Shown here in pieces: positions 1 to 64,000 of a DNA stretch of 64,000 nt; the first letter of the stretch is position 1, and each line of letters opens with the position of its first letter. The stretch covers positions 248,001 through 312,000 of the forward strand of contig NZ_CP095492.1 in the NCBI RefSeq assembly GCF_023028105.1, given 5' to 3'. This DNA is from Halosolutus gelatinilyticus (GTDB taxonomy: Archaea > Halobacteriota > Halobacteria > Halobacteriales > Natrialbaceae). The notes below the pieces were generated by a model that made no database searches, was not told the DNA's origin, and saw nothing but the letters and a program-made list of their open reading frames with translations. The translations under genes were made by a program, and so were the position numbers.

Positions 1-338
1 CGCTGTACAACCAGCTCCTCCCGGAGTTTCAAGCTCACGGGGCGCAACTGCTCGGAATTTCGGTCGACGGCGTCTGGTGTCACCACTCCTTCGGGGAAGA
101 TCGGAGTCTTCACTTCCCATTGCTCGCAGATTTCGAGCCGAAAGGCGCCGTCGCAAAAGCTTACGGCGTGTATCGCGATGACGTCGGGACAAGCAAGCGG
201 GCGTTGTTCGTCATCGACGGCGGCGGTATCATTCAGTGGAGCCACGTCTCCCCGGTCGGAATTAATCCGGGTGCCGACGGTATCCTTCGCGAACTCGAAG
301 CCCTCTCCTCGACCATCGAGGTGGGAGAGAGTCGATGA
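1..338 (+). CDS. Peroxiredoxin (AhpC/TSA family), C-terminal part, cut by window start
   Basis: An open frame enters the window at base 3 and ends in TGA at 336-338, giving the last 111 residues. The segment GISVDGVW..HHSF is the usual strand and helix after the peroxidatic-cysteine region of thioredoxin-fold peroxiredoxins. LFVIDGGGIIQW followed by a Val-Ser-Pro stretch is the conserved strand pair before the C-terminal helix. The peroxidatic cysteine lies upstream of the window, so catalysis cannot be confirmed. The family reduces peroxides in the cytoplasm with thioredoxin-like donors. The next gene starts inside this stop codon (ATGA overlap), so it is the first visible gene of a thiol-redox operon. 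Confidence 0.85.
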   Translation, partial: LYNQLLPEFQAHGAQLLGISVDGVWCHHSFGEDRSLHFPLLADFEPKGAVAKAYGVYRDDVGTSKRALFVIDGGGIIQWSHVSPVGINPGADGILRELEALSSTIEVGESR

Positions 339-889
339 GCGGTGGATCGATCCAATCGGACGTCTCCCGATTGGTTGTTCCCGTAAGTGAAGACGACCAC
401 CGGCAGGGCCCCGACGACGCCGCCGTAACGCTCGTCGAGTACGGCGACTACCAGTGTCCGTATTGCGGTCAGGCGTATCCTGTTATCAAGGAAGTGCAGG
501 ACCGGTTCGAAGACGACCTGCGATTCGTCTTTCGCAACTTCCCGCTCACCCACGTGCACGAACACGCCCAGCACGCCGCCGAGGCGGCCGAAGCTGCCGG
601 AGCGCAGGGCGAAGCGGAGTTCTGGGCGATGCACGATCTGCTTTACGAGCATCAGGACGCCCTCGACGACGAGTCGCTGAGTACGTACGCCGACCAACTC
701 GGTCTCGATTCCGAGCGGTTCCGGCGCGACGTTGAGAGCCACGCCTTCGAAGAGCGAATCCACGAACAGTTCATCGGCGGGGCTCGTTCGGGGGTCAACG
801 GAACGCCGACGTTTTACATCAACGGTGAACGCTACGACGGGTCGTGGTCGACATCCCTGCTATCGGCTGCGATCCAACGAGCGCTCTAA
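335..889 (+). CDS. DsbA/thioredoxin_4 family dithiol protein (CPYC)
   Basis: 184 residues. Cys41-Pro-Tyr-Cys44 is a DsbA/glutaredoxin-like redox dithiol. The GVNGTPTFYING segment carries the cis-proline loop that follows the active site in the thioredoxin fold. The helical insert between them (HAQHAAEAAEAAGAQG) is typical of the DSBA/thioredoxin_4 family. No signal peptide or membrane segment is seen, so a cytoplasmic redox role is more likely than secretion-linked oxidation. The start overlaps the peroxiredoxin stop. It may donate electrons to that peroxiredoxin (inference). It is closely related to the N-terminal domain of the next protein. Confidence 0.85.
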   Translation: MSGGSIQSDVSRLVVPVSEDDHRQGPDDAAVTLVEYGDYQCPYCGQAYPVIKEVQDRFEDDLRFVFRNFPLTHVHEHAQHAAEAAEAAGAQGEAEFWAMHDLLYEHQDALDDESLSTYADQLGLDSERFRRDVESHAFEERIHEQFIGGARSGVNGTPTFYINGERYDGSWSTSLLSAAIQRAL

Positions 890-928
890 CTTGCGAGATT
901 CGCGTGATTATCGTCAGCGATGATACCA

Positions 929-937
929 TAAGGAGAG
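929..937 (+). promoter_or_regulatory. Strong Shine-Dalgarno site before the DsbA-FNT gene
   Basis: TAAGGAGAG lies about 8 nt before the ATG at 945. A clear ribosome-binding site fits an internal gene of a leadered operon and fixes this start. Confidence 0.6.
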
Positions 938-944
938 AAAACAG

Positions 945-2465
945 ATGAGCCAAGTCGAAACGCCAACGCTAACGATGCCAGTCAGCGGACGCGATCATAT
1001 CCGCGGAACCGACGAGGCTTCGGTGACGCTCGTCCAATACAGCGACTACGAATGCCCGTACTGCGGGGACGCTTACCCAGTCATCCAGCGGATTCAAAAC
1101 CGGGTCGGCACTCGGCTCCGGCTCGTGTTTCGGAACTTTCCGTTAACGCAACAACACCCGCGCGCACAACAGGCAGCGGAAGCTGCCGAGGCTGCGGGCG
1201 CGCAGGGTCGGTTCTGGGAGATGCACGATCTCCTCTATCAACACCAGAACGCACTCGCTCGGGATGATCTCGTCGGGTACGCTGAGCAACTGGATCTCGA
1301 CATCGATCGGTTCACGGACGAGTTAGACGCTGAGACGTACGAAGAACGGATCCAAGAGGACATGCTGAGCGGCGTGCGCAGCGGCGTGAACGGAGTTCCG
1401 ACCTTTTACATTAACGGTGAGCGCTACGATGGCCCACTCACGTTTGACTCGTTACTCGCGACGATCGCGAGCGCAGGAAACCTGACCGATATCGAACGCT
1501 CGATGCAACTAGAGAATCGAGAGCTTCGAGAGACGATCGACAGATCCCGCCTGGGCGCGCCCGCAGCCGGCGAAGCGGTTCGCGATCGGTTTTCTGCGGA
1601 TGAAATTTTCCAACGCGTAACGGCGACCGCCTACGAAGATGTCGAACGGAGCAAACAACTGCTGTTCTTCAGCGGCCTCGCTGCCGGTCTCAGCGTCGGG
1701 GGGACGTTCCTCGCGCGAGCAGCCATGACGACGGCCTATCCGGACGACCCAACCGGGATGGGAAACCTCCTCTATCCGATCGGCTTCGTCATTATCGTTC
1801 TCGGGAACTACCAGTTGTTCACCGAAAACACGCTAACACCGGTCACACTCGTCCTGACGCGATTCGCAAGCCTTCCACAGCTCCTTCGCCTCTGGATGAT
1901 CGTTCTCGCCGCGAACGTCATCGGTGCGGGAATCGTCGCGTATCTTCTCGCCACGACGAGCGTCTTTCCCCCGGCGACCGCCGAGACGGCCCAGCAATTC
2001 GGCGAACACGCGCTGAGTATCTCGTGGTCGGCGCTTTTCTATAAGGGCGTATTCGCCGGCGGACTCGTCGCAACGATGGTCTGGCTCGTACACGCCGCGC
2101 GAGACACCCTCTCGCGATTCTTCCTCGTTTACTTGATCATGTTTACGATCCCCGCCACGGAGCTGTTTCACTGCGTCGTCGGCGCTTGCGAAGTGCTGTT
2201 CCTCGCGTTCGCCGGCGAGGCCGGGTTTTTCACCGTTTTCTTCGAGTTCTTCGTCCCGGTCGTCCTCGGGAATACCGTGGGCGGCGTCGTGTTCGTTGCG
2301 CTCGTGAATTACAGTATGACTGAAATCCGGAGCTTCCCCGACCGAGACCGAGAGCGACGCGAACTCACCTGGCCGGAATGGCTGCTTGGGGTTCGTTTGG
2401 TGGAACGGATCCGGGCGAAAAAGAGTAGCGATGATATCAATACGGAGAGAAGTTTCTCTGACTGA
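945..2465 (+). CDS. DsbA-like domain fused to a formate/nitrite transporter (FNT) family channel
   Basis: 506 residues in two parts. Residues 1-175 are a thioredoxin_4/DsbA domain with Cys37-Pro-Tyr-Cys40 and a cis-Pro loop (GVNGVPTFYING). After a charged linker (about 176-235), six hydrophobic segments form an FNT domain. FNT hallmarks are the ENTLTP stretch after the second segment, a histidine in ELFHCVVGA (His409) where FNT pores carry their central His, and GNTVGGVVFVALV in the last helix. FNT proteins are pentameric channels for formate, nitrite, hydrosulfide or lactate. The soluble domain would face the cytoplasm. Operon context with a peroxiredoxin and a free DsbA protein suggests a thiol- or sulfide-linked substrate, but this is inference. 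Confidence 0.85.
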   Translation: MSQVETPTLTMPVSGRDHIRGTDEASVTLVQYSDYECPYCGDAYPVIQRIQNRVGTRLRLVFRNFPLTQQHPRAQQAAEAAEAAGAQGRFWEMHDLLYQHQNALARDDLVGYAEQLDLDIDRFTDELDAETYEERIQEDMLSGVRSGVNGVPTFYINGERYDGPLTFDSLLATIASAGNLTDIERSMQLENRELRETIDRSRLGAPAAGEAVRDRFSADEIFQRVTATAYEDVERSKQLLFFSGLAAGLSVGGTFLARAAMTTAYPDDPTGMGNLLYPIGFVIIVLGNYQLFTENTLTPVTLVLTRFASLPQLLRLWMIVLAANVIGAGIVAYLLATTSVFPPATAETAQQFGEHALSISWSALFYKGVFAGGLVATMVWLVHAARDTLSRFFLVYLIMFTIPATELFHCVVGACEVLFLAFAGEAGFFTVFFEFFVPVVLGNTVGGVVFVALVNYSMTEIRSFPDRDRERRELTWPEWLLGVRLVERIRAKKSSDDINTERSFSD

Positions 2466-2883
2466 GTATACAGTAGATTTGAGCGAGACCGTTCGAAGCG
2501 CACACCCTGACTCGGCGGTATCAATACTATCACTCCCAGAGACCGGGTGGTTGTTTTCTCGACGATCCATCTCACAACCCCCCAACAGTCAGCCATTAAC
2601 GCGACGCGGATCCTCCGATCGCTCTCCAACAGGTCCCGAACGAGCTACTGGACTGCTCGATCCGACTACATGGTCGTCCATATATTCGGCAGACAGCAGG
2701 CCATTTACGCGATATCACGCGGAATCGATCTCGGTTGGTAACGGAAGCTTGCCAATATTGCGTGGAACAGTAACAATCGTCATCTGCGTCGGCGGAGACG
2801 GCTGACGTGACCAAGTCGTCAGTTGTTGCTGAACGATGGACGATGCGGTTGTACGGCTTCAGGTCACGAGATGTGAGAAACGC
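2466..2883 (+). other. Intergenic stretch without a recognisable gene
   Basis: About 420 bases between the FNT fusion and the esterase. Short open frames occur on both strands, but none has haloarchaeal composition, a ribosome-binding site or a recognisable motif. The AT-richer part around 2680-2770 probably holds the esterase promoter. Confidence 0.4.
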
Positions 2884-3894
2884 ATGATGCAGATCGATTA
2901 CACGCGCTCAGCGGTCGACTCCAGCGGTCTCCGCGCTGAACGACTCGATTCGGACGCACAAGCACTGCTAGATACGCTACAAGCCGAAGGGGCGCCCGAC
3001 CTTACGCAGCTGTCGCCCGAACAAGCCCGCACGCTCCTCGGTGACCTGTTCACTCCGGACGTCGAACCCGAACCGGTCGCTTCGGTAGACGAACGGGAGA
3101 TTCCGGCGTACGCGCGGGACATTCGCGTGCGAATCTACGATCCGGAGCCGGGCCGAACGCTCCCTGCAGTCGTCTACTTCCACGGTGGCGGGTGGGTCGT
3201 CGGTAACATCGACACCCACGACAAAGTCGCTCGCTCGCTGGCAACTAACGGCGAGTGCGTCGTCGTCTCCGTCGACTACCGAAAAGGGCCGGAACACCCG
3301 TTCCCCGGAGCCGTCGAAGACGCCTACTTGGCGACGAAATGGACCGCCGACAACGCTACGGAACTGGGCGCCGGTGCGGGGGTAGCCGTCGCTGGTGAGA
3401 GTGCGGGAGCCACCCTGGCGACGGTGGTCGCACAGATGGCCATCGAGAAGGATCTCGGCGCCCCGGAGATCGACTATCAACTGCTGTTCTATCCCGTCAC
3501 CGACCACTCCTTCGACACCGAATCGTACGAGATAAACGCGGATAATTACTTCTTGACGACCCGGGGAATGGTCTGGTTCTGGAATCACTACCTCCGCGAC
3601 GATATCGACGGAGCGAACATGCGAGCCTCCCCGCTACGGGCTCCCGAACGGGTTCTCGCCGAACTCCCGCCCGTAACCATGTATTCTTCCGGGTACGACC
3701 CGCTCCGGACCGAACAGTTCGCGTACGGGAGAGCGCTCGCCGATGCGGGCGTTCCCGTCGAGCATACTCACTACGAAGATATGATTCACGACTTCGCTAA
3801 CATGAGCCAGCTTGCGGACCCGTTTCCCGCGATCGAGGCGGGGAGCGATGTACAGGAGCGCGCCGGCAAAGCGCTTCGCGAGGCGTTCGAATAA
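2884..3894 (+). CDS. Alpha/beta hydrolase of the hormone-sensitive lipase (HSL) type
   Basis: 336 residues from ATG 2884; the frame is open further upstream to 2836. The oxyanion-hole motif HGGGW begins at His100, the nucleophile elbow is GESAG with Ser173, and the acid and base of the triad are Asp272 (YDPLR) and His302 (MIHDF). This set defines HSL-family carboxylesterases, which hydrolyse short- to medium-chain esters in the cytoplasm. The N-terminal 70 residues form the usual cap region. The gene stands alone between two gaps. Substrate unknown; an aromatic or plant-derived ester would suit the neighbourhood but is not shown. Confidence 0.88.
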   Translation: MMQIDYTRSAVDSSGLRAERLDSDAQALLDTLQAEGAPDLTQLSPEQARTLLGDLFTPDVEPEPVASVDEREIPAYARDIRVRIYDPEPGRTLPAVVYFHGGGWVVGNIDTHDKVARSLATNGECVVVSVDYRKGPEHPFPGAVEDAYLATKWTADNATELGAGAGVAVAGESAGATLATVVAQMAIEKDLGAPEIDYQLLFYPVTDHSFDTESYEINADNYFLTTRGMVWFWNHYLRDDIDGANMRASPLRAPERVLAELPPVTMYSSGYDPLRTEQFAYGRALADAGVPVEHTHYEDMIHDFANMSQLADPFPAIEAGSDVQERAGKALREAFE

Positions 3895-3896
3895 CG

Positions 3897-4094
3897 CACT
3901 CGCCGGGCTCCAGAACACTCACTCGTTGCCCCTCGCTCAAACACGTCGACGACCTGCTCGCCGAGGCGGACGAGGCTGGGCTCGTTCGTGTTCGCGACAT
4001 AGAGAAGGTGAACGGCGGCGCCCGTATCGATGGAATCATCGATACATATTCGACGTTCAATGGAGACGGCAATAACGGAGACGAAAAGAGGTAA
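3897..4094 (+). pseudogene. Possible gene remnant, unidentified
   Basis: The frame ending in TAA at 4092-4094 has coding-like composition over its last 45 codons, for example HVDDLLAEADEAGLVRVRDI and GGARIDGIIDTYSTF. It has no start of its own and runs back into the out-of-frame end of the esterase gene. It may be the 3' end of a deleted gene. I do not recognise the family. Confidence 0.3.
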
Positions 4095-4100
4095 TCCCAT

Positions 4101-4667
4101 ATGTACACGTCGCGTATTCCACTGTTGCTCATGCTTGAGAACCTCCCACTCTTATTCCTCGGGGGATTTGAGACGATCGTCGAATCAGCAACAGGATGGC
4201 CCGGGATGGGCATAATCTTCGTCTACTCGTTTCTGATCGCGTTCGCCCTGCCGGGACCCAGCGAAATCGTCCTGATTGCGCCACTCGATCTCGGTCTCCC
4301 TTCGTGGGCACACCTCTCGAGTATCATGCTCGTCAGCGCGACCGGGAAAGCCGCGGGCAGCGTGTTCGCGTTCCACATCGGCCAAGAAGTCAAACAGTCC
4401 GGGCCGGTCGTTCGATGGTTACGGCGGTCCAGATGGGACGTCTTACAGTGGTCGGAGAAACGCTCCGTCAAACTCGCACAACGCTACGGCTACGGCGGCT
4501 TGGCGATCGCGCTGTCCGTCCCGTTTTTCCCCGACACGATCTCAATCTACGCCTTTGCCGTGCTCGAACGGGACTACGCGAAGTTCGCGGCCGCGACGTT
4601 TCTCGGAAGCCTCGGGAGACTCGTTATCACGGCTGGTCTCATCGGAGGACTCGCGGCAGCGTTCTAA
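4101..4667 (+). CDS. VTT-domain (DedA/YqaA-like) membrane protein
   Basis: 188 residues with hydrophobic segments around 5-20, 32-58, 68-95, 130-150 and 165-187. The region from PGPSEIVLIAPLDLG to the Gly-rich GKAAGSVFAFHIGQ resembles the re-entrant helix area of SNARE-associated/VTT proteins, and FFPDTISIYAFAVLER is the typical second half. Such proteins act in the membrane as lipid scramblase- or transporter-like factors, and the archaeal role is unknown. GAGGTAA 8 nt upstream supports ATG 4101, although an internal Met at 4131 is possible. Confidence 0.7.
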   Translation: MYTSRIPLLLMLENLPLLFLGGFETIVESATGWPGMGIIFVYSFLIAFALPGPSEIVLIAPLDLGLPSWAHLSSIMLVSATGKAAGSVFAFHIGQEVKQSGPVVRWLRRSRWDVLQWSEKRSVKLAQRYGYGGLAIALSVPFFPDTISIYAFAVLERDYAKFAAATFLGSLGRLVITAGLIGGLAAAF

Positions 4668-5144
4668 ATTTCGGCGCCTCTCTCGAACGAGTAAACCGCT
4701 CGTACGCCGTCAATCAGCTGCAGCCCGGAAATCGATGATCTTCTCCTCCCTTCCTACCCGATGCCACGCATCGTAGTTCGACCTTCCTGAGGGATACGAT
4801 TCGATCGATTCTGCGTTTCATTCACCAGTAGCTTGCCATGTTTATTAGAAAGACAAAACAGCGTTGCGAGGATCATGACTCGAGGGTGCGCTGTTGCAGG
4901 ATCTCTGCCCCGGCGGAGAGCTGGCCTCTCCCATTTCTCGAGCGTACTGGCGATCGATTCGAGACGAGCAGCGCACTCCGGTGTTCCACGTAGGGAAACG
5001 ACGGAAACGACCGCTATCCCTTCTCTTCCGGGTGGTCAGCCCACAGATACACAGAGTACGGTTCCGGTGTATCTGGCCGAATAAAGAGATATCAAGTCGA
5101 GGAGCAGACGATGCTTGTATAAGGTCTAACATACATTTCCTCTC
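4668..5144 (+). other. Intergenic stretch, no gene recognised
   Basis: Several overlapping open frames of 60-120 codons lie here on both strands, rich in Arg and Ser and poor in acidic residues, which marks them as chance frames in this genome. No RNA gene, repeat or promoter could be supported. Confidence 0.4.
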
Positions 5145-5413
5145 ACAACGTATGAAGACGATCGGCGAAGGAACACGGCGGCTGGGTCGGCGACTCTGCG
5201 TCCGGACTTCCGACGCTACGATCGGTTTCGAATCTACGCCGATCGCGGTGTCGACACGGTGCTAATTCCCGCTCCAACTACCGAATTCGTCGCGGATACC
5301 GTCCCAAGAAGATCCGCCGTCGGATTTGAAACGCATCTCGCCGATCGAGACGCTGATTTCGGATCGCGCGACGAGGGGTTCGATGCTGTTCCCGTGTGTT
5401 TCAGAGTAGATTG
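5145..5413 (+). pseudogene. Frameshifted remnant, possibly isocitrate lyase/PEP mutase superfamily
   Basis: One frame reads IGEGTRRLGRRLCVRTSDA, and an adjacent frame continues as YDRFRIYADRGVDTVLIPAP followed by TTEFVADTV. Together these resemble the methylisocitrate lyase/PEP mutase core, where an Arg-Thr-Asp-Ala segment is followed by a helix and (Y)A(D)xGAD..F.(E)AP. The switch of frame near 5220 and the missing N-terminal barrel mark it as decayed. The tail up to the stop near 5413 is not recognisable. The assignment rests on short similarity by eye. Confidence 0.3.
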
Positions 5414-5670
5414 ATACCAATGAGCATACTGCGTTCGCTGTTATGAAACGTCTAGATCCTTGCCAACGTCAGAAATTGCGCTAACATGGTGCATGGCCTA
5501 CCGGATATTACAATAGTACGGTTGTATAAATTTGTCCCGTCGATCGTCCGTTTTCGCGATCGCCGGTCGAAACTGTGTTTCATCACAGCGAACGGCGACG
5601 CTTTCCTCTCGGCGGCCGAACACGAATTATTGGAAATATATTATATGCCCAGTCGCCGTATCGGGTGCGT
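5414..5670 (+). other. AT-rich region upstream of the first IclR gene
   Basis: About 250 bases without a supported gene. AT-rich stretches at 5485-5530 and 5625-5648 (ending GAAATATATTATATG) are plausible promoter elements for the regulator starting at 5671. Confidence 0.35.
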
Positions 5671-6438
5671 ATGGAAGGGGACGAAACCGACGGGCGTTCC
5701 ATCAAATCTGACGAGACTCTGTTCGCTATCATCGAATCCCTCCGGGAAACCGGCGACGCGGGGGTGACGGAACTGGCGGACAGGCTCGACCTGGCCAAGA
5801 GCACGGTGCACAAACACCTCGTTAGCCTTGAGCGACACAGGTACGTCGTCAACGAGGACGGCCGGTATCGGCTCGGCCTGCAGTTTTTCAACGATGGTAT
5901 CTCCGTTCGGAACCAGTACGAGGTCTACCACGCGGCGAAGGAGCGGATCGATCAGCTGGCCTACGATGTCGACGAAACCGTGTGGCTCATCGTCCCCGAA
6001 AACGGGATGGGGATGTTCGTCTACGGGGTTCCGCGGAACGAGTCGTTTTCGTTCGACTCGACGATCGGGAGGTGGGTTCCGCTCCACGCGAACTCGGCGG
6101 GCAAAGCGATGCTGGCGCACCTGCCGGAACGCGAGGTCGAAGACATCGTCGACCGACGCGGGCTCCCGGCGCGAACCGAGAACACGATCACCGACCGAAC
6201 TGCGCTGTTCGAGGAACTCGAACGAGTCCGGGAACGGGGCTATGCAGTGAACTTCCAAGAGGACTTGCGTGGGTTACACGCTCTCGCGGTGCCGGTAATC
6301 CGGTCCGAGAGACCGATCGCGGCGGTGGCGATCGCCGGAGCCGCAAACCGGGTCACGGAGGAGCGGATCGAAGCGGAGCTCTCCGAACCGCTGCTCGAGG
6401 CCGTCGATGACATCGAGCTCCGCCTCGTGTACGGGTAG
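5671..6438 (+). CDS. IclR-family transcriptional regulator
   Basis: 255 residues from ATG 5671. The N-terminal winged helix-turn-helix (about 10-75) includes ELADRLDLAKSTVHKHL and a wing ending in GRYRLGLQF. The C-terminal IclR effector domain (about 85-250) has the usual W.PLHANSAGKAMLAHLP core and a GLHALAVPV strand near the end. IclR proteins bind DNA as dimers or tetramers and sense small organic, often aromatic, acids. It lies at the left edge of the aromatic-acid block and is the likely regulator of genes to its right. The frame extends upstream to 5575 but an AT-rich promoter-like tract lies there. Confidence 0.9.
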   Translation: MEGDETDGRSIKSDETLFAIIESLRETGDAGVTELADRLDLAKSTVHKHLVSLERHRYVVNEDGRYRLGLQFFNDGISVRNQYEVYHAAKERIDQLAYDVDETVWLIVPENGMGMFVYGVPRNESFSFDSTIGRWVPLHANSAGKAMLAHLPEREVEDIVDRRGLPARTENTITDRTALFEELERVRERGYAVNFQEDLRGLHALAVPVIRSERPIAAVAIAGAANRVTEERIEAELSEPLLEAVDDIELRLVYG

Positions 6439-6459
6439 CCGACGCCCCTTCACCGCCGC

Positions 6460-7311
6460 TCATCCGAGCAGATTCGGACGGATCGCGAGCAACAGCGCGA
6501 CGGCGAACGGATACGTGGCGGCGATCAACACGAGGACGGCGCGATCGGTCGGGTACCGACGGCGGAGACAGAGCAGCAAGGCACCGACGGGGAACGCGCC
6601 CGCGAGCGCGGCCCGCCGGGGGAGGACGCCGAGACTGCTTGCGAGCACCACCAGCGAGGCGCCAGCGGCGACGAGGGTCCAGGCGACCAGTGGGGCGCGG
6701 TCCCGCCCGAGGACGACCGGTACCGTCCGCTTCGAGACGAGCCGGTCGTGGCGATAATCGAGGAGGTCGAGGAGGACGCCGATTCCCGCCAGCTGCACGA
6801 CGAACGCCAGCGCGACGGCGGCGACCGCCGGGGAGACCGTGCCGGTTTGCGTCGCGTACCCGCCCGCCGTCGCGAGGCCGATCCCGAGCGGGTAATCCGC
6901 GGTCGACGTGACGGGGTTCGCGTCCAGGTAGGGCGCGTGGAGCAGCCCGAGACCGACCAGCGGCGCGGTGAGCGCGACCGGGGCGAGTCCGGCGATCGTC
7001 CAAAGGAGGCCGACCGCAACGGCGAACGCGGCGATGGCGGCGACGATCGCGATCCAAATCTCGGCCGGCTCGAGCGGATTGCGGCCGTCCTCGCTCCTGA
7101 CGTAGTAATCGACGTAGCCGTCCTTGAGGTGGGCCACGTACACGGCGAGGCCGACCGCGAGCGCGTGGACCGCGGCGGTCTCGCCGGTCGGATCGTCCGC
7201 GAGGAGCGCCCCGAACGCGGACACGGCCGGGGCGGGGACGAGGAATATCGGCTGCACGTGCACCCCGAGCCCTCGAGCGATCCTGCGATACCGACGCGAG
7301 CGTTCGGACAC
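6460..7311 (-). CDS. UbiA-family prenyltransferase-like membrane protein
   Basis: 283 residues with GTG start at 7311. Seven to nine hydrophobic segments span most of the length. Two Asp-rich motifs face each other as in UbiA enzymes: HLKDGYVDYYVRSEDGRN near residues 61-78, and DLLDYRHDRLVSKRTVPVVLG around 180-200. The family transfers prenyl groups to aromatic or glycerol acceptors in the membrane using Mg2+. The first motif departs from the common NxxxDxxxD form, so the acceptor is unclear. It is convergent with the IclR gene and divergent from the CoA ligase. Confidence 0.75.
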   Translation of the reverse strand: MSERSRRYRRIARGLGVHVQPIFLVPAPAVSAFGALLADDPTGETAAVHALAVGLAVYVAHLKDGYVDYYVRSEDGRNPLEPAEIWIAIVAAIAAFAVAVGLLWTIAGLAPVALTAPLVGLGLLHAPYLDANPVTSTADYPLGIGLATAGGYATQTGTVSPAVAAVALAFVVQLAGIGVLLDLLDYRHDRLVSKRTVPVVLGRDRAPLVAWTLVAAGASLVVLASSLGVLPRRAALAGAFPVGALLLCLRRRYPTDRAVLVLIAATYPFAVALLLAIRPNLLG

Positions 7312-7481
7312 GCCGCTTCGTACGGCGGCGCCCGCCTTATATCGGTCGCGTTTCGTCTCGCGCCGGTCGACTCGCCCTGCCCCGATCGACGCGAGTCCCC
7401 GACGGAAATCGATCGCCGCTCCGCCGTATCATAATCATTAATACCCTCGGTAGCCGGTCACACACATAGGCGACGTGACCG

Positions 7482-9020
7482 ATGAACTACATTGACACGT
7501 TCCGGCGAACCGTCAGGTGTCATCCGACGAAGGCAGCGATCGTCACCGACGGAGGGTCGACGACGTACGAGGAACTGGACGAACGGACGACGAGGCTCGC
7601 GAACGCGCTGAACGAACGCGTCCCGGAGGGACGAACCGCGACCCTCGCGCTCACCGGGTCGACGGCGATCGAAACGATGCTTGCGAGCCAGAAGCGGGGA
7701 CTCGGGAACGTGCAACTCCCGTTTCGCGCCGCACCGGGTGCCCTCGCGTCGATGCTCGAATCGACGGCGGCGTCGACCGTCCTGTTCGACGACGCGAACG
7801 CCGAGAAGGCCGTCGAGTTACTCGATCGGACGGTGTTCGAGGCGGGGATCCACGCGGGGGAGCGATCGATCGACCGCGAGGACGTCGAGGACTACGAGGC
7901 GGTCCTCGCGAACGCGTCGACGGAGCCGGTCGAACCGGATCCGGCGTACGAACACGGCGTCTTCTACACGAGCGGGACCACGAGCACGCCGAAGGCGGTG
8001 CTGTTCGATCAGGAGCAGCTGTGGTACGGGAGTACGCAGGTCGTCATGGAGATGGGACTCGACGAGACGGACGTGGCGCTCGTCACGACGCCGTGGTACC
8101 ACATGGTGACGGCCGACGCGTGGATCCTTCCGCACTTCCAGGCGGGGGCGACCCTGGTCGTCCAGTCCGACTTCGATCCCGACGAGTCGCTCCGGCTCGT
8201 CCAGGAGCACGACGCGACGGGGATGCTCGCCGTTCCCACCCAGCTTCACGCGCTGGCGGACGCGCAAGCCGAGGCGGGATACGACGTGCGCACACTCTCA
8301 TACATCCGGACCGGCGGCTCGATCGTCACCGAGCAGCTCGTCGAGAAGGCGTCCGAGCACCTGACCGAGGGGATCTACAACACGTACGGGCTGACCGAGG
8401 GTGGGCCGAACCTCACCTTCGCTCACCCGTCGGCGCAGGACGAGCACGCGGGAACGATCGGGACGGAGTCGTTCACGTGGGAGCTCCGGGTCGTGGAGGC
8501 CGCCGAACCCGACGAAGACCCCGATCCGTCGGCGACCGTCGAGCCGGGCGAGGTCGGCGAGGTCATCGCCCGCGGGCCCGGCATGAGCGACGGCTACCTG
8601 AACCACCCCGAGGCGAGCGAACAGGCCTACGTCGACGGCTGGCTCCGCACCGGCGACTGCGCCGAGGTCGACGAGGACGGCTACCTCTACATCGTCGGCA
8701 GGGTCGACAACATGATCGTCAGTGGCGGGGAGAACGTCTATCCCGAGGAGGTCGAGGACGTCCTCGAGTCCCACGAGGAGGTCGAGGTGGCCGTCGTGAT
8801 CGGGCTCGAGGACGAACGGTGGGGCCACCGCGTCGCGTGCGTCGTATACGGCTCCGACAACGTCGACGTCGAAGCCCTCGATCGGTTTTGCAAGGACCAC
8901 GACCGGCTAGCCAACTTCAAGCGGCCGCGCGAGTACGTGGTCTCGAACGAACTGCTCCCGCGCACCGACACGGGAACCATCGAGCGGGACACGGTCTACG
9001 AGGAGTTCTTTGGCGCGTAG
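7482..9020 (+). CDS. AMP-forming acyl/aryl-CoA ligase
   Basis: 512 residues. YTSGTTSTPKAVLF is the P-loop-like A3 motif, TYGLTEGG the A5 motif, and WLRTGDCAEVDEDGYLYIVG the A7/A8 hinge; NFKRPREYV..LPRTDTGTIERD is the A10 region. The usual catalytic Lys of A10 (TGKI) is replaced here by Thr-Ile (GTIER), an oddity worth noting. The family activates carboxylates as acyl-AMP and then CoA thioesters in the cytoplasm. Position beside gentisate-pathway genes suggests an aromatic acid such as hydroxybenzoate (inference). Start fixed by the first ATG after an AT-rich tract near 7430-7445. Confidence 0.88.
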   Translation: MNYIDTFRRTVRCHPTKAAIVTDGGSTTYEELDERTTRLANALNERVPEGRTATLALTGSTAIETMLASQKRGLGNVQLPFRAAPGALASMLESTAASTVLFDDANAEKAVELLDRTVFEAGIHAGERSIDREDVEDYEAVLANASTEPVEPDPAYEHGVFYTSGTTSTPKAVLFDQEQLWYGSTQVVMEMGLDETDVALVTTPWYHMVTADAWILPHFQAGATLVVQSDFDPDESLRLVQEHDATGMLAVPTQLHALADAQAEAGYDVRTLSYIRTGGSIVTEQLVEKASEHLTEGIYNTYGLTEGGPNLTFAHPSAQDEHAGTIGTESFTWELRVVEAAEPDEDPDPSATVEPGEVGEVIARGPGMSDGYLNHPEASEQAYVDGWLRTGDCAEVDEDGYLYIVGRVDNMIVSGGENVYPEEVEDVLESHEEVEVAVVIGLEDERWGHRVACVVYGSDNVDVEALDRFCKDHDRLANFKRPREYVVSNELLPRTDTGTIERDTVYEEFFGA

Positions 9021-9082
9021 GCGCCGATCCGACGTGGAAGGCCCCCTCGTTATATAACGGCCCGCGATCTACTGGCGTGCTG

Positions 9083-9706
9083 ATGTACGCCGAGATACTG
9101 CCCGACGTCGTAGACGTCACCCTCCGCGACGACGGATCGGCCCGCTACCGCGCGTTCCTCGTCGACGCGGACGTCCCGACGCTCGTCGATACGGGGCTGC
9201 CGGACACGACCGACACGCTGTTCGCCGCGCTCGAGGACGTCGGCGTCGATCCCGAGCGCGTCGTGATCACCCACGGCGACGCCGATCACGTCGGCGGGTT
9301 CGAGGCCGTGACCGAGCGGTACGCGGTCGAAACGTTCGCCCCCGAAGGAACGGACGTCGACGATTCGCTCGTCGACGAGCGGTTCTCCGACGGGGACGAG
9401 ATCGGCCCGTTCGAGGCCGTCCACGTTCCGGGTCACACGCCCGATCACCACGCCCTGGTCGACGAATCGCGCGGCTTCGCCGTCCTCGGCGACGCCGTCT
9501 TCGGTTCCGACGCCCGCGGTCTGCCCGCGGACTACTTCGTCCTCCCGCCGGCGTTTTACTCCGCGGACCTGGCCCGCGCCGACGAGGGCCTCGAGCGCCT
9601 CCTCGCGTACGAGTTCGACGCGGGGCTGGTCTTCCACGGCTCCTCGGTGCGCTCCGGGGCGCGCGACAAACTCGAGTCGTTCGTCGAGTTCGCCGGGAAA
9701 CCCTGA
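9083..9706 (+). CDS. Metallo-beta-lactamase-fold hydrolase
   Basis: 207 residues. The zinc site motif reads THGDADHVGG (an HxDxDH variant of HxHxDH with the first spacing HGDADH), followed by VPGHTPDHH and FAVLGDAVFG for the later His and Asp ligands, and a final FHGSS. The family includes thioesterases, lactonases and glyoxalase II. The gene follows the CoA ligase by 60 nt on the same strand, with its own TATA-like TTATATAAC at about 9050. A thioester or lactone substrate in the same pathway is possible but unproven. The long frame open upstream of 9083 is a shadow of the ligase gene. Confidence 0.85.
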   Translation: MYAEILPDVVDVTLRDDGSARYRAFLVDADVPTLVDTGLPDTTDTLFAALEDVGVDPERVVITHGDADHVGGFEAVTERYAVETFAPEGTDVDDSLVDERFSDGDEIGPFEAVHVPGHTPDHHALVDESRGFAVLGDAVFGSDARGLPADYFVLPPAFYSADLARADEGLERLLAYEFDAGLVFHGSSVRSGARDKLESFVEFAGKP

Positions 9707-9768
9707 TCGGTTCCGCGTCCGATCGCGCTGGGGAAACTACTTGGGCCCGGTGAACTAACAGGGCGCGT

Positions 9769-11160
9769 ATGGCCGTGACGAGCCTATTCGACCCGAGCGG
9801 AATCGCCGTCGTGGGGGCCTCGGAGACGCCCGGAAAGATCGGATACGAAGCGATGCGGAACGCGATCGAGTTCGACGGGCCGGTCTACCCGGTCAATCCG
9901 TCGGCGTCGGGAACGGTATTCGATCGGGAGTTCGTCCCCTCGGTGACCGACGTCGGCGACGACGTCGACCTCGCCCTGCTGTGCGTGCCGGCGCCGATCG
10001 TTCCGGACGTCATCGAGGAATGCGGCGAAGCCGGGATCGGCGGCGCGGTAATCTTCGCCGGCGGCTTCGCCGAGGCGGGCGAGGACGGAGAGCGGTTGCA
10101 AGGGCGGCTCGTCGAGGCCGCGATCGAGGGCGACGTCCACGTCCTCGGGCCGAACACGAGCGGGTTTCTGCGCCCGGCCGATCGTCTCTACGCGACGTTC
10201 GCCACGGACGTCGACGCGATCCCCTCGGGGAACGTGGCGATCGTCGCCCAGAGCGGCGGGCTCGCGTACGCCCTCGCGTTCCGAGCGGAGAACGAAGGGC
10301 GCGGCGTCTCCGCGATGGTCGGCCTCGGCAACCGGGCCACCGTCGGCTTCCGGGAGGCGGTCGAGCACTTCGATGCGGACGAGCGGACCGACGCGATCCT
10401 GCTGCACGTCGAGGGGACGGACGACGCGCGGGGTCTCCTCGAAACCTGTCGCGCGGCGGGGACGCCGATCGTCGCCTACAACGTCGGCGAGCAGGACGTG
10501 GGCGACTTCGCCGAGTCCCACACCGGCGCGCTGACCGGCCGGTACGAGCTGTACGAGGCCGGATTCGCCCAGTACGGCGTCCCGACCGTCCGCTCGGTCG
10601 CCGAGTTGCTGGACGCCGGGACGGCGCTCGCGTCCTGCCCCCGGCCCGACGGTCCGAACGTCGGCGTCGTCACCGCGCAGGCCGGTCCCGGGATCGCCAT
10701 CGCGGACCGCCTGAAGGCCGCCGGGGCGGAGTTGCCGACGCTCACGGCGGAGACCCGAGAGATCGTCGAGGAGCTCCTGCCCGGCATGACGTACTCGGCG
10801 AATCCGGTCGACACGGGCCGGCCGATGCCCGAATTCGGGCAGATTGTCGACGCCGTCGCGCGCGACGAGAACGTCGACGTCGCGCTCGTCTACGAACTGT
10901 ACGAGGGGGCCATCGGCTACCCGATCGACGCCCTCGAGGGGCTCGTGGCCGAGGTCGACAAGCCGATCGTCTTCGCGACCGGCGGCCCCAAAGCCGTGGT
11001 ACGGAACGAACTCGCGGAGATCGAGGCGCTCGGGATCCCGACCTACCGGACGCCGGAGCGGGGGGCGGACGCGGCCGCGGCCCTCGTCCGGTACGCGCTG
11101 CGAAACCGGGAGCCGGAGGCAGTCGCCGGCGGGGACGAGGAGGTGCAGGCGGATGACTGA
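9769..11160 (+). CDS. ADP-forming acyl-CoA synthetase, alpha (CoA-binding/ligase) subunit
   Basis: 463 residues. It begins with a CoA-binding Rossmann domain (SLFDPSGIAVVGASETPGK, about 1-130), followed by two succinyl-CoA-ligase-like domains. SHTGALTGRYELYEAG (about 248-263) contains the His that is phosphorylated in this family. These enzymes convert acyl-CoA + ADP + Pi to acid + ATP, and also run in reverse. The beta subunit follows with an 8-nt overlap. A role in recovering ATP from acyl- or aryl-CoA intermediates would fit the neighbourhood. Confidence 0.9.
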   Translation: MAVTSLFDPSGIAVVGASETPGKIGYEAMRNAIEFDGPVYPVNPSASGTVFDREFVPSVTDVGDDVDLALLCVPAPIVPDVIEECGEAGIGGAVIFAGGFAEAGEDGERLQGRLVEAAIEGDVHVLGPNTSGFLRPADRLYATFATDVDAIPSGNVAIVAQSGGLAYALAFRAENEGRGVSAMVGLGNRATVGFREAVEHFDADERTDAILLHVEGTDDARGLLETCRAAGTPIVAYNVGEQDVGDFAESHTGALTGRYELYEAGFAQYGVPTVRSVAELLDAGTALASCPRPDGPNVGVVTAQAGPGIAIADRLKAAGAELPTLTAETREIVEELLPGMTYSANPVDTGRPMPEFGQIVDAVARDENVDVALVYELYEGAIGYPIDALEGLVAEVDKPIVFATGGPKAVVRNELAEIEALGIPTYRTPERGADAAAALVRYALRNREPEAVAGGDEEVQADD

Positions 11161-11878
11161 GACCGATCCGGCCGGCGCGCGGGACCCTATTCAGGCTGCA
11201 CTGGCGGACGGCCGCACCGCACTGACCGAGTCCGAGGCCAAGGGGCTAATCGCCGATCGCGGTCTCCCGGTGCCGGGCGGCGAGACGGTCGGCTCGGCCG
11301 ACGACGCCGTCGAAGCGGCCGCCCGTCTCGGCTACCCGGTCGTCGTCAAGGTCGCCTCGCCGACGATCCAGCACAAGAGCGAGTGGGCCGACGGTGCCGG
11401 CGTGGCCGTCGGACTCGACGACGCCGGCTCGGTTCGGGCGGCTGCGACGCGGATCTTCGAGGCCGCGGCCGATCGGGGTATCGACGCGGCGGCCCTCGTC
11501 GAGGAGGGGCTCGACGTCGAGGCGGGACTCGAGGTGATCGTCGGCGGTGCGCGCGATCCGTCGTTCGGTCCGACCGTCCTCGTCGGCCTCGGCGGAATCA
11601 CCGTCGAGGTGCTGCGGGACGTCAGCCGGCGGATCGCCCCGGTCTCGACGGCCGAGGCCGTGGAGATGACTTGCGAACTCGAGGCGTCGCCGCTCTTCGA
11701 CGGCTACCGCGGCGCTCCCGCGGTCGACCGGACCGCGGTCGCGGAGGCGATCGTCACCGTCGGGGACCTGCTCGTCGAGCGCGAGGCGGTTCGGGAGGTC
11801 GAGGTCAACCCGCTGCTGGCGCGGTCGGACGGGGCGGTCGCGCTCGACGCGCTGGTCTCCCTCGAAGACGAGCCGTAA
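11153..11878 (+). CDS. ADP-forming acyl-CoA synthetase, beta (ATP-grasp) subunit
   Basis: 241 residues starting at ATG 11153 inside the end of the alpha gene; the longer frame from 10844 is a shadow. The ATP-grasp domain is seen in GYPVVVKVASPTIQHKSEWAD, with the nucleotide-binding Lys, then VGGARDPSFGPTVLVGLGG (phosphate/Mg loop) and EVEVNPLLA at the C-terminus. It binds ADP/ATP and exchanges phosphate with the alpha-subunit His. The pair forms the alpha2beta2-type ACD found in many archaea. Confidence 0.9.
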   Translation: MTETDPAGARDPIQAALADGRTALTESEAKGLIADRGLPVPGGETVGSADDAVEAAARLGYPVVVKVASPTIQHKSEWADGAGVAVGLDDAGSVRAAATRIFEAAADRGIDAAALVEEGLDVEAGLEVIVGGARDPSFGPTVLVGLGGITVEVLRDVSRRIAPVSTAEAVEMTCELEASPLFDGYRGAPAVDRTAVAEAIVTVGDLLVEREAVREVEVNPLLARSDGAVALDALVSLEDEP

Positions 11879-11934
11879 CTCGCGGACGCCGCTGCGGAAC
11901 AGGACGGTCGGTTCGGCGTCGGGTTCGGACGCGG

Positions 11935-12813
11935 TCAGTTCCCCTGCTGGCTCTTCTCGACGCGGATGTCCTCGAACGCGAGGTCGCGATCGGTCACCTC
12001 GACGGTCATCGAGCCCACGTTCTCGATCGCGGCGTCTATCGTGTCGCCGCCGGCGATCGCGCTGACCCCCTCCGGGGTTCCGGTCGTGATCACGTCGCCC
12101 GCTTCGATGGTCATCCCGATCGAGGCGTACTCGACGACGTCGGCGCAGCTGTAGATCATGCCGCCCGTGTTCTCCTGCTGGCGGGTCTCGCCGTTGAGCT
12201 GCAGCTCCATCTCGAGGTCGTGCGGGTCGCCGACCTCGTCGGGGGTCGCGACGCACGGGCCGATGATGGTGAACGTGTCGTAGGACTTGCGGTTCGAGCG
12301 GTCCTGATCGCCCCGGACGGAGACGTCGAGCAGGATCGTATAGCCCAGGATCGCGTCCCAGACGTCGTCGCTGTCGATGTCCTTGACGTCTTCGCCCATG
12401 ACGAACGCGAGTTCGATCTCGTGGTCGACCCGGCGGTCGGTGAAGGGGAGCTCGATCCCGTCCTCGGGCCCGGCGACGCTCGAGGGCGCCTTGAGGAAGT
12501 AGCCCTTGTCCTCGATCGTGAACCACTCCTCGGTGACGATGTCTTTGTCGGCGATAGCCTCCTCGACGTGGTTCTCGTAGTTCAGCGGTGCGGCGATCAC
12601 CTTCCCCGGCCGGCGAACGGGCGATTCGATCCGGACGTCCTCGATGTCGTAGTCGCGGTCCTCGTCGGCGTACTCGCTCGCGTCGAGGCCCTTCTTCGCG
12701 TACTCCGCGAGCGGGTCGTTCGTCTCGAGGCCGAGACGGTCGGTGACGTCGACGACGCCGTCGTCGTCCGTGAGCAAGCCCAGTCGGTCGTCGTTGAACC
12801 TGACGAATCGCAT
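11935..12813 (-). CDS. Fumarylacetoacetate hydrolase-family protein, probable fumarylpyruvate hydrolase
   Basis: 292 residues from ATG 12813. The FAH fold is shown by APLNYENHVEEA, FLKAPSSVAGPED, DHEIELAFVMG (acidic metal ligands) and GYTILLDVSVRG, with GDVITTGTPEGV near the end. The family cleaves C-C bonds of 2,4-dioxo acids using Mg2+/Mn2+. Divergence from a gentisate dioxygenase-like gene across a 180-nt promoter region strongly suggests the last step of the gentisate pathway, giving fumarate and pyruvate. No maleylpyruvate isomerase is seen in the window. The frame is open upstream to 13233 but this is a shadow of the cupin gene. Confidence 0.88.
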   Translation of the reverse strand: MRFVRFNDDRLGLLTDDDGVVDVTDRLGLETNDPLAEYAKKGLDASEYADEDRDYDIEDVRIESPVRRPGKVIAAPLNYENHVEEAIADKDIVTEEWFTIEDKGYFLKAPSSVAGPEDGIELPFTDRRVDHEIELAFVMGEDVKDIDSDDVWDAILGYTILLDVSVRGDQDRSNRKSYDTFTIIGPCVATPDEVGDPHDLEMELQLNGETRQQENTGGMIYSCADVVEYASIGMTIEAGDVITTGTPEGVSAIAGGDTIDAAIENVGSMTVEVTDRDLAFEDIRVEKSQQGN

Positions 12814-12832
12814 GGTAGATGTACTGTCACAG

Positions 12833-12847
12833 GTCCATATAAATAAT
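12833..12847 (-). promoter_or_regulatory. TATA box for the FAH-family gene
   Basis: Read on the minus strand, GATTATTTATATGG lies 20-34 nt before the ATG at 12813, the spacing of a leaderless or nearly leaderless haloarchaeal transcript. Confidence 0.55.
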
Positions 12848-12955
12848 CCCCTCTCGCCCGGCGGCGCGGCCGACCGATCGTCGGGGGACGGATCTCCGAT
12901 TCGGACGAGAACGGCCAGATCGGCCCCGTTCGCTCGCGCGGCGATCGCCCCCTCC

Positions 12956-12967
12956 AACACACTTATG
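12956..12967 (+). promoter_or_regulatory. TATA-like box for the gentisate dioxygenase gene
   Basis: AACACACTTATG ends about 25 nt before ATG 12992, which would put transcription start at or just before that ATG. This favours 12992 over the in-frame ATG at 12965. Confidence 0.4.
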
Positions 12968-12991
12968 GCGTCGTTTGACATATATTCGGAT

Positions 12992-14071
12992 ATGGCACAG
13001 CAAGAGCCAGAGGAGCTCCTAGAACTGAGTTCCGACACGCGGAGTATCCTCGAGCAGAACGATCTCCGCCCGCTCTGGGAAGTGGAAGAAGAGATGGGAC
13101 ACCTCCTCGACGACCTCGAGCCGAACATCTGGAAGTGGGCGGACATCCAGGCCGCCATCGACGGCATCGAGGAGGACGTTCCGATCGCCGACCTTCCGCC
13201 GGGCTTCCAGCGGCGGGTCGCGGTCCCGATCAACGCGAAACACGCCGTCTCGAATACGATCTACGTCGGCGTCCAGACGGTCTCGCCCGGGGAAACCGCG
13301 CCGGCACACCGCCACGCCGCCAGCGCCCTGCGCTTTACCATCGACGGGCACGAGGACATGAAGACGGTCGTCGCCGGGGAGGAGTTCCCGATGAAGGACA
13401 ACGACCTTATCACGACGCCCCAGTGGGAGTGGCACGACCACGTCAACGACTCCGACGAGACCGCCGCGTGGCTCGACGTCCTGGACCTGCCGCTGTTCCT
13501 CGACACGCTGAACAACACCCACGTCTTCGAAAACCACGAACTCGAGCGCCAGCCGGTCACGAAGACGCAGGGGTACTGGGACTCCCAGTACGGCCGCGGC
13601 CGCCCCTCGAACGAGGAGAACGACGGCTCCATCCCCGGGCCGTTCCAGGGGACCAAGGAGCCGACGCCGCCGTACCGCTTCGGCTGGGACGAGATGCTCG
13701 AGTCGCTCCACCAGTACGCCGACAACGACGATCCCGACCCCTACGACGGGTACAGCCTCGCGTACGTCAACCCGGCCACGGGGGAGCCGCCGCTGTTCCC
13801 CACGATGTCCTTCCGCGCCCAGCTGCTGAACGACGGCCCGACGGACGCGCACTTCCACAACTCGACGGAGGTCTACTTCGTCATCGAGGGCGAAGGCGCA
13901 ACCCACGTCGACGGCGAGGCCCTGGAGTGGGACACGTGGGACCTCTTCGTCGTACCGCCGGACAGCCCGCACCACCACGAACCCGACGACGAGGCGATCC
14001 TGCTGGGCATGACCGATCGGCCGATCCTCGAGTCGATGAACTTCTACGCCGAGGCCGAGGTCTCCGAGTAA
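12992..14071 (+). CDS. Gentisate 1,2-dioxygenase-like bicupin protein
   Basis: 359 residues from ATG 12992. The first cupin (about 85-180) holds APAHRHAASALRFTIDG, matching the HxH...E metal-binding pattern of gentisate and 1-hydroxy-2-naphthoate dioxygenases, and a WEWHDHVN segment. The second cupin (about 270-350) has AHFHNSTEVYFVIEGEG and PPDSPHHHEP. The enzyme uses Fe(II) and O2 to open gentisate to maleylpyruvate. Its divergent partner is the FAH hydrolase and an FAD hydroxylase lies downstream, a typical gentisate set. An exact 41-base copy of its 3' end (14017-14057) occurs at 32093-32133. Confidence 0.9.
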   Translation: MAQQEPEELLELSSDTRSILEQNDLRPLWEVEEEMGHLLDDLEPNIWKWADIQAAIDGIEEDVPIADLPPGFQRRVAVPINAKHAVSNTIYVGVQTVSPGETAPAHRHAASALRFTIDGHEDMKTVVAGEEFPMKDNDLITTPQWEWHDHVNDSDETAAWLDVLDLPLFLDTLNNTHVFENHELERQPVTKTQGYWDSQYGRGRPSNEENDGSIPGPFQGTKEPTPPYRFGWDEMLESLHQYADNDDPDPYDGYSLAYVNPATGEPPLFPTMSFRAQLLNDGPTDAHFHNSTEVYFVIEGEGATHVDGEALEWDTWDLFVVPPDSPHHHEPDDEAILLGMTDRPILESMNFYAEAEVSE

Positions 14072-14140
14072 TCCGGATTCGTTCGATCGGGGCGCTGACT
14101 GCGCCGTTTCCGTCCTACGCGAGCGGGCGACTGGGCAATA

Positions 14141-14150
14141 CTCTTATAGA
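14141..14150 (+). promoter_or_regulatory. TATA-like box for the zinc-ribbon gene
   Basis: CTCTTATAGA lies 22-31 nt before ATG 14172, fitting a leaderless transcript. Confidence 0.5.
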
Positions 14151-14171
14151 TCGTCGCCCTAGGTAGCCCGT

Positions 14172-14357
14172 ATGGCCGAGTTCGACAACCCGTACGTCGA
14201 CGAGGACCCGTTCGTCCGAGCCCACTTCGACTGCTTGGATTGCGGCGGAAAGCTCTGGGAGTACGCGATCCAGCGGCAGATGGTCTGCGAGGACTGCCGC
14301 GGCGTCTTCCCGTCGGAGCAGGTGTTCGAGGCGAGCGTCGAGGGGACGGCGGACTGA
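14172..14357 (+). CDS. Small zinc-ribbon protein
   Basis: 61 residues. Two CxxC pairs, DCLDCGG and VCEDCRG, are 21 residues apart and make a single zinc ribbon. The rest is acidic and typical of haloarchaea. Small proteins of this type are common in Halobacteria and usually uncharacterised; a DNA-, RNA- or protein-binding role is possible. It has its own promoter and sits between the ring-cleavage dioxygenase and the hydroxylase. Confidence 0.75.
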   Translation: MAEFDNPYVDEDPFVRAHFDCLDCGGKLWEYAIQRQMVCEDCRGVFPSEQVFEASVEGTAD

Positions 14358-14589
14358 AGGGTGGATCGGGACGCCGATCGGCAGCGCGCTCGCGTTTTTC
14401 CGAGTCCGTCGACGCTGTTTCGTCGGGGGCTCGGATGCGGGGTAGGGATCCCGAGCGGCGAAACCGGCCCGTCCGCTCGAGCCGTCAGAACGGGTGCTCC
14501 CGCGCCGCGCGCCGAGGAATCTCCGTCACCGTCGTCCCTCCCGACGGCGAATGAGATGGATTTACGTGGGCTCGACGAGGAGTGTGACC

Positions 14590-14913
14590 ATGGCGCGCGA
14601 AACAGATCTCGAAGCGATCGCAGCACAGCGTGACGACCTTCCCGACGCGTCCGACGTCTACGACGAGGACGAGACGATCCCGATCACCGAGGTGTTCGAC
14701 GAGCGCTTCGTGCGGGAACGCACCCGGTACGACTCGTTCGACGAGCTGGTGCTGGCGAGTCCGAGCGACGCCGACTCGGCCGCGGACCTCGAGACGGTTC
14801 CCCACGGCGAGTGGCACGAGTTCATCGCCGAGACGACGGACTTCGAAGACGAGGAGGAGTTCGTGCTGGCCGGCCGCGATCACTGGGTCGCGAAGCGACT
14901 GGAGCTACGCTGA
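14590..14913 (+). CDS. Small acidic hypothetical protein
   Basis: 107 residues from ATG 14590. Very acidic (many Asp/Glu), no cysteine, no membrane segment, and no motif I recognise. The composition (acidic, Arg/Lys-poor) supports a real haloarchaeal gene rather than a chance frame. Convergent with the FAD hydroxylase gene. An in-frame ATG at 14554 lies upstream, but composition changes at 14590. Confidence 0.65.
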   Translation: MARETDLEAIAAQRDDLPDASDVYDEDETIPITEVFDERFVRERTRYDSFDELVLASPSDADSAADLETVPHGEWHEFIAETTDFEDEEEFVLAGRDHWVAKRLELR

Positions 14914-15014
14914 CGGGCGCACCGATCGCCGGGTTTCGAATCGGACGGCCGGAGACCGTCGATATCCGCCGAAACGGACGAGAGAAGCGAAACCGCGTTC
15001 AGCCGGGAGACGGA

Positions 15015-16244
15015 TCAGTAGCTCCCCGTCGAGACGATCGGCGGGGTGCCGTGCGGGCCGTACGGCGCGTCGTCGAGCCACTCGCCGGCGGCCTCGAAGT
15101 AGTCGGCCATCTCCGCGGCGATCTCCTTTCGCAACACCGTCACGGGGTCGTCGCCCTGGAGGTACTCGAGGGCCTGTCCGGCCGCCCCGATGTTGTACTC
15201 GGCGGCCTTCTCCCGGCGCGCGGCGAACAGCTCCACCTCGTCGCGGGCGACCGCCTCGGTCCTCGCGTCGATCGCGACGGCGACGGCCGACGCCGCCTCG
15301 TCGGCGTCCGCCACGCCGGAGTTCATTCCGCGGGCGCCGAAGGGCGCCAGCAGGTGGGCCGCTTCGCCGGCCAAGAGGACTCGACGGTGGTCGTCCACGA
15401 AGGAGTCCGCGTTCACCTGGAGGAACCGGTAGGACGACACCCACGACACGTTGTCCTCGTACCGCTCGCCCATGACGTCGCGGACGAACGTGCGCATCCG
15501 CTCGTCGCCGCTTAGCTCCTCGGGATCGTCGTCTTCGTAACACTGGATGTCGAGGCGCCAGCCGCCGGTAAACGGGACGAGCAGCACGTTCCGTCCGTCG
15601 GCCTCGGGCGCGTCGTAGTGGAACACCCGCTCGAGCGGGAGCGGGTCGTCCTCGACCTCGTCGACGTCGGCGATAATGAAGTGGTTCGCCGACTGGTCGC
15701 CCTCGAAGTTCACCCCGATCTCGTTGCGGACGGTAGATCCGCCGCCGTCGGCGCCGATCAGGTACTCACAGTCCCACTCGCGGCCGTCCGCGGTCTCGAC
15801 GCGAACGCCGTCCGGGGAGGAGTCGACGGTCTCGACTTCGGCCTCCCAGTGGACGTCGATCCCGGCCTCGTCCAGTGCGTCGAGCATGTACCGCTCGGTC
15901 ACGACCTGGGGGACGCTGGTGAAGTGGGGGATGTCCCCCGAGCCGCCGGGTGAGTCGTACGTCCGGTTGAACACCTCCGTGCCTCGGTAGAGGGTCCGTC
16001 GCGTCGGCCAGACGAGCCCCTCGTCGACGAGGTCGGTCCCCAATCCCGGGTGGATTCGCTCGAGCGTCCGCAGCGTCGAGCCGTGGACGTAGATGGCGCG
16101 GCTCCCGGACCGATCCCGGCCTTCCGGGTCGGCCTCGAGGATCGTCGCGTCCACTCCGCGCGCGTTCAGTGCCAGTGCGGCCGTCATTCCGACCGGGCCG
16201 GCGCCGGCTATCAGTACCGGGGCCTCCCGCGTAATCCCGCTCAT
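15015..16244 (-). CDS. FAD-dependent aromatic hydroxylase (class A flavoprotein monooxygenase)
   Basis: 409 residues from ATG 16244. The N-terminal dinucleotide motif is LIAGAGPVGMTAALAL. The DG motif reads LIGADGGGSTVR near residue 165. The GD-type motif appears as RVLLAGEAAHLLAPFGARGMNSGV, with GEAAH in place of the more common GDAAH. These motifs define single-component NAD(P)H/FAD hydroxylases acting on phenolic acids. With gentisate dioxygenase nearby, the likely product is gentisate or gentisyl-CoA from 3- or 4-hydroxybenzoate or salicylate (inference). A fragment of a second copy lies at 32147-32227. Confidence 0.87.
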   Translation of the reverse strand: MSGITREAPVLIAGAGPVGMTAALALNARGVDATILEADPEGRDRSGSRAIYVHGSTLRTLERIHPGLGTDLVDEGLVWPTRRTLYRGTEVFNRTYDSPGGSGDIPHFTSVPQVVTERYMLDALDEAGIDVHWEAEVETVDSSPDGVRVETADGREWDCEYLIGADGGGSTVRNEIGVNFEGDQSANHFIIADVDEVEDDPLPLERVFHYDAPEADGRNVLLVPFTGGWRLDIQCYEDDDPEELSGDERMRTFVRDVMGERYEDNVSWVSSYRFLQVNADSFVDDHRRVLLAGEAAHLLAPFGARGMNSGVADADEAASAVAVAIDARTEAVARDEVELFAARREKAAEYNIGAAGQALEYLQGDDPVTVLRKEIAAEMADYFEAAGEWLDDAPYGPHGTPPIVSTGSY

Positions 16245-16428
16245 GCCGCGTGACAACGCAGCACGTTCTCATAGTAGTTGTGATCTGCGGGTACCGCCGT
16301 CCGCCGGCGATCGGGGGCCGGGGAACCAGTTTGAGGAGAGAAATCGAGTCGTCGCCGTTCGGAATCGCCCGCCAACGATCGGTTCTCGGCCGCCCGCGCG
16401 GCGGATCGGTCCCGGTCGCGGAGGCACA

Positions 16429-16438
16429 TTTTTATCCC
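16429..16438 (+). promoter_or_regulatory. TATA-like box for the first livF gene
   Basis: CATTTTTATC lies about 26-35 nt before ATG 16464. Confidence 0.45.
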
Positions 16439-16463
16439 TGTACTGAGAGACTCACGGTATACG

Positions 16464-17168
16464 ATGACGCTGCTCGAAGTCGACGCAATCGACGTCGCGT
16501 ACGGTAACGTTCAGGTGATCTGGGACGTGAGCTTCGACGTCGCGGAGGGCGAAACGGTGGCGCTGCTCGGGGCCAACGGCGCGGGAAAGACCACGGTGCT
16601 GAAGACGATCTGCGGGCCGCTGACGCCCGAGACGGGAGCGGTCCGGTACAGGGGGACGTCGATCGGTGACCTCGATCAGGACGAGGTCGTTCCGAAAGGG
16701 GTCGTCCACGTCCCCGAAGGGCGCGAGATCTTCACACAGAGCACCGTCGCGGAGAACCTTCGCCTGGGCGCGTACACGAACCCCGACGAGGCGGACGAGC
16801 GGTTCTCGTTCGTCTACGACGTCTTCCCGCGTCTTGAGGAGCGCACGGACCAGCAGGCGGGGACCCTCTCGGGCGGCGAACAGCAGATGCTCGCGATCGG
16901 CCGGGGACTGATGAGCGATCCGGACCTGATCCTGCTCGACGAGGCCAGTTTGGGCCTCGCGCCGGTGCTCGTCGACGACGTGTTCGAGGCGATCGGGGAG
17001 ATCACCGATCGCGGCACGACGGTCCTCATCGTCGAACAGGACGTCAACAACGCGCTTCGGGTCGCCGACAGGGGATACGTCCTCGAATCGGGCCGGATCT
17101 CCATGTCGGGTCCCAGCGACGAACTCGCCTCGAACGACGACCTCACGGCGACGTACCTCGGCGGGTGA
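16464..17168 (+). CDS. livF: Branched-chain amino acid-type ABC transporter ATPase (LivF-like)
   Basis: 234 residues. Walker A is GANGAGKTT, the ABC signature LSGGEQQML, and Walker B LILLDEAS, followed by the switch-region Glu. Length and the EGREIFTQSTVAENLRLGAY region match LivF. It energises import with LivG, LivH and LivM. Its partner permease and binding-protein genes lie next to it on the opposite strand, and LivG is on the far side. Substrate may be an aromatic or acyl acid rather than an amino acid, given the genes around it. Confidence 0.88.
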   Translation: MTLLEVDAIDVAYGNVQVIWDVSFDVAEGETVALLGANGAGKTTVLKTICGPLTPETGAVRYRGTSIGDLDQDEVVPKGVVHVPEGREIFTQSTVAENLRLGAYTNPDEADERFSFVYDVFPRLEERTDQQAGTLSGGEQQMLAIGRGLMSDPDLILLDEASLGLAPVLVDDVFEAIGEITDRGTTVLIVEQDVNNALRVADRGYVLESGRISMSGPSDELASNDDLTATYLGG

Positions 17169-17263
17169 TCGGTCGTCGCTCCTGACGCTGACTCCGGCTC
17201 CGGCGTCTGCCGTCGCGAGGGGTCGGACGAAAACTAGAACGGCGGGGCGGTTCGAACGGTCCC

Positions 17264-18298
17264 TCAGTCGCTCGCCGTTTCGTCGGGGGTGGGGACGCTC
17301 CCGCTCGGCGGATCGCCGCCGGACGGTTCGCCGACGCGATCGGAGATGACACCGTAGAGCCCCTTCGGCATGTAGATCATAAAGAGGATGATGAGCAGCC
17401 CCTCGATCGCCGTCGAGTAGCCGCTGGCCACCTCGCTGAGGAGCTGGTCCAGTCCGACGAACAGTCCGGCTCCCAGGACGGGTCCAGTAACCGTCCCCAT
17501 TCCGCCGAGGACGACGACGACGAGCGCTTCCACCATCCACTCGATGCCGAGCACGTCCGCCGGATTGAGGTACAGCGTGTACTGGGCGTAGAGTCCGCCC
17601 GCCATCCCGGCCATGGCCGAGGAGATGCCGAACGCGATCAGCTTGTACTTCAGCGGATTGATACCGAGGCTGCTGGCCGCCGCCTCGTCGTCGTGGATCG
17701 CCCGCATCGCCAGCCCCCACGAACTCGTGACGACGTAGTAGGAGACGAGCACCGTCGCGACCGTTATCGCCAGCGTCAGCAGGAACAGCAGCTCGTGATC
17801 GTAGCTCGAGTTGACGAAGTAGCCGCTCGACCCTCCGGAGATGCCGCGCTCGTTCGACAGGACCCGCTCGATGATCGCCGCGAGCGCGAGCGTCCCGATG
17901 GCGAAGTAGTGACCGGTCAGTCGGAAGATAGCCGGGCCGATGGCGAGCGCTAGGAGTCCCGCGGCGAGCGCGCCGCCGATGAGGGCCACGATCACCGGCG
18001 ACTGGACCGACTCGGAGAAACCGGCTCGGGTCGGCGTCGTCAGCCAGGCGGAGACGTAGGCACCGAACCCAAAGAACGCGGCGTGGCCGAGCGAGATTTG
18101 GCCAGCGTAACCGCCGATGAGATCCCAGGAGACGCCGAGGATCACGAAGATGAGCACGCGGAAGAAGACCTGCGCGAGCCACCGCTCGGTGACGAACGGC
18201 ACCGCCGCGAACGCCAGCACGGCGCCGATCGAGATCGCCACTCGACGACGATCGCTGAGCAACGCGCGGACGAAGCTCCCCCGTTCGGACTCCGCCAT
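17264..18298 (-). CDS. livM: Liv-type ABC transporter permease (LivM-like)
   Basis: 344 residues from ATG 18298. About nine hydrophobic segments. LGHAAFFGFGAYVSAWL and the cytoplasmic coupling segment around GINPLKYKLIAFGISSAMAG are typical of LivM. The start overlaps the LivH stop as TGATG. It forms the membrane channel together with LivH. Confidence 0.88.
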   Translation of the reverse strand: MAESERGSFVRALLSDRRRVAISIGAVLAFAAVPFVTERWLAQVFFRVLIFVILGVSWDLIGGYAGQISLGHAAFFGFGAYVSAWLTTPTRAGFSESVQSPVIVALIGGALAAGLLALAIGPAIFRLTGHYFAIGTLALAAIIERVLSNERGISGGSSGYFVNSSYDHELLFLLTLAITVATVLVSYYVVTSSWGLAMRAIHDDEAAASSLGINPLKYKLIAFGISSAMAGMAGGLYAQYTLYLNPADVLGIEWMVEALVVVVLGGMGTVTGPVLGAGLFVGLDQLLSEVASGYSTAIEGLLIILFMIYMPKGLYGVISDRVGEPSGGDPPSGSVPTPDETASD

Positions 18299-19179
18299 CA
18301 CTCCTCACCTCCCGAGGTGCCGAACAGTCCCTGGGGTCGCACCAGGAGGACGGCCAGAAAGATGCTGAAACTGATCAGGTCCCGGTATCCGCCGCCGACG
18401 AAGAGCACGCCGACGTTCTCCGAGACTCCGAGAACCAGCCCGCCGACGAGCGTCCCGATGACGCTTCCCACGCCCCCGAGGACGACCACGGCGAACGCCT
18501 TGAGCAGGTACGACCAGCCCGCGTACGGCGTGAAGGGAAACAGTATCGACAGCAGTGCGCCGGCCGCGCCCGCCAGCGCCGTTCCGAGGCCGAGCGTGAT
18601 GATGTAGATCCTGCCGGTGTCGATGCCCATGTACTGAGCCGCGTCGGTGTTCTGTGCGGTCGCTCGGATCGCGAGTCCCGTCGTCGTGTACCTGAGGAAC
18701 GCCCAGACCCCGACGATCAGGGTGACCGAGACGCCGAATGTGACGACCCGCGAGAACGACAGCACAGCGGGGCCCACCGGGATGCTCGAGCCGGGGATTC
18801 CGATGCTCGCTCGCTGGGGCTCGCTACCGAGGACGATTCGCGCGACGCTCTGGAGGACGAGCGCGAGTCCGAAGAGGACGATGATCGGCTGTTCTATCCC
18901 CTCGTCGACCACGCGCTCAAGCAGGACGCGCTGCAGGAACACCCCGAACGCGAACAGCACTCCGGCCGCGAGCAGCATGCCCACGAGCGGGGTGATCCCG
19001 GTCGCGGCGAACAGCAGAATGCCGACGTACGCGCCCGCCATGAGCATGTGCCCGTGGGCGAGGTTGACGACGTCCATGATGCCGAACACGAGCGAGAGGC
19101 CGAGCGCGGCGACGGCGTAGATTCCCCCGATGAGAAGTCCGTTTAGCAACGACTCGAATGCGAGTTCTGGTGAAACCAT
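18298..19179 (-). CDS. livH: Liv-type ABC transporter permease (LivH-like)
   Basis: 293 residues from ATG 19179. Eight hydrophobic segments, with the family starter LLNGLLIGGIYAVAALGLSL, the VVNLAHGHMLMAGAY segment, and the coupling region TAQNTDAAQYMGIDTGRIY. The upstream extension of the frame to 19311 is Arg-rich and non-coding. 35 nt separate it from the binding-protein gene. Confidence 0.88.
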   Translation of the reverse strand: MVSPELAFESLLNGLLIGGIYAVAALGLSLVFGIMDVVNLAHGHMLMAGAYVGILLFAATGITPLVGMLLAAGVLFAFGVFLQRVLLERVVDEGIEQPIIVLFGLALVLQSVARIVLGSEPQRASIGIPGSSIPVGPAVLSFSRVVTFGVSVTLIVGVWAFLRYTTTGLAIRATAQNTDAAQYMGIDTGRIYIITLGLGTALAGAAGALLSILFPFTPYAGWSYLLKAFAVVVLGGVGSVIGTLVGGLVLGVSENVGVLFVGGGYRDLISFSIFLAVLLVRPQGLFGTSGGEE

Positions 19180-19214
19180 GTGTAGTTGGTGAATGTGCGT
19201 GTCGAGAACGAGCC

Positions 19215-20453
19215 CTATCGATCGCTCCAGGCCGGAACCGGGTACTCGAAGTCCGCGGCCCGTTCGTCGTCGGCGTCCGGGTAGACGGTGTACTGGTTTC
19301 CGTCCAGCCACTGCCCGGTCGGCGCCGTCAGTTCCCCTTCGGCCGGCAACCCGTTATCCTCGAAGCTGAACGAACCGATGACCGTCTCGAAGGTCTCCGA
19401 CCGGAGCGCGTTCTGCACGTCCGAGGGATCGGTCGAGCCCGCGGCGTCGATCGCCTGGGCGGTCACCTGGGCGACGTTGTACCCGCCGCCGACCGCCGTG
19501 CGGATGAACTCCCCGTCCTCGAGCCCGTACTCGTCCTCGTACGCGCTCCACATCTCCTCGTTTCCGTTGTCCGTCAGCCCGGGTACCCAGCCCGGACACA
19601 TGCACACGTACTCGCCGTTGCCCTCGAGCGCGTTCCACCAGTCGGTGGGATCCGCCCCGCGGACGAACTTGATGACCTCCGGCGAGAAGCCCTGATCCTC
19701 CATCTGCTGGATCATCGTGATCCCGTCCGGCGGCGTCGGCACCGAGAGGAGGATCTCGACGTCCTGGTTGGCCGATCGGGAGATGAGCGTCGTGAAGTCG
19801 CTCGCGCCGTACTCGTACTGCTCCCGAAGGACGACGTCGTACCCCGCGTCGTCGAGCGTCTCCTCCCAGGACGCCGACTGCTCTTCGCCCCAGTCGGAGT
19901 TGGGCTCCCAGATGCCGACGTTCGTCGGTCGATCGTCCTCGGGAACGAGTTCGAGGAGCCCCACGGTCGATCGCGCGACGTCCCTGGACTTCGGGAACGC
20001 GGCGTACGTCCATTCGTAATTTTCGTTTCGGTGCGGGGCTTCCTGCGCGAAGTAGGCGGCGACGAACGGAATTCCCTCCTGCTCCGCGATTCTGCTCCCC
20101 GCGGTCACCAGCTCGCTGGAGAAGCTCCCCCAGATCACGTCGGCCTCGCCGGCCATCTCCAGGAGTCGATCCCTGACGACGCTCGGATCGCTCTCGTCGC
20201 TCTCGTACAGAAACTCGACCTCCTGGCCGAGCGTCTCCTCGATGTGCGCGACGCCGAGTTCGTACCCCTGTCGCATCTCCTCGGCCATCGACTCGAACGC
20301 CCCTTCCATCGGAATCGTCGTCGCGATCGTGATGTCGGCGTTACTCTCGTCGCTATCCAGCAGCGTACACCCGGCCGTCAACCCTGCGGTCGCGACCGCC
20401 CCGGTCGACTTGATATACGAACGCCTAGTTCGCTCGGTGCTAAAGTTCACCAT
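19215..20453 (-). CDS. Liv-type ABC transporter substrate-binding lipoprotein (Tat-exported)
   Basis: 412 residues. The signal region has the twin-arginine motif RRSYIKSTG, then a hydrophobic run and a lipobox (LTAGC), so the mature lipoprotein is anchored outside the membrane at its Cys. The body is a periplasmic-binding-protein type I fold: ITIATTIPMEGAFESMAEEM, then DVIWGSFSSELVTAGSRIAEQ. First gene of the minus-strand operon with LivH and LivM. The pocket cannot be predicted, and aromatic acids and short-chain amides are known ligands in this family. Confidence 0.88.
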   Translation of the reverse strand: MVNFSTERTRRSYIKSTGAVATAGLTAGCTLLDSDESNADITIATTIPMEGAFESMAEEMRQGYELGVAHIEETLGQEVEFLYESDESDPSVVRDRLLEMAGEADVIWGSFSSELVTAGSRIAEQEGIPFVAAYFAQEAPHRNENYEWTYAAFPKSRDVARSTVGLLELVPEDDRPTNVGIWEPNSDWGEEQSASWEETLDDAGYDVVLREQYEYGASDFTTLISRSANQDVEILLSVPTPPDGITMIQQMEDQGFSPEVIKFVRGADPTDWWNALEGNGEYVCMCPGWVPGLTDNGNEEMWSAYEDEYGLEDGEFIRTAVGGGYNVAQVTAQAIDAAGSTDPSDVQNALRSETFETVIGSFSFEDNGLPAEGELTAPTGQWLDGNQYTVYPDADDERAADFEYPVPAWSDR

Positions 20454-20482
20454 GGCTTGCTTTGCCAGATGTAAGACGATCG

Positions 20483-20489
20483 TATTAAA
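20483..20489 (-). promoter_or_regulatory. TATA-like box for the binding-protein/livHM operon
   Basis: TTTAATA on the minus strand lies about 30 nt before ATG 20453 in an AT-richer patch. Confidence 0.45.
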
Positions 20490-20652
20490 TGGTATGGTTT
20501 ATTGTGGACGTCGTTCGCTGGACACCGGTCTCGCCGGTGACGTCGACCGAGCGACGTTCGAACCGCGAAGCGCGCGGTTTTCCGATCCGAACCGCCCCGA
20601 CGAGTGTGCGATGGGGTAGGTTTATGCGGGTGGGTAGTCAACGCGTGACAAA

Positions 20653-21399
20653 ATGGCACTACTGGAAGGAGAGAACCTGACGAAGAACTTTGGGGGAGTC
20701 CTCGCCGTCGACGACGTCTCGTTCTCGATCGATCGCGGGGAATCGGTCGGGCTCATCGGCCCGAACGGGGCCGGCAAATCTACCCTGTTTCGCCTGATCA
20801 CCGGCGTCCACGAACCGACCGAGGGGCGCGTTTTTCTCGACGGCGACGAGATCACCGGCGCGGACCCCCACGAGATCTGCCATCGGGGGCTCGTCAAGAC
20901 CCACCAGATCGTCCGCCCGTTCGAGCACATGACCCTCCTCGAGAACGCGACCGTCGGCGCCGAGTTCGGCGGCCGCGAGATCGACGATCCGACCGAACGG
21001 GCCTACGAATCGCTCGAGTTCGTCGGTCTCGATCACCTGGCGCACACGAACCCCGACGAACTGAGCGTCGGCGCGCTCAAGCGCCTCGAGATCGCACGCG
21101 TGCTCGCGACCGATCCCGAAGTGATGCTGTTCGACGAGGTCGTGGGCGGGCTCGACACGGACGAGACGGCGGAAATCGTCGACCTCATCGGCGACATCAA
21201 AGAGAGCGGCAAGACCATCTTCCTCATCGATCACGTGATGCGGGCGCTGATGTCCGTGAGCGAACGGGTGTTCGTCCTCGACAACGGACAACTCATCGCC
21301 CGCGGCACGCCCGAAGAGATCCAGGACGATCAGCGCGTCATCGAGGCGTACCTCGGAACGACGGCCGATCGGGATCCGGCGGGCGCCGTGGGCGACTGA
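20653..21399 (+). CDS. livG: Liv-type ABC transporter ATPase (LivG-like)
   Basis: 248 residues. Walker A GPNGAGKST, signature region LSVGALKRLEIAR (SVGALK instead of the usual S-H/G-G), Walker B VMLFDEVVGG, H-loop LIDHVMRAL. The length and the insertion THQIVRPFEHMTLLENATVGA are typical of LivG. The signature is degenerate and the catalytic Glu is present. Divergent from the binding-protein operon, with a TATA-like TTTATGC at about 20620. Confidence 0.87.
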   Translation: MALLEGENLTKNFGGVLAVDDVSFSIDRGESVGLIGPNGAGKSTLFRLITGVHEPTEGRVFLDGDEITGADPHEICHRGLVKTHQIVRPFEHMTLLENATVGAEFGGREIDDPTERAYESLEFVGLDHLAHTNPDELSVGALKRLEIARVLATDPEVMLFDEVVGGLDTDETAEIVDLIGDIKESGKTIFLIDHVMRALMSVSERVFVLDNGQLIARGTPEEIQDDQRVIEAYLGTTADRDPAGAVGD

Positions 21400-21452
21400 G
21401 CGGTTCGGGCCGTGTGCCGTTGTCCGGTCCCCGCGGCCGACCGCGGCGTCTG

Positions 21453-21854
21453 TCACTCGGCCGCGCTTTCGATGGCCGCTCTGAGATCGTCCGGAACCGG
21501 AACGCCGCCGTCGCCGTCGACCGGGACGCAGACTCGATACTCCGTCCCCTCGAAGACGGTGTCACCATCGTGGGTTGCGACGTAGTCGAACCGGACGCTC
21601 GACTCGCCGACCTCCGGAGTCAGTTCGATCGTAACCCGGTCGCCGCTGCGGACCTGGCCCGTGAAGTCGAACTCCATCGAAACGAGTGGCAGGCCGAGGC
21701 CGTGTTCCTCGGTCAGTTCCCAGTACGGAACGCCGACGTGTTCCATGAACGCGTCCGACGTCTCGTGAATCGCGTCGATCATGCGCGGGTAGTGGGCGAT
21801 GCCGAACGGATCCGTATCCGAAAAGCGGACGGTCCACGTGTGCGTGAAACTCAT
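21453..21854 (-). CDS. 4-hydroxybenzoyl-CoA thioesterase-type hotdog protein
   Basis: 133 residues from ATG 21854. The VRFSDTDPFGIAHYPRMIDA segment contains the catalytic Asp of 4HBT-family thioesterases (DTDPxGIxHY), followed by the long hotdog helix with FMEHVG. These tetrameric enzymes hydrolyse aryl- or acyl-CoA. Close to an aryl-CoA ligase, FAD hydroxylase and gentisate dioxygenase, a gentisyl-CoA or hydroxybenzoyl-CoA thioesterase role is reasonable (inference). A second such gene lies at 52527-52928. Confidence 0.87.
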   Translation of the reverse strand: MSFTHTWTVRFSDTDPFGIAHYPRMIDAIHETSDAFMEHVGVPYWELTEEHGLGLPLVSMEFDFTGQVRSGDRVTIELTPEVGESSVRFDYVATHDGDTVFEGTEYRVCVPVDGDGGVPVPDDLRAAIESAAE

Positions 21855-21998
21855 AGTTTCGTCCCGTAGCAACCCGGCGGAGGATTATAAAAACCGCGGC
21901 GAGCGACGGGGTGAGTCCCTCGATTCGACCGAAATGACGATGATCGGTGGGCGCGACCGATCGAACCGTTTAGTTCGTTCGAGCGAGTCGGAAACGGT

Positions 21999-22870
21999 AT
22001 GACCACGGATTCCGACGACGCAGTCGAGCGCGGCGAGCGGGACAGCGAAGCGGCTTCGTCGCCCGGGGATCGATCTCGGGCGACGTCGAGCGGCCAGCGC
22101 TGGTGCGCGATCTCCGGGCGCGCGTCGATGGAGACGTCCGGTTCGACGCCTACACGCGCCAGTTGTACGCGACCGACACGAGCGCGTACGAAGTGACGCC
22201 GGTCAGCGTCGTCTTTCCCCGGATCGACCGCCGACGTCGCCGCGACCGTCGCTTACTGCCGGAGCGCGAGATTCCGGTGCTCCCGCGGGGCGGCGGGACG
22301 AGCCTCGCCGGACAGGCGGTCAACGAGGCCGTCGTGCTCGATTTCACTCGGCACATGCGCGATATCGTCTCGATCGATCCCGACGAGCGACGGGTCCGGG
22401 TCCAACCGGGGACGGTTCTCGCCGACCTCAACGAGGCGCTCGCCCCGCACGGGCTGAAGTTCGCGCCGGACCCGGCCGCTGGAAACCGCAGCGCGATCGG
22501 CAACAACTCGACGGGCGCCCACTCGCTCGTCTACGGGAAAACGGACGCGTACGTCGAGGCGTGCGAGATCGTCCTCGCGGACGGAACGGTCGCCACACTC
22601 GGCGACATCCTCTTCGAGCAGATCGACGAGAGCGACGCGAGGATCGTCTCGGCGCCCGGGGCGTCCTGTCGCACTCAGCTCGCCGACGGCCGGATCGATC
22701 CCGTTCCCGCCGACAGCGCGCTGGCCGGCACCGCGCTCGACCGCGAAGAGCCACCGACGCCGATCGAACTGCTCGCGCACGCCCTTCCCGGCGGGGTGAC
22801 GAGTCTCGACAACGCCGATCGTCGCCGACAGGGGACGACCGCACCGGCCGAGTCCGATACATCCACGTGA
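21999..22870 (+). pseudogene. Decayed FAD-binding/(Fe-S) oxidase (GlcD/D-lactate dehydrogenase fusion type)
   Basis: The FAD-binding part is clear: RFDAYTRQLYATDTSAYE, then IPVLPRGGGTSLAGQAV and GNNSTGAHSLVYGKTDAY. It then jumps from LADGTVATLGDI directly to IVSAPGASCRTQLADG and ELLAHALPGG, which belong to the very C-terminus of the Fe-S/CCG domain in the roughly 1000-residue family. About 700 residues are missing. Near 22221-22262 a 14-residue stretch is scrambled; the +1 frame gives STADVAATVAYCR as expected, so a base gain and a base loss offset each other. Another shift near 22070 breaks the N-terminus. Ancestral role: oxidation of a 2-hydroxy acid such as lactate or glycolate. Confidence 0.8.
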
Positions 22871-22877
22871 TTTATAG
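22869..22877 (+). promoter_or_regulatory. TATA-like box for the shortened alpha-subunit gene
   Basis: TGATTTATA lies about 24-32 nt before ATG 22901, supporting that start over GTG 22877. Confidence 0.45.
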
Positions 22878-22900
22878 TGCAATACTCGATTTATCACGGT

Positions 22901-23923
22901 ATGTGCCTATCCGATCTCTTTGATCCGGACGGGATCGCTGTCGTCGGCGCCTCGGCGACGCCGGGCAAACTCGGAAACGACGCGATGTCCAACGTCGAGG
23001 CCTACGACGGCGAGGTCTATCCCGTCAACCCCCTGGGTTCCGGGACCGTTTACGACTACGAGTTCATCGAGTCGATCGCCGAGACCGACGCTGATCTGGC
23101 ACTGTGTTGCGTGCCGCGTCACGTACAGCCGCAGGTCCTCGAGGAGTGCGGCGAGGCGGGCGTCGGCGCCGCCGTGATCTTCGCCGGCGGATTCGCTGAG
23201 ACGGACGGCGAGGGCCAGGAACTCCAGGACGAGATCGCGGCGATCGCTGACGAGTACAAGATTACCGTCCTCGGCCCGAACACGGCCGGGTACGCGATCC
23301 CGCAGGACGACCTGTACGGCTCGTTCATCCCTCGCATCCACGAGGTCGGGAGCGGGAACGTCGGGATCGCCGCGCAGAGCGCCGGCGTCGCAATCACCCT
23401 GTCGTTTCACCTGACCCGCGAAGGGTACGGCGTCTCGGCGATGTTCGGCCTCGGCAACCGGGTGCACACCGAGTTCGCGGACGTGATCCCGGCGCTCGAC
23501 GAGGATCCACGGACCGAGGCGATCGTCCTCCACGTCGAGGGGACGGTGGTCGTCGAGACCCTCCTCGCGGTCTGCCGGGAGGCCGAGACGCCGATCGTCG
23601 CGTACACGGTCGGCGAGCACGATGTCGCCGACGCGCCCGCACTGGACGGCCCGAATGTCGACGCCGTCGCGCGCGACGAGAACGTCGACGTCGTCCTCGT
23701 CTACGAGATCTACGATGATTCCCTCGGCTACCCCGTCGACGAACTCGAGGCGCTCTCGGCGGATCTCGACAAGCCGATCCTCCTCACGGTCGCCGGACCG
23801 CACGAGGCGCTGCGGGAGGAGCGCGAGCGAATGGAGGCCTTCGGGATTCCGACGTTCGACACGCCCGAGCGCGGAGCTCGGGCCGTAGCCGCACTCATCA
23901 GATCGATCTCGGGAGGAGAGTGA
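22901..23923 (+). CDS. ADP-forming acyl-CoA synthetase alpha-like protein with internal deletion
   Basis: 340 residues against 463 in the paralogue at 9769. The CoA-binding domain (SDLFDPDGIAVVGASATPGK) and second domain align well. After PIVAYTVGEHDVADA the protein jumps to LDGPNVDAVARDENVDVV, losing about 110 residues including the SHTGA phospho-histidine loop. It therefore cannot carry out the phosphoryl-relay reaction and is a probable pseudogene, or at most a CoA-binding protein. A 38-base run at 23656-23693 is identical to 10845-10882 in the paralogue. No beta subunit follows. Confidence 0.8.
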   Translation: MCLSDLFDPDGIAVVGASATPGKLGNDAMSNVEAYDGEVYPVNPLGSGTVYDYEFIESIAETDADLALCCVPRHVQPQVLEECGEAGVGAAVIFAGGFAETDGEGQELQDEIAAIADEYKITVLGPNTAGYAIPQDDLYGSFIPRIHEVGSGNVGIAAQSAGVAITLSFHLTREGYGVSAMFGLGNRVHTEFADVIPALDEDPRTEAIVLHVEGTVVVETLLAVCREAETPIVAYTVGEHDVADAPALDGPNVDAVARDENVDVVLVYEIYDDSLGYPVDELEALSADLDKPILLTVAGPHEALREERERMEAFGIPTFDTPERGARAVAALIRSISGGE

Positions 23924-24074
23924 GGGGCCCCGGATTCGACGATTCCCGATCGGCGAGCGGGCGTTCGGCGAGCGCTGCCGGTCTCCGCCGGCCGCTCAGA
24001 ACCGAGCAGCGAGGGCGGCAGCCGGTCCGGAAATCGAGGATCGATACCCGCGACAGTTATGCTGTTGTACTGAG

Positions 24075-25508
24075 ATGTGTGCGCCAATGACTCGTTCGGA
24101 AGCGATCCAGACGCTCCGATCGCCGCCGCTGGCGTTCTCCCTGGCGGCGCTCGTCGGCCTCGCGACGTGGTCGCTCGGCTCCGGATCGACCGCGGCGTCG
24201 GCCGCGAACGCGCCTGCGGCCGCGCCGATCCTCGCGATCACCCTCTTTTGTATCGTCCTCTGGATCCTGACACCCGTTCCGCCCTCGTATGCGGGCCTGA
24301 TCGGCATCGGGCTGATCGCCGTCACTACTTCGACTGACCTGGCGCTCTCAGGCTTTCAGAAGCCGGCGACGTGGCTCATCGGGTTCGGGTTGCTGATGGG
24401 CGAGGCGACGCGTCGGAGCGGACTCGCGACGGAGGCGGGTCGGTGGATCGCGATCAGGAGCGTCTCCGACGCGGTTCGGTCCGATTCCGTTCGGACGTAC
24501 CGTCGGCTCCTCCTCGCGCTGTCGCTCGCGGCTCACGCGCTCGCCCTGTTCGTTCCGTCCTCGCTCGTGCGCATCCTCGTCGTGGCCCCCATCCTCCGGG
24601 AGACCGGATCGCTCTTCGAGTCCCGGGAGGCTCGCGTCGGGATCTACCTCGGCCCGCTGTTCGCCACATTCTACGGGTCGTCCGGCATCCTGACCGCCGA
24701 CCTCCCGAACATCATCATCACCGGGTTCGGCCAGTCGATCGCCGGGCACGACGTCTCCTGGTCCGAGTGGCTGTTTCAGATGTATCCGGTCATGGGCCTC
24801 ACCCGCGTCCTGCTCGTCGTCGCCGTCACGTACCTCCTCTTTCGGCCGTCGCCCAATTCGAGCGTCGATCTGCCCGAGTCCGGATCCGACGGCCTCGGGC
24901 CGGTCGAACGGCGCATGCTCGGGTTTCTGCTCGTCGGCGCGCTCGTCTGGGCGACGGATTTCGTTCACGGCCTCCACCCGGTGGTCGGTGCGGTGGCCGT
25001 CGTCGTGCTCGCGTACCTTCCGGGAATCGGCGTCGTCGACTTCGACGCGGTCGGCACCGACGTCGACTTCTCCATCCTGTTTTTCATCGCCGCCGTGTTC
25101 GCCATCGGCGACGGACTCACGGAGACCGGGTTCACGGACGAGGCGGCCACGCACCTCCTCGACTTCGTACCGACCGGCGCGCCGCTCGCGGTGATCCTCG
25201 CGTGCGTGTTCTTCATCACCTTCGCGCTCGCGTTTCTGATGGAGGGATTGGCCGTCGCGAGCGTCCTCACGCCGATCCTGATCCCGTACGCGGAGGCGGC
25301 GGGACTCCCGTTGACGCCCGTCCTGATGGCTGAGACGATGGCCTTGAGTTCGTACTTCTTCCCCTACCAGTCGGCGGTTCTCATCGTCATCCTGGCCGAG
25401 GGGGACATCGAGACGCGCGAGCTGATCAAGACGACGGTGGCGTGTTCGGTCGCGACGATCCTGCTCTTGCTTCCCCTCCAGCTCGGCCTGTTCGGCCTCC
25501 TCTACTGA
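24075..25508 (+). CDS. DASS/SLC13-family anion transporter
   Basis: 477 residues with 11-13 hydrophobic segments. The KPATWLIGFGLLMGEATRRSG segment and LPNIIITGFGQSI (an SNT-like Na+/substrate motif position), and the repeat in the second half (EGLAVASVLTPILIPYA), fit divalent-anion:Na+ symporters, which import dicarboxylates, sulfate or similar anions. An internal ATG at 24087 is an alternative start, better spaced from a TTATGC box at about 24057. Import of an organic acid would suit the catabolic setting. Confidence 0.8.
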   Translation: MCAPMTRSEAIQTLRSPPLAFSLAALVGLATWSLGSGSTAASAANAPAAAPILAITLFCIVLWILTPVPPSYAGLIGIGLIAVTTSTDLALSGFQKPATWLIGFGLLMGEATRRSGLATEAGRWIAIRSVSDAVRSDSVRTYRRLLLALSLAAHALALFVPSSLVRILVVAPILRETGSLFESREARVGIYLGPLFATFYGSSGILTADLPNIIITGFGQSIAGHDVSWSEWLFQMYPVMGLTRVLLVVAVTYLLFRPSPNSSVDLPESGSDGLGPVERRMLGFLLVGALVWATDFVHGLHPVVGAVAVVVLAYLPGIGVVDFDAVGTDVDFSILFFIAAVFAIGDGLTETGFTDEAATHLLDFVPTGAPLAVILACVFFITFALAFLMEGLAVASVLTPILIPYAEAAGLPLTPVLMAETMALSSYFFPYQSAVLIVILAEGDIETRELIKTTVACSVATILLLLPLQLGLFGLLY

Positions 25509-25564
25509 CGCGGCGCACGGCGTCTCGGAACGGTCCGGGGACGTTCTCACCCCGCCGCTTCTCC

Positions 25565-25576
25565 AAAGATATATAG
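25565..25576 (+). promoter_or_regulatory. TATA box for the beta-oxidation operon
   Basis: AAAGATATATAG lies 25-36 nt before ATG 25601, the classic archaeal spacing. This decides for ATG 25601 rather than TTG 25598. Confidence 0.6.
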
Positions 25577-25600
25577 TGTCTAATCGCACATCCGTTCTTG

Positions 25601-27595
25601 ATGCCGAATGACACTGTCGAGCGCGTAGCAGTGCTGGGTGCTGGTAGCATGGGCCACGGAATCGCCGAACTCGCCGCCCTCGGCGGGTACGACGTGACGA
25701 TCCGCGACATCGACGAGGAGATCGTGGCGGAGGGCTTCGAGAACATCGAGTGGAGCCTCGAGAAACTCGAGGAGAAGGGACGCATTGACGAGGCGAGCGA
25801 CGTCGTGCTGTCGCGCATCTCGACGACCACCGACCTCGCCGAGGCCGTCGACGACGCGGACCTCGTGATCGAGGCGGTTCCCGAGCGGATGGACGCCAAG
25901 CGCGATACGTTCGCCTCGGTCGATGAGCACGCGCCGGAGGGCGCGATCCTGGCGTCGAACACCTCGAGCCTCTCGATCTCGGAGATCGCGGCGGCGACCG
26001 ACCGTCCCGATCGGGTCGTCGGCCTGCACTTTTTCAATCCGCCGGTGAAGATGGATCTCGTCGAGGTGACCTACGGCGACGAGACGAGCGACGAGGCGGC
26101 CGAAACCGCCTTCGAGTGGGTCGAGTCGATCGACAAGACGCCTATCTACGTCCGCAAGGACGTCCACGGTTTCGTCGTGAACACCGTCCTCGTCCCCTAC
26201 ATGGAGGAGGCGGCGTGGATGCTGTCGAACAGCGAGACGACGATCCGGGAGGCCGACGCCACGATGGTCTACGAGCGGGGCTTCCCGATGGGGCCGTTCG
26301 AACTCAACGACTTCGGCGGCATCGACATCGGCTACCACTTCCGCGCGGAGTCCGACCAGCCGGTTCCGCCGATCGTCGAGGAGAAGGTCGACGCCGGCGA
26401 TCTCGGGCGAAAGAGCGGCGCCGGCTTCTACGACTACGAGGGCGGAGAGACGTCGGAGACGTCTCAGGCAGACGGCGAAGCCGTCGACGGCGCCGGCGTC
26501 GACTACGAGCCGACCGACGCTGGCGGGTACGACGCGCTCCGGACCGAGGCTGTGATGATCAACAAGGCGGCGTGGCTCGTCGGCAACGACGTGGCGACGC
26601 CCGAGGAGATCGATATCGGCTGCCGCCTCGGCGGGAACTTCCCCGAGGGGATGTGCCGCCGCGCCGATCGCGTCGGACTCGACGTCGTCCTCGAGAAACT
26701 CGAGGAACTCTCCGCCGAGTACGACGCCGAGCGCTACGACCCCGCCGACTACCTCGTCGACCTCGTCGAAGAGGGGCGGACCGGCGAGGACGCCGGGAGG
26801 GGCTTCTTCGACTACCGTGTCGACCCGCCGTACTTCTACGTCGACTGGGAGCTCGACGGCGACGGCGTCCTCGAGATCACCCTGGACCGCCAGGAGCGGC
26901 TGAACTCGATGTCGGAGGACATGTTCGCGGAGATCGACCGGCTACTCTCCGACGTCGACGTCGACGAGGTCTCCTGCGTCGTCTTCACCGGCGCGGGGGA
27001 CCGCGCGTTCAGCTCCGGCGCGGACATCACCGGCTTCACCGCCGGCGACCCGACCGACATCATGGACCCCGACGACGTGTTCCAGACCGTCTACGAGTTC
27101 GACCGGCCCACGGTCGCGAAGATCGACGGCTTCTGTCTCGGCGCGGGCATCGAACTCGCGCTCGCCTGCGACATCCGCGTCGCGTCCGCGGACTCGACGA
27201 TCGGGACGCCGGAGACGACCCTCGGCGTGATCCCCGCCGGCGGCGCGACGCAGCGCCTCGTCCGCCTCGTCGGCGAGGCACGGACGAAGGAGATGGTGTT
27301 CCGCGGAATGCAGTTCGACGCCGAACGGGCCGAGGAGTGGGGCATCGTCAACCACGCCGTCCCCGAAGGCGAACTCGACGAGGTCGTCGACGACATCGTG
27401 GACGACCTCGTCTCGGGGCCCCCGATCGCGCTCAAGGCCGCGAAGGAGGTCATCAACGACGGCCAGGAGGCGAGCCTCGAGTCGGCGCTCGCGATGGAGA
27501 AGCACGCGTTCGCGCTGCTCTCGACCACCGACGACATGCTCGAGGGCGTGACGGCGTTCAGACAAAACCGCGAGCCGCGGTTCGAGGGTGAGTGA
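25601..27595 (+). CDS. 3-hydroxyacyl-CoA dehydrogenase / enoyl-CoA hydratase fusion
   Basis: 664 residues. Residues 1-290: NAD-binding VLGAGSMGHGIAELAAL and the catalytic HFFNPPVKMDLVEV region of 3-hydroxyacyl-CoA dehydrogenase, followed by the C-terminal helical domain (about 295-395). Residues 405-660: crotonase domain with SSGADITGFTAG (oxyanion hole) and IDGFCLGAGIELALACDIR carrying the hydratase loop. It performs hydration and oxidation of enoyl-CoA in the cytoplasm. It overlaps the next gene by 4 nt. Order dehydrogenase-then-hydratase is the common archaeal arrangement. Confidence 0.92.
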   Translation: MPNDTVERVAVLGAGSMGHGIAELAALGGYDVTIRDIDEEIVAEGFENIEWSLEKLEEKGRIDEASDVVLSRISTTTDLAEAVDDADLVIEAVPERMDAKRDTFASVDEHAPEGAILASNTSSLSISEIAAATDRPDRVVGLHFFNPPVKMDLVEVTYGDETSDEAAETAFEWVESIDKTPIYVRKDVHGFVVNTVLVPYMEEAAWMLSNSETTIREADATMVYERGFPMGPFELNDFGGIDIGYHFRAESDQPVPPIVEEKVDAGDLGRKSGAGFYDYEGGETSETSQADGEAVDGAGVDYEPTDAGGYDALRTEAVMINKAAWLVGNDVATPEEIDIGCRLGGNFPEGMCRRADRVGLDVVLEKLEELSAEYDAERYDPADYLVDLVEEGRTGEDAGRGFFDYRVDPPYFYVDWELDGDGVLEITLDRQERLNSMSEDMFAEIDRLLSDVDVDEVSCVVFTGAGDRAFSSGADITGFTAGDPTDIMDPDDVFQTVYEFDRPTVAKIDGFCLGAGIELALACDIRVASADSTIGTPETTLGVIPAGGATQRLVRLVGEARTKEMVFRGMQFDAERAEEWGIVNHAVPEGELDEVVDDIVDDLVSGPPIALKAAKEVINDGQEASLESALAMEKHAFALLSTTDDMLEGVTAFRQNREPRFEGE

Positions 27596-28797
27596 CCGTG
27601 GGCGCCGCGACTCGAAACGTCGCCATCGTCGGCGGCGGACACGCGAAGTGGGGGGAGCGCGACGCGACCTGGAAGGACCTCGCCCAGGAGGGCGGGAAGG
27701 CGACGTTCGACGCCGTCCCCGACATCGGCCCCGAGGATATCGAGGGGCTGTTCGTCGGCACGGTCCAGCCCGAGCGCTTCGCCTACCAGACCCACGTCGC
27801 GCCGATGGTGGCCGAACTGCTCGGGATCGACGTCGACGCGATGATCGCCCGGACCGAACTGGCCTGCGCGAGCGGCCAGGCCGCGCTCCGGTACGCGTGG
27901 CTCGCCATCGCGGCCGGCCAGCTCGACTGTGCGCTCGTACTCGGCGTCGAGAAGATGAACCTCGGCCGCGAGCGCATGCCGGAGATGCAGGGGTCGATGT
28001 CGAACGTCCTCGATCGCGAGTTCGACGGCGTCAACGGACTCACCGCGCCGCCGTTTTTCGCGTGGTACGCCCAGCGCCACATGCACGAGCACGGGACGAC
28101 CCGCGACCAGCTCTCGCTGGTGGCCGCGAAGAACAAGAACAACGCCGCGACGACTGACTTCGCGCAGTTCCGGACGGAGGTCGATCCGGCGGACGTCACG
28201 GAGTCGCCCGAGATCGCACCGCCGCTGCACCTCTATGACTGCAGCGGGATCACCGACGGCGCGGCCGGCACGATCCTGATGAGCGAGGAGAAGGCCCGCG
28301 AGGTCACCGACACCGCGGCCTGGATCGTCGGCAGCGGCCAGTCCTCGATGGCGGGGAACTCGATCAACAACCTTCCCTCGTTCAGCGGGTGGCCCCAGGC
28401 CCGGACTGCCTCGCGGACGGCCTACGAGCAGGCGGGCATCGAGGACCCGCTCGCGGAGATCGACGTCGCGGAGGTCCACGACTGCTTCTCGATCAGCGAG
28501 ATCATCGAGTACGAGGAGCTGGGCTTCGCCGATCGCGGCGAGGGCGGCCAGTTCATCGAGGACGGCCGGAGCCGCCTCGACGGCGACGTCGCGGTCAACC
28601 CCCGCGGCGGCCTCCTCGGCTGTGGCCACCCCCTCGGCGCGACGGGCGTCTCGCAGGCGCTCGAGATAACCAACCAGTTCAAGGGCACCGTCCCGAGAGA
28701 CAGGCTCGTCGACGGCGCCGAAACCGGCCTCATCCACAACTTAAGCGGAAGCGGGTCGGTCCACAGCGTGATGGTCTTCGACCGTGATCCGAAATGA
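27592..28797 (+). CDS. Thiolase-family protein (acetyl-CoA C-acyltransferase, SCP2/archaeal type)
   Basis: 401 residues with GTG start at 27592, overlapping the previous stop; GTG 27598 is also possible. The nucleophilic Cys lies in ELACASGQAAL, the His in VAEVHDCFSISE and the second Cys/His pair in GGLLGCGHPLGATG. These place it in the archaeal thiolase group that works with a DUF35 partner, which follows here with ATGA overlap. In this operon it would release acetyl-CoA from 3-oxoacyl-CoA, though some relatives make HMG-CoA precursors. Confidence 0.9.
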   Translation: MTVGAATRNVAIVGGGHAKWGERDATWKDLAQEGGKATFDAVPDIGPEDIEGLFVGTVQPERFAYQTHVAPMVAELLGIDVDAMIARTELACASGQAALRYAWLAIAAGQLDCALVLGVEKMNLGRERMPEMQGSMSNVLDREFDGVNGLTAPPFFAWYAQRHMHEHGTTRDQLSLVAAKNKNNAATTDFAQFRTEVDPADVTESPEIAPPLHLYDCSGITDGAAGTILMSEEKAREVTDTAAWIVGSGQSSMAGNSINNLPSFSGWPQARTASRTAYEQAGIEDPLAEIDVAEVHDCFSISEIIEYEELGFADRGEGGQFIEDGRSRLDGDVAVNPRGGLLGCGHPLGATGVSQALEITNQFKGTVPRDRLVDGAETGLIHNLSGSGSVHSVMVFDRDPK

Positions 28798-29330
28798 CCG
28801 ACACAGACAGATTTGACGACGACTCGACCGCGATCGATCGGGAGCCGACGCGAGAGCGCGTCTCGGTTCCGACGGAGATCGAGCTGCCCAGACTGCTCGA
28901 TTTCTACGAGCTACAGACCGACAACCACACGCGGATCCACGCGTTCTACGACAACCTCCGGGAGGGTCGGCTGACAACGACCCGCTGTCTCGACTGCGAG
29001 GAGATCCACTTCCCGCCTCGGATCGTCTGCCCCGAGTGCACGGGCGACGACCTCGAGTACGTCGACCTCCCTCACGAGGGCGAACTGTACGCTTTCTCGG
29101 CGGTGCGAGGCGGCCTGCCGATCGGACTTCGGGAACACGACGTCCCGTACGTGGTCGCGGTCGTCGACCTCGGACCGGTCAGGCTGTCGGCCCGGGTCGA
29201 CGGCGCCACCCACGACGACCTCGAGATCGGCGATCCGGTGACGCTGAAGATCGTCGAGATCGACGGCCCGACCGACGAGGAACGCGTGTTTTACCGATTC
29301 GAACCGGTACCCGACGGTGATTCAGCATGA
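28794..29330 (+). CDS. DUF35 Zn-ribbon/OB-fold thiolase partner
   Basis: 178 residues. A rubredoxin-like zinc ribbon (CLDCEEIHFPPRIVCPECTG, about 63-82) is followed by an OB fold (YAFSAVRGGLPIG...DPVTLKIVEID). The first 50 residues are an acidic extension. In archaeal thiolase/HMG-CoA synthase complexes a DUF35 protein bridges the enzymes and shuttles CoA intermediates. ATGA overlaps on both sides argue for strict co-translation with the thiolase and the following CoA ligase. Confidence 0.9.
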   Translation: MTDTDRFDDDSTAIDREPTRERVSVPTEIELPRLLDFYELQTDNHTRIHAFYDNLREGRLTTTRCLDCEEIHFPPRIVCPECTGDDLEYVDLPHEGELYAFSAVRGGLPIGLREHDVPYVVAVVDLGPVRLSARVDGATHDDLEIGDPVTLKIVEIDGPTDEERVFYRFEPVPDGDSA

Positions 29331-30952
29331 ACAACTACGAGCTCACGCTACAGGTGATGATCGAACGGGCGACCGACCTGTTCGGTCACAAGGAGATCGT
29401 CTCGGAACTGCCCGACGGAACGACCCACCGGTACACGTACGCCGACGCGTACGACCGGATGGGCCGATTGGCGAACGCGCTCGACGACCTCGGGATCGAG
29501 CCCGGAACGCGCCTGTCGGTGATGGCGATCAACCACTACCGCCACTACGAGCTCTACTTCGCGCTCCCGTGCAGCGGCCGAAGCATCCACATGACGAACC
29601 ACATGCTCCCCGACGAGCACCTCGTCGAGATCGTCAACGAGGCCGAAGACGAGATCGTCTTCGTCGATCCCCAGTTCGTCGAAACGGTCGAGCGCGTGGC
29701 GGACGAATTCGAGACGGTCGAGCGCTACGTGGTCCTCGACGACGAGGTCCCCGAAACCGACCTCGAGCCGGTCCACGCCTACGAGGATCTGTTGGCGGAT
29801 CAGGATCCGACGTACGACTGGCCCCACGTCGCCGAGGATCGGGAGGCGGGGATCTGCTACACCTCCGGGACGACGGGGCTCCCGAAGGGCGCAGCCTACA
29901 CCCACCGGAGCCTCTACCTCCACACGGTGACCCACAGCCACGTCGACGTCTTCGCGATCAGCGAGAACGACGCCGTGATGCCCGTCGTCCCGATGTACCA
30001 CGTCAACGGGTGGGGGCTGCCCTACACGTCGACGATGTGCGGTTCGAAGCTCGTCCTCCCGGGTCCGAAAACCGGCGCCGAGGAGATCGTCGAGCTCATC
30101 GAACGGGAGGGCGTGACCGTCACCGCGGCGGTGACGACGGTGTGGCTTGAGGTCGCGTCGCTCTACGACGAGCGCGACGGCGTGGAACTCGAGAGCCTCG
30201 ATCGCGTCCTCATCGGCGGGACGTCCCCGCCAGAGTGGCTCATGGAGAAGTTCGACACGGAGATCGGCGCGCCGATCCACCAGGGGTACGGGATGACCGA
30301 GGCGGCCCCGCACCTCGTCAACACGATGACGACGACCGAGGTGGCGCAGCTGTCCGAGAGCGATCGGTACCGGCAGCAGATGAAACCCGGCATCCCTGCT
30401 CCGGGGGTGCGGATCCGGCTCCGGGACGCGGACGGAAATCCGGTCCCTCGCGACGGCGAGTCGACCGGGGAGATCCAGGTCCGATCGCCGTGGCTCATCG
30501 ACGAGTACCACGCCCGGCCCGAGGAGACCGAGGCGTCGTTCACCGAGGACGGCTGGTTCAAGTCCGGCGACGTCGGCGTGATCGACGAGTACGGCTACCT
30601 CGAGGTCGTCGATCGCCTCGACGACGTCATCAAGAGCGGCGGGGAGTGGATCTCCTCGCTCGAACTCGAGAACGAGCTGATGGCCCACGACGCCGTCGAG
30701 GAGGCGACGGTGATCGGCGTCGAGCACGAAAAGTGGGAGGAGCGCCCGGTCGCCTACGTCGTGGCCTCGCACGACGGCGCCGCCGAAGCCGAGCTCCGAG
30801 CGCACCTCCTCGAGCGGTTCCCCAAGTGGTGGCTTCCCGACCGACTCTTCTTCTGCGAATCGATCCCGAAGACGACGACCGGGAAGTTCGACAAGAAGGC
30901 CCTGCGCGACGAGTTCGTCGACGAGTACGGCGCGCTGCCGCTCGCGGAATAG
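29327..30952 (+). CDS. AMP-forming acyl-CoA ligase (long/medium-chain type)
   Basis: 541 residues. A3 motif CYTSGTTGLPKGAAYTH, A5 QGYGMTEAAP, A7 WFKSGDVGVIDEYGYLEVVDR, A8 hinge Asp-Arg, and A10 PKTTTGKFDKKAL with the catalytic Lys. It activates a carboxylic acid for the beta-oxidation enzymes encoded just upstream in the same operon. The overall type resembles medium-chain and phenylalkanoate ligases; the substrate cannot be read from sequence. Confidence 0.9.
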   Translation: MNNYELTLQVMIERATDLFGHKEIVSELPDGTTHRYTYADAYDRMGRLANALDDLGIEPGTRLSVMAINHYRHYELYFALPCSGRSIHMTNHMLPDEHLVEIVNEAEDEIVFVDPQFVETVERVADEFETVERYVVLDDEVPETDLEPVHAYEDLLADQDPTYDWPHVAEDREAGICYTSGTTGLPKGAAYTHRSLYLHTVTHSHVDVFAISENDAVMPVVPMYHVNGWGLPYTSTMCGSKLVLPGPKTGAEEIVELIEREGVTVTAAVTTVWLEVASLYDERDGVELESLDRVLIGGTSPPEWLMEKFDTEIGAPIHQGYGMTEAAPHLVNTMTTTEVAQLSESDRYRQQMKPGIPAPGVRIRLRDADGNPVPRDGESTGEIQVRSPWLIDEYHARPEETEASFTEDGWFKSGDVGVIDEYGYLEVVDRLDDVIKSGGEWISSLELENELMAHDAVEEATVIGVEHEKWEERPVAYVVASHDGAAEAELRAHLLERFPKWWLPDRLFFCESIPKTTTGKFDKKALRDEFVDEYGALPLAE

Positions 30953-31322
30953 CCGCGTCGTCTGCCCCCTCTCGTTTACCGTCCGGTTTTCGAGGTGAGT
31001 GTCCGTCGTCGAGATCCGTCTCCGAGAATCCCTCCGAACCATCCGTCCAATATTAGTGGACGCCACGCCTTCTCCTCCCCGACATTCACGTAGAAACCAG
31101 TGACTTCCGCTTCGATCGACATTCACTTTACAACCATATGGGTGTAATACCACGCTCCGTTCTGCCAGTTTTCGAAATCGTCGTCCAGCAGTACTGGCCG
31201 GATCGAGAGAAGCGTCTCGATCCGCCGCTCGGAACCGTCGTCGCGAACGACGAGTCGAGCGCGCGACTACCACCGTCCATCATTATCGGACGTTTTATTG
31301 ATCGGCGGTCGGATGGACGAGT
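30953..31322 (+). other. Intergenic region between the beta-oxidation operon and the second IclR gene
   Basis: 370 bases with no supported gene. The pyrimidine-rich TCTGCCCCCTCTCGTTT just after the ligase stop may serve as terminator. A CCATATGG palindrome sits at about 31135-31142 and a TATA-like CGTTTTATTG at about 31290-31299 before the IclR start. Confidence 0.4.
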
Positions 31323-32084
31323 ATGACCGAACGATCGTCTTCGATGTCGTCCGTTCTTCGGGCGTTCGCCGTCCTCGAGGTGCTCTGGGAGACGAACGGC
31401 GCGGGACCGTCCGAGATCGCCGATCGATTGAACGTTCCGAAGAGCACCGCGCACGCGCACCTCAGCACGTTAGCCGAGACGGGGTACGTCATCAACGACG
31501 ACGGCGACTACCGGCTCGGTTACAAGTTCCTCACGACCGGTTCGCGGATCAAACACCGAAACGGCCTCTTTCAGGTCGCCGAGGAGTTCATGACGGACCT
31601 CGCCGATCGGACGGGCGAGCTGGTGTCGCTCGTGGTCGAACAGTCGGGGCAGGCGGTGATCCTGCACAAGGCGTCCGGCGACCGATCGCTCGAGTTGGGG
31701 ATCTACTCCGGCATGACGACGCCGCTTCACACCAACGCGACGGGAAAGACGATCCTCGCGAGCCTCCCCGACGAACGGACAGACGAAATCCTCGACGCGC
31801 GGGGATTGACGCGGGTGACCGACGAGACGATCACCGACGAGGAGACGCTCCGGGCCGAACTCGAGGAGATTCGCGAGCGAGGGTACGCCGTCGACTGGGA
31901 CCAGCAGGTGACGGGGATGGGCCTCGTCGCGGCGCCGATCGTCGTCAACGATCGGTTGGAGGGCGCCATCGGCATCGTCGGTCCGACGGGACGGATCACG
32001 GACGAGGACTACCAGCGCACCCTCGTCAAAACGTTGCAGGAGACGATCGACTCGATTACGATCAAGTATCGGTACGGAACCTGA
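31323..32084 (+). CDS. IclR-family transcriptional regulator
   Basis: 253 residues. The winged HTH (about 8-70) has EIADRLNVPKSTAHAHLSTL and a wing ending GDYRLGYKF. The effector domain includes TPLHTNATGKTILASLPDE and GMGLVAAPIVV. It follows the beta-oxidation operon on the same strand with its own promoter and is the likely local regulator. Only 8 nt after its stop begins an exact copy of the gentisate dioxygenase 3' end, so its downstream border is a recombination junction. Confidence 0.9.
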   Translation: MTERSSSMSSVLRAFAVLEVLWETNGAGPSEIADRLNVPKSTAHAHLSTLAETGYVINDDGDYRLGYKFLTTGSRIKHRNGLFQVAEEFMTDLADRTGELVSLVVEQSGQAVILHKASGDRSLELGIYSGMTTPLHTNATGKTILASLPDERTDEILDARGLTRVTDETITDEETLRAELEEIRERGYAVDWDQQVTGMGLVAAPIVVNDRLEGAIGIVGPTGRITDEDYQRTLVKTLQETIDSITIKYRYGT

Positions 32085-32092
32085 TCGCCCGT

Positions 32093-32133
32093 TCGGCCGA
32101 TCCTCGAGTCGATGAACTTCTACGCCGAGGCCG
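32093..32133 (+). repeat. Exact 41-base copy of the gentisate dioxygenase 3' end
   Basis: Bases 32093-32133 equal 14017-14057 without mismatch and encode RPILESMNFYAEA in the plus direction. Sequence differs immediately on both sides. This is a fragment of a second bicupin dioxygenase gene. Confidence 0.85.
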
Positions 32134-32146
32134 CGATCGCCGCGCC

Positions 32147-32227
32147 GAGACCACGGCGGCCCTTCGGTTCGGTTTCTAGGATCGCCGTCTCCACTCCCCG
32201 TGCATACAGGGTTAGTGCCGCCGTCGG
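32147..32227 (-). pseudogene. Fragment of a second FAD aromatic hydroxylase (N-terminal part)
   Basis: Read on the minus strand this gives TAALTLYARGVETAILETEP, which aligns with TAALALNARGVDATILEADP near the N-terminus of the hydroxylase at 15015-16244. The GAGPVG motif just before it is missing. Orientation relative to the neighbouring dioxygenase fragment matches that of the intact genes. Confidence 0.7.
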
Positions 32228-32519
32228 TTAAGCGTGATAGAAGGAGAACGCACGGCGAAGTGTTTCGTGAGAGCGAACGATCAATCTTGGATATCAGTAC
32301 AGAAACGATTCGACGCGTCCGAGAGACCGTACTCACCGTCGACCGGCGGCGAGAGGCACACGATCGGCTCAGAACCAGGACCGGGGACCCGTCGAGCTAC
32401 GCGCCGTCGACAACGGCGAACGCGTGTTCGTGATCAGTCTGCGCGCGATCGTCCGTCTCGATGAAATTGCGGTCGTCGGTCTTGAGGACGTCTGGTGATA
32501 CGGGTTCCACCGGCCTCGA
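32228..32519 (+). other. Non-coding or unidentifiable remnant stretch
   Basis: About 290 bases. A plus-strand frame ending in TGA near 32498 has coding-like residues (ERVFVISLRAIVRLDEIAVV) without a start or recognisable family. It is probably another piece of decayed DNA between the remnants on either side. Confidence 0.3.
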
Positions 32520-32850
32520 CCTGTAACGACATCTGTCGACGGCGCGAGAACGCGACTGTCCAGGACGATCGATCCGTCGGAGTCGCTAACCACCGCCGTC
32601 TCGGTGCTAACCGGCTCATCCGGTCTATCCACCGTTTCAGAACTTTCCGTCTCTGATATCGTCTCGTCTGCCGACGCGTCGTCAAAGCGGCCGGTTCCGT
32701 ACCCGGCGTGTCCTTGTCGACCTCGAACACCACGACTATGTCCCGATGGGCCCTCTGCCCGTTCTCGGCGCGCAGTTCCGCGCTCTCGCCGTCAGACCAT
32801 ACAATGGCCTTCCGATCTTCGAGCACGAGGGCGACGTCGTGAAGAATAGT
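32520..32850 (-). pseudogene. Frameshifted remnant of a 2-oxoacid dehydrogenase E2 (lipoyl domain and linker)
   Basis: On the minus strand, SDGESAELRAENGQRAHRDI followed by VVVFEVDKD aligns with YDGEVAELRAEEGDVVPVDEVFIVFSVDD in the E2 at 48578-50149. After a frame change near 32700 comes an acidic Ser/Thr-rich linker (ASADETISETESSETV) and then RVLAPST, like the start of an E3-binding domain. The lipoyl-lysine segment is eroded. No start or catalytic domain remains. Confidence 0.55.
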
Positions 32851-33013
32851 CAGACGTAGAGATCGGATTGCGACTGCTCGATCTAGGAGCGTCCGCCCGT
32901 CAGAAGCAGACGTTATTCGGCGTAGTACAGTCAGAACGCGAGATAGCCGTTGAGGACACGGGCAAACCGATCAACTTGCTCGTCGAGGAGATTGTGCGTA
33001 GAGTACCGATACG

Positions 33014-36000
33014 TCAGTTATCACCGATCGCAGTTCCGTTGCCGGTCTCTCCGACGTCCGGCGTTCGAAGGACGTCGGCATCGGTCTCCGGACCGAGTGG
33101 TTCGACGCGGACGCTCGAGACTTTGTATTCGGGAATGCCCGACTGCGGGTCGAACGTCTCCTGGGTGAGTTTGTTGACTGCGCCGGCAGCGAAATGCATC
33201 GGGATGAACAGCGTCCCTGCATCGACCCGCTCGGTGACCTGTGCTTTGACCACGATCTCGCCGCGCCGTGACTCGACGCGGACGTACTCCCTGTCGGCGA
33301 CGCCGAGTTGCTCGGCCAGCTCAGGATGGATCTCGACGAAGCTCTCGCCGATGTGACTCATGAGGCCTTCGACGCGGCGCGTGAGCTGTCCGGTGTGCCA
33401 GTGATAGAGGACACGACCGGACGTGAGCGTCAGTGGGTACTCCTCGTCGGGGATTTCGCCGGGCTGTCCGCTATCCGCCGGCACGAAGCGAGCGCGTCCG
33501 TCCGGGAAGTTGAACTCGCCTGTTTCGTAATCGTACAGATACGGCGTCCCGGGGTGATATTCGTCGGGAACCGGCCACTGAAGTCCATGCTGGGGCCCCT
33601 CCTCGAGGCGATCGTAGGTGACGCCACCGTAAATCGGAACGAGGTCGCTGATCTCGTTCATGATCTCTCGAGGGTGGTCGTAGTCCCACTCATAACCCAG
33701 ACGGTTCGCCAGATCCTGAGTAACCTCCCAGTCCTGCCGTGCATCGCCGGGAGGTTCGGCCGTAGGACGGACGCGCTGGATCCGCCGCTCCGTGTTCGTA
33801 AACGTCCCGTGTTTCTCTGGCGACGTGGCAGCGGGGAGGATCACATCGGCGTGCTCGGCCGTCTCGGTCTTAAATATATCCTGGACGACAAGGAAGTCCA
33901 GTGCCTCGAGCGCTTCGCCGGCGTGTCGAACGTCCGGTTCAGAGAGGGCAGGGTTCTCGCCGACGATGTACATCCCACGGAGGTTGCATTCGTGGGCCTC
34001 ACTGAACATCTGTGGGACCGTGAGACCGGGCTCAGTGGGTGGCCGCTTGCCCCATTCGTTCGCGAACTTCTCTTGTACCTCGTTGTCAGACGGATCTTGA
34101 TACCCCGGCAGACTACCGGGAAGCGTTCCCATGTCTCCGCCACCGCCCTGCACGTTGTTCTGGCCACGGAACGGCGAGAGGCCGGCGCCGGGTTTCCCGA
34201 GCTGGCCGAGCGTGAGCGCGAGGTTCGCGAGCGCGAGGACGTTCTGTGTGCCGTGGCTGGACTGGGTCATCCCCATTGCCCACCCAAAGACGACGGTATC
34301 GGCCGCGGCGAGCGACTCAGCGGCCGATTCGAGTTGATCAGCCGGGACGCCGGCGATTTCCTCGACTCGCTCGGGCGTGTACGGCTGAACCTTCTCACGG
34401 AGGTCGTTGAACCCGGTAGTGTTCCGTTCGATGAACGCCTCGTCGTGGAGGTCGTTCTCGATGACGTAGTGAATCAGTCCGTTGATCCAGGCCACGTCGT
34501 AGCCCGGCTTGGTCCGGATATACTGATCGGCGTGTTCGGAAATACCGACTCTCCGTGGATCGAAGACGATTAGATCGGCACCATCGCGGACGTTCTGCTT
34601 GATTCTCGTCGCCAGGACGGGATGGCTTTCGGTCGTGTTCGAGCCGGTGATGAGGTAGGCGTCGGCCTCGCCGATATCCTCGTTGATCCGGTTGGTCATC
34701 GCGCCGTATCCGAGCGTCTGCTGAAGCGCCGCGACTGTCGAGGAGTGACAGAGGCGAGCGCAGTTGTCGATGTTCTTGGTTCCAAGCACCTGTCGAGCGA
34801 ACTTCTGGACGAGGTAAGCTTCCTCGTTTGTTCCCTTCGACGACGCAAGGCAGCCGACCGCGTCGACGCCGTGTTGATCCTGAATTTCGCTGAGGTTTTC
34901 CGCGACGTACTCGAGCGCCTCGTCCCACGAAACGGGCTCGAATTCGCCGGCGTCGGTCCGGACGAGGGGCTCTGTGAGTCGCTCATCGCTGTTCGTGAAC
35001 TCGTGGCCGAACTTCCCTTTCACGCAGGTCGAGAAATTGTTGGCGGGCGCCGTGGACGGGTCGTCGATCGGGACGGCCCCGATCGAGTTGCCATCTTTCC
35101 CCCACATCTCGAACCGACAGCCGACCGCACAGAAGCCGCACGTCGTCTCTTCGGCAGCGACGCTCTTGAGGCGAACATCGCTGACGAAATCGGCGATATC
35201 GAAGAGCCGGCCCTCGGGCAGCGTCTTCGTCGCGATGCTCTCTGCGGTGTGTTCGCCGGCCAAGACCGTTTTATGACCGTATTCGTTCACCACCTCCGCG
35301 GCGCGATTCTTGGCGCGCTCCATAAAGCGAACGACGCGGGCCGACGACGTATCGTCGCTGCCAGTCTCACCGGTGGGGCCGACGGCACTCCCGGGATCGG
35401 GAGACCGGTTGGGGGCTGTGGTGTCGTCCAGCGTTTCCGCCTCGTCAGTCTCGATAACCGATCCGATCGAGTTCCGATGGGTGAAACCGGGAAGCGGCAG
35501 TGTTCCAGGGCCGCCGATCCCCTTCTCTGTGAGTGCGCCGGTCGGACAGACCGTCGCACAATGACCACAGGAGACACACTCAGAGTCGGCCATCGTCTCC
35601 GCGTCCGACTGGAATCCGATCCGAGTGTCCTCCCCGTGACCTTCGATCCGGAGTACACCCTCGACCTGTACGTCGTTACAACCCTCGACGCACCGGTTAC
35701 AGAGGATGCACTTGTTGCGATCGATCTGAATGAACGAGGAGGTGTCGTCGATCGGTTCATATTCGTCCCGGTCGCCGAACACGCCGTAGCGGGGGTGATC
35801 GATGTCCTCGCTGATCGCGGCTTCCTGAAGTTCACACCGACCGTTCCCGTTGCAGGTTGTACAGCGTAGATTATGGTTCGAGAGGACGAGATCGAGGTTC
35901 ACGCTCCGGCACTCCGCGGCGTCGGGCGTGTCGGTCCTGACCGACATCCCGTCCTCCGCGGGGAACGAACAGGAGGGAACGAGTCCGTATTCGTCGGTCT

Positions 36001-36346
36001 CGACCATGCAAGTTCGACACTCGCTTCGCGGACCGATCTCCTCGCTCGCGTCGCCCTCGCGATCGTAGTAACACAGGGCGGGCACGTCGGCATCACTCTC
36101 GAGGCTGTCGGCACCCGGGTCGACGCTGACCGTCTCGTCGTTAACGGCTTGCATCGCGTCGATGACGATCGAACCGGACGGTACGGTTACTGGCTGCCCG
36201 TTGATCGAGAGGGTCGTCGGTCCGTCGCCGGTCGTGCCGACGGGGGGATCGTTCGCAGTGCCGGTCTCGAACGTCGCCGTGACCGGCGTCCGTTCCCGGG
36301 GATCGTTGACCGCCGGGACTCGTGGAAGTGGGTCGTTCGCACTCAT
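33014..36346 (-). CDS. fdhA: Molybdenum/tungsten formate dehydrogenase, catalytic (alpha) subunit with NuoG-like N-terminus
   Basis: 1110 residues from ATG 36346. N-terminal 2Fe-2S ferredoxin-like domain (about 45-130), a His/Cys cluster segment LRCTTCNGNGRCELQ, and two 4Fe-4S sites (CILCNRCVEGC, CVSCGHCATVCPTGAL). The molybdopterin part starts with a 4Fe-4S site (TTCGFCAVGC..FSTCVKGKFG). The metal ligand is Cys in NCARLCHSS, where some enzymes have selenocysteine. C-terminal MGD-binding domain ends near EPLG. It oxidises formate to CO2, or a close relative reaction, in the cytoplasm with the next gene's product as electron partner. ATGA overlap with that gene. Confidence 0.88.
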   Translation of the reverse strand: MSANDPLPRVPAVNDPRERTPVTATFETGTANDPPVGTTGDGPTTLSINGQPVTVPSGSIVIDAMQAVNDETVSVDPGADSLESDADVPALCYYDREGDASEEIGPRSECRTCMVETDEYGLVPSCSFPAEDGMSVRTDTPDAAECRSVNLDLVLSNHNLRCTTCNGNGRCELQEAAISEDIDHPRYGVFGDRDEYEPIDDTSSFIQIDRNKCILCNRCVEGCNDVQVEGVLRIEGHGEDTRIGFQSDAETMADSECVSCGHCATVCPTGALTEKGIGGPGTLPLPGFTHRNSIGSVIETDEAETLDDTTAPNRSPDPGSAVGPTGETGSDDTSSARVVRFMERAKNRAAEVVNEYGHKTVLAGEHTAESIATKTLPEGRLFDIADFVSDVRLKSVAAEETTCGFCAVGCRFEMWGKDGNSIGAVPIDDPSTAPANNFSTCVKGKFGHEFTNSDERLTEPLVRTDAGEFEPVSWDEALEYVAENLSEIQDQHGVDAVGCLASSKGTNEEAYLVQKFARQVLGTKNIDNCARLCHSSTVAALQQTLGYGAMTNRINEDIGEADAYLITGSNTTESHPVLATRIKQNVRDGADLIVFDPRRVGISEHADQYIRTKPGYDVAWINGLIHYVIENDLHDEAFIERNTTGFNDLREKVQPYTPERVEEIAGVPADQLESAAESLAAADTVVFGWAMGMTQSSHGTQNVLALANLALTLGQLGKPGAGLSPFRGQNNVQGGGGDMGTLPGSLPGYQDPSDNEVQEKFANEWGKRPPTEPGLTVPQMFSEAHECNLRGMYIVGENPALSEPDVRHAGEALEALDFLVVQDIFKTETAEHADVILPAATSPEKHGTFTNTERRIQRVRPTAEPPGDARQDWEVTQDLANRLGYEWDYDHPREIMNEISDLVPIYGGVTYDRLEEGPQHGLQWPVPDEYHPGTPYLYDYETGEFNFPDGRARFVPADSGQPGEIPDEEYPLTLTSGRVLYHWHTGQLTRRVEGLMSHIGESFVEIHPELAEQLGVADREYVRVESRRGEIVVKAQVTERVDAGTLFIPMHFAAGAVNKLTQETFDPQSGIPEYKVSSVRVEPLGPETDADVLRTPDVGETGNGTAIGDN

Positions 36347-37866
36347 AGCTGATCGGAACACGTTCCGCTCGGACACCGCCCGTCGGCGTGGGCGCGAAAC
36401 TCCGGTTCGAACTCGTCCATCGCGGTGATCACGGGACGCGGTGCGGTGGCACCGATCCGACAGTTGCTCGAGCGGCCCATAACCCTGCCAAGTTCACGGA
36501 TCTCGTCGCTCCGGAACGAACCCGCATAGAGATCGCGGAGCAGTTCCGTGAGCTGTTTCGTTCCCTCTCGACCGGGCACGCACCGTCCGCTGTTGGCCTC
36601 CGAGGCGAACCGCGCTCGCTCGCCGACGGTCGCGACCACACACCGCCGATCGCTCAGCAGTTCGACCGCCCCATCAGTCCCGAGACTCGCGGCGGAAAGC
36701 GACTGTGCAGTGAGTTCGACGCTCAGGTCCGACGAGATACCGCCGAAGACGCCGCCGACGCAGGCCATCTTGAACGACCCGTCCATCGAGACGGCGTCCC
36801 GAGCCGCCTCGAGCGTCGCCCTCGAGTCCAGTTCAACGGTCACCGGCGTCTCGATGTCGCCGGTCACCGTCACGAGTCGTGTTCCGGGATCCGACGGGGT
36901 GGTGTCGAACGACTCCGGCGCGCGAACGGCGCGCTGGACCTGCGCGAACGTCCGCGGCGTGTGAACGACCGTCGGCCGACCGTAGAGCCCGTACTCGGCC
37001 GGCGTCGGCGGTTGCAGCCGGGGCTCGATCCGATCTGCGCCCTCCATCGCCTCGATCGCGGCCGTCGGCGCGCCTGCGCGGTACTCGTCGGGACCGGCGA
37101 CGAGCTCCGGAACGACGGGCAGGACGTCCGCAGCCGCGTCCACGGCCAGCCGAACGTGTCGCTGGAGCGCGGTATCGCGTTTGTTCAGGTAGACGATCGC
37201 GTCCTCAGCACCAACGTACTCTGCGACCGCTGCGACGCCGTCGAGAACGGCGATTGGTGCGCCGGCGAGCAGCGTCCGATCCGCGCGCTGTCGGTCGTCG
37301 GGTTCGTTCGCGTTGACGACGACGATCGGATCGCCGTCGGCGTCGCAGGCCCGGTCCCAGGCATCGGCCGCCGGTTCGTCGGCGACAGCATCGCCCCGTC
37401 CGCGGGCGAGTATCCCCGCGTTCGTCATCGCGCTCGCGTCGTGTTCAGTCGAGCACAGTGTGTAATCCGCTGGCTCGAGCGGGTCGACCCAGCCACACGG
37501 GCCAAGGACGAGTCGCCGCCCCGTCGCGAGCGGACCGGTTTCCGGAATCGGGAGCGACTGTGCCTCCGGGTCGTGTTCGACAATCGCATCGGCGCGGGAT
37601 ATCGGGAGCCCGCACGAGGCGATTTCTGTGATGAGGTCTCGAGCCACCGACGGGGGCGGCGACTGAAAGAACGCGGTCCGGCCACCGCCGGTCGCCAGGA
37701 TCAGCGGCTCCAGTTCGTCGATGCCGGTGGGACCGGTTCGGACGACCGGCACAGAGTCTGTGGCATCACGTGCTGCGGCATAGACCCGGTCAGCCCGGTC
37801 CGTCGCGACGTCCGCCGCGACACGAACGACCGGCGAGCGACGAGCGACTCCTGTCTCATTTGTCAT
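36343..37866 (-). CDS. NuoF-like (diaphorase) beta subunit of the formate dehydrogenase
   Basis: 507 residues from ATG 37866. A divergent N-terminal thioredoxin-like part is followed by NuoF features: VVVNANEPDDRQRADRTLL, LQPPTPAEYGLYGRPTVVH and a C-terminal SLBB/Fe-S part. The usual N3 cluster motif SCGxCxPCREGT is here SGRCVPGREGT, keeping one of three cysteines, plus the distal SSNC. A terminal CPSGTC pair might compensate. The Gly-rich FMN loop is not recognisable. It probably passes electrons from FdhA to NAD+ or another carrier, but cofactor binding is uncertain. First gene of the operon. Confidence 0.75.
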   Translation of the reverse strand: MTNETGVARRSPVVRVAADVATDRADRVYAAARDATDSVPVVRTGPTGIDELEPLILATGGGRTAFFQSPPPSVARDLITEIASCGLPISRADAIVEHDPEAQSLPIPETGPLATGRRLVLGPCGWVDPLEPADYTLCSTEHDASAMTNAGILARGRGDAVADEPAADAWDRACDADGDPIVVVNANEPDDRQRADRTLLAGAPIAVLDGVAAVAEYVGAEDAIVYLNKRDTALQRHVRLAVDAAADVLPVVPELVAGPDEYRAGAPTAAIEAMEGADRIEPRLQPPTPAEYGLYGRPTVVHTPRTFAQVQRAVRAPESFDTTPSDPGTRLVTVTGDIETPVTVELDSRATLEAARDAVSMDGSFKMACVGGVFGGISSDLSVELTAQSLSAASLGTDGAVELLSDRRCVVATVGERARFASEANSGRCVPGREGTKQLTELLRDLYAGSFRSDEIRELGRVMGRSSNCRIGATAPRPVITAMDEFEPEFRAHADGRCPSGTCSDQL

Positions 37867-37991
37867 CGATACCCACACTATTTTCGGCACGATAGTAAAA
37901 AACATCCGAATGTAACGTTGCGATCGGGGCACGGGCGATCGTACACCGGGCTGTATCGAAGGCTTGAGGAGGCGTCGAACGGATCGGTAAA

Positions 37992-38267
37992 ATGATGGCG
38001 AACCCGCAATTTGACGACGTTCGGAACCGGGCGGCCGAGGCGGTCACCGAGGACAATCTCCGTTCCGTGTACACCGGTCTCATTCACGAAGACGGTCGCC
38101 ACGAGTACTACTTTGCTAACGACACGGAGGAGGCAGCGCAACTCCGGGAGTCAGCGGCAATCCAGCTCGGGATGTTGCTCCGCGTGCTCGCGGACCGATC
38201 CGACAGTTCCGTCCCTGAAATCACCGAGCTCGCGATCGACCGCGCCGAACAGATGGAACTCCGGTAG
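37992..38267 (+). CDS. Small conserved-type haloarchaeal protein, unknown function
   Basis: 91 residues (an ATG at 37995 gives 90). Acidic, helical, no cysteine or membrane segment. The motif-like HEDGRHEYYFANDTEEAA reminds me of small proteins found near formate dehydrogenase genes in Halobacteria, but I cannot name the family. Divergent from the FdhB-like gene with a 125-nt shared promoter region. Confidence 0.65.
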   Translation: MMANPQFDDVRNRAAEAVTEDNLRSVYTGLIHEDGRHEYYFANDTEEAAQLRESAAIQLGMLLRVLADRSDSSVPEITELAIDRAEQMELR

Positions 38268-38652
38268 CTCGCGAGAGATTGATCCGGTTCACGAATCGCG
38301 GCGGCTCGCGGACGAAGTCGCCGTCCAGTCAGTAAGATACGGTATCCCACGGAGATCATCAAAATACCTCGATCGTGGACCGAGGAGGTCTACGATATCG
38401 TTCATTCGGAGCGGATGCCCGAGGTGTTATTTCGCGGCGGTGGAGATACCGAACCTGTTCGTCGACGATCTCCGGACGTTTCACCGGAGAGTACGTTGAC
38501 GACCGATTCGCCGCTCGAGACCGCCATATTCCGGCGAGTTACAGCTACGGAGGCGCAGTCTCATTCGCATACTATCTGAACGCACAATATAATTAGAATA
38601 TCATAATACACAGATTGTATTATTCGAGTGTGCAATATCTACTGTACCAAAT

Positions 38653-38661
38653 CTCTATAAG
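38653..38661 (+). promoter_or_regulatory. TATA box for the aldehyde dehydrogenase gene
   Basis: CTCTATAAG lies 27-35 nt before ATG 38688 and fixes that start. Confidence 0.6.
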
Positions 38662-38673
38662 GGCCTGTGTCAT

Positions 38674-38686
38674 GGTATAGTATACC
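38674..38686 (+). promoter_or_regulatory. Perfect inverted repeat just before the ALDH start
   Basis: GGTATA-G-TATACC sits between the TATA box and the ATG and ends one base before the start codon. It may be an operator or an mRNA-leader element. Confidence 0.35.
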
Positions 38687-38687
38687 G

Positions 38688-40178
38688 ATGACAGACGGTT
38701 TATCCATTGATTCCGATTGGAACACGCTGTACATCGACGGTGAGTGGACTGAGAGCCGGAGCGGTGATACGGTGACGGTCGAGGATCCCTCGATGCGCAA
38801 GTCCGTCGCGGAGGTACCTGCAGGCGTCGAAGCCGACGTTGATGTAGCGTACGACGCCGCCGCCGAAGCACAGAAAGAATGGGAGAAACAGCCACCAGCA
38901 CATCGCCAGAAGGTCATCCAGCAGTTTCTCCAGCAGGTACAGGAGAACAGCGAACAGATCGTCGACCTGCTCACCCATGAGGTCGGTGGTACGCGGCTCA
39001 TGGGTGAGACGTCCGTTCACATCGCGTCGGACCATGCGAATGAGGCGATAACCCTCCCCCGACGGATGAAGGGCGAACATGCCGAATCCAATATCCCCGG
39101 GAAGGAAAATCTCGCACAGCGCAAACCGAAGGGCGTCATCACGGTCATTTCGCCGTGGAACTTTCCGCTCAACCTCTCAATGCGAGCGGTCGCTCCTGCC
39201 ATCGCTGCGGGCAACAGCGTCGTCTTGAAGCCGTCCACGAACTCCCCGATCACGGGGGGACTGCTCTTCGGAAAACTGTTCGAAGAGACGGATCTCCCCG
39301 GTGGTGTGTTAAACGTTATTACTGGTCTCGGATCCGAGATCGGTGATCGCGTCGCCGGTCACCCGAAGAGCGACGTGGTCTCGTTCACGGGCTCGACGGA
39401 GGTCGGCCAACGCGTCGCCGGAATAGCCGGTGAGAACCTCGCCGTACCCGCGATGGAGCTCGGCGGGAACAACGCGTTTATTGTGGCGAATGACGCCGAT
39501 CTCGACCGCGCTATCGATGCGGCGACGTTCGGGTCGTTCGTCCATCAGGGCCAGGTGTGTATATCAATTAATCGACATGTTATCCACGAAGACATATACG
39601 ACGAGTACGTCGACCGGCTCGTCCAGCGAGCGGAGTCCCTCACGCCGGGGAGCGCCCACGAGGAGGAAACCGACGTCGGCCCCATCATCGACGAACCCCA
39701 ACGCGACGAGATGCTCGAGTACGTCGAAGAGACGGTAGAAGCGGGCGCGACACTCGAGACGGGCGGGCGAACGGTTTCCGTCGACGGCGTCGAGGACTCG
39801 CTAGTCGTCGCACCCACCGTCCTCTCGGACGCCACGAACGAGATGGCCGCAGCGTGTAACGAACACTTCGGCCCGATCGCTCCGGTCATTCCGTTCTCGG
39901 ACGTCGGCGAGGCGATCGAGATCGCTAACGCGACCGAATACGGCCTTTCCGGCGCCGTTCACGCCGGCGATCTCGAGGTCGCAAAGGACATCGCCGATCG
40001 CATGCAGACCGGTAACGTCCACATCAACGACCAACCGATCAACGACGAGGCTCACATCCCGTTCAGCGGGACCAGCGCATCCGGGATGGGAACGTACAAC
40101 AGCACTGGCTTCCTCGAGGAGATCACCGAGACGAAGTGGATCTCGATCCAGCACGAACCGCGAGAGTACCCATTGTAA
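38688..40178 (+). CDS. NAD(P)+-dependent aldehyde dehydrogenase
   Basis: 496 residues. SPWNFPLNLSMR, VVLKPSTNSPITGG (cofactor Lys), VSFTGSTEVGQRVAG, catalytic Glu in MELGGNNAFIV and catalytic Cys in HQGQVCISINR. The C-terminal part includes EHFGPIAPVIPF and GNVHINDQP. The set matches benzaldehyde/vanillin- and lactaldehyde-type dehydrogenases. It oxidises an aldehyde to the acid in the cytoplasm. Monocistronic, with its own AT-rich control region. An aromatic aldehyde such as vanillin would be consistent with the window but is not shown. Confidence 0.92.
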   Translation: MTDGLSIDSDWNTLYIDGEWTESRSGDTVTVEDPSMRKSVAEVPAGVEADVDVAYDAAAEAQKEWEKQPPAHRQKVIQQFLQQVQENSEQIVDLLTHEVGGTRLMGETSVHIASDHANEAITLPRRMKGEHAESNIPGKENLAQRKPKGVITVISPWNFPLNLSMRAVAPAIAAGNSVVLKPSTNSPITGGLLFGKLFEETDLPGGVLNVITGLGSEIGDRVAGHPKSDVVSFTGSTEVGQRVAGIAGENLAVPAMELGGNNAFIVANDADLDRAIDAATFGSFVHQGQVCISINRHVIHEDIYDEYVDRLVQRAESLTPGSAHEEETDVGPIIDEPQRDEMLEYVEETVEAGATLETGGRTVSVDGVEDSLVVAPTVLSDATNEMAAACNEHFGPIAPVIPFSDVGEAIEIANATEYGLSGAVHAGDLEVAKDIADRMQTGNVHINDQPINDEAHIPFSGTSASGMGTYNSTGFLEEITETKWISIQHEPREYPL

Positions 40179-40352
40179 CCCGCCATTACAGGACTTCTCT
40201 GCGAGGATCCTCCCACGCTTGTCTCGAGGAAGTGGCGACGTGTACCCACGGACTTTAACCACGGTATTTCGCCTGCCCGCGTATAGTGTGACCGTAGCGA
40301 TCTGACCGTATCGATCGACCGGAAACGTTCCCCGCCCGTCGCGCGAACCGAC

Positions 40353-41306
40353 TTATAGCTCTATATCTGCACGAATCGCGCTGTGAGCGGACCGTAACCG
40401 CCGGTTCTCGTCATCAGAGAGGTCCCATTCGATGATCTCGTCAACGCCAGTAGTGGTAAGCGAGACCGGTACGCTCAGACAACCGTCTACGAGCCCGTAT
40501 TCGCCGTCGACGGGCGTTGACAGACAGAGCGTCGCCGTTCCATCGGTGGACATCGCCCGAATTAGTCGTGCCACCCCGGCGCTAGTCACCCACCTGGACG
40601 TCTCGGAGACGCCGCGCTCCTTCGCGATTTCGAACGGAATCGCTCGCACATACCCGCGGACATCTGCTCGTTGCGGTTCAGGGAGGGACATCGGTTCTCC
40701 GTTGATGCGGAGCCTCGAGAAAATCGGCACGATTCCTTCGCCGTGTTCCCCCATGACGGGACAGGAAACGGTCGCTGGATGTACATCTTGCAACTCGCCG
40801 ATCCGGTACGCTGTCCGCGACGTTTCCGATAACGAATAGCCGATGAACCGATCTCGCGACCAGCCGAGCCGTTTCCAGAGCCGATACGTGATTCGGTCAA
40901 TCGGGTTCGAAAGAACGAGCACGGGAACGGGATCAAGGGTTCGTAATCCGCCCGCGACGTCATCGACGATCGCACGGTTCGCTTCGAGCTCTGCCGCTCG
41001 AGCGTCGGCGTCGGTCGCATCAGCGGGCTGCGGTGCTGCCGCCGTAAAGACCACGATGTCGGGATCGAGGTTCGCGAGTTCGTCGACACCGACGGATCGA
41101 ACGGTTCCGAATGAATCGGCCGTTTCGGCGTCGACGGGCGCTCCGGCGGAGTGAAAGCGCGAGTGCGTGATGTCGAGGGAGTGACCCCACGCGGTCGCCT
41201 CGTCGGGATCGACGAGCGTGACGTCCAATGTCGGGTTCGCCGATATCAACGTGTACGTGACCGTCACGCCGATCGTGCTTGCTCCGCCGATAATGACTAC
41301 GTGCAT
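40353..41306 (-). CDS. Malate/L-lactate dehydrogenase-family protein
   Basis: 317 residues. Rossmann motif VVIIGGASTIGVTV is atypical (GGASTIG rather than GAxGxVG). An Asp after strand two (TLVDPDE) favours NAD. VLSNPIDRITYRLW and the catalytic VMGEHGEGIVPIFS (His) are clear, but the usual LDxxR motif is SETSRTAY, keeping the Arg. Family members interconvert 2-oxo- and L-2-hydroxy acids. The divergence suggests a paralogue with a special substrate rather than the TCA-cycle malate dehydrogenase. Confidence 0.8.
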   Translation of the reverse strand: MHVVIIGGASTIGVTVTYTLISANPTLDVTLVDPDEATAWGHSLDITHSRFHSAGAPVDAETADSFGTVRSVGVDELANLDPDIVVFTAAAPQPADATDADARAAELEANRAIVDDVAGGLRTLDPVPVLVLSNPIDRITYRLWKRLGWSRDRFIGYSLSETSRTAYRIGELQDVHPATVSCPVMGEHGEGIVPIFSRLRINGEPMSLPEPQRADVRGYVRAIPFEIAKERGVSETSRWVTSAGVARLIRAMSTDGTATLCLSTPVDGEYGLVDGCLSVPVSLTTTGVDEIIEWDLSDDENRRLRSAHSAIRADIEL

Positions 41307-41375
41307 TGATTCGGTCGTGTGAAGTCGGTTATCGCGATTGGTTCGTTCGGTGTGCGAGTGAGCGCTTGTCTCTCA

Positions 41376-42152
41376 TCAGGTCCACGCAAGCAGTCTCGAG
41401 CGCGCGGTACGAAGTCCGCGATCGAGGACGAAGCCAATAATCATTATCGCGATCAGGGTTGCGTACACTTGGGCCGAGTCGAACGACCGAACACCTTGGA
41501 TCTCGATGTGACCGAGACCGCCGCCGCCGGCGACCATCTCGAAGACGAACGTGATGATCAGCGAGATCGGCAGCGCGATCTGTACCCCGGAGATGATTCC
41601 TGGTGCTGCGGCTGGAACGATGACTTTGCGAAGCAAGTGTCGATCGGACGTTCCCATCATCCGCGCAGACCAGACGAGGTTCTCGTCGACGTTTCGAGTC
41701 GCGTTGCGTGCATTGAGCGCCACAGGCCAGAAGCAACCCAGTGTGACGAGGGCGATCTTGGGGAGATCACCGGTTCCGAACCAGAACAGGAATACCGGGA
41801 CGAGCGCAATCACCGGCACTGGATATCCGACCTCGATGATCGGATCCCAGAACCATCCCATGATGCGACTGCGAGCGCTCAGAACACCGACTGTGATTCC
41901 TGCACCGCAAGCAAGGAGCAGTCCGATCAGCGCTCGGCGGATCGTGAGGTATCCGTTGTGAATCATCGTACCGTCAACCGTCATCTCGGCGAATCTGAGC
42001 AGGATATCCGAGAGCGGCGGGAGGAAGTAGTAATGCACGAATCCCAACTGCGTCACGATCTCCCATAGGACAAGTATGATAGCCAGCGAGTAGGTCGCCT
42101 TCGCGGCGTCGACGAGGGTTGTTCGGTCGAGCGCGGCGGACCTCACGTCCAT
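41376..42152 (-). CDS. NitT/TauT-type ABC transporter permease 2
   Basis: 258 residues from ATG 42152; GTG 42176 would add eight residues. Six hydrophobic segments and the permease EAA-like loop (FWPVALNARNATRNVDENLVW). The SsuC/TauC family imports sulfonates, nitrate, thiamine precursors or aromatic acids. Its start overlaps the preceding permease gene end by 10 nt. Two permease genes imply a heterodimeric channel. Confidence 0.85.
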   Translation of the reverse strand: MDVRSAALDRTTLVDAAKATYSLAIILVLWEIVTQLGFVHYYFLPPLSDILLRFAEMTVDGTMIHNGYLTIRRALIGLLLACGAGITVGVLSARSRIMGWFWDPIIEVGYPVPVIALVPVFLFWFGTGDLPKIALVTLGCFWPVALNARNATRNVDENLVWSARMMGTSDRHLLRKVIVPAAAPGIISGVQIALPISLIITFVFEMVAGGGGLGHIEIQGVRSFDSAQVYATLIAIMIIGFVLDRGLRTARSRLLAWT

Positions 42153-42943
42153 CGTACCAGCCTCCGTTCGGCCCACTCGTAGCCGCGGACGGCGAAGAAT
42201 GCGGTCAGCGAGATGACGACGAGAACGGCGAACATCTCCGTGTAGGCCCCAATCTCGCTGTACCTGAGGATCTCGTAGCCGACTCCTTCGTTTGATGCGA
42301 TGAGTTCAGCGCTCACCAGTGCGATGAAGGAAATCGGAATCGCCTGCCGGATCCCAGTCAAGATGCTCGGAAACGCCGTCGGAATCACGATTTTCAGGGG
42401 GATCTTCCACGATTCCATCCCCATCATCTGGGCCGACCAAATGAGGTTCCGATCGACGTTCTGCGCGGCGTTGTAGCTGTTGAGCACGATCGGGAGGAGA
42501 CTGGCTAAGAATACGATTAGGATCGCCGTCTCAGTGCCGACGCCAAGCCAGAGGATCGCCAGCGGTACCAGCGCTGACTTCGGAATGGGATAGATCAGCG
42601 CCAAGAACACTTCGAAGACGTTCTCAACGGACCGTGATCGCGCCATTCCGACACCGAGGAGCACCCCGACGATGATGCTTAGTCCGAGTCCGACGCCGAT
42701 TCGATAGAGCGATACCTGGAGATGCGGTAGTACTTGGCCGGTCGTCAGAATATTCCACGTGGCATAGCCCACATCGGACGGCGACGGGAGAATTCGTTCG
42801 TCGACGACGGTGCCGCTCATGACCGACCATAGCCCTACGAGAACCGCAATCGGGACCCACTCGAAGACGAACAGCACGACTCGCCGGACCGGCTCCGGGA
42901 ACGTTTCCTCCAAGCCCTCTAATCGGAAATCGGCGTATGACAT
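42143..42943 (-). CDS. NitT/TauT-type ABC transporter permease 1
   Basis: 266 residues with six hydrophobic segments and the coupling loop LPIVLNSYNAAQNVDRNLIWSA, parallel to the one in its partner. The opening residues are amphipathic. 4 nt separate it from the ATPase gene. Confidence 0.87.
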   Translation of the reverse strand: MSYADFRLEGLEETFPEPVRRVVLFVFEWVPIAVLVGLWSVMSGTVVDERILPSPSDVGYATWNILTTGQVLPHLQVSLYRIGVGLGLSIIVGVLLGVGMARSRSVENVFEVFLALIYPIPKSALVPLAILWLGVGTETAILIVFLASLLPIVLNSYNAAQNVDRNLIWSAQMMGMESWKIPLKIVIPTAFPSILTGIRQAIPISFIALVSAELIASNEGVGYEILRYSEIGAYTEMFAVLVVISLTAFFAVRGYEWAERRLVRWT

Positions 42944-42947
42944 GGTG

Positions 42948-43733
42948 TTACAGCTGGGCTTCCGGTTTTGTTTCCTCTCTGAGCGACTGCCACACTTCGT
43001 TTTTGGTGGCAGTGTATTCTCCAGACATGACTATTTCCTCGCGACTCTGGTTCCGGTCGATGTCGATTTCAGTAGTCGTCTTCTTCGTTCCGGGGTGGCG
43101 GGTCATGATCATCACCCGCTCGGAGAGGTAGACCGCCTCCTCTACGTCGTGAGTGATGAAGATCACCGTCTTCTCGAGGTTGCGCCAGATATCGAGGAGG
43201 TGATCCTGCAGCGACTCGCGGAGCGGCTGGTCAAGTGCTCCGAACGGTTCGTCCATCAACAGGATCTTTGGATCGTACGCCAGCGTCCGTGCGAGCGCGA
43301 CGCGCTGTTTCATCCCTCCCGAGAGTTCCTTCGGATACTTCTCTTCGAACCCGGCGAGGTCCATCATATCGATAAACCGCTGTGCAGTCTCTTGTCGTTC
43401 GGCCTTGTCGATGTCCTTCTGTTCGAGTCCATAGGTAACGTTGCCCATAACTGTCCGCCACGGGAAGAGGGCGTAGTCCTGAAAGACGACTCCGCGATCG
43501 GTCCCCGGACCGTCGATCGACTGTCCGTCGACACTGATCGTGCCGGTGCTCTCCTCGAGAAAGCCGGCGATCAGGTACAGCAGCGTGCTCTTCCCGCATC
43601 CGCTCGGCCCTACGACGCTGAGGAACTCTCCGCTCGGGATCTCGAGCGAGAGGTCTTTGATTGCCGTCGTGCGTTCGTCACCTGATTCGTACACCTTCTC
43701 GAGATCCGATATCGTAACGTGTCCTTCGACCAT
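42948..43733 (-). CDS. NitT/TauT-type ABC transporter ATPase (SsuB/TauB-like)
   Basis: 261 residues from ATG 43733. Walker A GPSGCGKST, Q-loop VFQDYALFPW, signature LSGGMKQRVALART, Walker B ILLMDEPFGALD, H-loop FITHDVEEA. These match the SsuB/TauB class. GTG 43751 is a possible earlier start. It drives the two permeases encoded downstream. Confidence 0.9.
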   Translation of the reverse strand: MVEGHVTISDLEKVYESGDERTTAIKDLSLEIPSGEFLSVVGPSGCGKSTLLYLIAGFLEESTGTISVDGQSIDGPGTDRGVVFQDYALFPWRTVMGNVTYGLEQKDIDKAERQETAQRFIDMMDLAGFEEKYPKELSGGMKQRVALARTLAYDPKILLMDEPFGALDQPLRESLQDHLLDIWRNLEKTVIFITHDVEEAVYLSERVMIMTRHPGTKKTTTEIDIDRNQSREEIVMSGEYTATKNEVWQSLREETKPEAQL

Positions 43734-43800
43734 CGTGCTTGCTGTTACCACATAGTTTTATTTGAATGCTTTGCGATCCGGTATCCGTCGGCGTGTGGGG

Positions 43801-44814
43801 TCACGAGAGGTACTCGTTGGTCGCGTGCGCTTCGGCGTCAAACTGATCCTCGAGAATGTCCAACTCGTACAGTTCGTCCATGATTCCCTGAATTGCATCG
43901 GTATCGTTTTCGAAGTCTCGATAGTACCCATACTCCGTCATGAAGAACTCGTCCACCTGATCTTCGGGGAGCTCGAAGTGTTCCGCGGCGATCGAGACGA
44001 CCTCGTCGCGGTTCTCCTGTACGTATTCGAATACGCCTTGAAAATCCTCTACCCACGCTTGAATTTCGTTTTCCTTCTCGTCGAGCGCGGTACCGGACGC
44101 CGCTGTGAACGTAAAGGGATACGGATGAAGTTCCTCCCCAAATGCGTCTCGAGACGTGAACACCTGCGTAAAGTCGTTATTCCGTGCCGTTACGGCGAAC
44201 AGCGCGGGGAAGATCGCCGCATCGAAGATGTCGTCCTCGAGCCCGCTGATGAAGGTGGGGAAACTCTGCTCGACGAATTCCACGTCCTCTTCGGGATCGA
44301 GGCCGACTTCGGTCAACATCTTCTGGTACACGGCGTGGATCCCCGTTCCGAGCGCATTGACGGCCAACGTCGCCCCTTCGAGGTCTTCCGGACCGGTGAT
44401 GTCCGAGTCGGGAAGCGAATAAACTGGAACCGCGAAATGGTCCGGATGAGCATCCCAGAAGTCGGTGGCGATCGCCGTGATGCCGCCGGGGACGGCATCG
44501 GAAACGATCGCGTTGCCGAAACTCGCGATGGTGACCATGCCCATGTCAGCTTGATCGGCCGCCATCGCGTTTACCGTGTCGGGCGTACTAGCGTCGTGCG
44601 AAACCTCGAGTTCATACGTTTCCCCGAGGCTATCCATCTCGTCTTGAATCTCCGGGATATCCAGTAGCGATCCGAAGTTCTCGATTGGGACAACGTAGTT
44701 GAATCGGAGCGTGTTGTTGGAATCCCCGCCCAGACACCCTGCTAACCCAGTGAGACCGGCGGCCGTCGCTATAGTACCCGCTTTGAGGAATCTCCGCCTG
44801 CTACTCGATAGCAT
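43801..44814 (-). CDS. NitT/TauT-type substrate-binding lipoprotein (NMT1/SsuA-like), Tat-exported
   Basis: 337 residues from ATG 44814. Twin-arginine signal RRRFLKAGTIATAAGLTGLAGC ends in a lipobox; only its parts SRRRFLKAG and LAGC are essential. The mature part has the type II binding fold with MAADQADMGMVTIASFGNA, typical of NMT1/SsuA. First gene of the importer operon. A GGAGGT site precedes the start by 3 nt, unusually close. The substrate is unknown. Confidence 0.87.
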   Translation of the reverse strand: MLSSSRRRFLKAGTIATAAGLTGLAGCLGGDSNNTLRFNYVVPIENFGSLLDIPEIQDEMDSLGETYELEVSHDASTPDTVNAMAADQADMGMVTIASFGNAIVSDAVPGGITAIATDFWDAHPDHFAVPVYSLPDSDITGPEDLEGATLAVNALGTGIHAVYQKMLTEVGLDPEEDVEFVEQSFPTFISGLEDDIFDAAIFPALFAVTARNNDFTQVFTSRDAFGEELHPYPFTFTAASGTALDEKENEIQAWVEDFQGVFEYVQENRDEVVSIAAEHFELPEDQVDEFFMTEYGYYRDFENDTDAIQGIMDELYELDILEDQFDAEAHATNEYLS

Positions 44815-44828
44815 ATGACCTCCATTGT

Positions 44829-44851
44829 ACAACATTGATAAAAAGTGTTGT
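44829..44851 (-). promoter_or_regulatory. Inverted repeat over the TATA box of the NitT/TauT-type operon
   Basis: ACAACA and TGTTGT flank an 11-base spacer that contains TTTTTATCAA on the minus strand, the likely TATA box 21-31 nt before ATG 44814. A repressor bound here would block transcription factor access. Confidence 0.4.
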
Positions 44852-44968
44852 GGATATCACAAGGAAGATGCAATACGTATAGAAACCGCGATCACGAGAG
44901 TGTAAAATGAACGAGACATTATCTCTGAGCCACTAAACAGGTGGGGGAGAATATCTCCGACAGCAGAA

Positions 44969-44978
44969 ACCATATAGT
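44969..44978 (+). promoter_or_regulatory. TATA box for the E1 operon
   Basis: ACCATATAGT lies about 28-37 nt before ATG 45006, supporting that start over the ATG at 44991. Confidence 0.5.
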
Positions 44979-45005
44979 GTTGGTTCGGACATGTACGGTC
45001 GTACA

Positions 45006-46163
45006 ATGGATAACAGTCCACAGTCCATCTCCTCTACGCCGATAGACGTCGCTGTCGACTCGGTCTCACAGAGCGACGTGGAGATCGAAACGCACCGCGT
45101 GATACATCCCGATGGGTCGATCGTCGCCGATCGCGTACCGGACCTCGACGACGACGAGTTCCGCGACCTCTACCGCTGGATGCTCCTGCAACGAGTCTAC
45201 GATGACCGGGCGACGAAGCTCCAACGACGCGGGCGGCTCGGAACCATCGCATCCGGCCGCGGACAGGAAGCCAGTATCGCCGGTAGCGGATACGCGCTCT
45301 CGAGAGACGACTGGGTATTCCCCTACGGTCGGGAGGCCAGTATGCTGGTAATGCACGGGCTCTCGATGCGGGACCTGCTGCTGTACTGGCGCGGCGTCGA
45401 AGACGCGGCGAGAACGGAAGGGGCTAACATTTTCCCGCTATCCATCTCGGTCGGGTCGCACGTCCCCATGGCCGCCGGCAAGGCGTGGGGAATGCAACTC
45501 GCGGACGAGGACAGCATCACCTTCGCGAACCTCGGCGACGGTGCGACGTCGACCGGTGCGTTCCACGAGGGGATGAACTTCGCCGGCGTCCTCGGCGTCC
45601 CGGCGGTGTTCTTTTGTCTGAACAATCAGTACGCTATCTCGCTCCCGTTCGACGATCAGACGAACGCCAAGACGGTCGCGCAGAAGGCGTTGGGCTACGG
45701 TATCGAGGGCATCCGCGTCGACGGGAACGACGTGCTTGCGGTCTACAACGCGGTCTCGACCGCTCGCCAACGGGCGCTCAACGGTGATCCTGTCCTCGTC
45801 GAAGCTGTTACCTACCGGCGCGGCGCGCACACGACCAGCGATGATCCGACGCGGTATCGCTCCGACGAGGAAGTCGAGGAGTGGAAAGAGCGAGATCCGT
45901 TGAATCGGTACCAGACCTTCCTCGAGGAGACCGACCGATGGGATGCGATCGACGAGGACGCGATTCGCGAGGAGGTCGAGCGGGAGTTCTCTGAGGCGGT
46001 CGACGCCGCCGACGCGTTCGAGGAACGGGGTATCGAAGATATCTTCGCATATCTTTACGCGGAGTTGCCACCGGAACTGGAACACCAGCTCGAGGAGTTC
46101 CGCGAACTCTTGGAGGAGCGACCGGAGATGTACGAGTACATCGAACAGCGACCGAAGGGGTAA
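45006..46163 (+). CDS. pdhA: 2-oxoacid dehydrogenase E1 component, alpha subunit
   Basis: 385 residues. The thiamine-diphosphate motif runs from GDGATSTGAFHEGMNFAGV to NNQYAISLPF. RGQEASIAGSGYAL and RRGAHTTSDDPTRYRS are the substrate and phosphorylation-loop regions. With E1 beta it decarboxylates pyruvate or a branched-chain 2-oxo acid and transfers the acyl group to lipoyl-E2. The family annotation does not separate pyruvate from branched-chain substrates here; haloarchaeal complexes of this kind have often unclear specificity. Confidence 0.9.
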   Translation: MDNSPQSISSTPIDVAVDSVSQSDVEIETHRVIHPDGSIVADRVPDLDDDEFRDLYRWMLLQRVYDDRATKLQRRGRLGTIASGRGQEASIAGSGYALSRDDWVFPYGREASMLVMHGLSMRDLLLYWRGVEDAARTEGANIFPLSISVGSHVPMAAGKAWGMQLADEDSITFANLGDGATSTGAFHEGMNFAGVLGVPAVFFCLNNQYAISLPFDDQTNAKTVAQKALGYGIEGIRVDGNDVLAVYNAVSTARQRALNGDPVLVEAVTYRRGAHTTSDDPTRYRSDEEVEEWKERDPLNRYQTFLEETDRWDAIDEDAIREEVEREFSEAVDAADAFEERGIEDIFAYLYAELPPELEHQLEEFRELLEERPEMYEYIEQRPKG

Positions 46164-46166
46164 CTC

Positions 46167-47132
46167 ATGAACGCGACGATCATTCAGGCGGTCAATGACG
46201 CGATGCACGAGGAGATGGCCAATGATGACCGGACGCTGGTCTTCGGACAGGACGTCGCCGAATCCGGCGGCGTCTTCCGCGCGACCGAGGGGCTCAAAGA
46301 CGAGTTCGGCGCCGAACGCGTCCTCGACACCCCGCTATCGGAGATCGCTATCGTCGGCTCAGCGATCGGCCTTGCAACTCACGGCTTCCGGCCGATCGCG
46401 GAAATCCAGTTCTCGGGATTTCTCCCGCCGGCCTTTGACCAGTTAGTGACGAACGCCAGTCGGATCCGCTGGCGTACCCGTGGCGAACTCACGGCACCGA
46501 TGGTCGTCCGTACCCCGTACGGGGCCGGGGTCCGCGCACTCGAACACCACTCCGAGAGCCTCGAGGGCGCCTACAGCCACGTCCCCGGTCTCAAGGTCGC
46601 GATCCCGTCGACCCCCCATGACGCCAAGGGGATGCTCATCAGCGCAATTCGCGATCCCGATCCTGTACTGTTCATGGAGCCCAAACGCGTCTATCGCTCG
46701 CTGCGCGAGGATGTTCCCGAAGGGACCTACACTGAGCCGCTAGGAGAGGCGGCCATCCGACGGGAGGGCGAAGCGGTCACGGTCATCTCGTGGGGCGCAA
46801 TGATGCACAACACGCTCGAGGCCGTCGAGAATCTCGGCGTCGACGCCGATGTGATCGATCTGCGGTCAATTTCGCCGCTCGACCGCGAGACGATCCTCGA
46901 GTCGATCCGCAAGACCGGCCGCTGCGTCGTCGTTCACGAGGCGGCCAAAACCGGCGGGTTCGGTGGTGAGATCATTGCGACGATCAACGACGAGGCGCTG
47001 ATGTTCCTCGAGGCTCCGGTCAACCGCGTGACCGGCTTCGACGCCCCGGTCCCGCTGCTCTCGATGGAAGACTATTACCTCCCGCATCCGCCGCGGATCG
47101 AGGAAGCGATCGCGGAGACCGTCTCCTACTGA
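46167..47132 (+). CDS. pdhB: 2-oxoacid dehydrogenase E1 component, beta subunit
   Basis: 321 residues, 3 nt after E1 alpha. VFGQDVAESGGVFRATEGL at the start, then DTPLSEIAIVGSAIGLA, DQLVTNASRIRWRT and VIDLRSISPLDRETI, all typical of transketolase-like E1 beta. It completes the TPP site at the alpha/beta interface. Its 3' end is convergent with the E3 gene, 24 nt away. Confidence 0.92.
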   Translation: MNATIIQAVNDAMHEEMANDDRTLVFGQDVAESGGVFRATEGLKDEFGAERVLDTPLSEIAIVGSAIGLATHGFRPIAEIQFSGFLPPAFDQLVTNASRIRWRTRGELTAPMVVRTPYGAGVRALEHHSESLEGAYSHVPGLKVAIPSTPHDAKGMLISAIRDPDPVLFMEPKRVYRSLREDVPEGTYTEPLGEAAIRREGEAVTVISWGAMMHNTLEAVENLGVDADVIDLRSISPLDRETILESIRKTGRCVVVHEAAKTGGFGGEIIATINDEALMFLEAPVNRVTGFDAPVPLLSMEDYYLPHPPRIEEAIAETVSY

Positions 47133-47156
47133 GTCCCTCTACGCTCGACGCCGTGG

Positions 47157-48578
47157 TTACCGGTTTCGCGTGTGGATGGCTCGATCTCGAGCGTTTTCAG
47201 CTGCCTCCATCACCGCCTCCGAGAGCGTCGGGTGCGCGTGGATCGTCAACGCGACGTCCTCGAGGCGCGCCCCCATCTCGACGGCGAGGCCGATTTCGCC
47301 GATCAGCTCCGAGGCCTCAGGGGCGACGACTTCTCCGCCGAGGACGAACTCTGTCTCTTTGTCGGCAACGAGCCGCACAAACCCGTCCGGCTCGGACATG
47401 GTGAGCGCCCGACCGCTGGCCCGCAGCGGCATCGTTCCGACGATGGGCTCGTAACCGGCGTCTGCCGCCTCAGTTTTGGTCATCCCGACAGTCCCGATTT
47501 CGGGATCGGTGAACACGGCCCCGGGAACGGCTCGGTGATCCACGGCGACCGGTTCGCCGGCCGCGACGCCGGCGGCGACGAGCCCCTCCGCCATAGCCGC
47601 GTGAGCAAGCATCGGTTCGCCGGCTACGTCGCCGATCGCCGTGACGTGTTCGATGTCGGTCCGCATGCGGTCATCAGTCGGTAGAATGCCCTGTTCGTCG
47701 GTTTCGAGACTAATCTCGTCCAGCCTCAGCCCGTCGGTCACGGGCTCGCGGCCGACGGAGACTAACACGCGATCGGCAGCATAGACGGCCTCGTCGCCGC
47801 CGTCGATTTCGGTCACGACCTCGATTCGGTCCTCGTCTCGCCACTCGATCGCCCGCTCGCCGAAATGGAACTCGACGCCGAGCGCTTCCACCCGATCCCG
47901 GACCACTCGGGTGACGTCGTCTCCGTAATTCGGAAGGGCGTCGTCGAGCATTTCGACGACTGTAACGTCAGCGCCGGCCTTCGCGAGCGCCGTCGAAAGT
48001 TCCATCCCGATGTAGCCCGCGCCGACGACGAGGAGTTCGTCCGGGACTGTACTGGCATCCAGCGCATCGCGCGAAGACCAGATGGGGTCGTCCTCGAAGT
48101 CGAAGCCAGGGATCGTCAGCGGGCGACTTCCCGTCGCGATAACGGCGTGTTCGAACTCGACTGATTCACTTCCCTGACCCTCTCCGCCGTGGGCGATACG
48201 AACCGTCCGCTCGTCGACGAACGCCGCCGTTCCTTCGATCAGATTCACGCCGTTGGCCTCGCAGAGTGTCTCGACGCCGCCGGTCAACTGATCGACGACT
48301 TCGTCTTTCCACTCGACGAGCGTCCGCATATCGATCGTCGGATCGGCGTGGATGCCCACCTCCTCGGCGTTACGAGCCTCGTGAGCGATATCAGTCGCAG
48401 CGAGCAGCGCTTTCGATGGAATGCACCCGTAGTTGAGGCAGGTCCCACCGTACGCTTCTCTCTCGACGAGCGTCGCATCGAGTCCGTGTTGTGCGGCGCG
48501 GATCGCGGCCGTATAGCCCCCCGGACCGCCGCCGATGACCAGTACGTCCGTTCCAGTTGGTACGTCTCCAACGACCAT
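47157..48578 (-). CDS. lpdA: Dihydrolipoyl dehydrogenase (E3)
   Basis: 473 residues from ATG 48578. FAD motif VLVIGGGPGGYTAA, redox disulfide GGTCLNYGCIPSKALL, NAD motif VVGAGYIGMELS, second FAD motif TAIGDVAGEPMLAH, and the C-terminal interface IHAHPTLSEAVMEAA with the His-Glu pair. It reoxidises lipoyl groups of E2 with NAD+. Its start overlaps the E2 stop as TAATG. Confidence 0.95.
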   Translation of the reverse strand: MVVGDVPTGTDVLVIGGGPGGYTAAIRAAQHGLDATLVEREAYGGTCLNYGCIPSKALLAATDIAHEARNAEEVGIHADPTIDMRTLVEWKDEVVDQLTGGVETLCEANGVNLIEGTAAFVDERTVRIAHGGEGQGSESVEFEHAVIATGSRPLTIPGFDFEDDPIWSSRDALDASTVPDELLVVGAGYIGMELSTALAKAGADVTVVEMLDDALPNYGDDVTRVVRDRVEALGVEFHFGERAIEWRDEDRIEVVTEIDGGDEAVYAADRVLVSVGREPVTDGLRLDEISLETDEQGILPTDDRMRTDIEHVTAIGDVAGEPMLAHAAMAEGLVAAGVAAGEPVAVDHRAVPGAVFTDPEIGTVGMTKTEAADAGYEPIVGTMPLRASGRALTMSEPDGFVRLVADKETEFVLGGEVVAPEASELIGEIGLAVEMGARLEDVALTIHAHPTLSEAVMEAAENARDRAIHTRNR

Positions 48579-50149
48579 TATTCGAGCAGTAGCAGGTTGG
48601 GATCGTTCAGGTATCGTTTGACCTCGTTCGTGAACCGTCCGGCCTCGGCCCCGTCGATGATTCGGTGGTCGGCCGACATGGAGATCGGAAGCGTCGGCCG
48701 GGCGACGATCTCGCCATCTTCGGCCCACGGTCGCTCCTCCAGCGAACCAAGCGCGAGAATCGCCGCCTCGGGATAGTTAATGATCGGCGACGCGTGCTCG
48801 CCGCCGACGGCGCCGATATTGGTGATCGTAAACGTGCTTCCGCGGAGTTCTTCGGGCCTGATAGATCGCTCTCGGGCCCGTTCGGCCTTGTCGTCGATTT
48901 CGCGGGCAATCTTGAGCAGCCCCTTCCGATCGGCGTTTTCGATCACCGGGACCATGAGACCGGCGTCACTGGCGACGGCGATCCCGATGTTGTATTCGCC
49001 GTGGAGGATGATCTCTTCGTTCTCTTCGTCGAGTTCGGCATTGACTTGCGGAACCGATCTCAGCGCCGCCACTACCGCTTTGACGACGAACGGAAGATAG
49101 GTGAGCCGGATTCCACGCTCTTCCGCACGCGCTTTGAGCTGGGTGCGTACGTCGACGAGCTTCGAGACTTCGATCTCGTCGTGGTGGCTCACGTGCGGAG
49201 CCGTGTATTTTGACTCCGCCATCCGCTCGCCGATCGTTCGTCGGATGCCGGTGTAGGGAATTCGATCGCCGGGCCGGGGATCCCCGGTCGTCCGCTCTCG
49301 ACGCCGGGACCGTGTCTCGGCTGCTGCAGCGTCCGACGAGTGATCGTCCGCCTCGTAAGCACGAACGTCCTCGGGCGTCACGAACGCCTCGCCGTTTCGC
49401 CGCTCGCTAGCGGGCACGACATCGATGTCGATTCCCGTTTCGCGGGCGAGCCGCCTAGTCGCCGGCATCGCGAGCGTCCTGTCGCGGTCGGCGCGCTCAT
49501 CGTCGCCCACGGATCGGATCCTGTTATCGGTACCTGAATGGGTGTCGATTCCCGACGTTGCATCGGGAGATCCGGCCACGGTCGATTCGGGGCTCGCCCC
49601 ATCACGGGACGTCGAGGTTGTCTCCTCCGCTTCACTCGCTTCCCGCGCGGCCTCGCGGACGTCGCGTTTCGTGACCCGAGCGCCGTCGGTCCGGAGCGCC
49701 GCAAGATCGACGTCCAGTTCGCGTGCGAGTCGCCGCACGCTGGGCGGTGCGAACGCGCGCTCGTCGTGAACGCATTCGTTCTCCTCATTTGGCGACCCTG
49801 GCAGGTCTGCCGATTCGGAGCTCACGGCAGTCTCGGCGGACGCGTCGACATCTGTAGCTTCGTCACTCCCTCGTTCACTCTCGTTCGTGTCGTCGCCGGT
49901 AGCAACTTCGTCGTCGACGCTGAAGACAATGAACACTTCGTCGACGGGAACGACGTCACCCTCCTCGGCGCGCAGTTCTGCTACCTCCCCGTCGTAAGGC
50001 GATGGAATTTCGACGAGCGCCTTGTCGGTCTCGACCTCGGCGATCACCTCGTCCTCTTCTACGCGATCACCGACGTCGACGCGCCAAGTGACGAGTTCTC
50101 CTTCGGCCACGCCCTCGCCGACGTCCGGCAGTTCGAACTCCTTCCTCAT
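48578..50149 (-). CDS. Dihydrolipoamide acyltransferase (E2) with two E3-binding domains
   Basis: 523 residues from ATG 50149. Lipoyl domain at 1-85 with the lipoylated Lys in VETDKALVEIP. Two peripheral-subunit-binding domains follow: APPSVRRLARELDVDLAAL near 135-170 and AMPATRRLARETGIDIDVV near 230-265, joined by acidic Ser/Thr-rich linkers. The catalytic CAT domain starts near 295 (GIRRTIGERMAESKYTAPHV) and ends with the active-site DHRIIDG. Duplicated E3-binding domains are unusual. First gene of the minus-strand E2-E3 pair, convergent with E1. Confidence 0.92.
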   Translation of the reverse strand: MRKEFELPDVGEGVAEGELVTWRVDVGDRVEEDEVIAEVETDKALVEIPSPYDGEVAELRAEEGDVVPVDEVFIVFSVDDEVATGDDTNESERGSDEATDVDASAETAVSSESADLPGSPNEENECVHDERAFAPPSVRRLARELDVDLAALRTDGARVTKRDVREAAREASEAEETTSTSRDGASPESTVAGSPDATSGIDTHSGTDNRIRSVGDDERADRDRTLAMPATRRLARETGIDIDVVPASERRNGEAFVTPEDVRAYEADDHSSDAAAAETRSRRRERTTGDPRPGDRIPYTGIRRTIGERMAESKYTAPHVSHHDEIEVSKLVDVRTQLKARAEERGIRLTYLPFVVKAVVAALRSVPQVNAELDEENEEIILHGEYNIGIAVASDAGLMVPVIENADRKGLLKIAREIDDKAERARERSIRPEELRGSTFTITNIGAVGGEHASPIINYPEAAILALGSLEERPWAEDGEIVARPTLPISMSADHRIIDGAEAGRFTNEVKRYLNDPNLLLLE

Positions 50150-50277
50150 CGTGTGTAATAGATACACTCACACACAGAAGTATACACTCTTCGGTTAGTC
50201 GCGTCCGTCGTTACACGAGCCTTCCAGAAACGTGCGGACCAAACGACGGCGTTGATTCGATCCCGCCGGTACGTTCT

Positions 50278-51054
50278 TCACCGGGAGATCCGCCGGAGCC
50301 GCTCCTCAAGCGTCGAACGGATCGAACTAAGGTCACCGCCCATTCGAATAATCTGATAACCGTCTTCGACCGCCGCCTCGATGGCGTCCGGCTCGTTCTC
50401 GATCCTGCCCATCGGAACGCCGGCCGAACGACAAGCGGCCTCAATCTCTTCGATTTGGCCCCTCACGTCGGGATGATTCTTGTTCGTCGGATGCCCCATC
50501 TGCACTGACAGGTCGGAGGGGCCGACGAAGACGAACCCGAGGTCCGAGACGGAGAGGATTCCCTCAAGCTCGTCGATCGCGGTGGTCTTCTCGATCATCG
50601 CGCCGACGCAGACCTCGTCGTCTTCTGTCGCCACGTAGTCGTCGGTGAAACCCCAGGTCCGGGATCGACCGCTAGCCATTCCCCGCTCGCCTGGTTCACC
50701 CTCGTAGACGAAGCGGCTCGCTTCCACTGCCGCTCGGATCTCGTCGGCGGTGTCCACGCGCGGGATGAGGAGGTTCCGCACGCCCGCATCGAGCACCTTT
50801 CGGACGAGCGGCGGATCGCCCGACGGAAGTCGAACGAACAGGTCGATTCCGCCGACCTCTGCGGCGCGTGTGAGTTCCTCGAAAACCGTGCTATCGTACG
50901 GACTTGGGCCCATGTGCTCGAAGTCCAACCACACGAAGTCGATCCCTAGCTCCCCGTAGATCTCGACGATCGTCGGGGAAAACGTCGAAGCGCGCGCTCC
51001 GTAGACAACGTCTCCGTTCTCGATCCGTTCTCGCAAGCTGTTTCGCTGGTCCAT
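50278..51054 (-). CDS. HpcH/HpaI-family class II aldolase
   Basis: 258 residues. The fold signatures are VWLDFEHMGPSP, FVRLPSGDPPLVRKVLDAG (substrate Arg), AMIEKTTAIDELEGI (metal-binding Glu) and FVGPSDLSVQMG (metal-binding Asp). Such aldolases split 2-keto-3-deoxy or 4-hydroxy-2-oxo acids to pyruvate plus an aldehyde, with Mg2+ or Mn2+. 30 nt downstream of a VOC gene on the same strand. Pyruvate would feed the 2-oxoacid dehydrogenase encoded beside it. Confidence 0.88.
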   Translation of the reverse strand: MDQRNSLRERIENGDVVYGARASTFSPTIVEIYGELGIDFVWLDFEHMGPSPYDSTVFEELTRAAEVGGIDLFVRLPSGDPPLVRKVLDAGVRNLLIPRVDTADEIRAAVEASRFVYEGEPGERGMASGRSRTWGFTDDYVATEDDEVCVGAMIEKTTAIDELEGILSVSDLGFVFVGPSDLSVQMGHPTNKNHPDVRGQIEEIEAACRSAGVPMGRIENEPDAIEAAVEDGYQIIRMGGDLSSIRSTLEERLRRISR

Positions 51055-51086
51055 GGTGTCTGCTGTTTTACGCTGGCCGCTGTGAT

Positions 51087-51449
51087 CTACTCGTCCGCGA
51101 CTACCTGGAAACGCCGTCCGTCGGGGTCTCTGAAGTTCGTGATCTGCCGGTCTGTCGCCTCCACCTCGTAGGGGCCGACGATCGAATCGACATCCTCGGC
51201 CTCGAGCTGCTCGGTCACTCCTTCAATATCGTCGACGGCGAACGCGATGTGGTTGATCCCGGGCACCTCTTCGCCTTCGACGGTGTGGATCTCGAAGATC
51301 GGACCGTCACCATCCGCCGGCTCGAGTTCTACGGATTCTCCGTGGTGTTCCGTCGTTCGAAGCTCTTCGTACCCTAACTTCTTCAAAAAATTTGTCATCT
51401 CGTCCGCGTCACTAACCTCGATTTCGATGTGATCTATCTCTCCTATCAT
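51087..51449 (-). CDS. VOC-superfamily (glyoxalase/extradiol-type) protein
   Basis: 120 residues. Two beta-alpha-beta-beta-beta modules, the first starting IDHIEIEVSDADEM and the second INHIAFAVDDIEGV, ending with NFRDPDGRRFQVV. Candidate metal ligands are His7, Glu/His around the module ends and His near 67. One-domain VOC proteins include methylmalonyl-CoA epimerases, glyoxalases and lactoylglutathione lyases. Its partner aldolase suggests carbonyl-compound handling; function otherwise unknown. Confidence 0.82.
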   Translation of the reverse strand: MIGEIDHIEIEVSDADEMTNFLKKLGYEELRTTEHHGESVELEPADGDGPIFEIHTVEGEEVPGINHIAFAVDDIEGVTEQLEAEDVDSIVGPYEVEATDRQITNFRDPDGRRFQVVADE

Positions 51450-52526
51450 GTCGTGAGCGTCTTTTGCTAATGTGTTAAATATACCGGTAGAGGAAAAGAT
51501 GAGAGCCCATAGCCGGAGCCGAATCCGCCGAGATGCGCGCTCCCGGTTAGAATCATTCGTCGTGCGATCCTAACTGAGATATCCGAAATACTCGCATGCT
51601 CGGAATCAGTTGATCGACGTATCGGGATCGTCGACCAGTACCGAGGACATAGTTGATCGACTGTGGAAACCCGCCGCAAATCCCTCCGATCGCGTGAGAG
51701 AAATCGGTGTACAGTACGTTTCTCCCTCGTATCGATTCACCCAACTGAACCGGTACTCCGGAGGCAAGGCAGACAAAGCCACGACCGATCGGCAACTGCG
51801 CTGACGCGGTATCGACGACCGAAGCCTCGAAGATCCGCGGAATCACACTTGCAGGTTACGGTGGATCTGTCTGGATCACAATACTTCGATACGCCCGCTC
51901 TCGGACGCCGCTATAGCGACCGGATTCACTCTAGACGGGGATTGGAATGGGTCTGTTTGGTGGATCCGTAATATCCGGATGTGATTCTTGGACGTCGAGT
52001 CGGCGTTCGTACGATAGAGCCTCTCACTCAGGCCCTTGTCCATATTTTACAGCCGTACTAGTGTAATAGATGTATGCCTCGAACGCTGGACTGTCGGCGC
52101 TTTGTGCCCTCGAAAGCGGATCAGTATCAATATCGGTACGAACTATCCGACTATCTCGGAAACAATATGGCGCCTGCGGGTATCCCTTAAGCTGGCAAAA
52201 CCCAGTCGAGTTGGTCCGGAAGGGCTGCGATGGCCGGGCACTCCCGCGAGTCGGTGACGCTCGAAGCGAGCCCTCGTGTAGGGCGTGTTGTTCTCAAACC
52301 GTATCGCTACCCGCGACTCGAAGAAGGTTGATTTGCCTCGTTGCGGGCGTCGGTCACGTTCGGAGGCGTGCTCCTCACCGAGAATCGCCTCTCGGTGATC
52401 ACTACGAGGAACCACAGTTGAGAAGGCCTCGATTTGATCGTCAGGTGCCGTACTACGACTGAAATCGTCGAACGACCAGCAGGCGAAAACAGTGGCTTCG
52501 GAGTGCGTCGCGCGTGGACTAGCTGA
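51450..52526 (+). other. Long intergenic stretch, no gene recognised
   Basis: About 1080 bases. Frames of 60-130 codons occur, the longest coding-like one on the minus strand at 51553-51846 (97 codons), but it lacks the acidic character of its neighbours and any motif. A few short coding-like phrases suggest decayed DNA. No RNA gene or inverted terminal repeat could be supported. Confidence 0.4.
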
Positions 52527-52928
52527 TTACTCAACTCCGTTCGCGATAGCTCGGCTGAGTTCCTCGGGTAGCGTGCAACTCTGGTTATCTGCCGTCGAAA
52601 CGCAGACGTGCTGTTCGTGACCGGTATACGCGGTCGTTCCGTCTTCGTGAGAGGCCGTAAATTCCATTCCGAGGCTCTTGTTACCGATATCGGGTTCGAC
52701 GGAGATTCGAATGACGTCGCCGACCTCCACCGGCCGCTCAAAGTCCATGTTCATCGCTACAAGCGGCAAGTGAACATCGTGTTCGTCCGGGATATCCCAA
52801 TACGCCATGCCAATGTCGTCCATGAATTCCTCACCGGCACGGTGCATCGCGTTGACAAGTCTTGGGTAGTAGGCGATACCGTGGGGATCTACGTGTCCCC
52901 AAGCGCACTTCCACTCGTACTGGAACAT
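52527..52928 (-). CDS. 4-hydroxybenzoyl-CoA thioesterase-type hotdog protein
   Basis: 133 residues from ATG 52928. CAWGHVDPHGIAYYPRLVNA carries the catalytic Asp (HVDPxGIxYY), then the hotdog helix EEFMDDIGMAYW. It resembles the thioesterase at 21453-21854 in length and layout, and both lie near AMP-forming CoA ligases. Divergent from the ligase at 53177 across 250 nt, which suggests shared control. Likely hydrolyses an aryl- or acyl-CoA. Confidence 0.85.
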   Translation of the reverse strand: MFQYEWKCAWGHVDPHGIAYYPRLVNAMHRAGEEFMDDIGMAYWDIPDEHDVHLPLVAMNMDFERPVEVGDVIRISVEPDIGNKSLGMEFTASHEDGTTAYTGHEQHVCVSTADNQSCTLPEELSRAIANGVE

Positions 52929-53176
52929 CACCCGAGAATTGCCGCACTTTCATAAGTAACTTTCCCCGATGTGAGAGTACAGCGCGTCAACAAGCGTATC
53001 CCGGGACTGGCACTCTCCCTCACACGGCGGAATTTTTAATATTCTGCCATCGCCACTGCTAGGTAGATGGTGAGAGAAACACAAACACTGTATCTTGACC
53101 GCGCCGAAATACTTCGTGCTCACGCTACTCACATAGCAAAGCCCTCGAGCGGTAAACGAGCCAGCTGAAGTAAACT

Positions 53177-54733
53177 ATGCATCACACTTCAACACCCGAA
53201 GTTCCGGCGATAAAGGACCTCTCGAGTATCGCCGCGAAGAACAATCCCGACAAGACCGCGTTCGGCAACGGGCTCGACGGTCGAACGGTGACGTGGAACA
53301 AGTTCGATACGCAAAGCAAACAGGCCGCGAACGCCTTCAACGAACGGCTCGGTCAAGGCGATCGAGTGGCGTTCCTCTGCGAGAACTCCCTCGAGCACGC
53401 GACGCTCTGGAACGGAGCGCTCAAGGCGGGCTGTACGGTCTCGAACCTTCACACTCGTGCCTCGCCGAATACGCTCGAGTACTGCATCGATACGATTAGA
53501 CCGCGAGCGCTCGTCGTCGACGAGGAGACGTCGGGGTTCTTCGAGGAACGCGTACGGGAGAAGATCTCGACCGACCTCGATCTCGTCGCCAATGTCGGCG
53601 ACGCGCGGGCTGAGTACGAGCGATCGTTCGACTCGTTTCTCGCCGATCAATCGACCACTGAACCCGACGTACGGATCCGCGAAGACGACATCGCCGCGGT
53701 GATGTGGACGTCGGGGACGACGGGGAAGCCAAAGGGTTGGTGTCACACGAACCGGGGACTGTACTCTAGGGCGACGACGCTCGTCAGCGTCTACGACGTT
53801 AATCGGTCGGCGCGACAACCGCACGTCTTCACCCCCTCGTTTGCGGCGTGGTACTCGGTCATGCTGCCAGCGCTCGCGTCCGGCGCGACCACCTACTTCC
53901 TCGACTCGTGGGACCCGGAGACGTATCTTCGGATGATCGACGAACACGAGATGACGACTGCGCTCTTGGTTCCCACGATGTGGCGGGAGATTCTCAACCT
54001 CGATTCGTTCGACGAATATGACGTGAGTTCCCTCCGGGTGATCACGTCGGCAGGAGAGGTGCTCGACGCGACGACGCTCGAGCGGTTGCGCGAGAACATC
54101 TGTGACGTCGTCCGAAACTCGTACGCGGCAACCGAGGCATATGCCACCGTGATGACGAATGATGAACTCGAGGAGGGTCGCATCGAGAGCGTCGGCAAAC
54201 CGGTCCCCGGAGTACAGATCCGGATCGTAGACCGAGACGGGAGCTACGAGGACGTGAAACCGACCGGTGAAAGAGGCGAAATCGCCATTAAAGCCCCCGA
54301 TTGTCCGGTTTGGGCGTGGTCACGGACCGAAAAGACCGAGCGGGTCTTCGAAGACGGCTGGTGGTACTCCGGGGATGTCGGCTACCGAGACGAGGAGGGC
54401 TTCCTCTACCTCGAAGGCCGAACTGACTTCCAGATCATGTCGAAAGGGATCAAGGTGTATCCGTCCCCCATCGAGGAGCGACTGAACGCGCATCCCAGCG
54501 TAGAGGAATCCGCGGTCGTCGGCGTTGAGGACGAAAAATACGGTGAAAAGGTTACTGCATACGTCCATCCGTCGGATCCGGAGCTCACGGCGGTGGAACT
54601 AGACGAGTGGTGCCTCGAGAGCGACGAGATTGCTCGGATGGAGCGACCACGAACGTACCACTTTGTAGACGAATCGCTACCGCGGACTGCGACGGGCAAA
54701 CTCGATCGACGAAGCGCGAAGAACCTGAAGTAA
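53177..54733 (+). CDS. AMP-forming acyl/aryl-CoA ligase
   Basis: 518 residues. A3 motif WTSGTTGKPKGWCHTN, A5 NSYAATEAYATVM, A7 WWYSGDVGYRDEEGFLYLEGR and A10 LPRTATGKLDRRSA with the catalytic Lys. It is placed directly before the tandem demethylases on the same strand. Two readings are possible: an aromatic-acid CoA ligase in a methoxy-aromatic route, or a DmdB-like methylmercaptopropionate-CoA ligase in a dimethylsulfoniopropionate (DMSP) demethylation route. Sequence alone does not decide. Confidence 0.88.
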   Translation: MHHTSTPEVPAIKDLSSIAAKNNPDKTAFGNGLDGRTVTWNKFDTQSKQAANAFNERLGQGDRVAFLCENSLEHATLWNGALKAGCTVSNLHTRASPNTLEYCIDTIRPRALVVDEETSGFFEERVREKISTDLDLVANVGDARAEYERSFDSFLADQSTTEPDVRIREDDIAAVMWTSGTTGKPKGWCHTNRGLYSRATTLVSVYDVNRSARQPHVFTPSFAAWYSVMLPALASGATTYFLDSWDPETYLRMIDEHEMTTALLVPTMWREILNLDSFDEYDVSSLRVITSAGEVLDATTLERLRENICDVVRNSYAATEAYATVMTNDELEEGRIESVGKPVPGVQIRIVDRDGSYEDVKPTGERGEIAIKAPDCPVWAWSRTEKTERVFEDGWWYSGDVGYRDEEGFLYLEGRTDFQIMSKGIKVYPSPIEERLNAHPSVEESAVVGVEDEKYGEKVTAYVHPSDPELTAVELDEWCLESDEIARMERPRTYHFVDESLPRTATGKLDRRSAKNLK

Positions 54734-54840
54734 TCCGCTTGGTCACCGTTCGTCCGATCGGCCACGAGAGGTCGGTGAACCGATTCTAGCTCGGCAGCAA
54801 CGATCGCCGGGCGAGACGCGTTATTGCCATTATGCGAAAG

Positions 54841-54847
54841 TTATAAG
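54841..54847 (+). promoter_or_regulatory. TATA box for the first demethylase gene
   Basis: TTATAAG lies 36-42 nt before ATG 54883, giving a short leader and excluding the GTG at 54847 as start. Confidence 0.5.
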
Positions 54848-54882
54848 TGGTCGAAGAAAGACCCTTTAATTGCGATTTGCCA

Positions 54883-56238
54883 ATGAGTAACGAGAGAGCA
54901 TGGTCCTTTAGCGACAGTATGGAAGAAGCGGCGCAAGCCGCCGGAAGCCCCGTCGATCTGATGCGCGACCTGGGCGTCGGCAAATTCACGAAGGTTCCCG
55001 ACGAGATCACTCACTGGATCGAGGAACAGCGGTCCTGGCGGGAAACGTGTGCGTTCGCCGACCAGTCGTATCACATGACCGATCACTACGTGGAAGGACC
55101 GGACGCAGTCGACTTCTACTCGGAGTACGGCGTCAACAACTTCGAGACGTCCGAACCCGGGAAGGCCAAACAGCTCGTGGTCGCGAACCCCAACGGCTAC
55201 TTCATCGGTGACGCCATTCTCTTCCACTTGGACGACGACGAATTCCTCAGCGTCGGCGGTGCGGCCGCTCACAACTGGCTCCAGTACCACATCGAGACGG
55301 GCGACTACGACGTCTCAGGCGAAATTCAGCCCCGACCCGTCGCGACCGGCGAGGACCCGAACAATTTCCGGTTCCAGGTGCAGGGGCCGGAAGCGATCAA
55401 GATCATGGAAGAGGTGACGGACGAACCCCTGCCCGAGATCGGCTTCTTCAACTTCGAGCCGGCCTCGATCGGCGGGCACGACGTCAATCTCCTGCGCCAC
55501 GGGATGGCGGGCGAACCCGGCTTCGAGTTTTGGGGCCCGTACGAGTACGGCGATGAGGTCAAGGATATCGTCCTCGACGCTGGCGAGGAGTACGGTATCC
55601 GACATCTCGGTGCCGAGAGTTACCAGACGCCGAATAAAATCCTGGGCTGGATTCCCCTCGTCGTTCCCGCGATCTTTGAGGAGGAACTGCAGGACTATCG
55701 CGAGTGGCTGGATGTCGGCCAGGGCCTTCTCTCGATCGGGGGCAGCTTCGAGTCGGACGATATCACGGACTACTACTTCACCCCAACCGAACTCGGCTAC
55801 GGCCACATCATCAACTTCGATCAAGACTTCGTGGGGAAGGAACCCCTCGAGAAGGAAGTCGGGGATCCTGACCGCGAGAAGGTGACGCTGGTCTGGAACG
55901 ATGAGGACGTCATCGATGTCTTTGCCTCGCTGTTCAGCGAGGGCGAGACGTACAAGTTCATGGAGTTCCCGCATCCGCGTTCGTCTGCCTGCCAGTACAA
56001 TAAAGTACTGAAAGACGGCAACCACGTCGGCGTTTCGACGGAGCAGGGCTACATCTACAACCAGCGTGAGTTGCTCTCGCTCGCGGTCGTGGACACGGAA
56101 TACAGTGACCCGGGTACCGAAGTCTCGCTCATCTGGGGAGAACCCGAGGACAACACCAATCCGAAGGTCGAACGCCACGCCCAAACGGAGATCCGTGCGA
56201 CCGTCGCCCCCTCTCCGTACAGCGAGGACAACCGATAG
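54883..56238 (+). CDS. GcvT/LigM-like tetrahydrofolate-dependent demethylase 1
   Basis: 451 residues from ATG 54883. The aminomethyltransferase fold is shown by an N-terminal ADQSYHMTDHYVEGPDAVDF segment, the central RFQVQGPEAIKIMEEVTDE block, LRHGMAGEPGFEFWGPYE and a C-terminal barrel (GKEPLEKEV...KVTLVWNDEDV). Length is near that of vanillate/3-O-methylgallate demethylase LigM (about 470) and above DMSP demethylase DmdA (about 370). Both families move a methyl group to tetrahydrofolate. A 159-base stretch at 55378-55536 is almost identical to the next gene. Own promoter; likely coregulated with the upstream ligase. Confidence 0.85.
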   Translation: MSNERAWSFSDSMEEAAQAAGSPVDLMRDLGVGKFTKVPDEITHWIEEQRSWRETCAFADQSYHMTDHYVEGPDAVDFYSEYGVNNFETSEPGKAKQLVVANPNGYFIGDAILFHLDDDEFLSVGGAAAHNWLQYHIETGDYDVSGEIQPRPVATGEDPNNFRFQVQGPEAIKIMEEVTDEPLPEIGFFNFEPASIGGHDVNLLRHGMAGEPGFEFWGPYEYGDEVKDIVLDAGEEYGIRHLGAESYQTPNKILGWIPLVVPAIFEEELQDYREWLDVGQGLLSIGGSFESDDITDYYFTPTELGYGHIINFDQDFVGKEPLEKEVGDPDREKVTLVWNDEDVIDVFASLFSEGETYKFMEFPHPRSSACQYNKVLKDGNHVGVSTEQGYIYNQRELLSLAVVDTEYSDPGTEVSLIWGEPEDNTNPKVERHAQTEIRATVAPSPYSEDNR

Positions 56239-56470
56239 ACAATGGGACTCGGCCCGGCAGCATAGTATGAAGCAGCAGTTTCCCCGGTACTCGACTCGTA
56301 CGCCACCGTTTCGCGGGCCAGATATCGAAGTCACAACCGGCGATGCGGATCATCGCCGTTCGTAACGAGCGACATAACGCAAGGTGTCTGCTCCGACTCG
56401 TGATATAATCCGCTCACGGCGAGCGCTTCGTTTTCGTCCTTGATCCGTGAAGAATCGTTCCGAGAGGAAC

Positions 56471-56480
56471 GCTTATTTGG
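56471..56480 (+). promoter_or_regulatory. TATA-like box for the second demethylase gene
   Basis: GCTTATTTGG lies 33-42 nt before ATG 56513. Confidence 0.35.
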
Positions 56481-56512
56481 AGGGGTGGCAATGTCTCGCA
56501 TGTAGTAAGATC

Positions 56513-57862
56513 ATGCACGAGCAAAGCCTAGAGGACGTGGTACGGGACGCAGAGTCCCCTGTCGATCTGCTCAGAACGCTGGAGGGAGGCGCGTTCGGAT
56601 TCCCGGTCGTTTCCGACGAGTATACCCACTGGATCGAGGAACAACGAGCGTGGAAGGAGAGTTGCGCGTTCGCAGACCAATCACACCACATGGTCGATAT
56701 GTGGGTCACGGGACCGGACGTGTTCGAGGCTTTCACCGACTACGCCGTCAATGACTTCGATAACTTCACAGTGGGACAAGCCAAACAGTTGGTCGTTTGT
56801 AACCCAGACGGATACTTCATTGGCGACGGAATCCTGCTTCGTCTCGACGAGGACGAACTCGCTTTCGTCGGTCCACCGCAAGCGCCCAACTGGCTCCAGT
56901 TCAACATCGAAGCTGGCGACTACGACGTGACCGTCGAACGCGACGAGACGTCGGGCGTTCGAGACGGCCCGCCGACGAACTTCCGATACCAAGTGCAGGG
57001 GCCGGAAGCGATCAAGATCATGGAAGAGGTGACGGACGAACCCCTGCCCGAGATCGGCTTCTTCAACTTCGAGTCGGCCTCGATCGGCGGGCACGACGTC
57101 GATCTCCTGCGCCACGGGATGGCGGGCGAACCCGGCTTCGAGTTTTGGGGCGACTGGAAGGACAGCGACGAGGTCAGAGAGACAGTACTCGAAGCCGGCG
57201 AGGAGTACGGTATCCGTCGGTTGGGATCGAAGAGCTACGGCAGTTCGTCGGTCATCTCTGGCTGGGTCGGGATGCCGCTGGCCGCTATCTACGACGGCGG
57301 AGCGATGCGGGAGTATCGGGAGTGGTTGAGCGCCCGCAGTCTCGAGGCCAACTACTCGATCGCCGGGAGCTTCGAGTCGGATGACATCACGGACTACTAC
57401 CTCACGCCGGTCGAACTCGGCTACGGACGACTCATCGATTTCGATCGCAACTTCGTCGGGCGCGAGGCGCTCGAGGAAGAGGTTGAGGACCCCAGTCGCC
57501 GACTCGTAACCCTCGAGTGGAACGCCGAGGACGTGATCGATGTCTTTGGTTCCCTGTTCACGGAGGGTTCCACGGAGAAATTCTTGGATTTCCCGGTTCC
57601 GTGGCGGTCGGCCGCACACTACGACGCGGTACTGAACGGGACAGATACCGTTGGCGTGTCGATGTGGGCTGCGTATACGTACAACGAACGGGCAATGCTC
57701 TCGTTGGCCGTCGTCGATACCGATCTCAGCGAACCCGGTACCGAGCTCACGCTCGTCTGGGGCGAGCCGGATGATGCGTCGAGTACGCACATCGAGCGTC
57801 ACGAACGGACGGAAATCAGCGTCACCGTCGCACCGGTTCCCTACACCGATGATCGACGGTGA
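56513..57862 (+). CDS. GcvT/LigM-like tetrahydrofolate-dependent demethylase 2
   Basis: 449 residues from ATG 56513; upstream codons from 56447 are Cys- and Arg-rich and lie in the promoter. Same domain order as demethylase 1: ADQSHHMVDMWVTGPDVFEA, then the shared VQGPEAIKIMEEVTDEPLPE block, LRHGMAGEPGFEFWG and a C-terminal barrel ending in TLVWGEPDDAS. Outside the shared block the two proteins are clearly divergent, pointing to different substrates or positions (for example different methoxy groups). A 2-hydroxyacid dehydrogenase gene follows. Confidence 0.85.
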   Translation: MHEQSLEDVVRDAESPVDLLRTLEGGAFGFPVVSDEYTHWIEEQRAWKESCAFADQSHHMVDMWVTGPDVFEAFTDYAVNDFDNFTVGQAKQLVVCNPDGYFIGDGILLRLDEDELAFVGPPQAPNWLQFNIEAGDYDVTVERDETSGVRDGPPTNFRYQVQGPEAIKIMEEVTDEPLPEIGFFNFESASIGGHDVDLLRHGMAGEPGFEFWGDWKDSDEVRETVLEAGEEYGIRRLGSKSYGSSSVISGWVGMPLAAIYDGGAMREYREWLSARSLEANYSIAGSFESDDITDYYLTPVELGYGRLIDFDRNFVGREALEEEVEDPSRRLVTLEWNAEDVIDVFGSLFTEGSTEKFLDFPVPWRSAAHYDAVLNGTDTVGVSMWAAYTYNERAMLSLAVVDTDLSEPGTELTLVWGEPDDASSTHIERHERTEISVTVAPVPYTDDRR

Positions 57863-57936
57863 TCTCCGGCTCCTGTCTCCCGTTTCGTCGGCGAAATGGC
57901 AGTAGCCTCAAGTAGTTGTAAAACGATCGTCGACTC

Positions 57937-58893
57937 GTGACTCGAGCTATCATCGACCAAGACATTACACCGACATCGCGGCTGACGGAGCAGCTACCGG
58001 ACGCATGGAACGTGATCGAAGGAATCGATATCGAACAGCCAGCACTGGGGGCAACGATCGAGACGGCCGACATCGCATTCGTTACCTCTCGCGTCCCCCT
58101 CTCTCGTAAGGTGATCCAGAGCGCCCCGGAGCTGGATGTGATCGCGAAGCTGGGAACCGGCATCGATTCGATCGATATCGAAGCGGCCGCCGAGTGTGGC
58201 GTCACGGTTACTCATACGCCGGGACACAACGCGCTCTCGGTGGCGGAACACACCGTCGGATTGACCCTCGCAACGCTGCGCCGACTGACGGAAGCGCGCC
58301 GTCTCATCGAATGCGATGCGTGGCGCGACGAGTACTCGCTCGGCTCTCGGCTCTTCGGGTCGACCATCGGTATCGTCGGATTCGGCAATGTCGGAAAGCG
58401 AGTCGGGACCCTCCTCTCGGGTTTCGACGTCGATCTCCTCGCTCACGATCCCTACGTGCATGATATCGATAGCGAACTGGTAGGTGCGAGCATGGTCTCG
58501 CTCGAAGATCTCCTCGAACAGAGCGACGTCGTCATGCTGACGACGGAACTGACCGACGAGACTTGTGGGATGATCGGTAAGAGGGAACTCGATTGCATGA
58601 AACCGTCCGCCGTGCTCATCAATACGGCTCGCGGACCCGTCGTCCGTAACGGTGCGCTTGTAGACGCACTCCGGTCGGGTTCGATCGCAGGGGCCGGTTT
58701 GGATGTCTTTGCCGAGGAACCGGTTGACTCGACCGCCGAGTGGCTGGAGTTCGACAACGTCGTTGCGACGCCACACATCTCTGCGATGACGCTCGAGAGT
58801 CGACGGGAGGGGATCGATCGGCTTGCGACGAACACAAAGCGACTCCTCGCAGGAAGGCCGGTCAACGAGCGCTACGTCGCGACGTCGCCTTGA
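57937..58893 (+). CDS. D-isomer-specific 2-hydroxyacid dehydrogenase
   Basis: 318 residues with GTG start at 57937. Catalytic/NAD features: LGTGIDSIDIEAAAECGV, Rossmann motif GIVGFGNVGKRVG with a downstream Asp (AHDPY), Arg in NTARGPVVRNGAL, Glu in DVFAEEPV and His in VATPHISAMT. The family (phosphoglycerate, glyoxylate, hydroxypyruvate dehydrogenases) reduces 2-oxo acids with NAD(P)H. Downstream of the demethylases on the same strand. It may process a C2/C3 acid or serine-derived C1 donor, which is speculative. Confidence 0.9.
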   Translation: MTRAIIDQDITPTSRLTEQLPDAWNVIEGIDIEQPALGATIETADIAFVTSRVPLSRKVIQSAPELDVIAKLGTGIDSIDIEAAAECGVTVTHTPGHNALSVAEHTVGLTLATLRRLTEARRLIECDAWRDEYSLGSRLFGSTIGIVGFGNVGKRVGTLLSGFDVDLLAHDPYVHDIDSELVGASMVSLEDLLEQSDVVMLTTELTDETCGMIGKRELDCMKPSAVLINTARGPVVRNGALVDALRSGSIAGAGLDVFAEEPVDSTAEWLEFDNVVATPHISAMTLESRREGIDRLATNTKRLLAGRPVNERYVATSP

Positions 58894-59001
58894 CCGACTA
58901 CGAGCCTCGTTCGCTCACCGACGCCGAATTCGAGAACGGGCGCTCGGCGCTCGCACACGAAACCGCGGTGGTGCAGCCGAAAAATAGTTTCCCACATGAT
59001 C

Positions 59002-59967
59002 TCACTTGCTCTCATCCCAGAATCGACCCACGATCCCCTCGGGAAAGAGGAACACGAACGCGACGAAGAGAATCCCAAGGACGAGTAGGTAACCCTCTGC
59101 CCAGAGACTACCGAGACTGTTCTCTAGGAACGTCAGGGCGAATGCCGCGAAGAAGGGGCCGGCGAAGGTGCCGGCGCCCCCTACGACGACCCAGATAAGG
59201 ACCTCGCCGGTGAGCGCAAACGACATGATAGACGGCGAGGCGATACCGATAGACGCGACGTACACGGCGCCCGCGATGGACGAAACGACGGCGGAGAGGA
59301 TCCACACTATCAGTTTCTCCCGGTCGGTGTTGTAGCCGAGATAGCGCATCCGAAGTTCGTTCTGCCGTGTCGCATGGAGGACGTCGCCGTAGTCTGAACG
59401 AAGCAAGAGATATAGTCCCCCCGCGACGACGGCGACCACTAAGAGCGTGAAGTAGTAGTACGCGACCAAGTCGCTCAGGTCGACGCCAAAGACGGTCGGC
59501 GGCGAAATGAACGCGAGACCGTTCGATCCACCGGTGAACGACGTCGTGACGTAGACGAAATCGTACGCGATAACGCCGAACGCTAACGTGAACAGTGCGA
59601 AGTAGACCATGCTGATCCGCTGTTTGATCGGGGTGTATCCGATGAGAAGTGCGGTGACAGCCGCGACGACGATCGCGACGGGGAATCCGAGCCAGAACGA
59701 GCCGCCGTAGTCGACGACTATTTTCGCGAGGGAGTACCCCCCGATTCCGAAGAATGCCGCCGGAGCGAGGGTGAGGAGGCCCGTATAGCCCAAGGCGATG
59801 TCGACCGAGATGGCGAACAAGCCGAAGAGTAGCGCTTGTGTGGCGATGCTGACATCGTTTGGACTGACGATCGGGAGGACCAGTAATCCGAAGGTAGCGA
59901 TCGGTAGCACCAACCGACGAGGATCGTGTCCGAGGTACCCCCGTACGCGCTCCACAGGAGCACTCAT
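59002..59967 (-). CDS. livM: Liv-type ABC transporter permease (LivM-like), second system
   Basis: 321 residues. About nine hydrophobic segments; ALGYTGLLTLAPAAFFGIGGYSLAKI and the coupling segment LRMRYLGYNTDREKLIVW are LivM-like. ATGA overlap with LivH. It belongs to a second full importer, all on one strand, and unlike the split first copy. Confidence 0.88.
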   Translation of the reverse strand: MSAPVERVRGYLGHDPRRLVLPIATFGLLVLPIVSPNDVSIATQALLFGLFAISVDIALGYTGLLTLAPAAFFGIGGYSLAKIVVDYGGSFWLGFPVAIVVAAVTALLIGYTPIKQRISMVYFALFTLAFGVIAYDFVYVTTSFTGGSNGLAFISPPTVFGVDLSDLVAYYYFTLLVVAVVAGGLYLLLRSDYGDVLHATRQNELRMRYLGYNTDREKLIVWILSAVVSSIAGAVYVASIGIASPSIMSFALTGEVLIWVVVGGAGTFAGPFFAAFALTFLENSLGSLWAEGYLLVLGILFVAFVFLFPEGIVGRFWDESK

Positions 59968-60854
59968 TCGAATACCTCCGGTTTTCCAAAGAACCCGTGT
60001 GGTTTGAACAGGATGAAAATCATGGCGCTAATGAATATCAGTATTTGGACGTAGGTTTGCTCGAGGAACAACCATCCAAACGCGTTGATTTGTCCAACGA
60101 TCATGCTCACGAAGAACGACCCTTTAAAACTCCCCATCCCGCCGACGATAATGACGAGGAAGGCCATGGTCATGTACTCCATCCCGATTCCGGGCGACAC
60201 CGACGTAACTGGTGCCGTGAGCCCGCCCGCGAGCGCGGCCAGCGCCGTTCCGAGGACGAAGGTTAACGTGTACACCTTCGTCGAATCAACACCGAGGATC
60301 TCAGCCGTGGACGGCTTGTTCGCTGTCGCGTGCACCTCCAACCCGAGCCGCGTCCGCGTGAGTAATGCTCCGATGAGCAACGCGGTAGTCGCACCGATGA
60401 AGATCACGAAGATCCGATAACGGGGGTAACTGACGCCGAATACCTCTACCCCGCCGGAGAGTGGCGCCGAGATGCTGTACGATTGATCTCCGAACCGGTA
60501 CGATATCAGCTCCTCGATGACCAATCCTATTCCGAACGTGCCGAGAAACCCGAGGAGCGGTTTCTCGTAGACGCGATGGATAATCGTTCGCTCGAGAGCC
60601 AGACCTACCGCCGCGATGAGCAGCATCGCCACAATCAGGCTCACCCAGAAGCTACCGGTTCGCTGGAGGATGACCATCGTCATGTATCCCCCTAACGCGA
60701 GCATCCCGCCGTGTGCGAAGTTGATTAGCCCGACCAGTCCGAAGATCAGCGTGAGACCGCTAGCGACGAGGAAGAGGATCATTCCCTCGCTGAGACCGTT
60801 CAGAAAGTACGTGATGAATTGGTCCGGGGAGATGAACTGAACGTAGTACATCAT
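59964..60854 (-). CDS. livH: Liv-type ABC transporter permease (LivH-like), second system
   Basis: 296 residues. FLNGLSEGMILFLVASGLTL at the start, LINFAHGGMLALGGYMTM and the coupling region HATANKPSTAEILGVDSTKVY are LivH features. An immediate second ATG at 60851 is equally possible. A 250-nt gap separates it from LivF. Confidence 0.88.
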   Translation of the reverse strand: MMYYVQFISPDQFITYFLNGLSEGMILFLVASGLTLIFGLVGLINFAHGGMLALGGYMTMVILQRTGSFWVSLIVAMLLIAAVGLALERTIIHRVYEKPLLGFLGTFGIGLVIEELISYRFGDQSYSISAPLSGGVEVFGVSYPRYRIFVIFIGATTALLIGALLTRTRLGLEVHATANKPSTAEILGVDSTKVYTLTFVLGTALAALAGGLTAPVTSVSPGIGMEYMTMAFLVIIVGGMGSFKGSFFVSMIVGQINAFGWLFLEQTYVQILIFISAMIFILFKPHGFFGKPEVFE

Positions 60855-61102
60855 GTCCCCCCATCGGGTATCCCTCTCGTAATCATCCGTCTCGTCCGAG
60901 AAGACATCTCCCTTTCAATCGACCTGCGGGTAGATCTCATTACACTAGTTAGCACGGTTCTATCCCCTATTATATTTTCTGTGATCGAACTGACGCCGTC
61001 GGTTCGACCGACCGTTTACTGACGGTCGGGACGATTATCGCGCGGAGCAACGAATAAGCAGGCCGGTTTGCGACGACAGTTCGCTTCGGCGAAGCGGGTC
61101 GA

Positions 61103-61813
61103 TCAAATGGTCAGATACTCCTCGTGGAGCGTTTCGTCGCTGAGTCGGTCTGCTGTCCCTTCAACGACGATCTCTCCACCCTCGATGATGTATCCGCGCT
61201 CGATGAGCGGCAGCGTCTTCGTGATGTTTTGCTCGACCAGCAATACCGCTTGGTCCCGAGCAGCCAACTCTTCGAGCGCGCTGACGACGTCGTCGACGAT
61301 GATCGGAGCTAGCCCCTCAGTCGGTTCGTCGAGGAGTAACAGATCCGGTTCCGTGACGAGCGCCCGTCCGATAGCAAGCATCTGTTGCTCGCCGCCGCTG
61401 AGCGTCCCCCCTCGCTGTCCGGCTCGTTCTTCCAATCGCTCGAACCGATCGTACACGGTCCGTATCCGCTCCGCTTTCACCTCGTCCGAGAGCCCTTTCG
61501 GCGTCGCGACCTCGAGATTTTCGCGAACGGAAAGGGCCGGATAGATCTCCCGATCCTCGGGGACGTAGGCGATGTCTTGGCGGATGATGTCGTGAGTGGG
61601 CCAGTCCGTGATATCGGTTCCGCGAAATCGAATCGTCCCCGCTTTCCTGTCGATCCGGTTGACGATGCTGTCCAACAGCGTCGTCTTGCCCATTCCGTTC
61701 CGACCGAAGATTCCGATCACGCCGTTCTTCTCGACGTCGATATCGACGTCGAACAGGACTTGACTCTCGCCGTAGTACGCCGAGAGATCGCGAACGGTCA
61801 GGAGGTCACTCAC
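61103..61813 (-). CDS. livF: Liv-type ABC transporter ATPase (LivF-like), second system
   Basis: 236 residues with GTG start at 61813, overlapping the LivG end by 8 nt. Walker A GRNGMGKTT, signature LSGGEQQMLAIGRAL, Walker B LLLLDEPTEGL. EDREIYPALSVRENLEVAT is the LivF-type Q-loop region. A partner of LivG and both permeases below. Confidence 0.9.
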   Translation of the reverse strand: MSDLLTVRDLSAYYGESQVLFDVDIDVEKNGVIGIFGRNGMGKTTLLDSIVNRIDRKAGTIRFRGTDITDWPTHDIIRQDIAYVPEDREIYPALSVRENLEVATPKGLSDEVKAERIRTVYDRFERLEERAGQRGGTLSGGEQQMLAIGRALVTEPDLLLLDEPTEGLAPIIVDDVVSALEELAARDQAVLLVEQNITKTLPLIERGYIIEGGEIVVEGTADRLSDETLHEEYLTI

Positions 61814-62612
61814 CTAGATACACCTCCTTGACGCGAGCGTTCGTGACGATCTCGTCCGGGGTGCCCGTCGCGAGGGTCTCCCCGTCGTGGAGGACGGTGA
61901 TCCGATCGGCGAGGCGGCGGACGAGTTCGACATCGTGTTCGATGATCAGTATCGTGTACTCGTCTCGGATCTCCCTGATGATTTCCATCAGTTCCTCCGA
62001 CTCGGCGGTATTGAGTCCCGCTGCGGGCTCGTCGAACAGAATCACGTCCGCGTCGAGTCCGAGGACGAGACCGATGTCCAGAAATCGCTTCTCCCCGTGC
62101 GAGAGGTCTTTCGCGACGTCGTCGAGTCGATCCGTCAAGTGAACCCGTTCCGCTATCTCTTCGATGCGGTCAGTGTGATCGGTACTCCGATCGAAGACGC
62201 TCGTTATCGTCCTCGTAGGATCGCGCACGGCCAAATGAAAGTGCTTCCTGACGGTCATCTCGGGAAAGTACTGGACGACCTGAAAGGAGCGGCCGATACC
62301 GCGTCGTCCAATCTCAGACGGCGACAGACCGGCGATGTCTTCTCCTTTGAATTCGATCGTCCCGTCAGTCGGTTGCAACTTGCCCGTGATGAGGTTGACG
62401 AGCGTTGTTTTTCCGGCGCCGTTGGGACCGATGAGCCCGTGAATCTCCTGCGACTCGAGCGCGAAATTCACGTCGTTGACGGCGAGTAACGAGTCGAACT
62501 CTTTCGTGAGACCGCTCGTCTCTAATACCGTGTTTTGACTCTGGTTCGGACCGGCCGCCGCCTCGGTCGTTCCGCCTGGGTTCGAATCGAACGACGATGT
62601 CACGCGATCCAT
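61806..62612 (-). CDS. livG: Liv-type ABC transporter ATPase (LivG-like), second system
   Basis: 268 residues from ATG 62612. Walker A GPNGAGKTT, signature LSHGEKRFLDIGLVLG, Walker B VILFDEPAAGL, H-loop IIEHDVELV. The first 33 residues are a Ser/Gly-rich extension. The reading frame is open through the start into a folD fragment (62640-62861), so a 351-residue FolD-LivG chimera could be read from ATG 62861. Confidence 0.87.
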   Translation of the reverse strand: MDRVTSSFDSNPGGTTEAAAGPNQSQNTVLETSGLTKEFDSLLAVNDVNFALESQEIHGLIGPNGAGKTTLVNLITGKLQPTDGTIEFKGEDIAGLSPSEIGRRGIGRSFQVVQYFPEMTVRKHFHLAVRDPTRTITSVFDRSTDHTDRIEEIAERVHLTDRLDDVAKDLSHGEKRFLDIGLVLGLDADVILFDEPAAGLNTAESEELMEIIREIRDEYTILIIEHDVELVRRLADRITVLHDGETLATGTPDEIVTNARVKEVYLGE

Positions 62613-62639
62613 GGTGTCGTATATCGGTACGTCTCTCCT

Positions 62640-62861
62640 AGGCGGGTTAATGTTTTCGGGAGTATCGATACGCGTACACTCGATTCCGACGTCAGCACAG
62701 GCCTGCTGTTTTATCGAGACGTACGTCTCGCTCGCGTCGTCGTTCGTGAGAACGGTCGCTAGCCCCGGCATTACGCCGACGCCTCCGAGCGTCTCGATGC
62801 TCGCTGTCAGTTGCCGTTTGATGCGATCTCTGATATCGTCGCCGTCAATGACGTGGATCAT
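62640..62861 (-). pseudogene. folD: Truncated folD (methylenetetrahydrofolate dehydrogenase/cyclohydrolase), N-terminal part
   Basis: From ATG 62861, MIHVIDGDDIRDRIKRQL, then GLATVLTNDDASETYVSIKQ and CADVGIECTRIDTPEN match the first 70 residues of FolD, including the catalytic Tyr and Lys of YVSIKQ. The remaining roughly 220 residues (NADP domain) are absent and the frame continues without a stop into livG. FolD converts methylene- to formyl-tetrahydrofolate, so its presence beside folate-dependent demethylases is meaningful even as a remnant. Confidence 0.75.
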
Positions 62862-63133
62862 GGCTGAATACTCTCTCGGTTGTCCGGCCGAATGCGGCAT
62901 CGAGACTCGCGAGGGACTGGCCGAACCGCTATCCCGGTCATCACTGCCCGTCCGCCGAGCCGAACTACTCCATCTCGCTGCTCGTGAGCGATCGGATATC
63001 AGCGAACAGAGAACATTTCGATTCGCTGTGCCGTGATCGTGCGGGAAATTCGGATAGTAGTACTGAGGACGATTCCCTCGATCGGGTCGGCGCCGCGCCG
63101 ACGAGACCGAACGACCGTTCGCAGCGTGTCGAG

Positions 63134-64000
63134 TCAACAACTGTTCTCCGGGATAACGTTGTTGTACTCCTCCAGCGATAGGAACTCCGTCCCGTCTCTC
63201 GCTGCGCCGGTGAAGTTCAGTTCGATCTGTCCGTCGCCCTCTCGGAACATCGCAGGTCCGAAGATCGAATCCCACTCGAGACCACTGAGCTCGTCGGTCA
63301 GATCGTCAGCATCCGTCGATCCGGTCTGCTCGACCGCGGTCGCGACGGCCCGGACCGGTTCGAACCCGCTGCCGCAGGAGGTGTTCGGGAGGAGGTCCGA
63401 GTCAGACGGATACAGGTCCTGGAAGGCCTGATTGATCTCCGAGTCGCTCGTCGGATCGTAAAACGTCGTTCCGAACCAGCCGCTGGCCGTTTCGCCGACG
63501 CTAGCCTGCGTGAGTTGGTCGACCGGCTTCCCCGAGTTGAACATCAGTATCTTCTCCTCGGCGAGGCCGAAGTCGGCCGCTTGATTGATCAGCCGGGTTG
63601 CCATGTCCGGGGTTAGCACGCCCGTCACGACGTCCGCATCGCTGTCCTGAATCTCGGCGAGATAGGACGACAGGTCCTGTGTGCCGATCGGCACGAGCGT
63701 CGAGCCGGTGACTTCCCCTCCCTGGGCGGCCATCTCTTCCTCGACCAACTCCTGGTTGTTCTGCCCGAGCGCGTAATCGGGCGAGACGAAGTGCACTTCG
63801 TCCGGATTGAAGTCCCGATCGATGTGGCCGGGAAGGTCGTAGATGAACTCGACGCCGACTGGTGCCGTGTGTCGGTTGCTCGGCCAGATAAAAAACGAGT
63901 ACTCGGTACAGTTATCCCCCGTGCGAGCGTCGACGCTGGACGCCTGCGTCGGGAGGATCGGGACCTGCGCTTGGTCGTGGATGTACGGGAGGACCGACTG
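63134..64000 (-). CDS. Liv-type ABC transporter substrate-binding protein, second system (cut by window end)
   Basis: 289 codons visible; the N-terminus lies beyond base 64000. The type I binding fold is seen in HFVSPDYALGQNNQELVEEE, DVVTGVLTPDMATRLINQ and GFEPVRAVATAVEQTG. An apparent ATG at 63796 is internal because the frame continues coherently to the window edge (TEYSFFIWPSNRH). It supplies ligand to the LivHMFG genes downstream. The position next to demethylases suggests a methoxylated acid or methylated sulfur compound as ligand (inference). Confidence 0.87.
   Translation of the reverse strand, partial: QSVLPYIHDQAQVPILPTQASSVDARTGDNCTEYSFFIWPSNRHTAPVGVEFIYDLPGHIDRDFNPDEVHFVSPDYALGQNNQELVEEEMAAQGGEVTGSTLVPIGTQDLSSYLAEIQDSDADVVTGVLTPDMATRLINQAADFGLAEEKILMFNSGKPVDQLTQASVGETASGWFGTTFYDPTSDSEINQAFQDLYPSDSDLLPNTSCGSGFEPVRAVATAVEQTGSTDADDLTDELSGLEWDSIFGPAMFREGDGQIELNFTGAARDGTEFLSLEEYNNVIPENSC

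Follow-up and report, generated by a model that had tools for sequence, protein, structure and literature searches.

A haloarchaeal gene cluster with LigM/DesA-family O-demethylases, likely for the catabolism of methoxylated aromatic acids

The cluster is located on a 562-kb contig (NZ_CP095492.1) of the haloarchaeon Halosolutus gelatinilyticus and spans ~35 kb in total. Within the 64,000-nucleotide window that we analyzed, in which the contig coordinate is the window coordinate plus 248000, the unit starts at ~38.7-41.4 kb, and it ends at contig position 324184, ~12 kb past the window end. The first-pass annotation had confined it to 52527-64000, which is too narrow, but ORFs and profile matches show that the genes it named are real, intact, and situated where it put them. 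The base composition shows no clean island boundary. An aldehyde dehydrogenase gene of the succinate-semialdehyde dehydrogenase/HpaE-like type (38667..40178, plus strand; NCBIfam SSADH 2.6e-114 and HpaE 2.6e-107, all under cut-off) is a probable member, and its orthologues adjoin an HpaI-like aldolase gene in Halostagnicola larsenii (78%) and in the haloarchaeal genome G256 (76%). Also a probable member is an ABC importer, the second of the cluster (41376..44835, minus strand), with permeases at 41376-42176 and 42143-42943, an ATPase at 42948-43751, and a substrate-binding protein at 43801-44835; the H. larsenii orthologue of this binding protein (64%) likewise has the E1-E3 genes as neighbors, and the clusters of G126, G219, and Halobellus limi contain further orthologues (~50%).

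The pyruvate-dehydrogenase-like E1 alpha (44991-46163) and beta (46167-47132) genes on the plus strand (TIGR03181 5.8e-122, slightly under cut-off; NF006667) recur as the same set in the H. larsenii plasmid cluster. They are followed on the minus strand by the ORFs of the 2-oxoacid dehydrogenase E3 (47157-48728, its start probably over-extended) and E2 (48578-50167), which have annotated orthologues in the same H. larsenii cluster. An HpcH/HpaI-family pyruvate aldolase (50278..51054, minus strand; PF03328 1e-29; HpaI model 2.3e-36, under cut-off) matches the solved structures 2vws (2e-38) and 7et8 (1.7e-29), and its gene adjoins a LigM-like gene also on a second Halobellus limi plasmid. Next to it lies a small one-domain VOC protein (51087..51449, minus strand), which is kept beside the aldolase in haloarchaeal clusters and has a second, 85% identical copy past the window.

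A 4HBT-type acyl-CoA thioesterase (52527..52931, minus strand; PF13279 4e-13), whose gene is in most clusters oriented divergently from that of the CoA ligase or of a LigM-like protein, precedes an AMP-forming acyl/aryl-CoA ligase (53177..54733, plus strand; PF00501 7e-70), whose gene adjoins an A-type LigM gene in most clusters. The nearest solved structure of the ligase is an anthranilate-CoA ligase (6.9e-46), with feruloyl- and benzoate-CoA ligases also matching, and the likeness to DmdB proposed earlier finds no support. Two predicted tetrahydrofolate (THF)-dependent O-demethylases of the LigM/DesA family, paralogue A (54847..56238) and paralogue B (56447..57862; the GTG start probably over-extended, with the true start near residue 23), follow in tandem on the plus strand, together with a D-isomer 2-hydroxyacid dehydrogenase (57937..58893, plus strand; PF02826 1.8e-54) that is present in nearly all haloarchaeal clusters of the LigM type. 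The Liv-type importer on the minus strand consists of the permeases LivM (59002-59967) and LivH (59964-60854) (PF02653 1.5e-37 and 3.5e-36), the ATPases LivF (61103-61813) and LivG (61806-62612, start inferred) (PF00005 4e-33 and 1.6e-29), and a substrate-binding protein (63134..64000, continuing to contig position 312408; PF13458 6e-35). The folD fragment reported upstream of livG is present (62643..62861, minus strand; PF00763 1.9e-11, profile positions 1-69 of 115), but is only a 5' relic of ~70 codons that weakly matches the complete FolD past the window; a long ORF at 61806-63275 is an artefact fusing livG with this relic.

Past the window end, the unit continues on the minus strand with a VOC-type, catechol-2,3-dioxygenase-like extradiol dioxygenase (contig positions 313120-314190), a VOC protein (314205-314570), a complete FolD (314714-315796), PabA (315799-316440), PabB (316437-318296), and a FolC-FolP fusion (318101-320515), then on the plus strand with an IclR regulator (320662-321423) and a methylenetetrahydrofolate reductase (MTHFR; 322145-323005), and closes with PurU (323219-324184, minus strand). 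The complete folD and the folate-methyl oxidation genes (MTHFR, FolD, and PurU) that the first-pass annotation had suggested looking for are thus found just beyond the stretch that it covered. Second FolC-FolP and FolD copies exist on a separate contig (C1). The formate dehydrogenase noted at 33-38 kb of the window is confirmed by TIGR01591 (825.6 bits; cut-off 666) and is accompanied by a NuoF-like subunit.

Paralogue A matches the DesA profile at 3.2e-143 (478 bits) and the LigM profile at 1.7e-124 (416 bits), and paralogue B at 2.4e-154 (514 bits) and 6.8e-143 (477 bits), respectively; the LigM structure is matched at 1.2e-104 (full length) and 5.8e-113. In the tree, both paralogues belong to the branch of the LigM family, which has an SH-aLRT of 100; GcvT, DmdA-like, and FAD-linked relatives lie outside it, and the haloarchaeal sequences form separate branches. 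Gln57, His60, Glu215, Tyr247, and Trp256 (LigM numbering) are kept in both paralogues and their lineages. Glu215, the pterin-binding position, is Glu in all alignment rows, and the other four we take to be catalytic or pocket residues of LigM; His60 and Tyr247 are missing from the GcvT, DmdA-like, and amine-oxidising rows. In fold comparison, an AlphaFold model resembles LigM, with the DmdA structure ranking far below, but the LigM match adds little beyond the sequence because confidence in the model is no more than moderate (pLDDT 61). Judged by these comparisons, both tandem proteins belong over their full length to the LigM/DesA family of aryl-O-demethylases; they are not GcvT proteins, DmdA, or amine oxidases. 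Either of two outcomes had been named as grounds against a folate-dependent demethylation module in this haloarchaeon: a position among GcvT proteins or amine oxidases, or missing folate-binding residues. The paralogues group with LigM and keep Glu215, and profiles, tree, and residues bear the module out.

It is extremely improbable that the paralogues are one-carbon housekeeping enzymes, i.e., glycine-cleavage T-proteins or amine-oxidising relatives, as the PF01571 domain and the RefSeq label of their relatives ("aminomethyltransferase family protein") might suggest. GcvT models match only at 1e-14 to 1e-24, TIGR00528 reaches 52.0 and 62.4 bits against a cut-off of 235.85, the LigM-specific residues are present, no gcvH or gcvP was seen near the paralogues, the genome has separate GcvT-like genes elsewhere, and the DesA model matches in 0 of 14 control genomes, including Haloferax volcanii. 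Equally remote is dimethylsulfoniopropionate (DMSP) catabolism by DmdA-like demethylases and a DmdB-like CoA ligase, which the first-pass annotation had offered beside methoxylated aromatics and of which only the latter substrate class held up. The GcvT-type fold in common and the nearby CoA ligase fit DMSP, but the DmdA model matches at only 2.5e-11 and 6.3e-12 against 1e-143/1e-154 for DesA, NF009133 scores 43.1 and 45.1 bits against a cut-off of 410, the DmdA structure in the ranking and the DmdA-like row in the tree both lie away from the paralogues, and no DmdC/DmdD-like genes were seen in the cluster.

Both paralogues score under the NCBIfam equivalog cut-offs of LigM (NF047885, 580) and DesA (NF047633, 800); hence, we regard them as family members and do not file them as LigM or DesA proper. 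This counts against the two being plain equivalents of LigM and DesA of SYK-6, which would demethylate free vanillate, 3-O-methylgallate, and syringate toward a protocatechuate/gallate route. Syringate is shared between DesA and LigM, so a pair of paralogues is what such a route would have, and the top-scoring families and the kept catalytic residues agree with it. However, Arg122 of LigM, presumably a carboxylate contact and thus a feature of substrate specificity outside the catalytic core, is replaced by Gly in paralogue A and Pro in paralogue B (Pro/Gly/Ala across both lineages), the haloarchaeal branches are separate, and a search of the genome for LigB-type and intradiol dioxygenases revealed neither. 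The protocatechuate route that the first-pass annotation had suggested looking for in the genome therefore lacks its usual dioxygenases, a Sphingobium-style conversion of vanillate to protocatechuate is not the simple answer, and we consider plain equivalence possible but unlikely.

The extradiol dioxygenase retains the metal triad His155, His214, and Glu267 in all cluster copies, and position 200, occupied by the acid-base His200 in two other haloarchaeal paralogues, is Ile in all cluster copies examined. With Arg122 replaced, no LigB-type or intradiol enzyme, and a dioxygenase without its acid-base His, the substrate need not be vanillate. The HpaD/C23O-like dioxygenase, HpaI-like aldolase, and HpaE/SSADH-like aldehyde dehydrogenase are shared with the homoprotocatechuate (Hpa) meta-cleavage pathway and prompted us to consider it, but we rejected it as the HpaD substrate residues are not conserved (Asn157, His200, and Arg243 are replaced); moreover, the haloarchaeal proteins are all under the equivalog cut-offs and no HpaF/G/H was seen in the cluster. 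No genes for the early lower-pathway steps were identified in the cluster.

The same genes are grouped, in reshuffled order, in several haloarchaeal families and genera, some on plasmids, and this recurrence indicates that the grouping is not due to chance. Close orthologues of the extradiol dioxygenase occur in 15 of 22 LigM-bearing genomes but in 0 of 369 others, and an MTHFR in 21 of 22 versus 81 of 369, both comparisons being only partly corrected for relatedness; with 81 haloarchaeal genomes having an MTHFR but no LigM, the MTHFR alone is an unspecific marker. Bacterial relatives adjoin MTHFR, FolD, and PurU, and in Rhodococcus also LigAB-type genes. Some other haloarchaeal LigM lineages adjoin sugar-type ABC transporter genes, which means that some relatives may not be devoted to aromatics, and a Rhizobium relative sits near inositol and glycerophosphodiester genes. 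These neighborhoods, together with a 2-keto-3-deoxy sugar acid aldolase as the best solved match of the aldolase, would suit a non-aromatic methyl ether (e.g., a polyol or sugar acid bearing an O-methyl group) as substrate; the aldolase and the 2-hydroxyacid dehydrogenase would then act on sugar-acid intermediates. We find this improbable: LigM-type chemistry requires a good leaving group such as phenolate, the catechol-dioxygenase-like enzyme with its intact triad is tightly linked, IclR regulators and an aryl-type CoA ligase are present, and the characterised LigM-type enzymes named in the literature consulted act on aryl ethers (PMC9404685, PMC5547118, PMC7797058).

We propose that the cluster is likely an island for the catabolism of methoxylated aromatic acids by THF-dependent aryl-O-demethylation and ring cleavage, in which methyl groups of plant- or lignin-type acids are probably moved to folate by enzymes of a type hitherto described from bacteria. 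The substrate would be taken up by the ABC importer, and the two LigM/DesA-family enzymes would transfer aryl-O-methyl groups to THF to yield 5-methyl-THF, the pair possibly serving two methoxy groups or two substrates. The cluster MTHFR, the sole MTHFR of the genome, has 7xg9 as its best solved match (2.6e-31 versus 7.9e-12 for the next solved MTHFR), which we take to be the LigM-coupled MTHFR of SYK-6; it is nearer to this enzyme than to reductive MTHFRs, and we predict from its sequence an oxidative direction, from 5-methyl-THF to 5,10-methylene-THF. MTHFRs of the LigM-coupled kind run in reverse (PMC12585457, PMC13001107). FolD would then form 10-formyl-THF, from which PurU would release formate and regenerate THF, and the formate could be oxidised by the formate dehydrogenase. 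A larger THF supply for catabolism may come from PabA, PabB, and the extra FolC-FolP. The extradiol dioxygenase would open the catechol freed by demethylation, the HpaI-type aldolase would release pyruvate, and the pyruvate-dehydrogenase-like complex would convert it to acetyl-CoA, with the CoA ligase and the thioesterase presumably acting on the acid group at some stage of the pathway. A more specific variant, which we consider speculative and rather unlikely, is that the ligase activates the acid first, followed by demethylation of the CoA-ester by the Arg122-less enzymes, release by the 4HBT thioesterase, and cleavage with unusual regiochemistry by the His200-less dioxygenase; if true, folate-dependent catabolism of methoxyaromatics would be described for archaea for the first time, and in a form that comes with a folate supply of its own.

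Lignin conversion by bacteria includes folate-dependent aryl demethylation as an important step. A salt-adapted version in several haloarchaeal families, partly plasmid-borne, would mean that haloarchaea take part in turning over methoxylated aromatics in salterns and saline soils, and it would be a source of high-salt enzymes. Our literature search found no report of an archaeal LigM, and the archaeal demethoxylation that it did find uses corrinoid enzymes only, i.e., MtoABCD of Methermicoccus and Archaeoglobus (PMC8630106, PMC8359953). These archaea also use methoxylated aromatics, but via a corrinoid protein and methanopterin and without ring cleavage, whereas the haloarchaea, presumed aerobes, are predicted to employ a one-enzyme transfer to THF and probably cleave the ring.

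The cluster is best read as an archaeal counterpart of the bacterial LigM-MTHFR system, equal in kind but with folate synthesis built in; "undescribed system", as it was first called, is too strong since bacterial clusters of LigM, MTHFR, FolD, and PurU are known. With the LigM/DesA and reverse-MTHFR system of Sphingobium lignivorans SYK-6 (PMC12585457, PMC13001107) it shares full-length LigM/DesA homologues, the catalytic residues, a related MTHFR, nearby FolD and PurU, and, by inference, methyl delivery to THF. Unlike SYK-6, it has Arg122 replaced, lacks a LigAB/DesB-type dioxygenase, and contains PabA, PabB, the FolC-FolP fusion, a CoA ligase, a thioesterase, and a VOC-type dioxygenase. In the hydroxycinnamate region SpG8-1b of Agrobacterium fabrum, with Atu1420 and Atu1418 (PMC7797058), an MTHFR likewise accompanies a THF-dependent vanillate O-demethylase, and the pathway begins with a CoA ligase, but the haloarchaeal cluster shows no enoyl-CoA hydratase or thiolase, and the protocatechuate of A. 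fabrum goes to pca genes, while the haloarchaeon is without intradiol enzymes. In the case of the Rhodococcus opacus DSM 44186 plasmid (NZ_CP082159), a FolC-like Mur ligase, PabB, a LigM-like protein, MTHFR, PurU, and FolD form one run, and folate synthesis is similarly embedded with O-demethylation, but the ring is cleaved by LigAB-type enzymes and the folate genes differ from the FolC-FolP fusion of the haloarchaea. The latter difference suggests separate recruitment in the two groups, which in turn suggests that folate supply limits such growth.

The folate-dependent demethylation island that the first-pass annotation had proposed at 52527-64000 is real, contains LigM-family enzymes and is conserved in haloarchaea; its predicted function is probably the folate-dependent demethylation of methyl ethers, most probably methoxylated aromatics. 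The tandem paralogues A (54847-56238) and B (56447-57862) were best matched by the NCBIfam models of syringate demethylase DesA (A 3.2e-143, B 2.4e-154), then vanillate demethylase LigM (1.7e-124 and 6.8e-143); neither reached the equivalog cut-offs, so both are LigM/DesA family members and not proven LigM or DesA equivalents. LigM structures ranked first, at full length, in the PDB search (A 1e-104, B 1e-113; remainder no better than ~1e-19), and every LigM chain ranked top for the predicted fold of B, a model of moderate confidence only. In a 72-row tree, supported by SH-aLRT without bootstrap and with long branches flagged by the program, A and B lie inside the LigM family branch (SH-aLRT 100), which excludes the GcvT, DmdA-like and FAD-linked proteins. 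They fall into two haloarchaeal lineages, one with 15 rows and one with 6, and the bacterial rows near SYK-6 LigM form a separate branch (support 95). An identity as GcvT was rejected on this tree and on the best GcvT models (A 1.9e-21, B 4.1e-24); the DmdA-type identity, which had brought in DMSP as a possible substrate, fails likewise, with a model match of ~1e-11 and DmdA-like rows outside the LigM branch. The two genes share a ~120-150 bp tract of 98% identity (55378-55534 and 56993-57149; longest exact run 81 bp), which looks like recent gene conversion, and are ~65% identical outside it.

In the alignment (LigM numbering, 5x1i position minus 3), Gln57, His60, Tyr247 (catalytic in LigM), Trp256 and the folate-domain Glu215 are all kept in A and B. 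His60 and Tyr247 are absent from the GcvT, DmdA-like and amine-oxidase rows. Arg122, presumably the holder of the substrate carboxylate in LigM, is retained by most bacterial rows, but it is replaced by Pro in every B row and by Gly or Ala (one Ser) in the A rows. Because this loss occurs beside a conserved CoA ligase and thioesterase, a CoA ester is a possible substrate of A and B. The title of one LigM structure paper, as cited in PMC7797058, names a 'catalytic tyrosine-dependent mechanism'.

The ORFs named in the first-pass annotation are all present and uninterrupted with the expected Pfam domains, and the formate dehydrogenase at 33-38 kb is genuine. The supposed folD fragment does include a folD 5' relic (62643-62861), but the long ORF 61806-63275 is not a single gene, being a fusion of this relic with the Liv importer ATPase gene livG (~61806-62612). 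The cluster crosses the window edge into the next 20 kb (C2:308001-328000, C2 being the contig that carries the window), where the Liv substrate-binding protein ends and genes follow for a protein resembling catechol-2,3-dioxygenase and HpaD and for a small VOC protein. Complete FolD comes next, then PabA and PabB, a fused FolC-FolP, a regulator of the IclR family, MTHFR and, last, PurU; the complete folD and the folate-methyl oxidation genes that were sought are thus among them. The FolC-FolP and FolD copies are extra, since another contig, C1, carries a second of each (58% and 67% identical, respectively). The MTHFR is the only one in the genome, and its match to 7xg9 (2.6e-31), which we take to be the SYK-6 MTHFR, is far ahead of other solved MTHFRs. 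For this MTHFR subfamily, operation in the reverse direction has been described together with LigM (PMC12585457; PMC13001107).

The extradiol-dioxygenase-like protein (C2:313120-314190, outside the window) has an intact metal triad, His248 and Tyr257 in all cluster copies; in all of them the acid-base His200 is Ile, Asn157 is Gln and Arg243 is Asp, so homology does not fix its substrate and cleavage position. Its closest solved structure, 9wgj, labelled catechol 1,2-dioxygenase, also appears to lack His200. The search for a protocatechuate route elsewhere in the genome found neither LigB-type nor intradiol dioxygenases; the many FAH-family hydratases/hydrolases could serve as lower-pathway enzymes. 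In the proposed pathway, the substrate would be imported, A and B would move the methyl group from the aryl ether to THF, MTHFR would convert 5-methyl-THF to methylene-THF, FolD would yield formyl-THF, PurU would release formate and THF, and formate dehydrogenase would oxidize formate to CO2. The VOC dioxygenase would open the ring, an aldolase would free pyruvate and a pyruvate-dehydrogenase-like complex would yield acetyl-CoA. A separate stretch (7482-32084), by reading, holds acyl-CoA synthetase and acetate-CoA-ligase-like genes, a Liv importer, an FAD monooxygenase (15015-16256), and thioesterase, thiolase-like and IclR genes, which suggests a second CoA-linked catabolic region.

Of 391 Halobacteria genomes, 22 (11/86 genera) carry LigM-like genes (E <= 1e-30), most frequently those of Halobellus (genus assigned by named records; up to four copies); two other genomes of the genus Halosolutus have none. 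The gene set recurs, reshuffled, in Halostagnicola larsenii (plasmid), Halostagnicola sp., Halobellus limi (plasmid), Halarchaeum, an unclassified Halobacteriales archaeon and others; formate dehydrogenase was not seen in these other haloarchaeal clusters, although it is near the cluster here. On a second plasmid of Halobellus limi, the dioxygenase, aldolase and VOC genes are the only members of the set found beside a LigM-like gene, an arrangement that links demethylation with ring cleavage. Close dioxygenase relatives (E <= 1e-125, a natural score gap picked after the scores were seen) occur in 15 genomes, all LigM-bearing (15/22 vs 0/369, Fisher 4e-22; by genus 7/11 vs 0/75, 6e-8), and MTHFR in 21/22 LigM-bearing genomes vs 81/369 others, with kinship only partly corrected in these tests. 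Five clusters have both the Liv importer and B, and three have neither; Halarchaeum has the importer but no B. Near another LigM-like gene of Halobellus limi plasmid 2 lie five consecutive genes annotated as ester cyclases and a member of the cobalamin-independent methionine synthase II family. Another haloarchaeal LigM lineage (three loci: L053, L054, L061) adjoins genes for a HAD phosphatase and an ABC importer of the sugar type, and its substrate may be another methyl ether.

Since LigM relatives are paired with MTHFR, PurU and FolD in Sphingobium, with these plus a FolC-like Mur ligase, PabB and LigAB-type genes in Rhodococcus opacus, and with MTHFR in Rhizobium and Bosea, this kind of module is already known in bacteria, from which the haloarchaeal version, judged from gene content, differs. 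Rhodobacteraceae loci, by reading, contain apparent LigAB- and gallate-pathway-like genes. The folate genes of the haloarchaeal cluster are of haloarchaeal type, with a FolC-FolP fusion like the C1 copy, and this resemblance suggests separate recruitment of the folate supply by the haloarchaeal and bacterial lineages. On Rhizobium plasmid pRLG204, a LigM-like gene and MTHFR lie near glycerophosphodiester and inositol phosphatase genes. The very small mobilizable Psychrobacter plasmid pA3H8 (8.5 kb) carries a distant LigM-like gene (31%) adjoining an SMR efflux gene and regulators.

Follow-up and report, generated by a model that had tools for sequence, protein, structure and literature searches.

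Evidence for a short ectopic gene conversion tract between diverged O-demethylase-like paralogues of a haloarchaeon

In archaea, homogenisation of a patch between two paralogues with the flanks of the recipient left untouched is described for mtrA-1 and mtrA-2 (PMC4632066; survey PMC6053082), and the archaeal cases in the available text of that survey are all from methanogens. The available part of PMC8223754 reports patches of several hundred nucleotides and presents short patches in connection with concerted evolution of bacteria. Among haloarchaea, the polyploid Haloferax volcanii has a highly efficient machinery for intermolecular gene conversion (PMC8223754, PMC11276520), which, in the available parts of these papers, acts between genome copies, with co-conversion nearly complete at 600 bp and still above 30% at 4-5 kbp. 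Here, we describe a block shared by two neighbouring genes in a 64,000-nucleotide stretch of the Halosolutus gelatinilyticus genome ("the window", whose first base is position 1), which resembles the mtrA case in its homogenised patch with untouched recipient flanks and the Haloferax process in its haloarchaeal host. Whereas mtrA-type cases, as the available text presents them, keep whole domains homogeneous over time, the window holds a single 159-nt patch in genes that are otherwise about 64% identical; and unlike the conversion described for Haloferax volcanii, its tract is ectopic, short and situated between diverged genes. A literature search for conversion in haloarchaeal O-demethylases returned no report that we recognised.

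Two paralogous demethylase-like genes and their surroundings

The two genes, referred to here as A (54883..56238, + strand) and B (56513..57862, + strand), encode GcvT-fold proteins. The frame of A is open from a GTG at 54847, with the ATG at 54883 the more likely start, while that of B is open from a GTG at 56447, with the ATG at 56513 a possible start. Both proteins belong to Pfam family GCV_T, scoring 136.6 and 124.9 bits against a gathering score of 25.6, and LigM structures match both over their full length (E 1e-104 to 6e-113). They are alike in this full-length homology to the tetrahydrofolate-dependent aromatic O-demethylases LigM and DesA, but differ from the corresponding equivalogs in that neither reaches the NCBIfam cut-offs of 800 bits for DesA (A, 477.5; B, 514.2) and 580 bits for LigM (A, 416.3; B, 476.9). 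Judged from their sequences, A and B are LigM/DesA-like and presumably tetrahydrofolate-dependent O-demethylases.

The surrounding cluster, with genes for an HpcH/HpaI aldolase, a VOC protein, a thioesterase, an acyl-CoA synthetase and a D-2-hydroxyacid dehydrogenase, is shared with a plasmid of Halostagnicola larsenii, on which folD, folP, aminodeoxychorismate/anthranilate synthase and methylenetetrahydrofolate reductase genes come next; this gene content fits a folate-linked one-carbon role for the cluster. The AMP-binding acyl-CoA synthetase gene (53177..54733, + strand) is kept upstream of A in both H. larsenii and Halobellus limi, and the D-2-hydroxyacid dehydrogenase gene (57937..58893, + strand) directly follows A in both. 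Of these three loci, the window alone has B between A and the dehydrogenase gene: H. larsenii lacks B, and in H. limi three genes separate A from B.

The original prediction spoke of tandem demethylases, a description that holds for the arrangement in the window but not in the sense of a recent tandem duplication. In a tree built from the sequence outside the block described below, all 12 A genes fall into one clade and all 9 B genes into another (both 100/100), and Halobellus keeps both genes, one in each clade; A and B, adjacent in the window, are thus ancient paralogues, and recent duplication is ruled out. The A orthologue on the H. larsenii plasmid is 85% identical in amino acids, and the B orthologues of Halobellus are 63-68% identical. 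With one genome sampled per species and at the threshold used, 3 of 125 Natrialbaceae genomes contain the family, which is present twice only in the genome of the window, and two genomes of the same genus contain no member. Since the family is rare in Natrialbaceae and plasmid-borne in H. larsenii and H. limi, horizontal movement is likely.

Other repeats were also observed. The - strand carries, at 62646-62849, the beginning of a truncated folD (47 bits to PF00763, positions 1-69), which shares the reading frame of an ABC-transporter ATPase and lies immediately upstream of it. An intact folD follows about 4.4 kb to the right (G000:C2:315257-315601); the fragment, about 70% identical to this gene, is thus an old remnant. 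The VOC/glyoxalase-family gene at 51093-51443 has a second copy, 82% identical and ungapped, about 15 kb away and beyond the window (approximately 66214-66564 in window numbering). A 54-nt repeat (32089-32142 and 14013-14066, 93% identical) consists of the 3' end of a cupin gene, which we take to be gentisate dioxygenase-like, recurring after a regulator gene, presumably of the IclR type; the repeated end is probably a gene remnant. Finally, 22877-23923 is a shorter paralogue, without the central part, of the gene at 9769-11160 (CoA-ligase-like, we assume), and is perhaps an internally deleted copy.

A sharp-edged block of near identity

Codon alignment of A and B places a block of 159 nucleotides, or 53 codons within the GCV_T domain, at 55378..55536 in A and 56993..57151 in B (both + strand). 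These coordinates, as originally predicted, are exact to the base, the copies differing immediately outside at 55377/56992 and 55537/57152. Also borne out were the count of just two differences inside the block (157 of 159 bases matching, with all 53 third positions identical) and the divergence of the flanks, third codon positions included. Identity is about 62% on either side, with 148/240 bases and 38/80 third positions shared 5' of the block, and 146/231 bases and 39/77 third positions shared 3' of it. Where both genes use a degenerate codon for the same amino acid, the codons are identical in 48 of 48 cases within the block as compared with 119 of 207 outside (Fisher p 1e-10), so synonymous sites have been homogenised. 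If up to two mismatches are allowed, the longest matching stretch covers 53 codons; the maximum after codon shuffling was 24, and none of 20,000 shuffles reached 53. This is a discrete, sharp-edged block of raised identity beyond chance, as characterises an ectopic gene conversion tract.

Both remaining differences change the amino acid: C in A and T in B at 55460 (Pro/Ser), and A in A and G in B at 55487 (Asn/Asp). The genome contains no third copy of the block, its next DNA match there being 28 bases long. The longest exact run shared by the two genes outside the tract, 20 nt at 55582..55601 (+ strand), lies 45 bases to its right and is possibly a tiny second patch or a chance match within a conserved motif.

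Origin and direction of the shared block

If each copy were closer to its own orthologues than to the other copy, the original prediction of gene conversion would fail. Instead, the block of B reaches an identity of 0.987 with A; its identity with the four nearest A orthologues is 0.80-0.82, and with eight B orthologues 0.69-0.74. The flanks of B are 0.62-0.66 identical to those four and 0.68-0.74 to the B orthologues. Compared with all seven A orthologues, B gives 0.58-0.64 before the block, 0.72-0.82 within it and 0.62-0.66 after it, whereas the block of A, at 0.73-0.83, is about as similar to them as its flanks are; the block of B has this same A-like profile. That it is no less like the B orthologues than the B flanks are reflects a region conserved between A and B anyway. 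In three other A/B pairs 0.69-0.75 of this region is identical, from which we infer that some 40-49 differences were probably erased.

Phylogenetic analysis places the recipient copy, an A-type sequence in a B-type gene, differently from the rest of B. Outside the block B groups with the B orthologues, and a tree uniting A and B of the window is rejected (p-AU 3e-42). Inside it, at the DNA level, these two are sisters (100/98) in a group containing the four nearest A orthologues (89/94), and a placement of B among its own orthologues is rejected (p-AU 0.025, or 0.010 when the long row YIMB is left out; 0.013 with a second DNA row set), so that the trees inside and outside conflict as expected of conversion. 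In the protein block, of only 53 columns, the AU test does not reject B with its orthologues (p 0.16).

The original prediction had allowed that strong nucleotide-level constraint, such as an RNA structure, a regulatory site or codon constraint, holds the copies identical. The block does encode a conserved part of GCV_T, and two of the three other A/B pairs are more alike there (0.74-0.75) than over the rest of the genes (0.63-0.64), but the third, from Halobacteriales archaeon YIM A00010, is not (0.69 versus 0.70). Moreover, third positions in the block agree at only 0.51-0.70 between A and its seven orthologues and 0.45-0.58 between B and its eight, a divergence that excludes such constraint to near certainty. 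It is very improbable that the block is an assembly or polishing artefact: although our basis is the assembled sequence of one strain, two differences persist inside the block, an unconverted B, at about 70-75% identity to A, would be too distant for mis-mapped reads, and a comparable tract occurs in the unrelated assembly of YIM A00010. Entry of the block into both genes, or into B, from another strain or a plasmid might be expected of a family so rare in Natrialbaceae and plasmid-borne in two relatives, but among 391 genomes searched no other contains a block closer than 84%, and the absence of synonymous differences from the resident A makes an outside donor unnecessary; we consider this source quite unlikely.

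These identities, together with the third-position divergence among orthologues, support the earlier reading, and short ectopic gene conversion between A and B is very probably the explanation. The opposite direction, with B donating the block to A, is not rejected by the AU test for the protein block (p 0.43) and for the second DNA row set, which is without the A orthologues G036, G289 and G274 (p 0.19), but rejected in the first, which includes the nearest A orthologues (p 0.017). It is also at odds with the grouping of the window copies with four A orthologues and with the block of A itself, which is 0.80-0.83 identical to those four, much as its flanks are, and 0.69-0.75 to B orthologues. 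We therefore regard B as an unlikely donor and transfer from A to B as strongly favoured by identities and best trees, with AU support that is not unanimous.

At 55487, A and its seven orthologues all have an Asn codon, the window B has Asp, and the eight B orthologues have either Thr or Arg, a pattern indicating that B changed after copying; the ancestral state of Pro/Ser at 55460 cannot be assigned to either side. The idea that patchy repair or selection brought back B-type residues was considered and is unsupported: at these two codons B orthologues have Asp and Thr/Arg, the window B Ser and Asp. Given that no synonymous difference has accumulated since copying, the event was recent relative to the divergence of the genes.

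In the conversion from A to B, the template would have been 159 bases of A itself or of an almost identical allele of A carried by another copy of the genome, used during repair or recombination, presumably of the RadA type in a polyploid context. The A-derived bases would have replaced their counterpart in the adjacent ancient paralogue B, with A retaining its sequence. The tract probably has no functional consequence.

Loss of mismatch repair was considered as a permissive cause and found unsupported, with both MutS relatives and an open NucS gene present. A MutS_V search of the genome gave two strong and two weak matches. The NucS_C match runs over one stop, at which a 270-residue open frame ends, and many relatives' matches likewise cross one stop near the domain end; the NucS gene thus shows no sign of being broken. 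According to the available text of PMC5290159, loss of NucS raises homeologous recombination in Mycobacterium, and both systems occur together in 21 halobacterial species.

Recurrence and significance

Scanning 61 within-genome paralogue pairs from 15 genomes (YIM A00010 and all 14 in which at least two matches occurred, among them the genome of the window) revealed clear-cut tracts in two pairs, that of the window and the A/B pair from YIM A00010 (L038). The latter tract spans 237 nt with 11 mismatches, corresponding to gene A positions 55735-55971, with synonymous identities of 67/72 versus 118/194. It occupies a different place in the gene and is independent of the window tract, and the copies lie on opposite strands (B at 5959-7347, +; A at 10267-11646 on the - strand reading). 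Inside it the B clade is rejected (p-AU 0.011), as is joining the genes outside it (p-AU 8e-6); A is the donor in the best tree (95/94), with an AU p of 0.22 for B as donor. The synonymous-run test supported both pairs (0/5000 each). Two further pairs, G157 and G239, were flagged by windowed identity and then failed, the synonymous-run test being unsupportive. A demethylase pair in G080 (L023/L084), with a 180-nt stretch containing 25 mismatches (86% versus 63% overall), is possibly a weaker third candidate, perhaps an older tract, its support (0/2000) coming from the scan shuffles, which move codons and ignore regional amino-acid conservation.

That a second lineage has a tract of its own in this gene pair shows that these paralogues do exchange sequence. 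The event is of an ordinary, known kind in a slightly unusual setting, with diverged paralogues and a short tract, seen twice. The window tract records a recent conversion, for the most part polarised, between archaeal paralogues that have diverged strongly, and both tracts are useful for asking what minimum homology haloarchaeal recombination needs. Tree building, scans for selection and predictions of specificity in these demethylases should leave out the converted patches. More tentatively, haloarchaeal paralogues down to about 64% identity may recurrently exchange patches of about 150-240 nt, also across opposite strands, even though MutS relatives are present and the NucS gene looks intact; this generalisation is somewhat doubtful at present, but if it is true, catabolic paralogues on megaplasmids may commonly evolve as patchworks, which would lead gene trees inferred from them astray.
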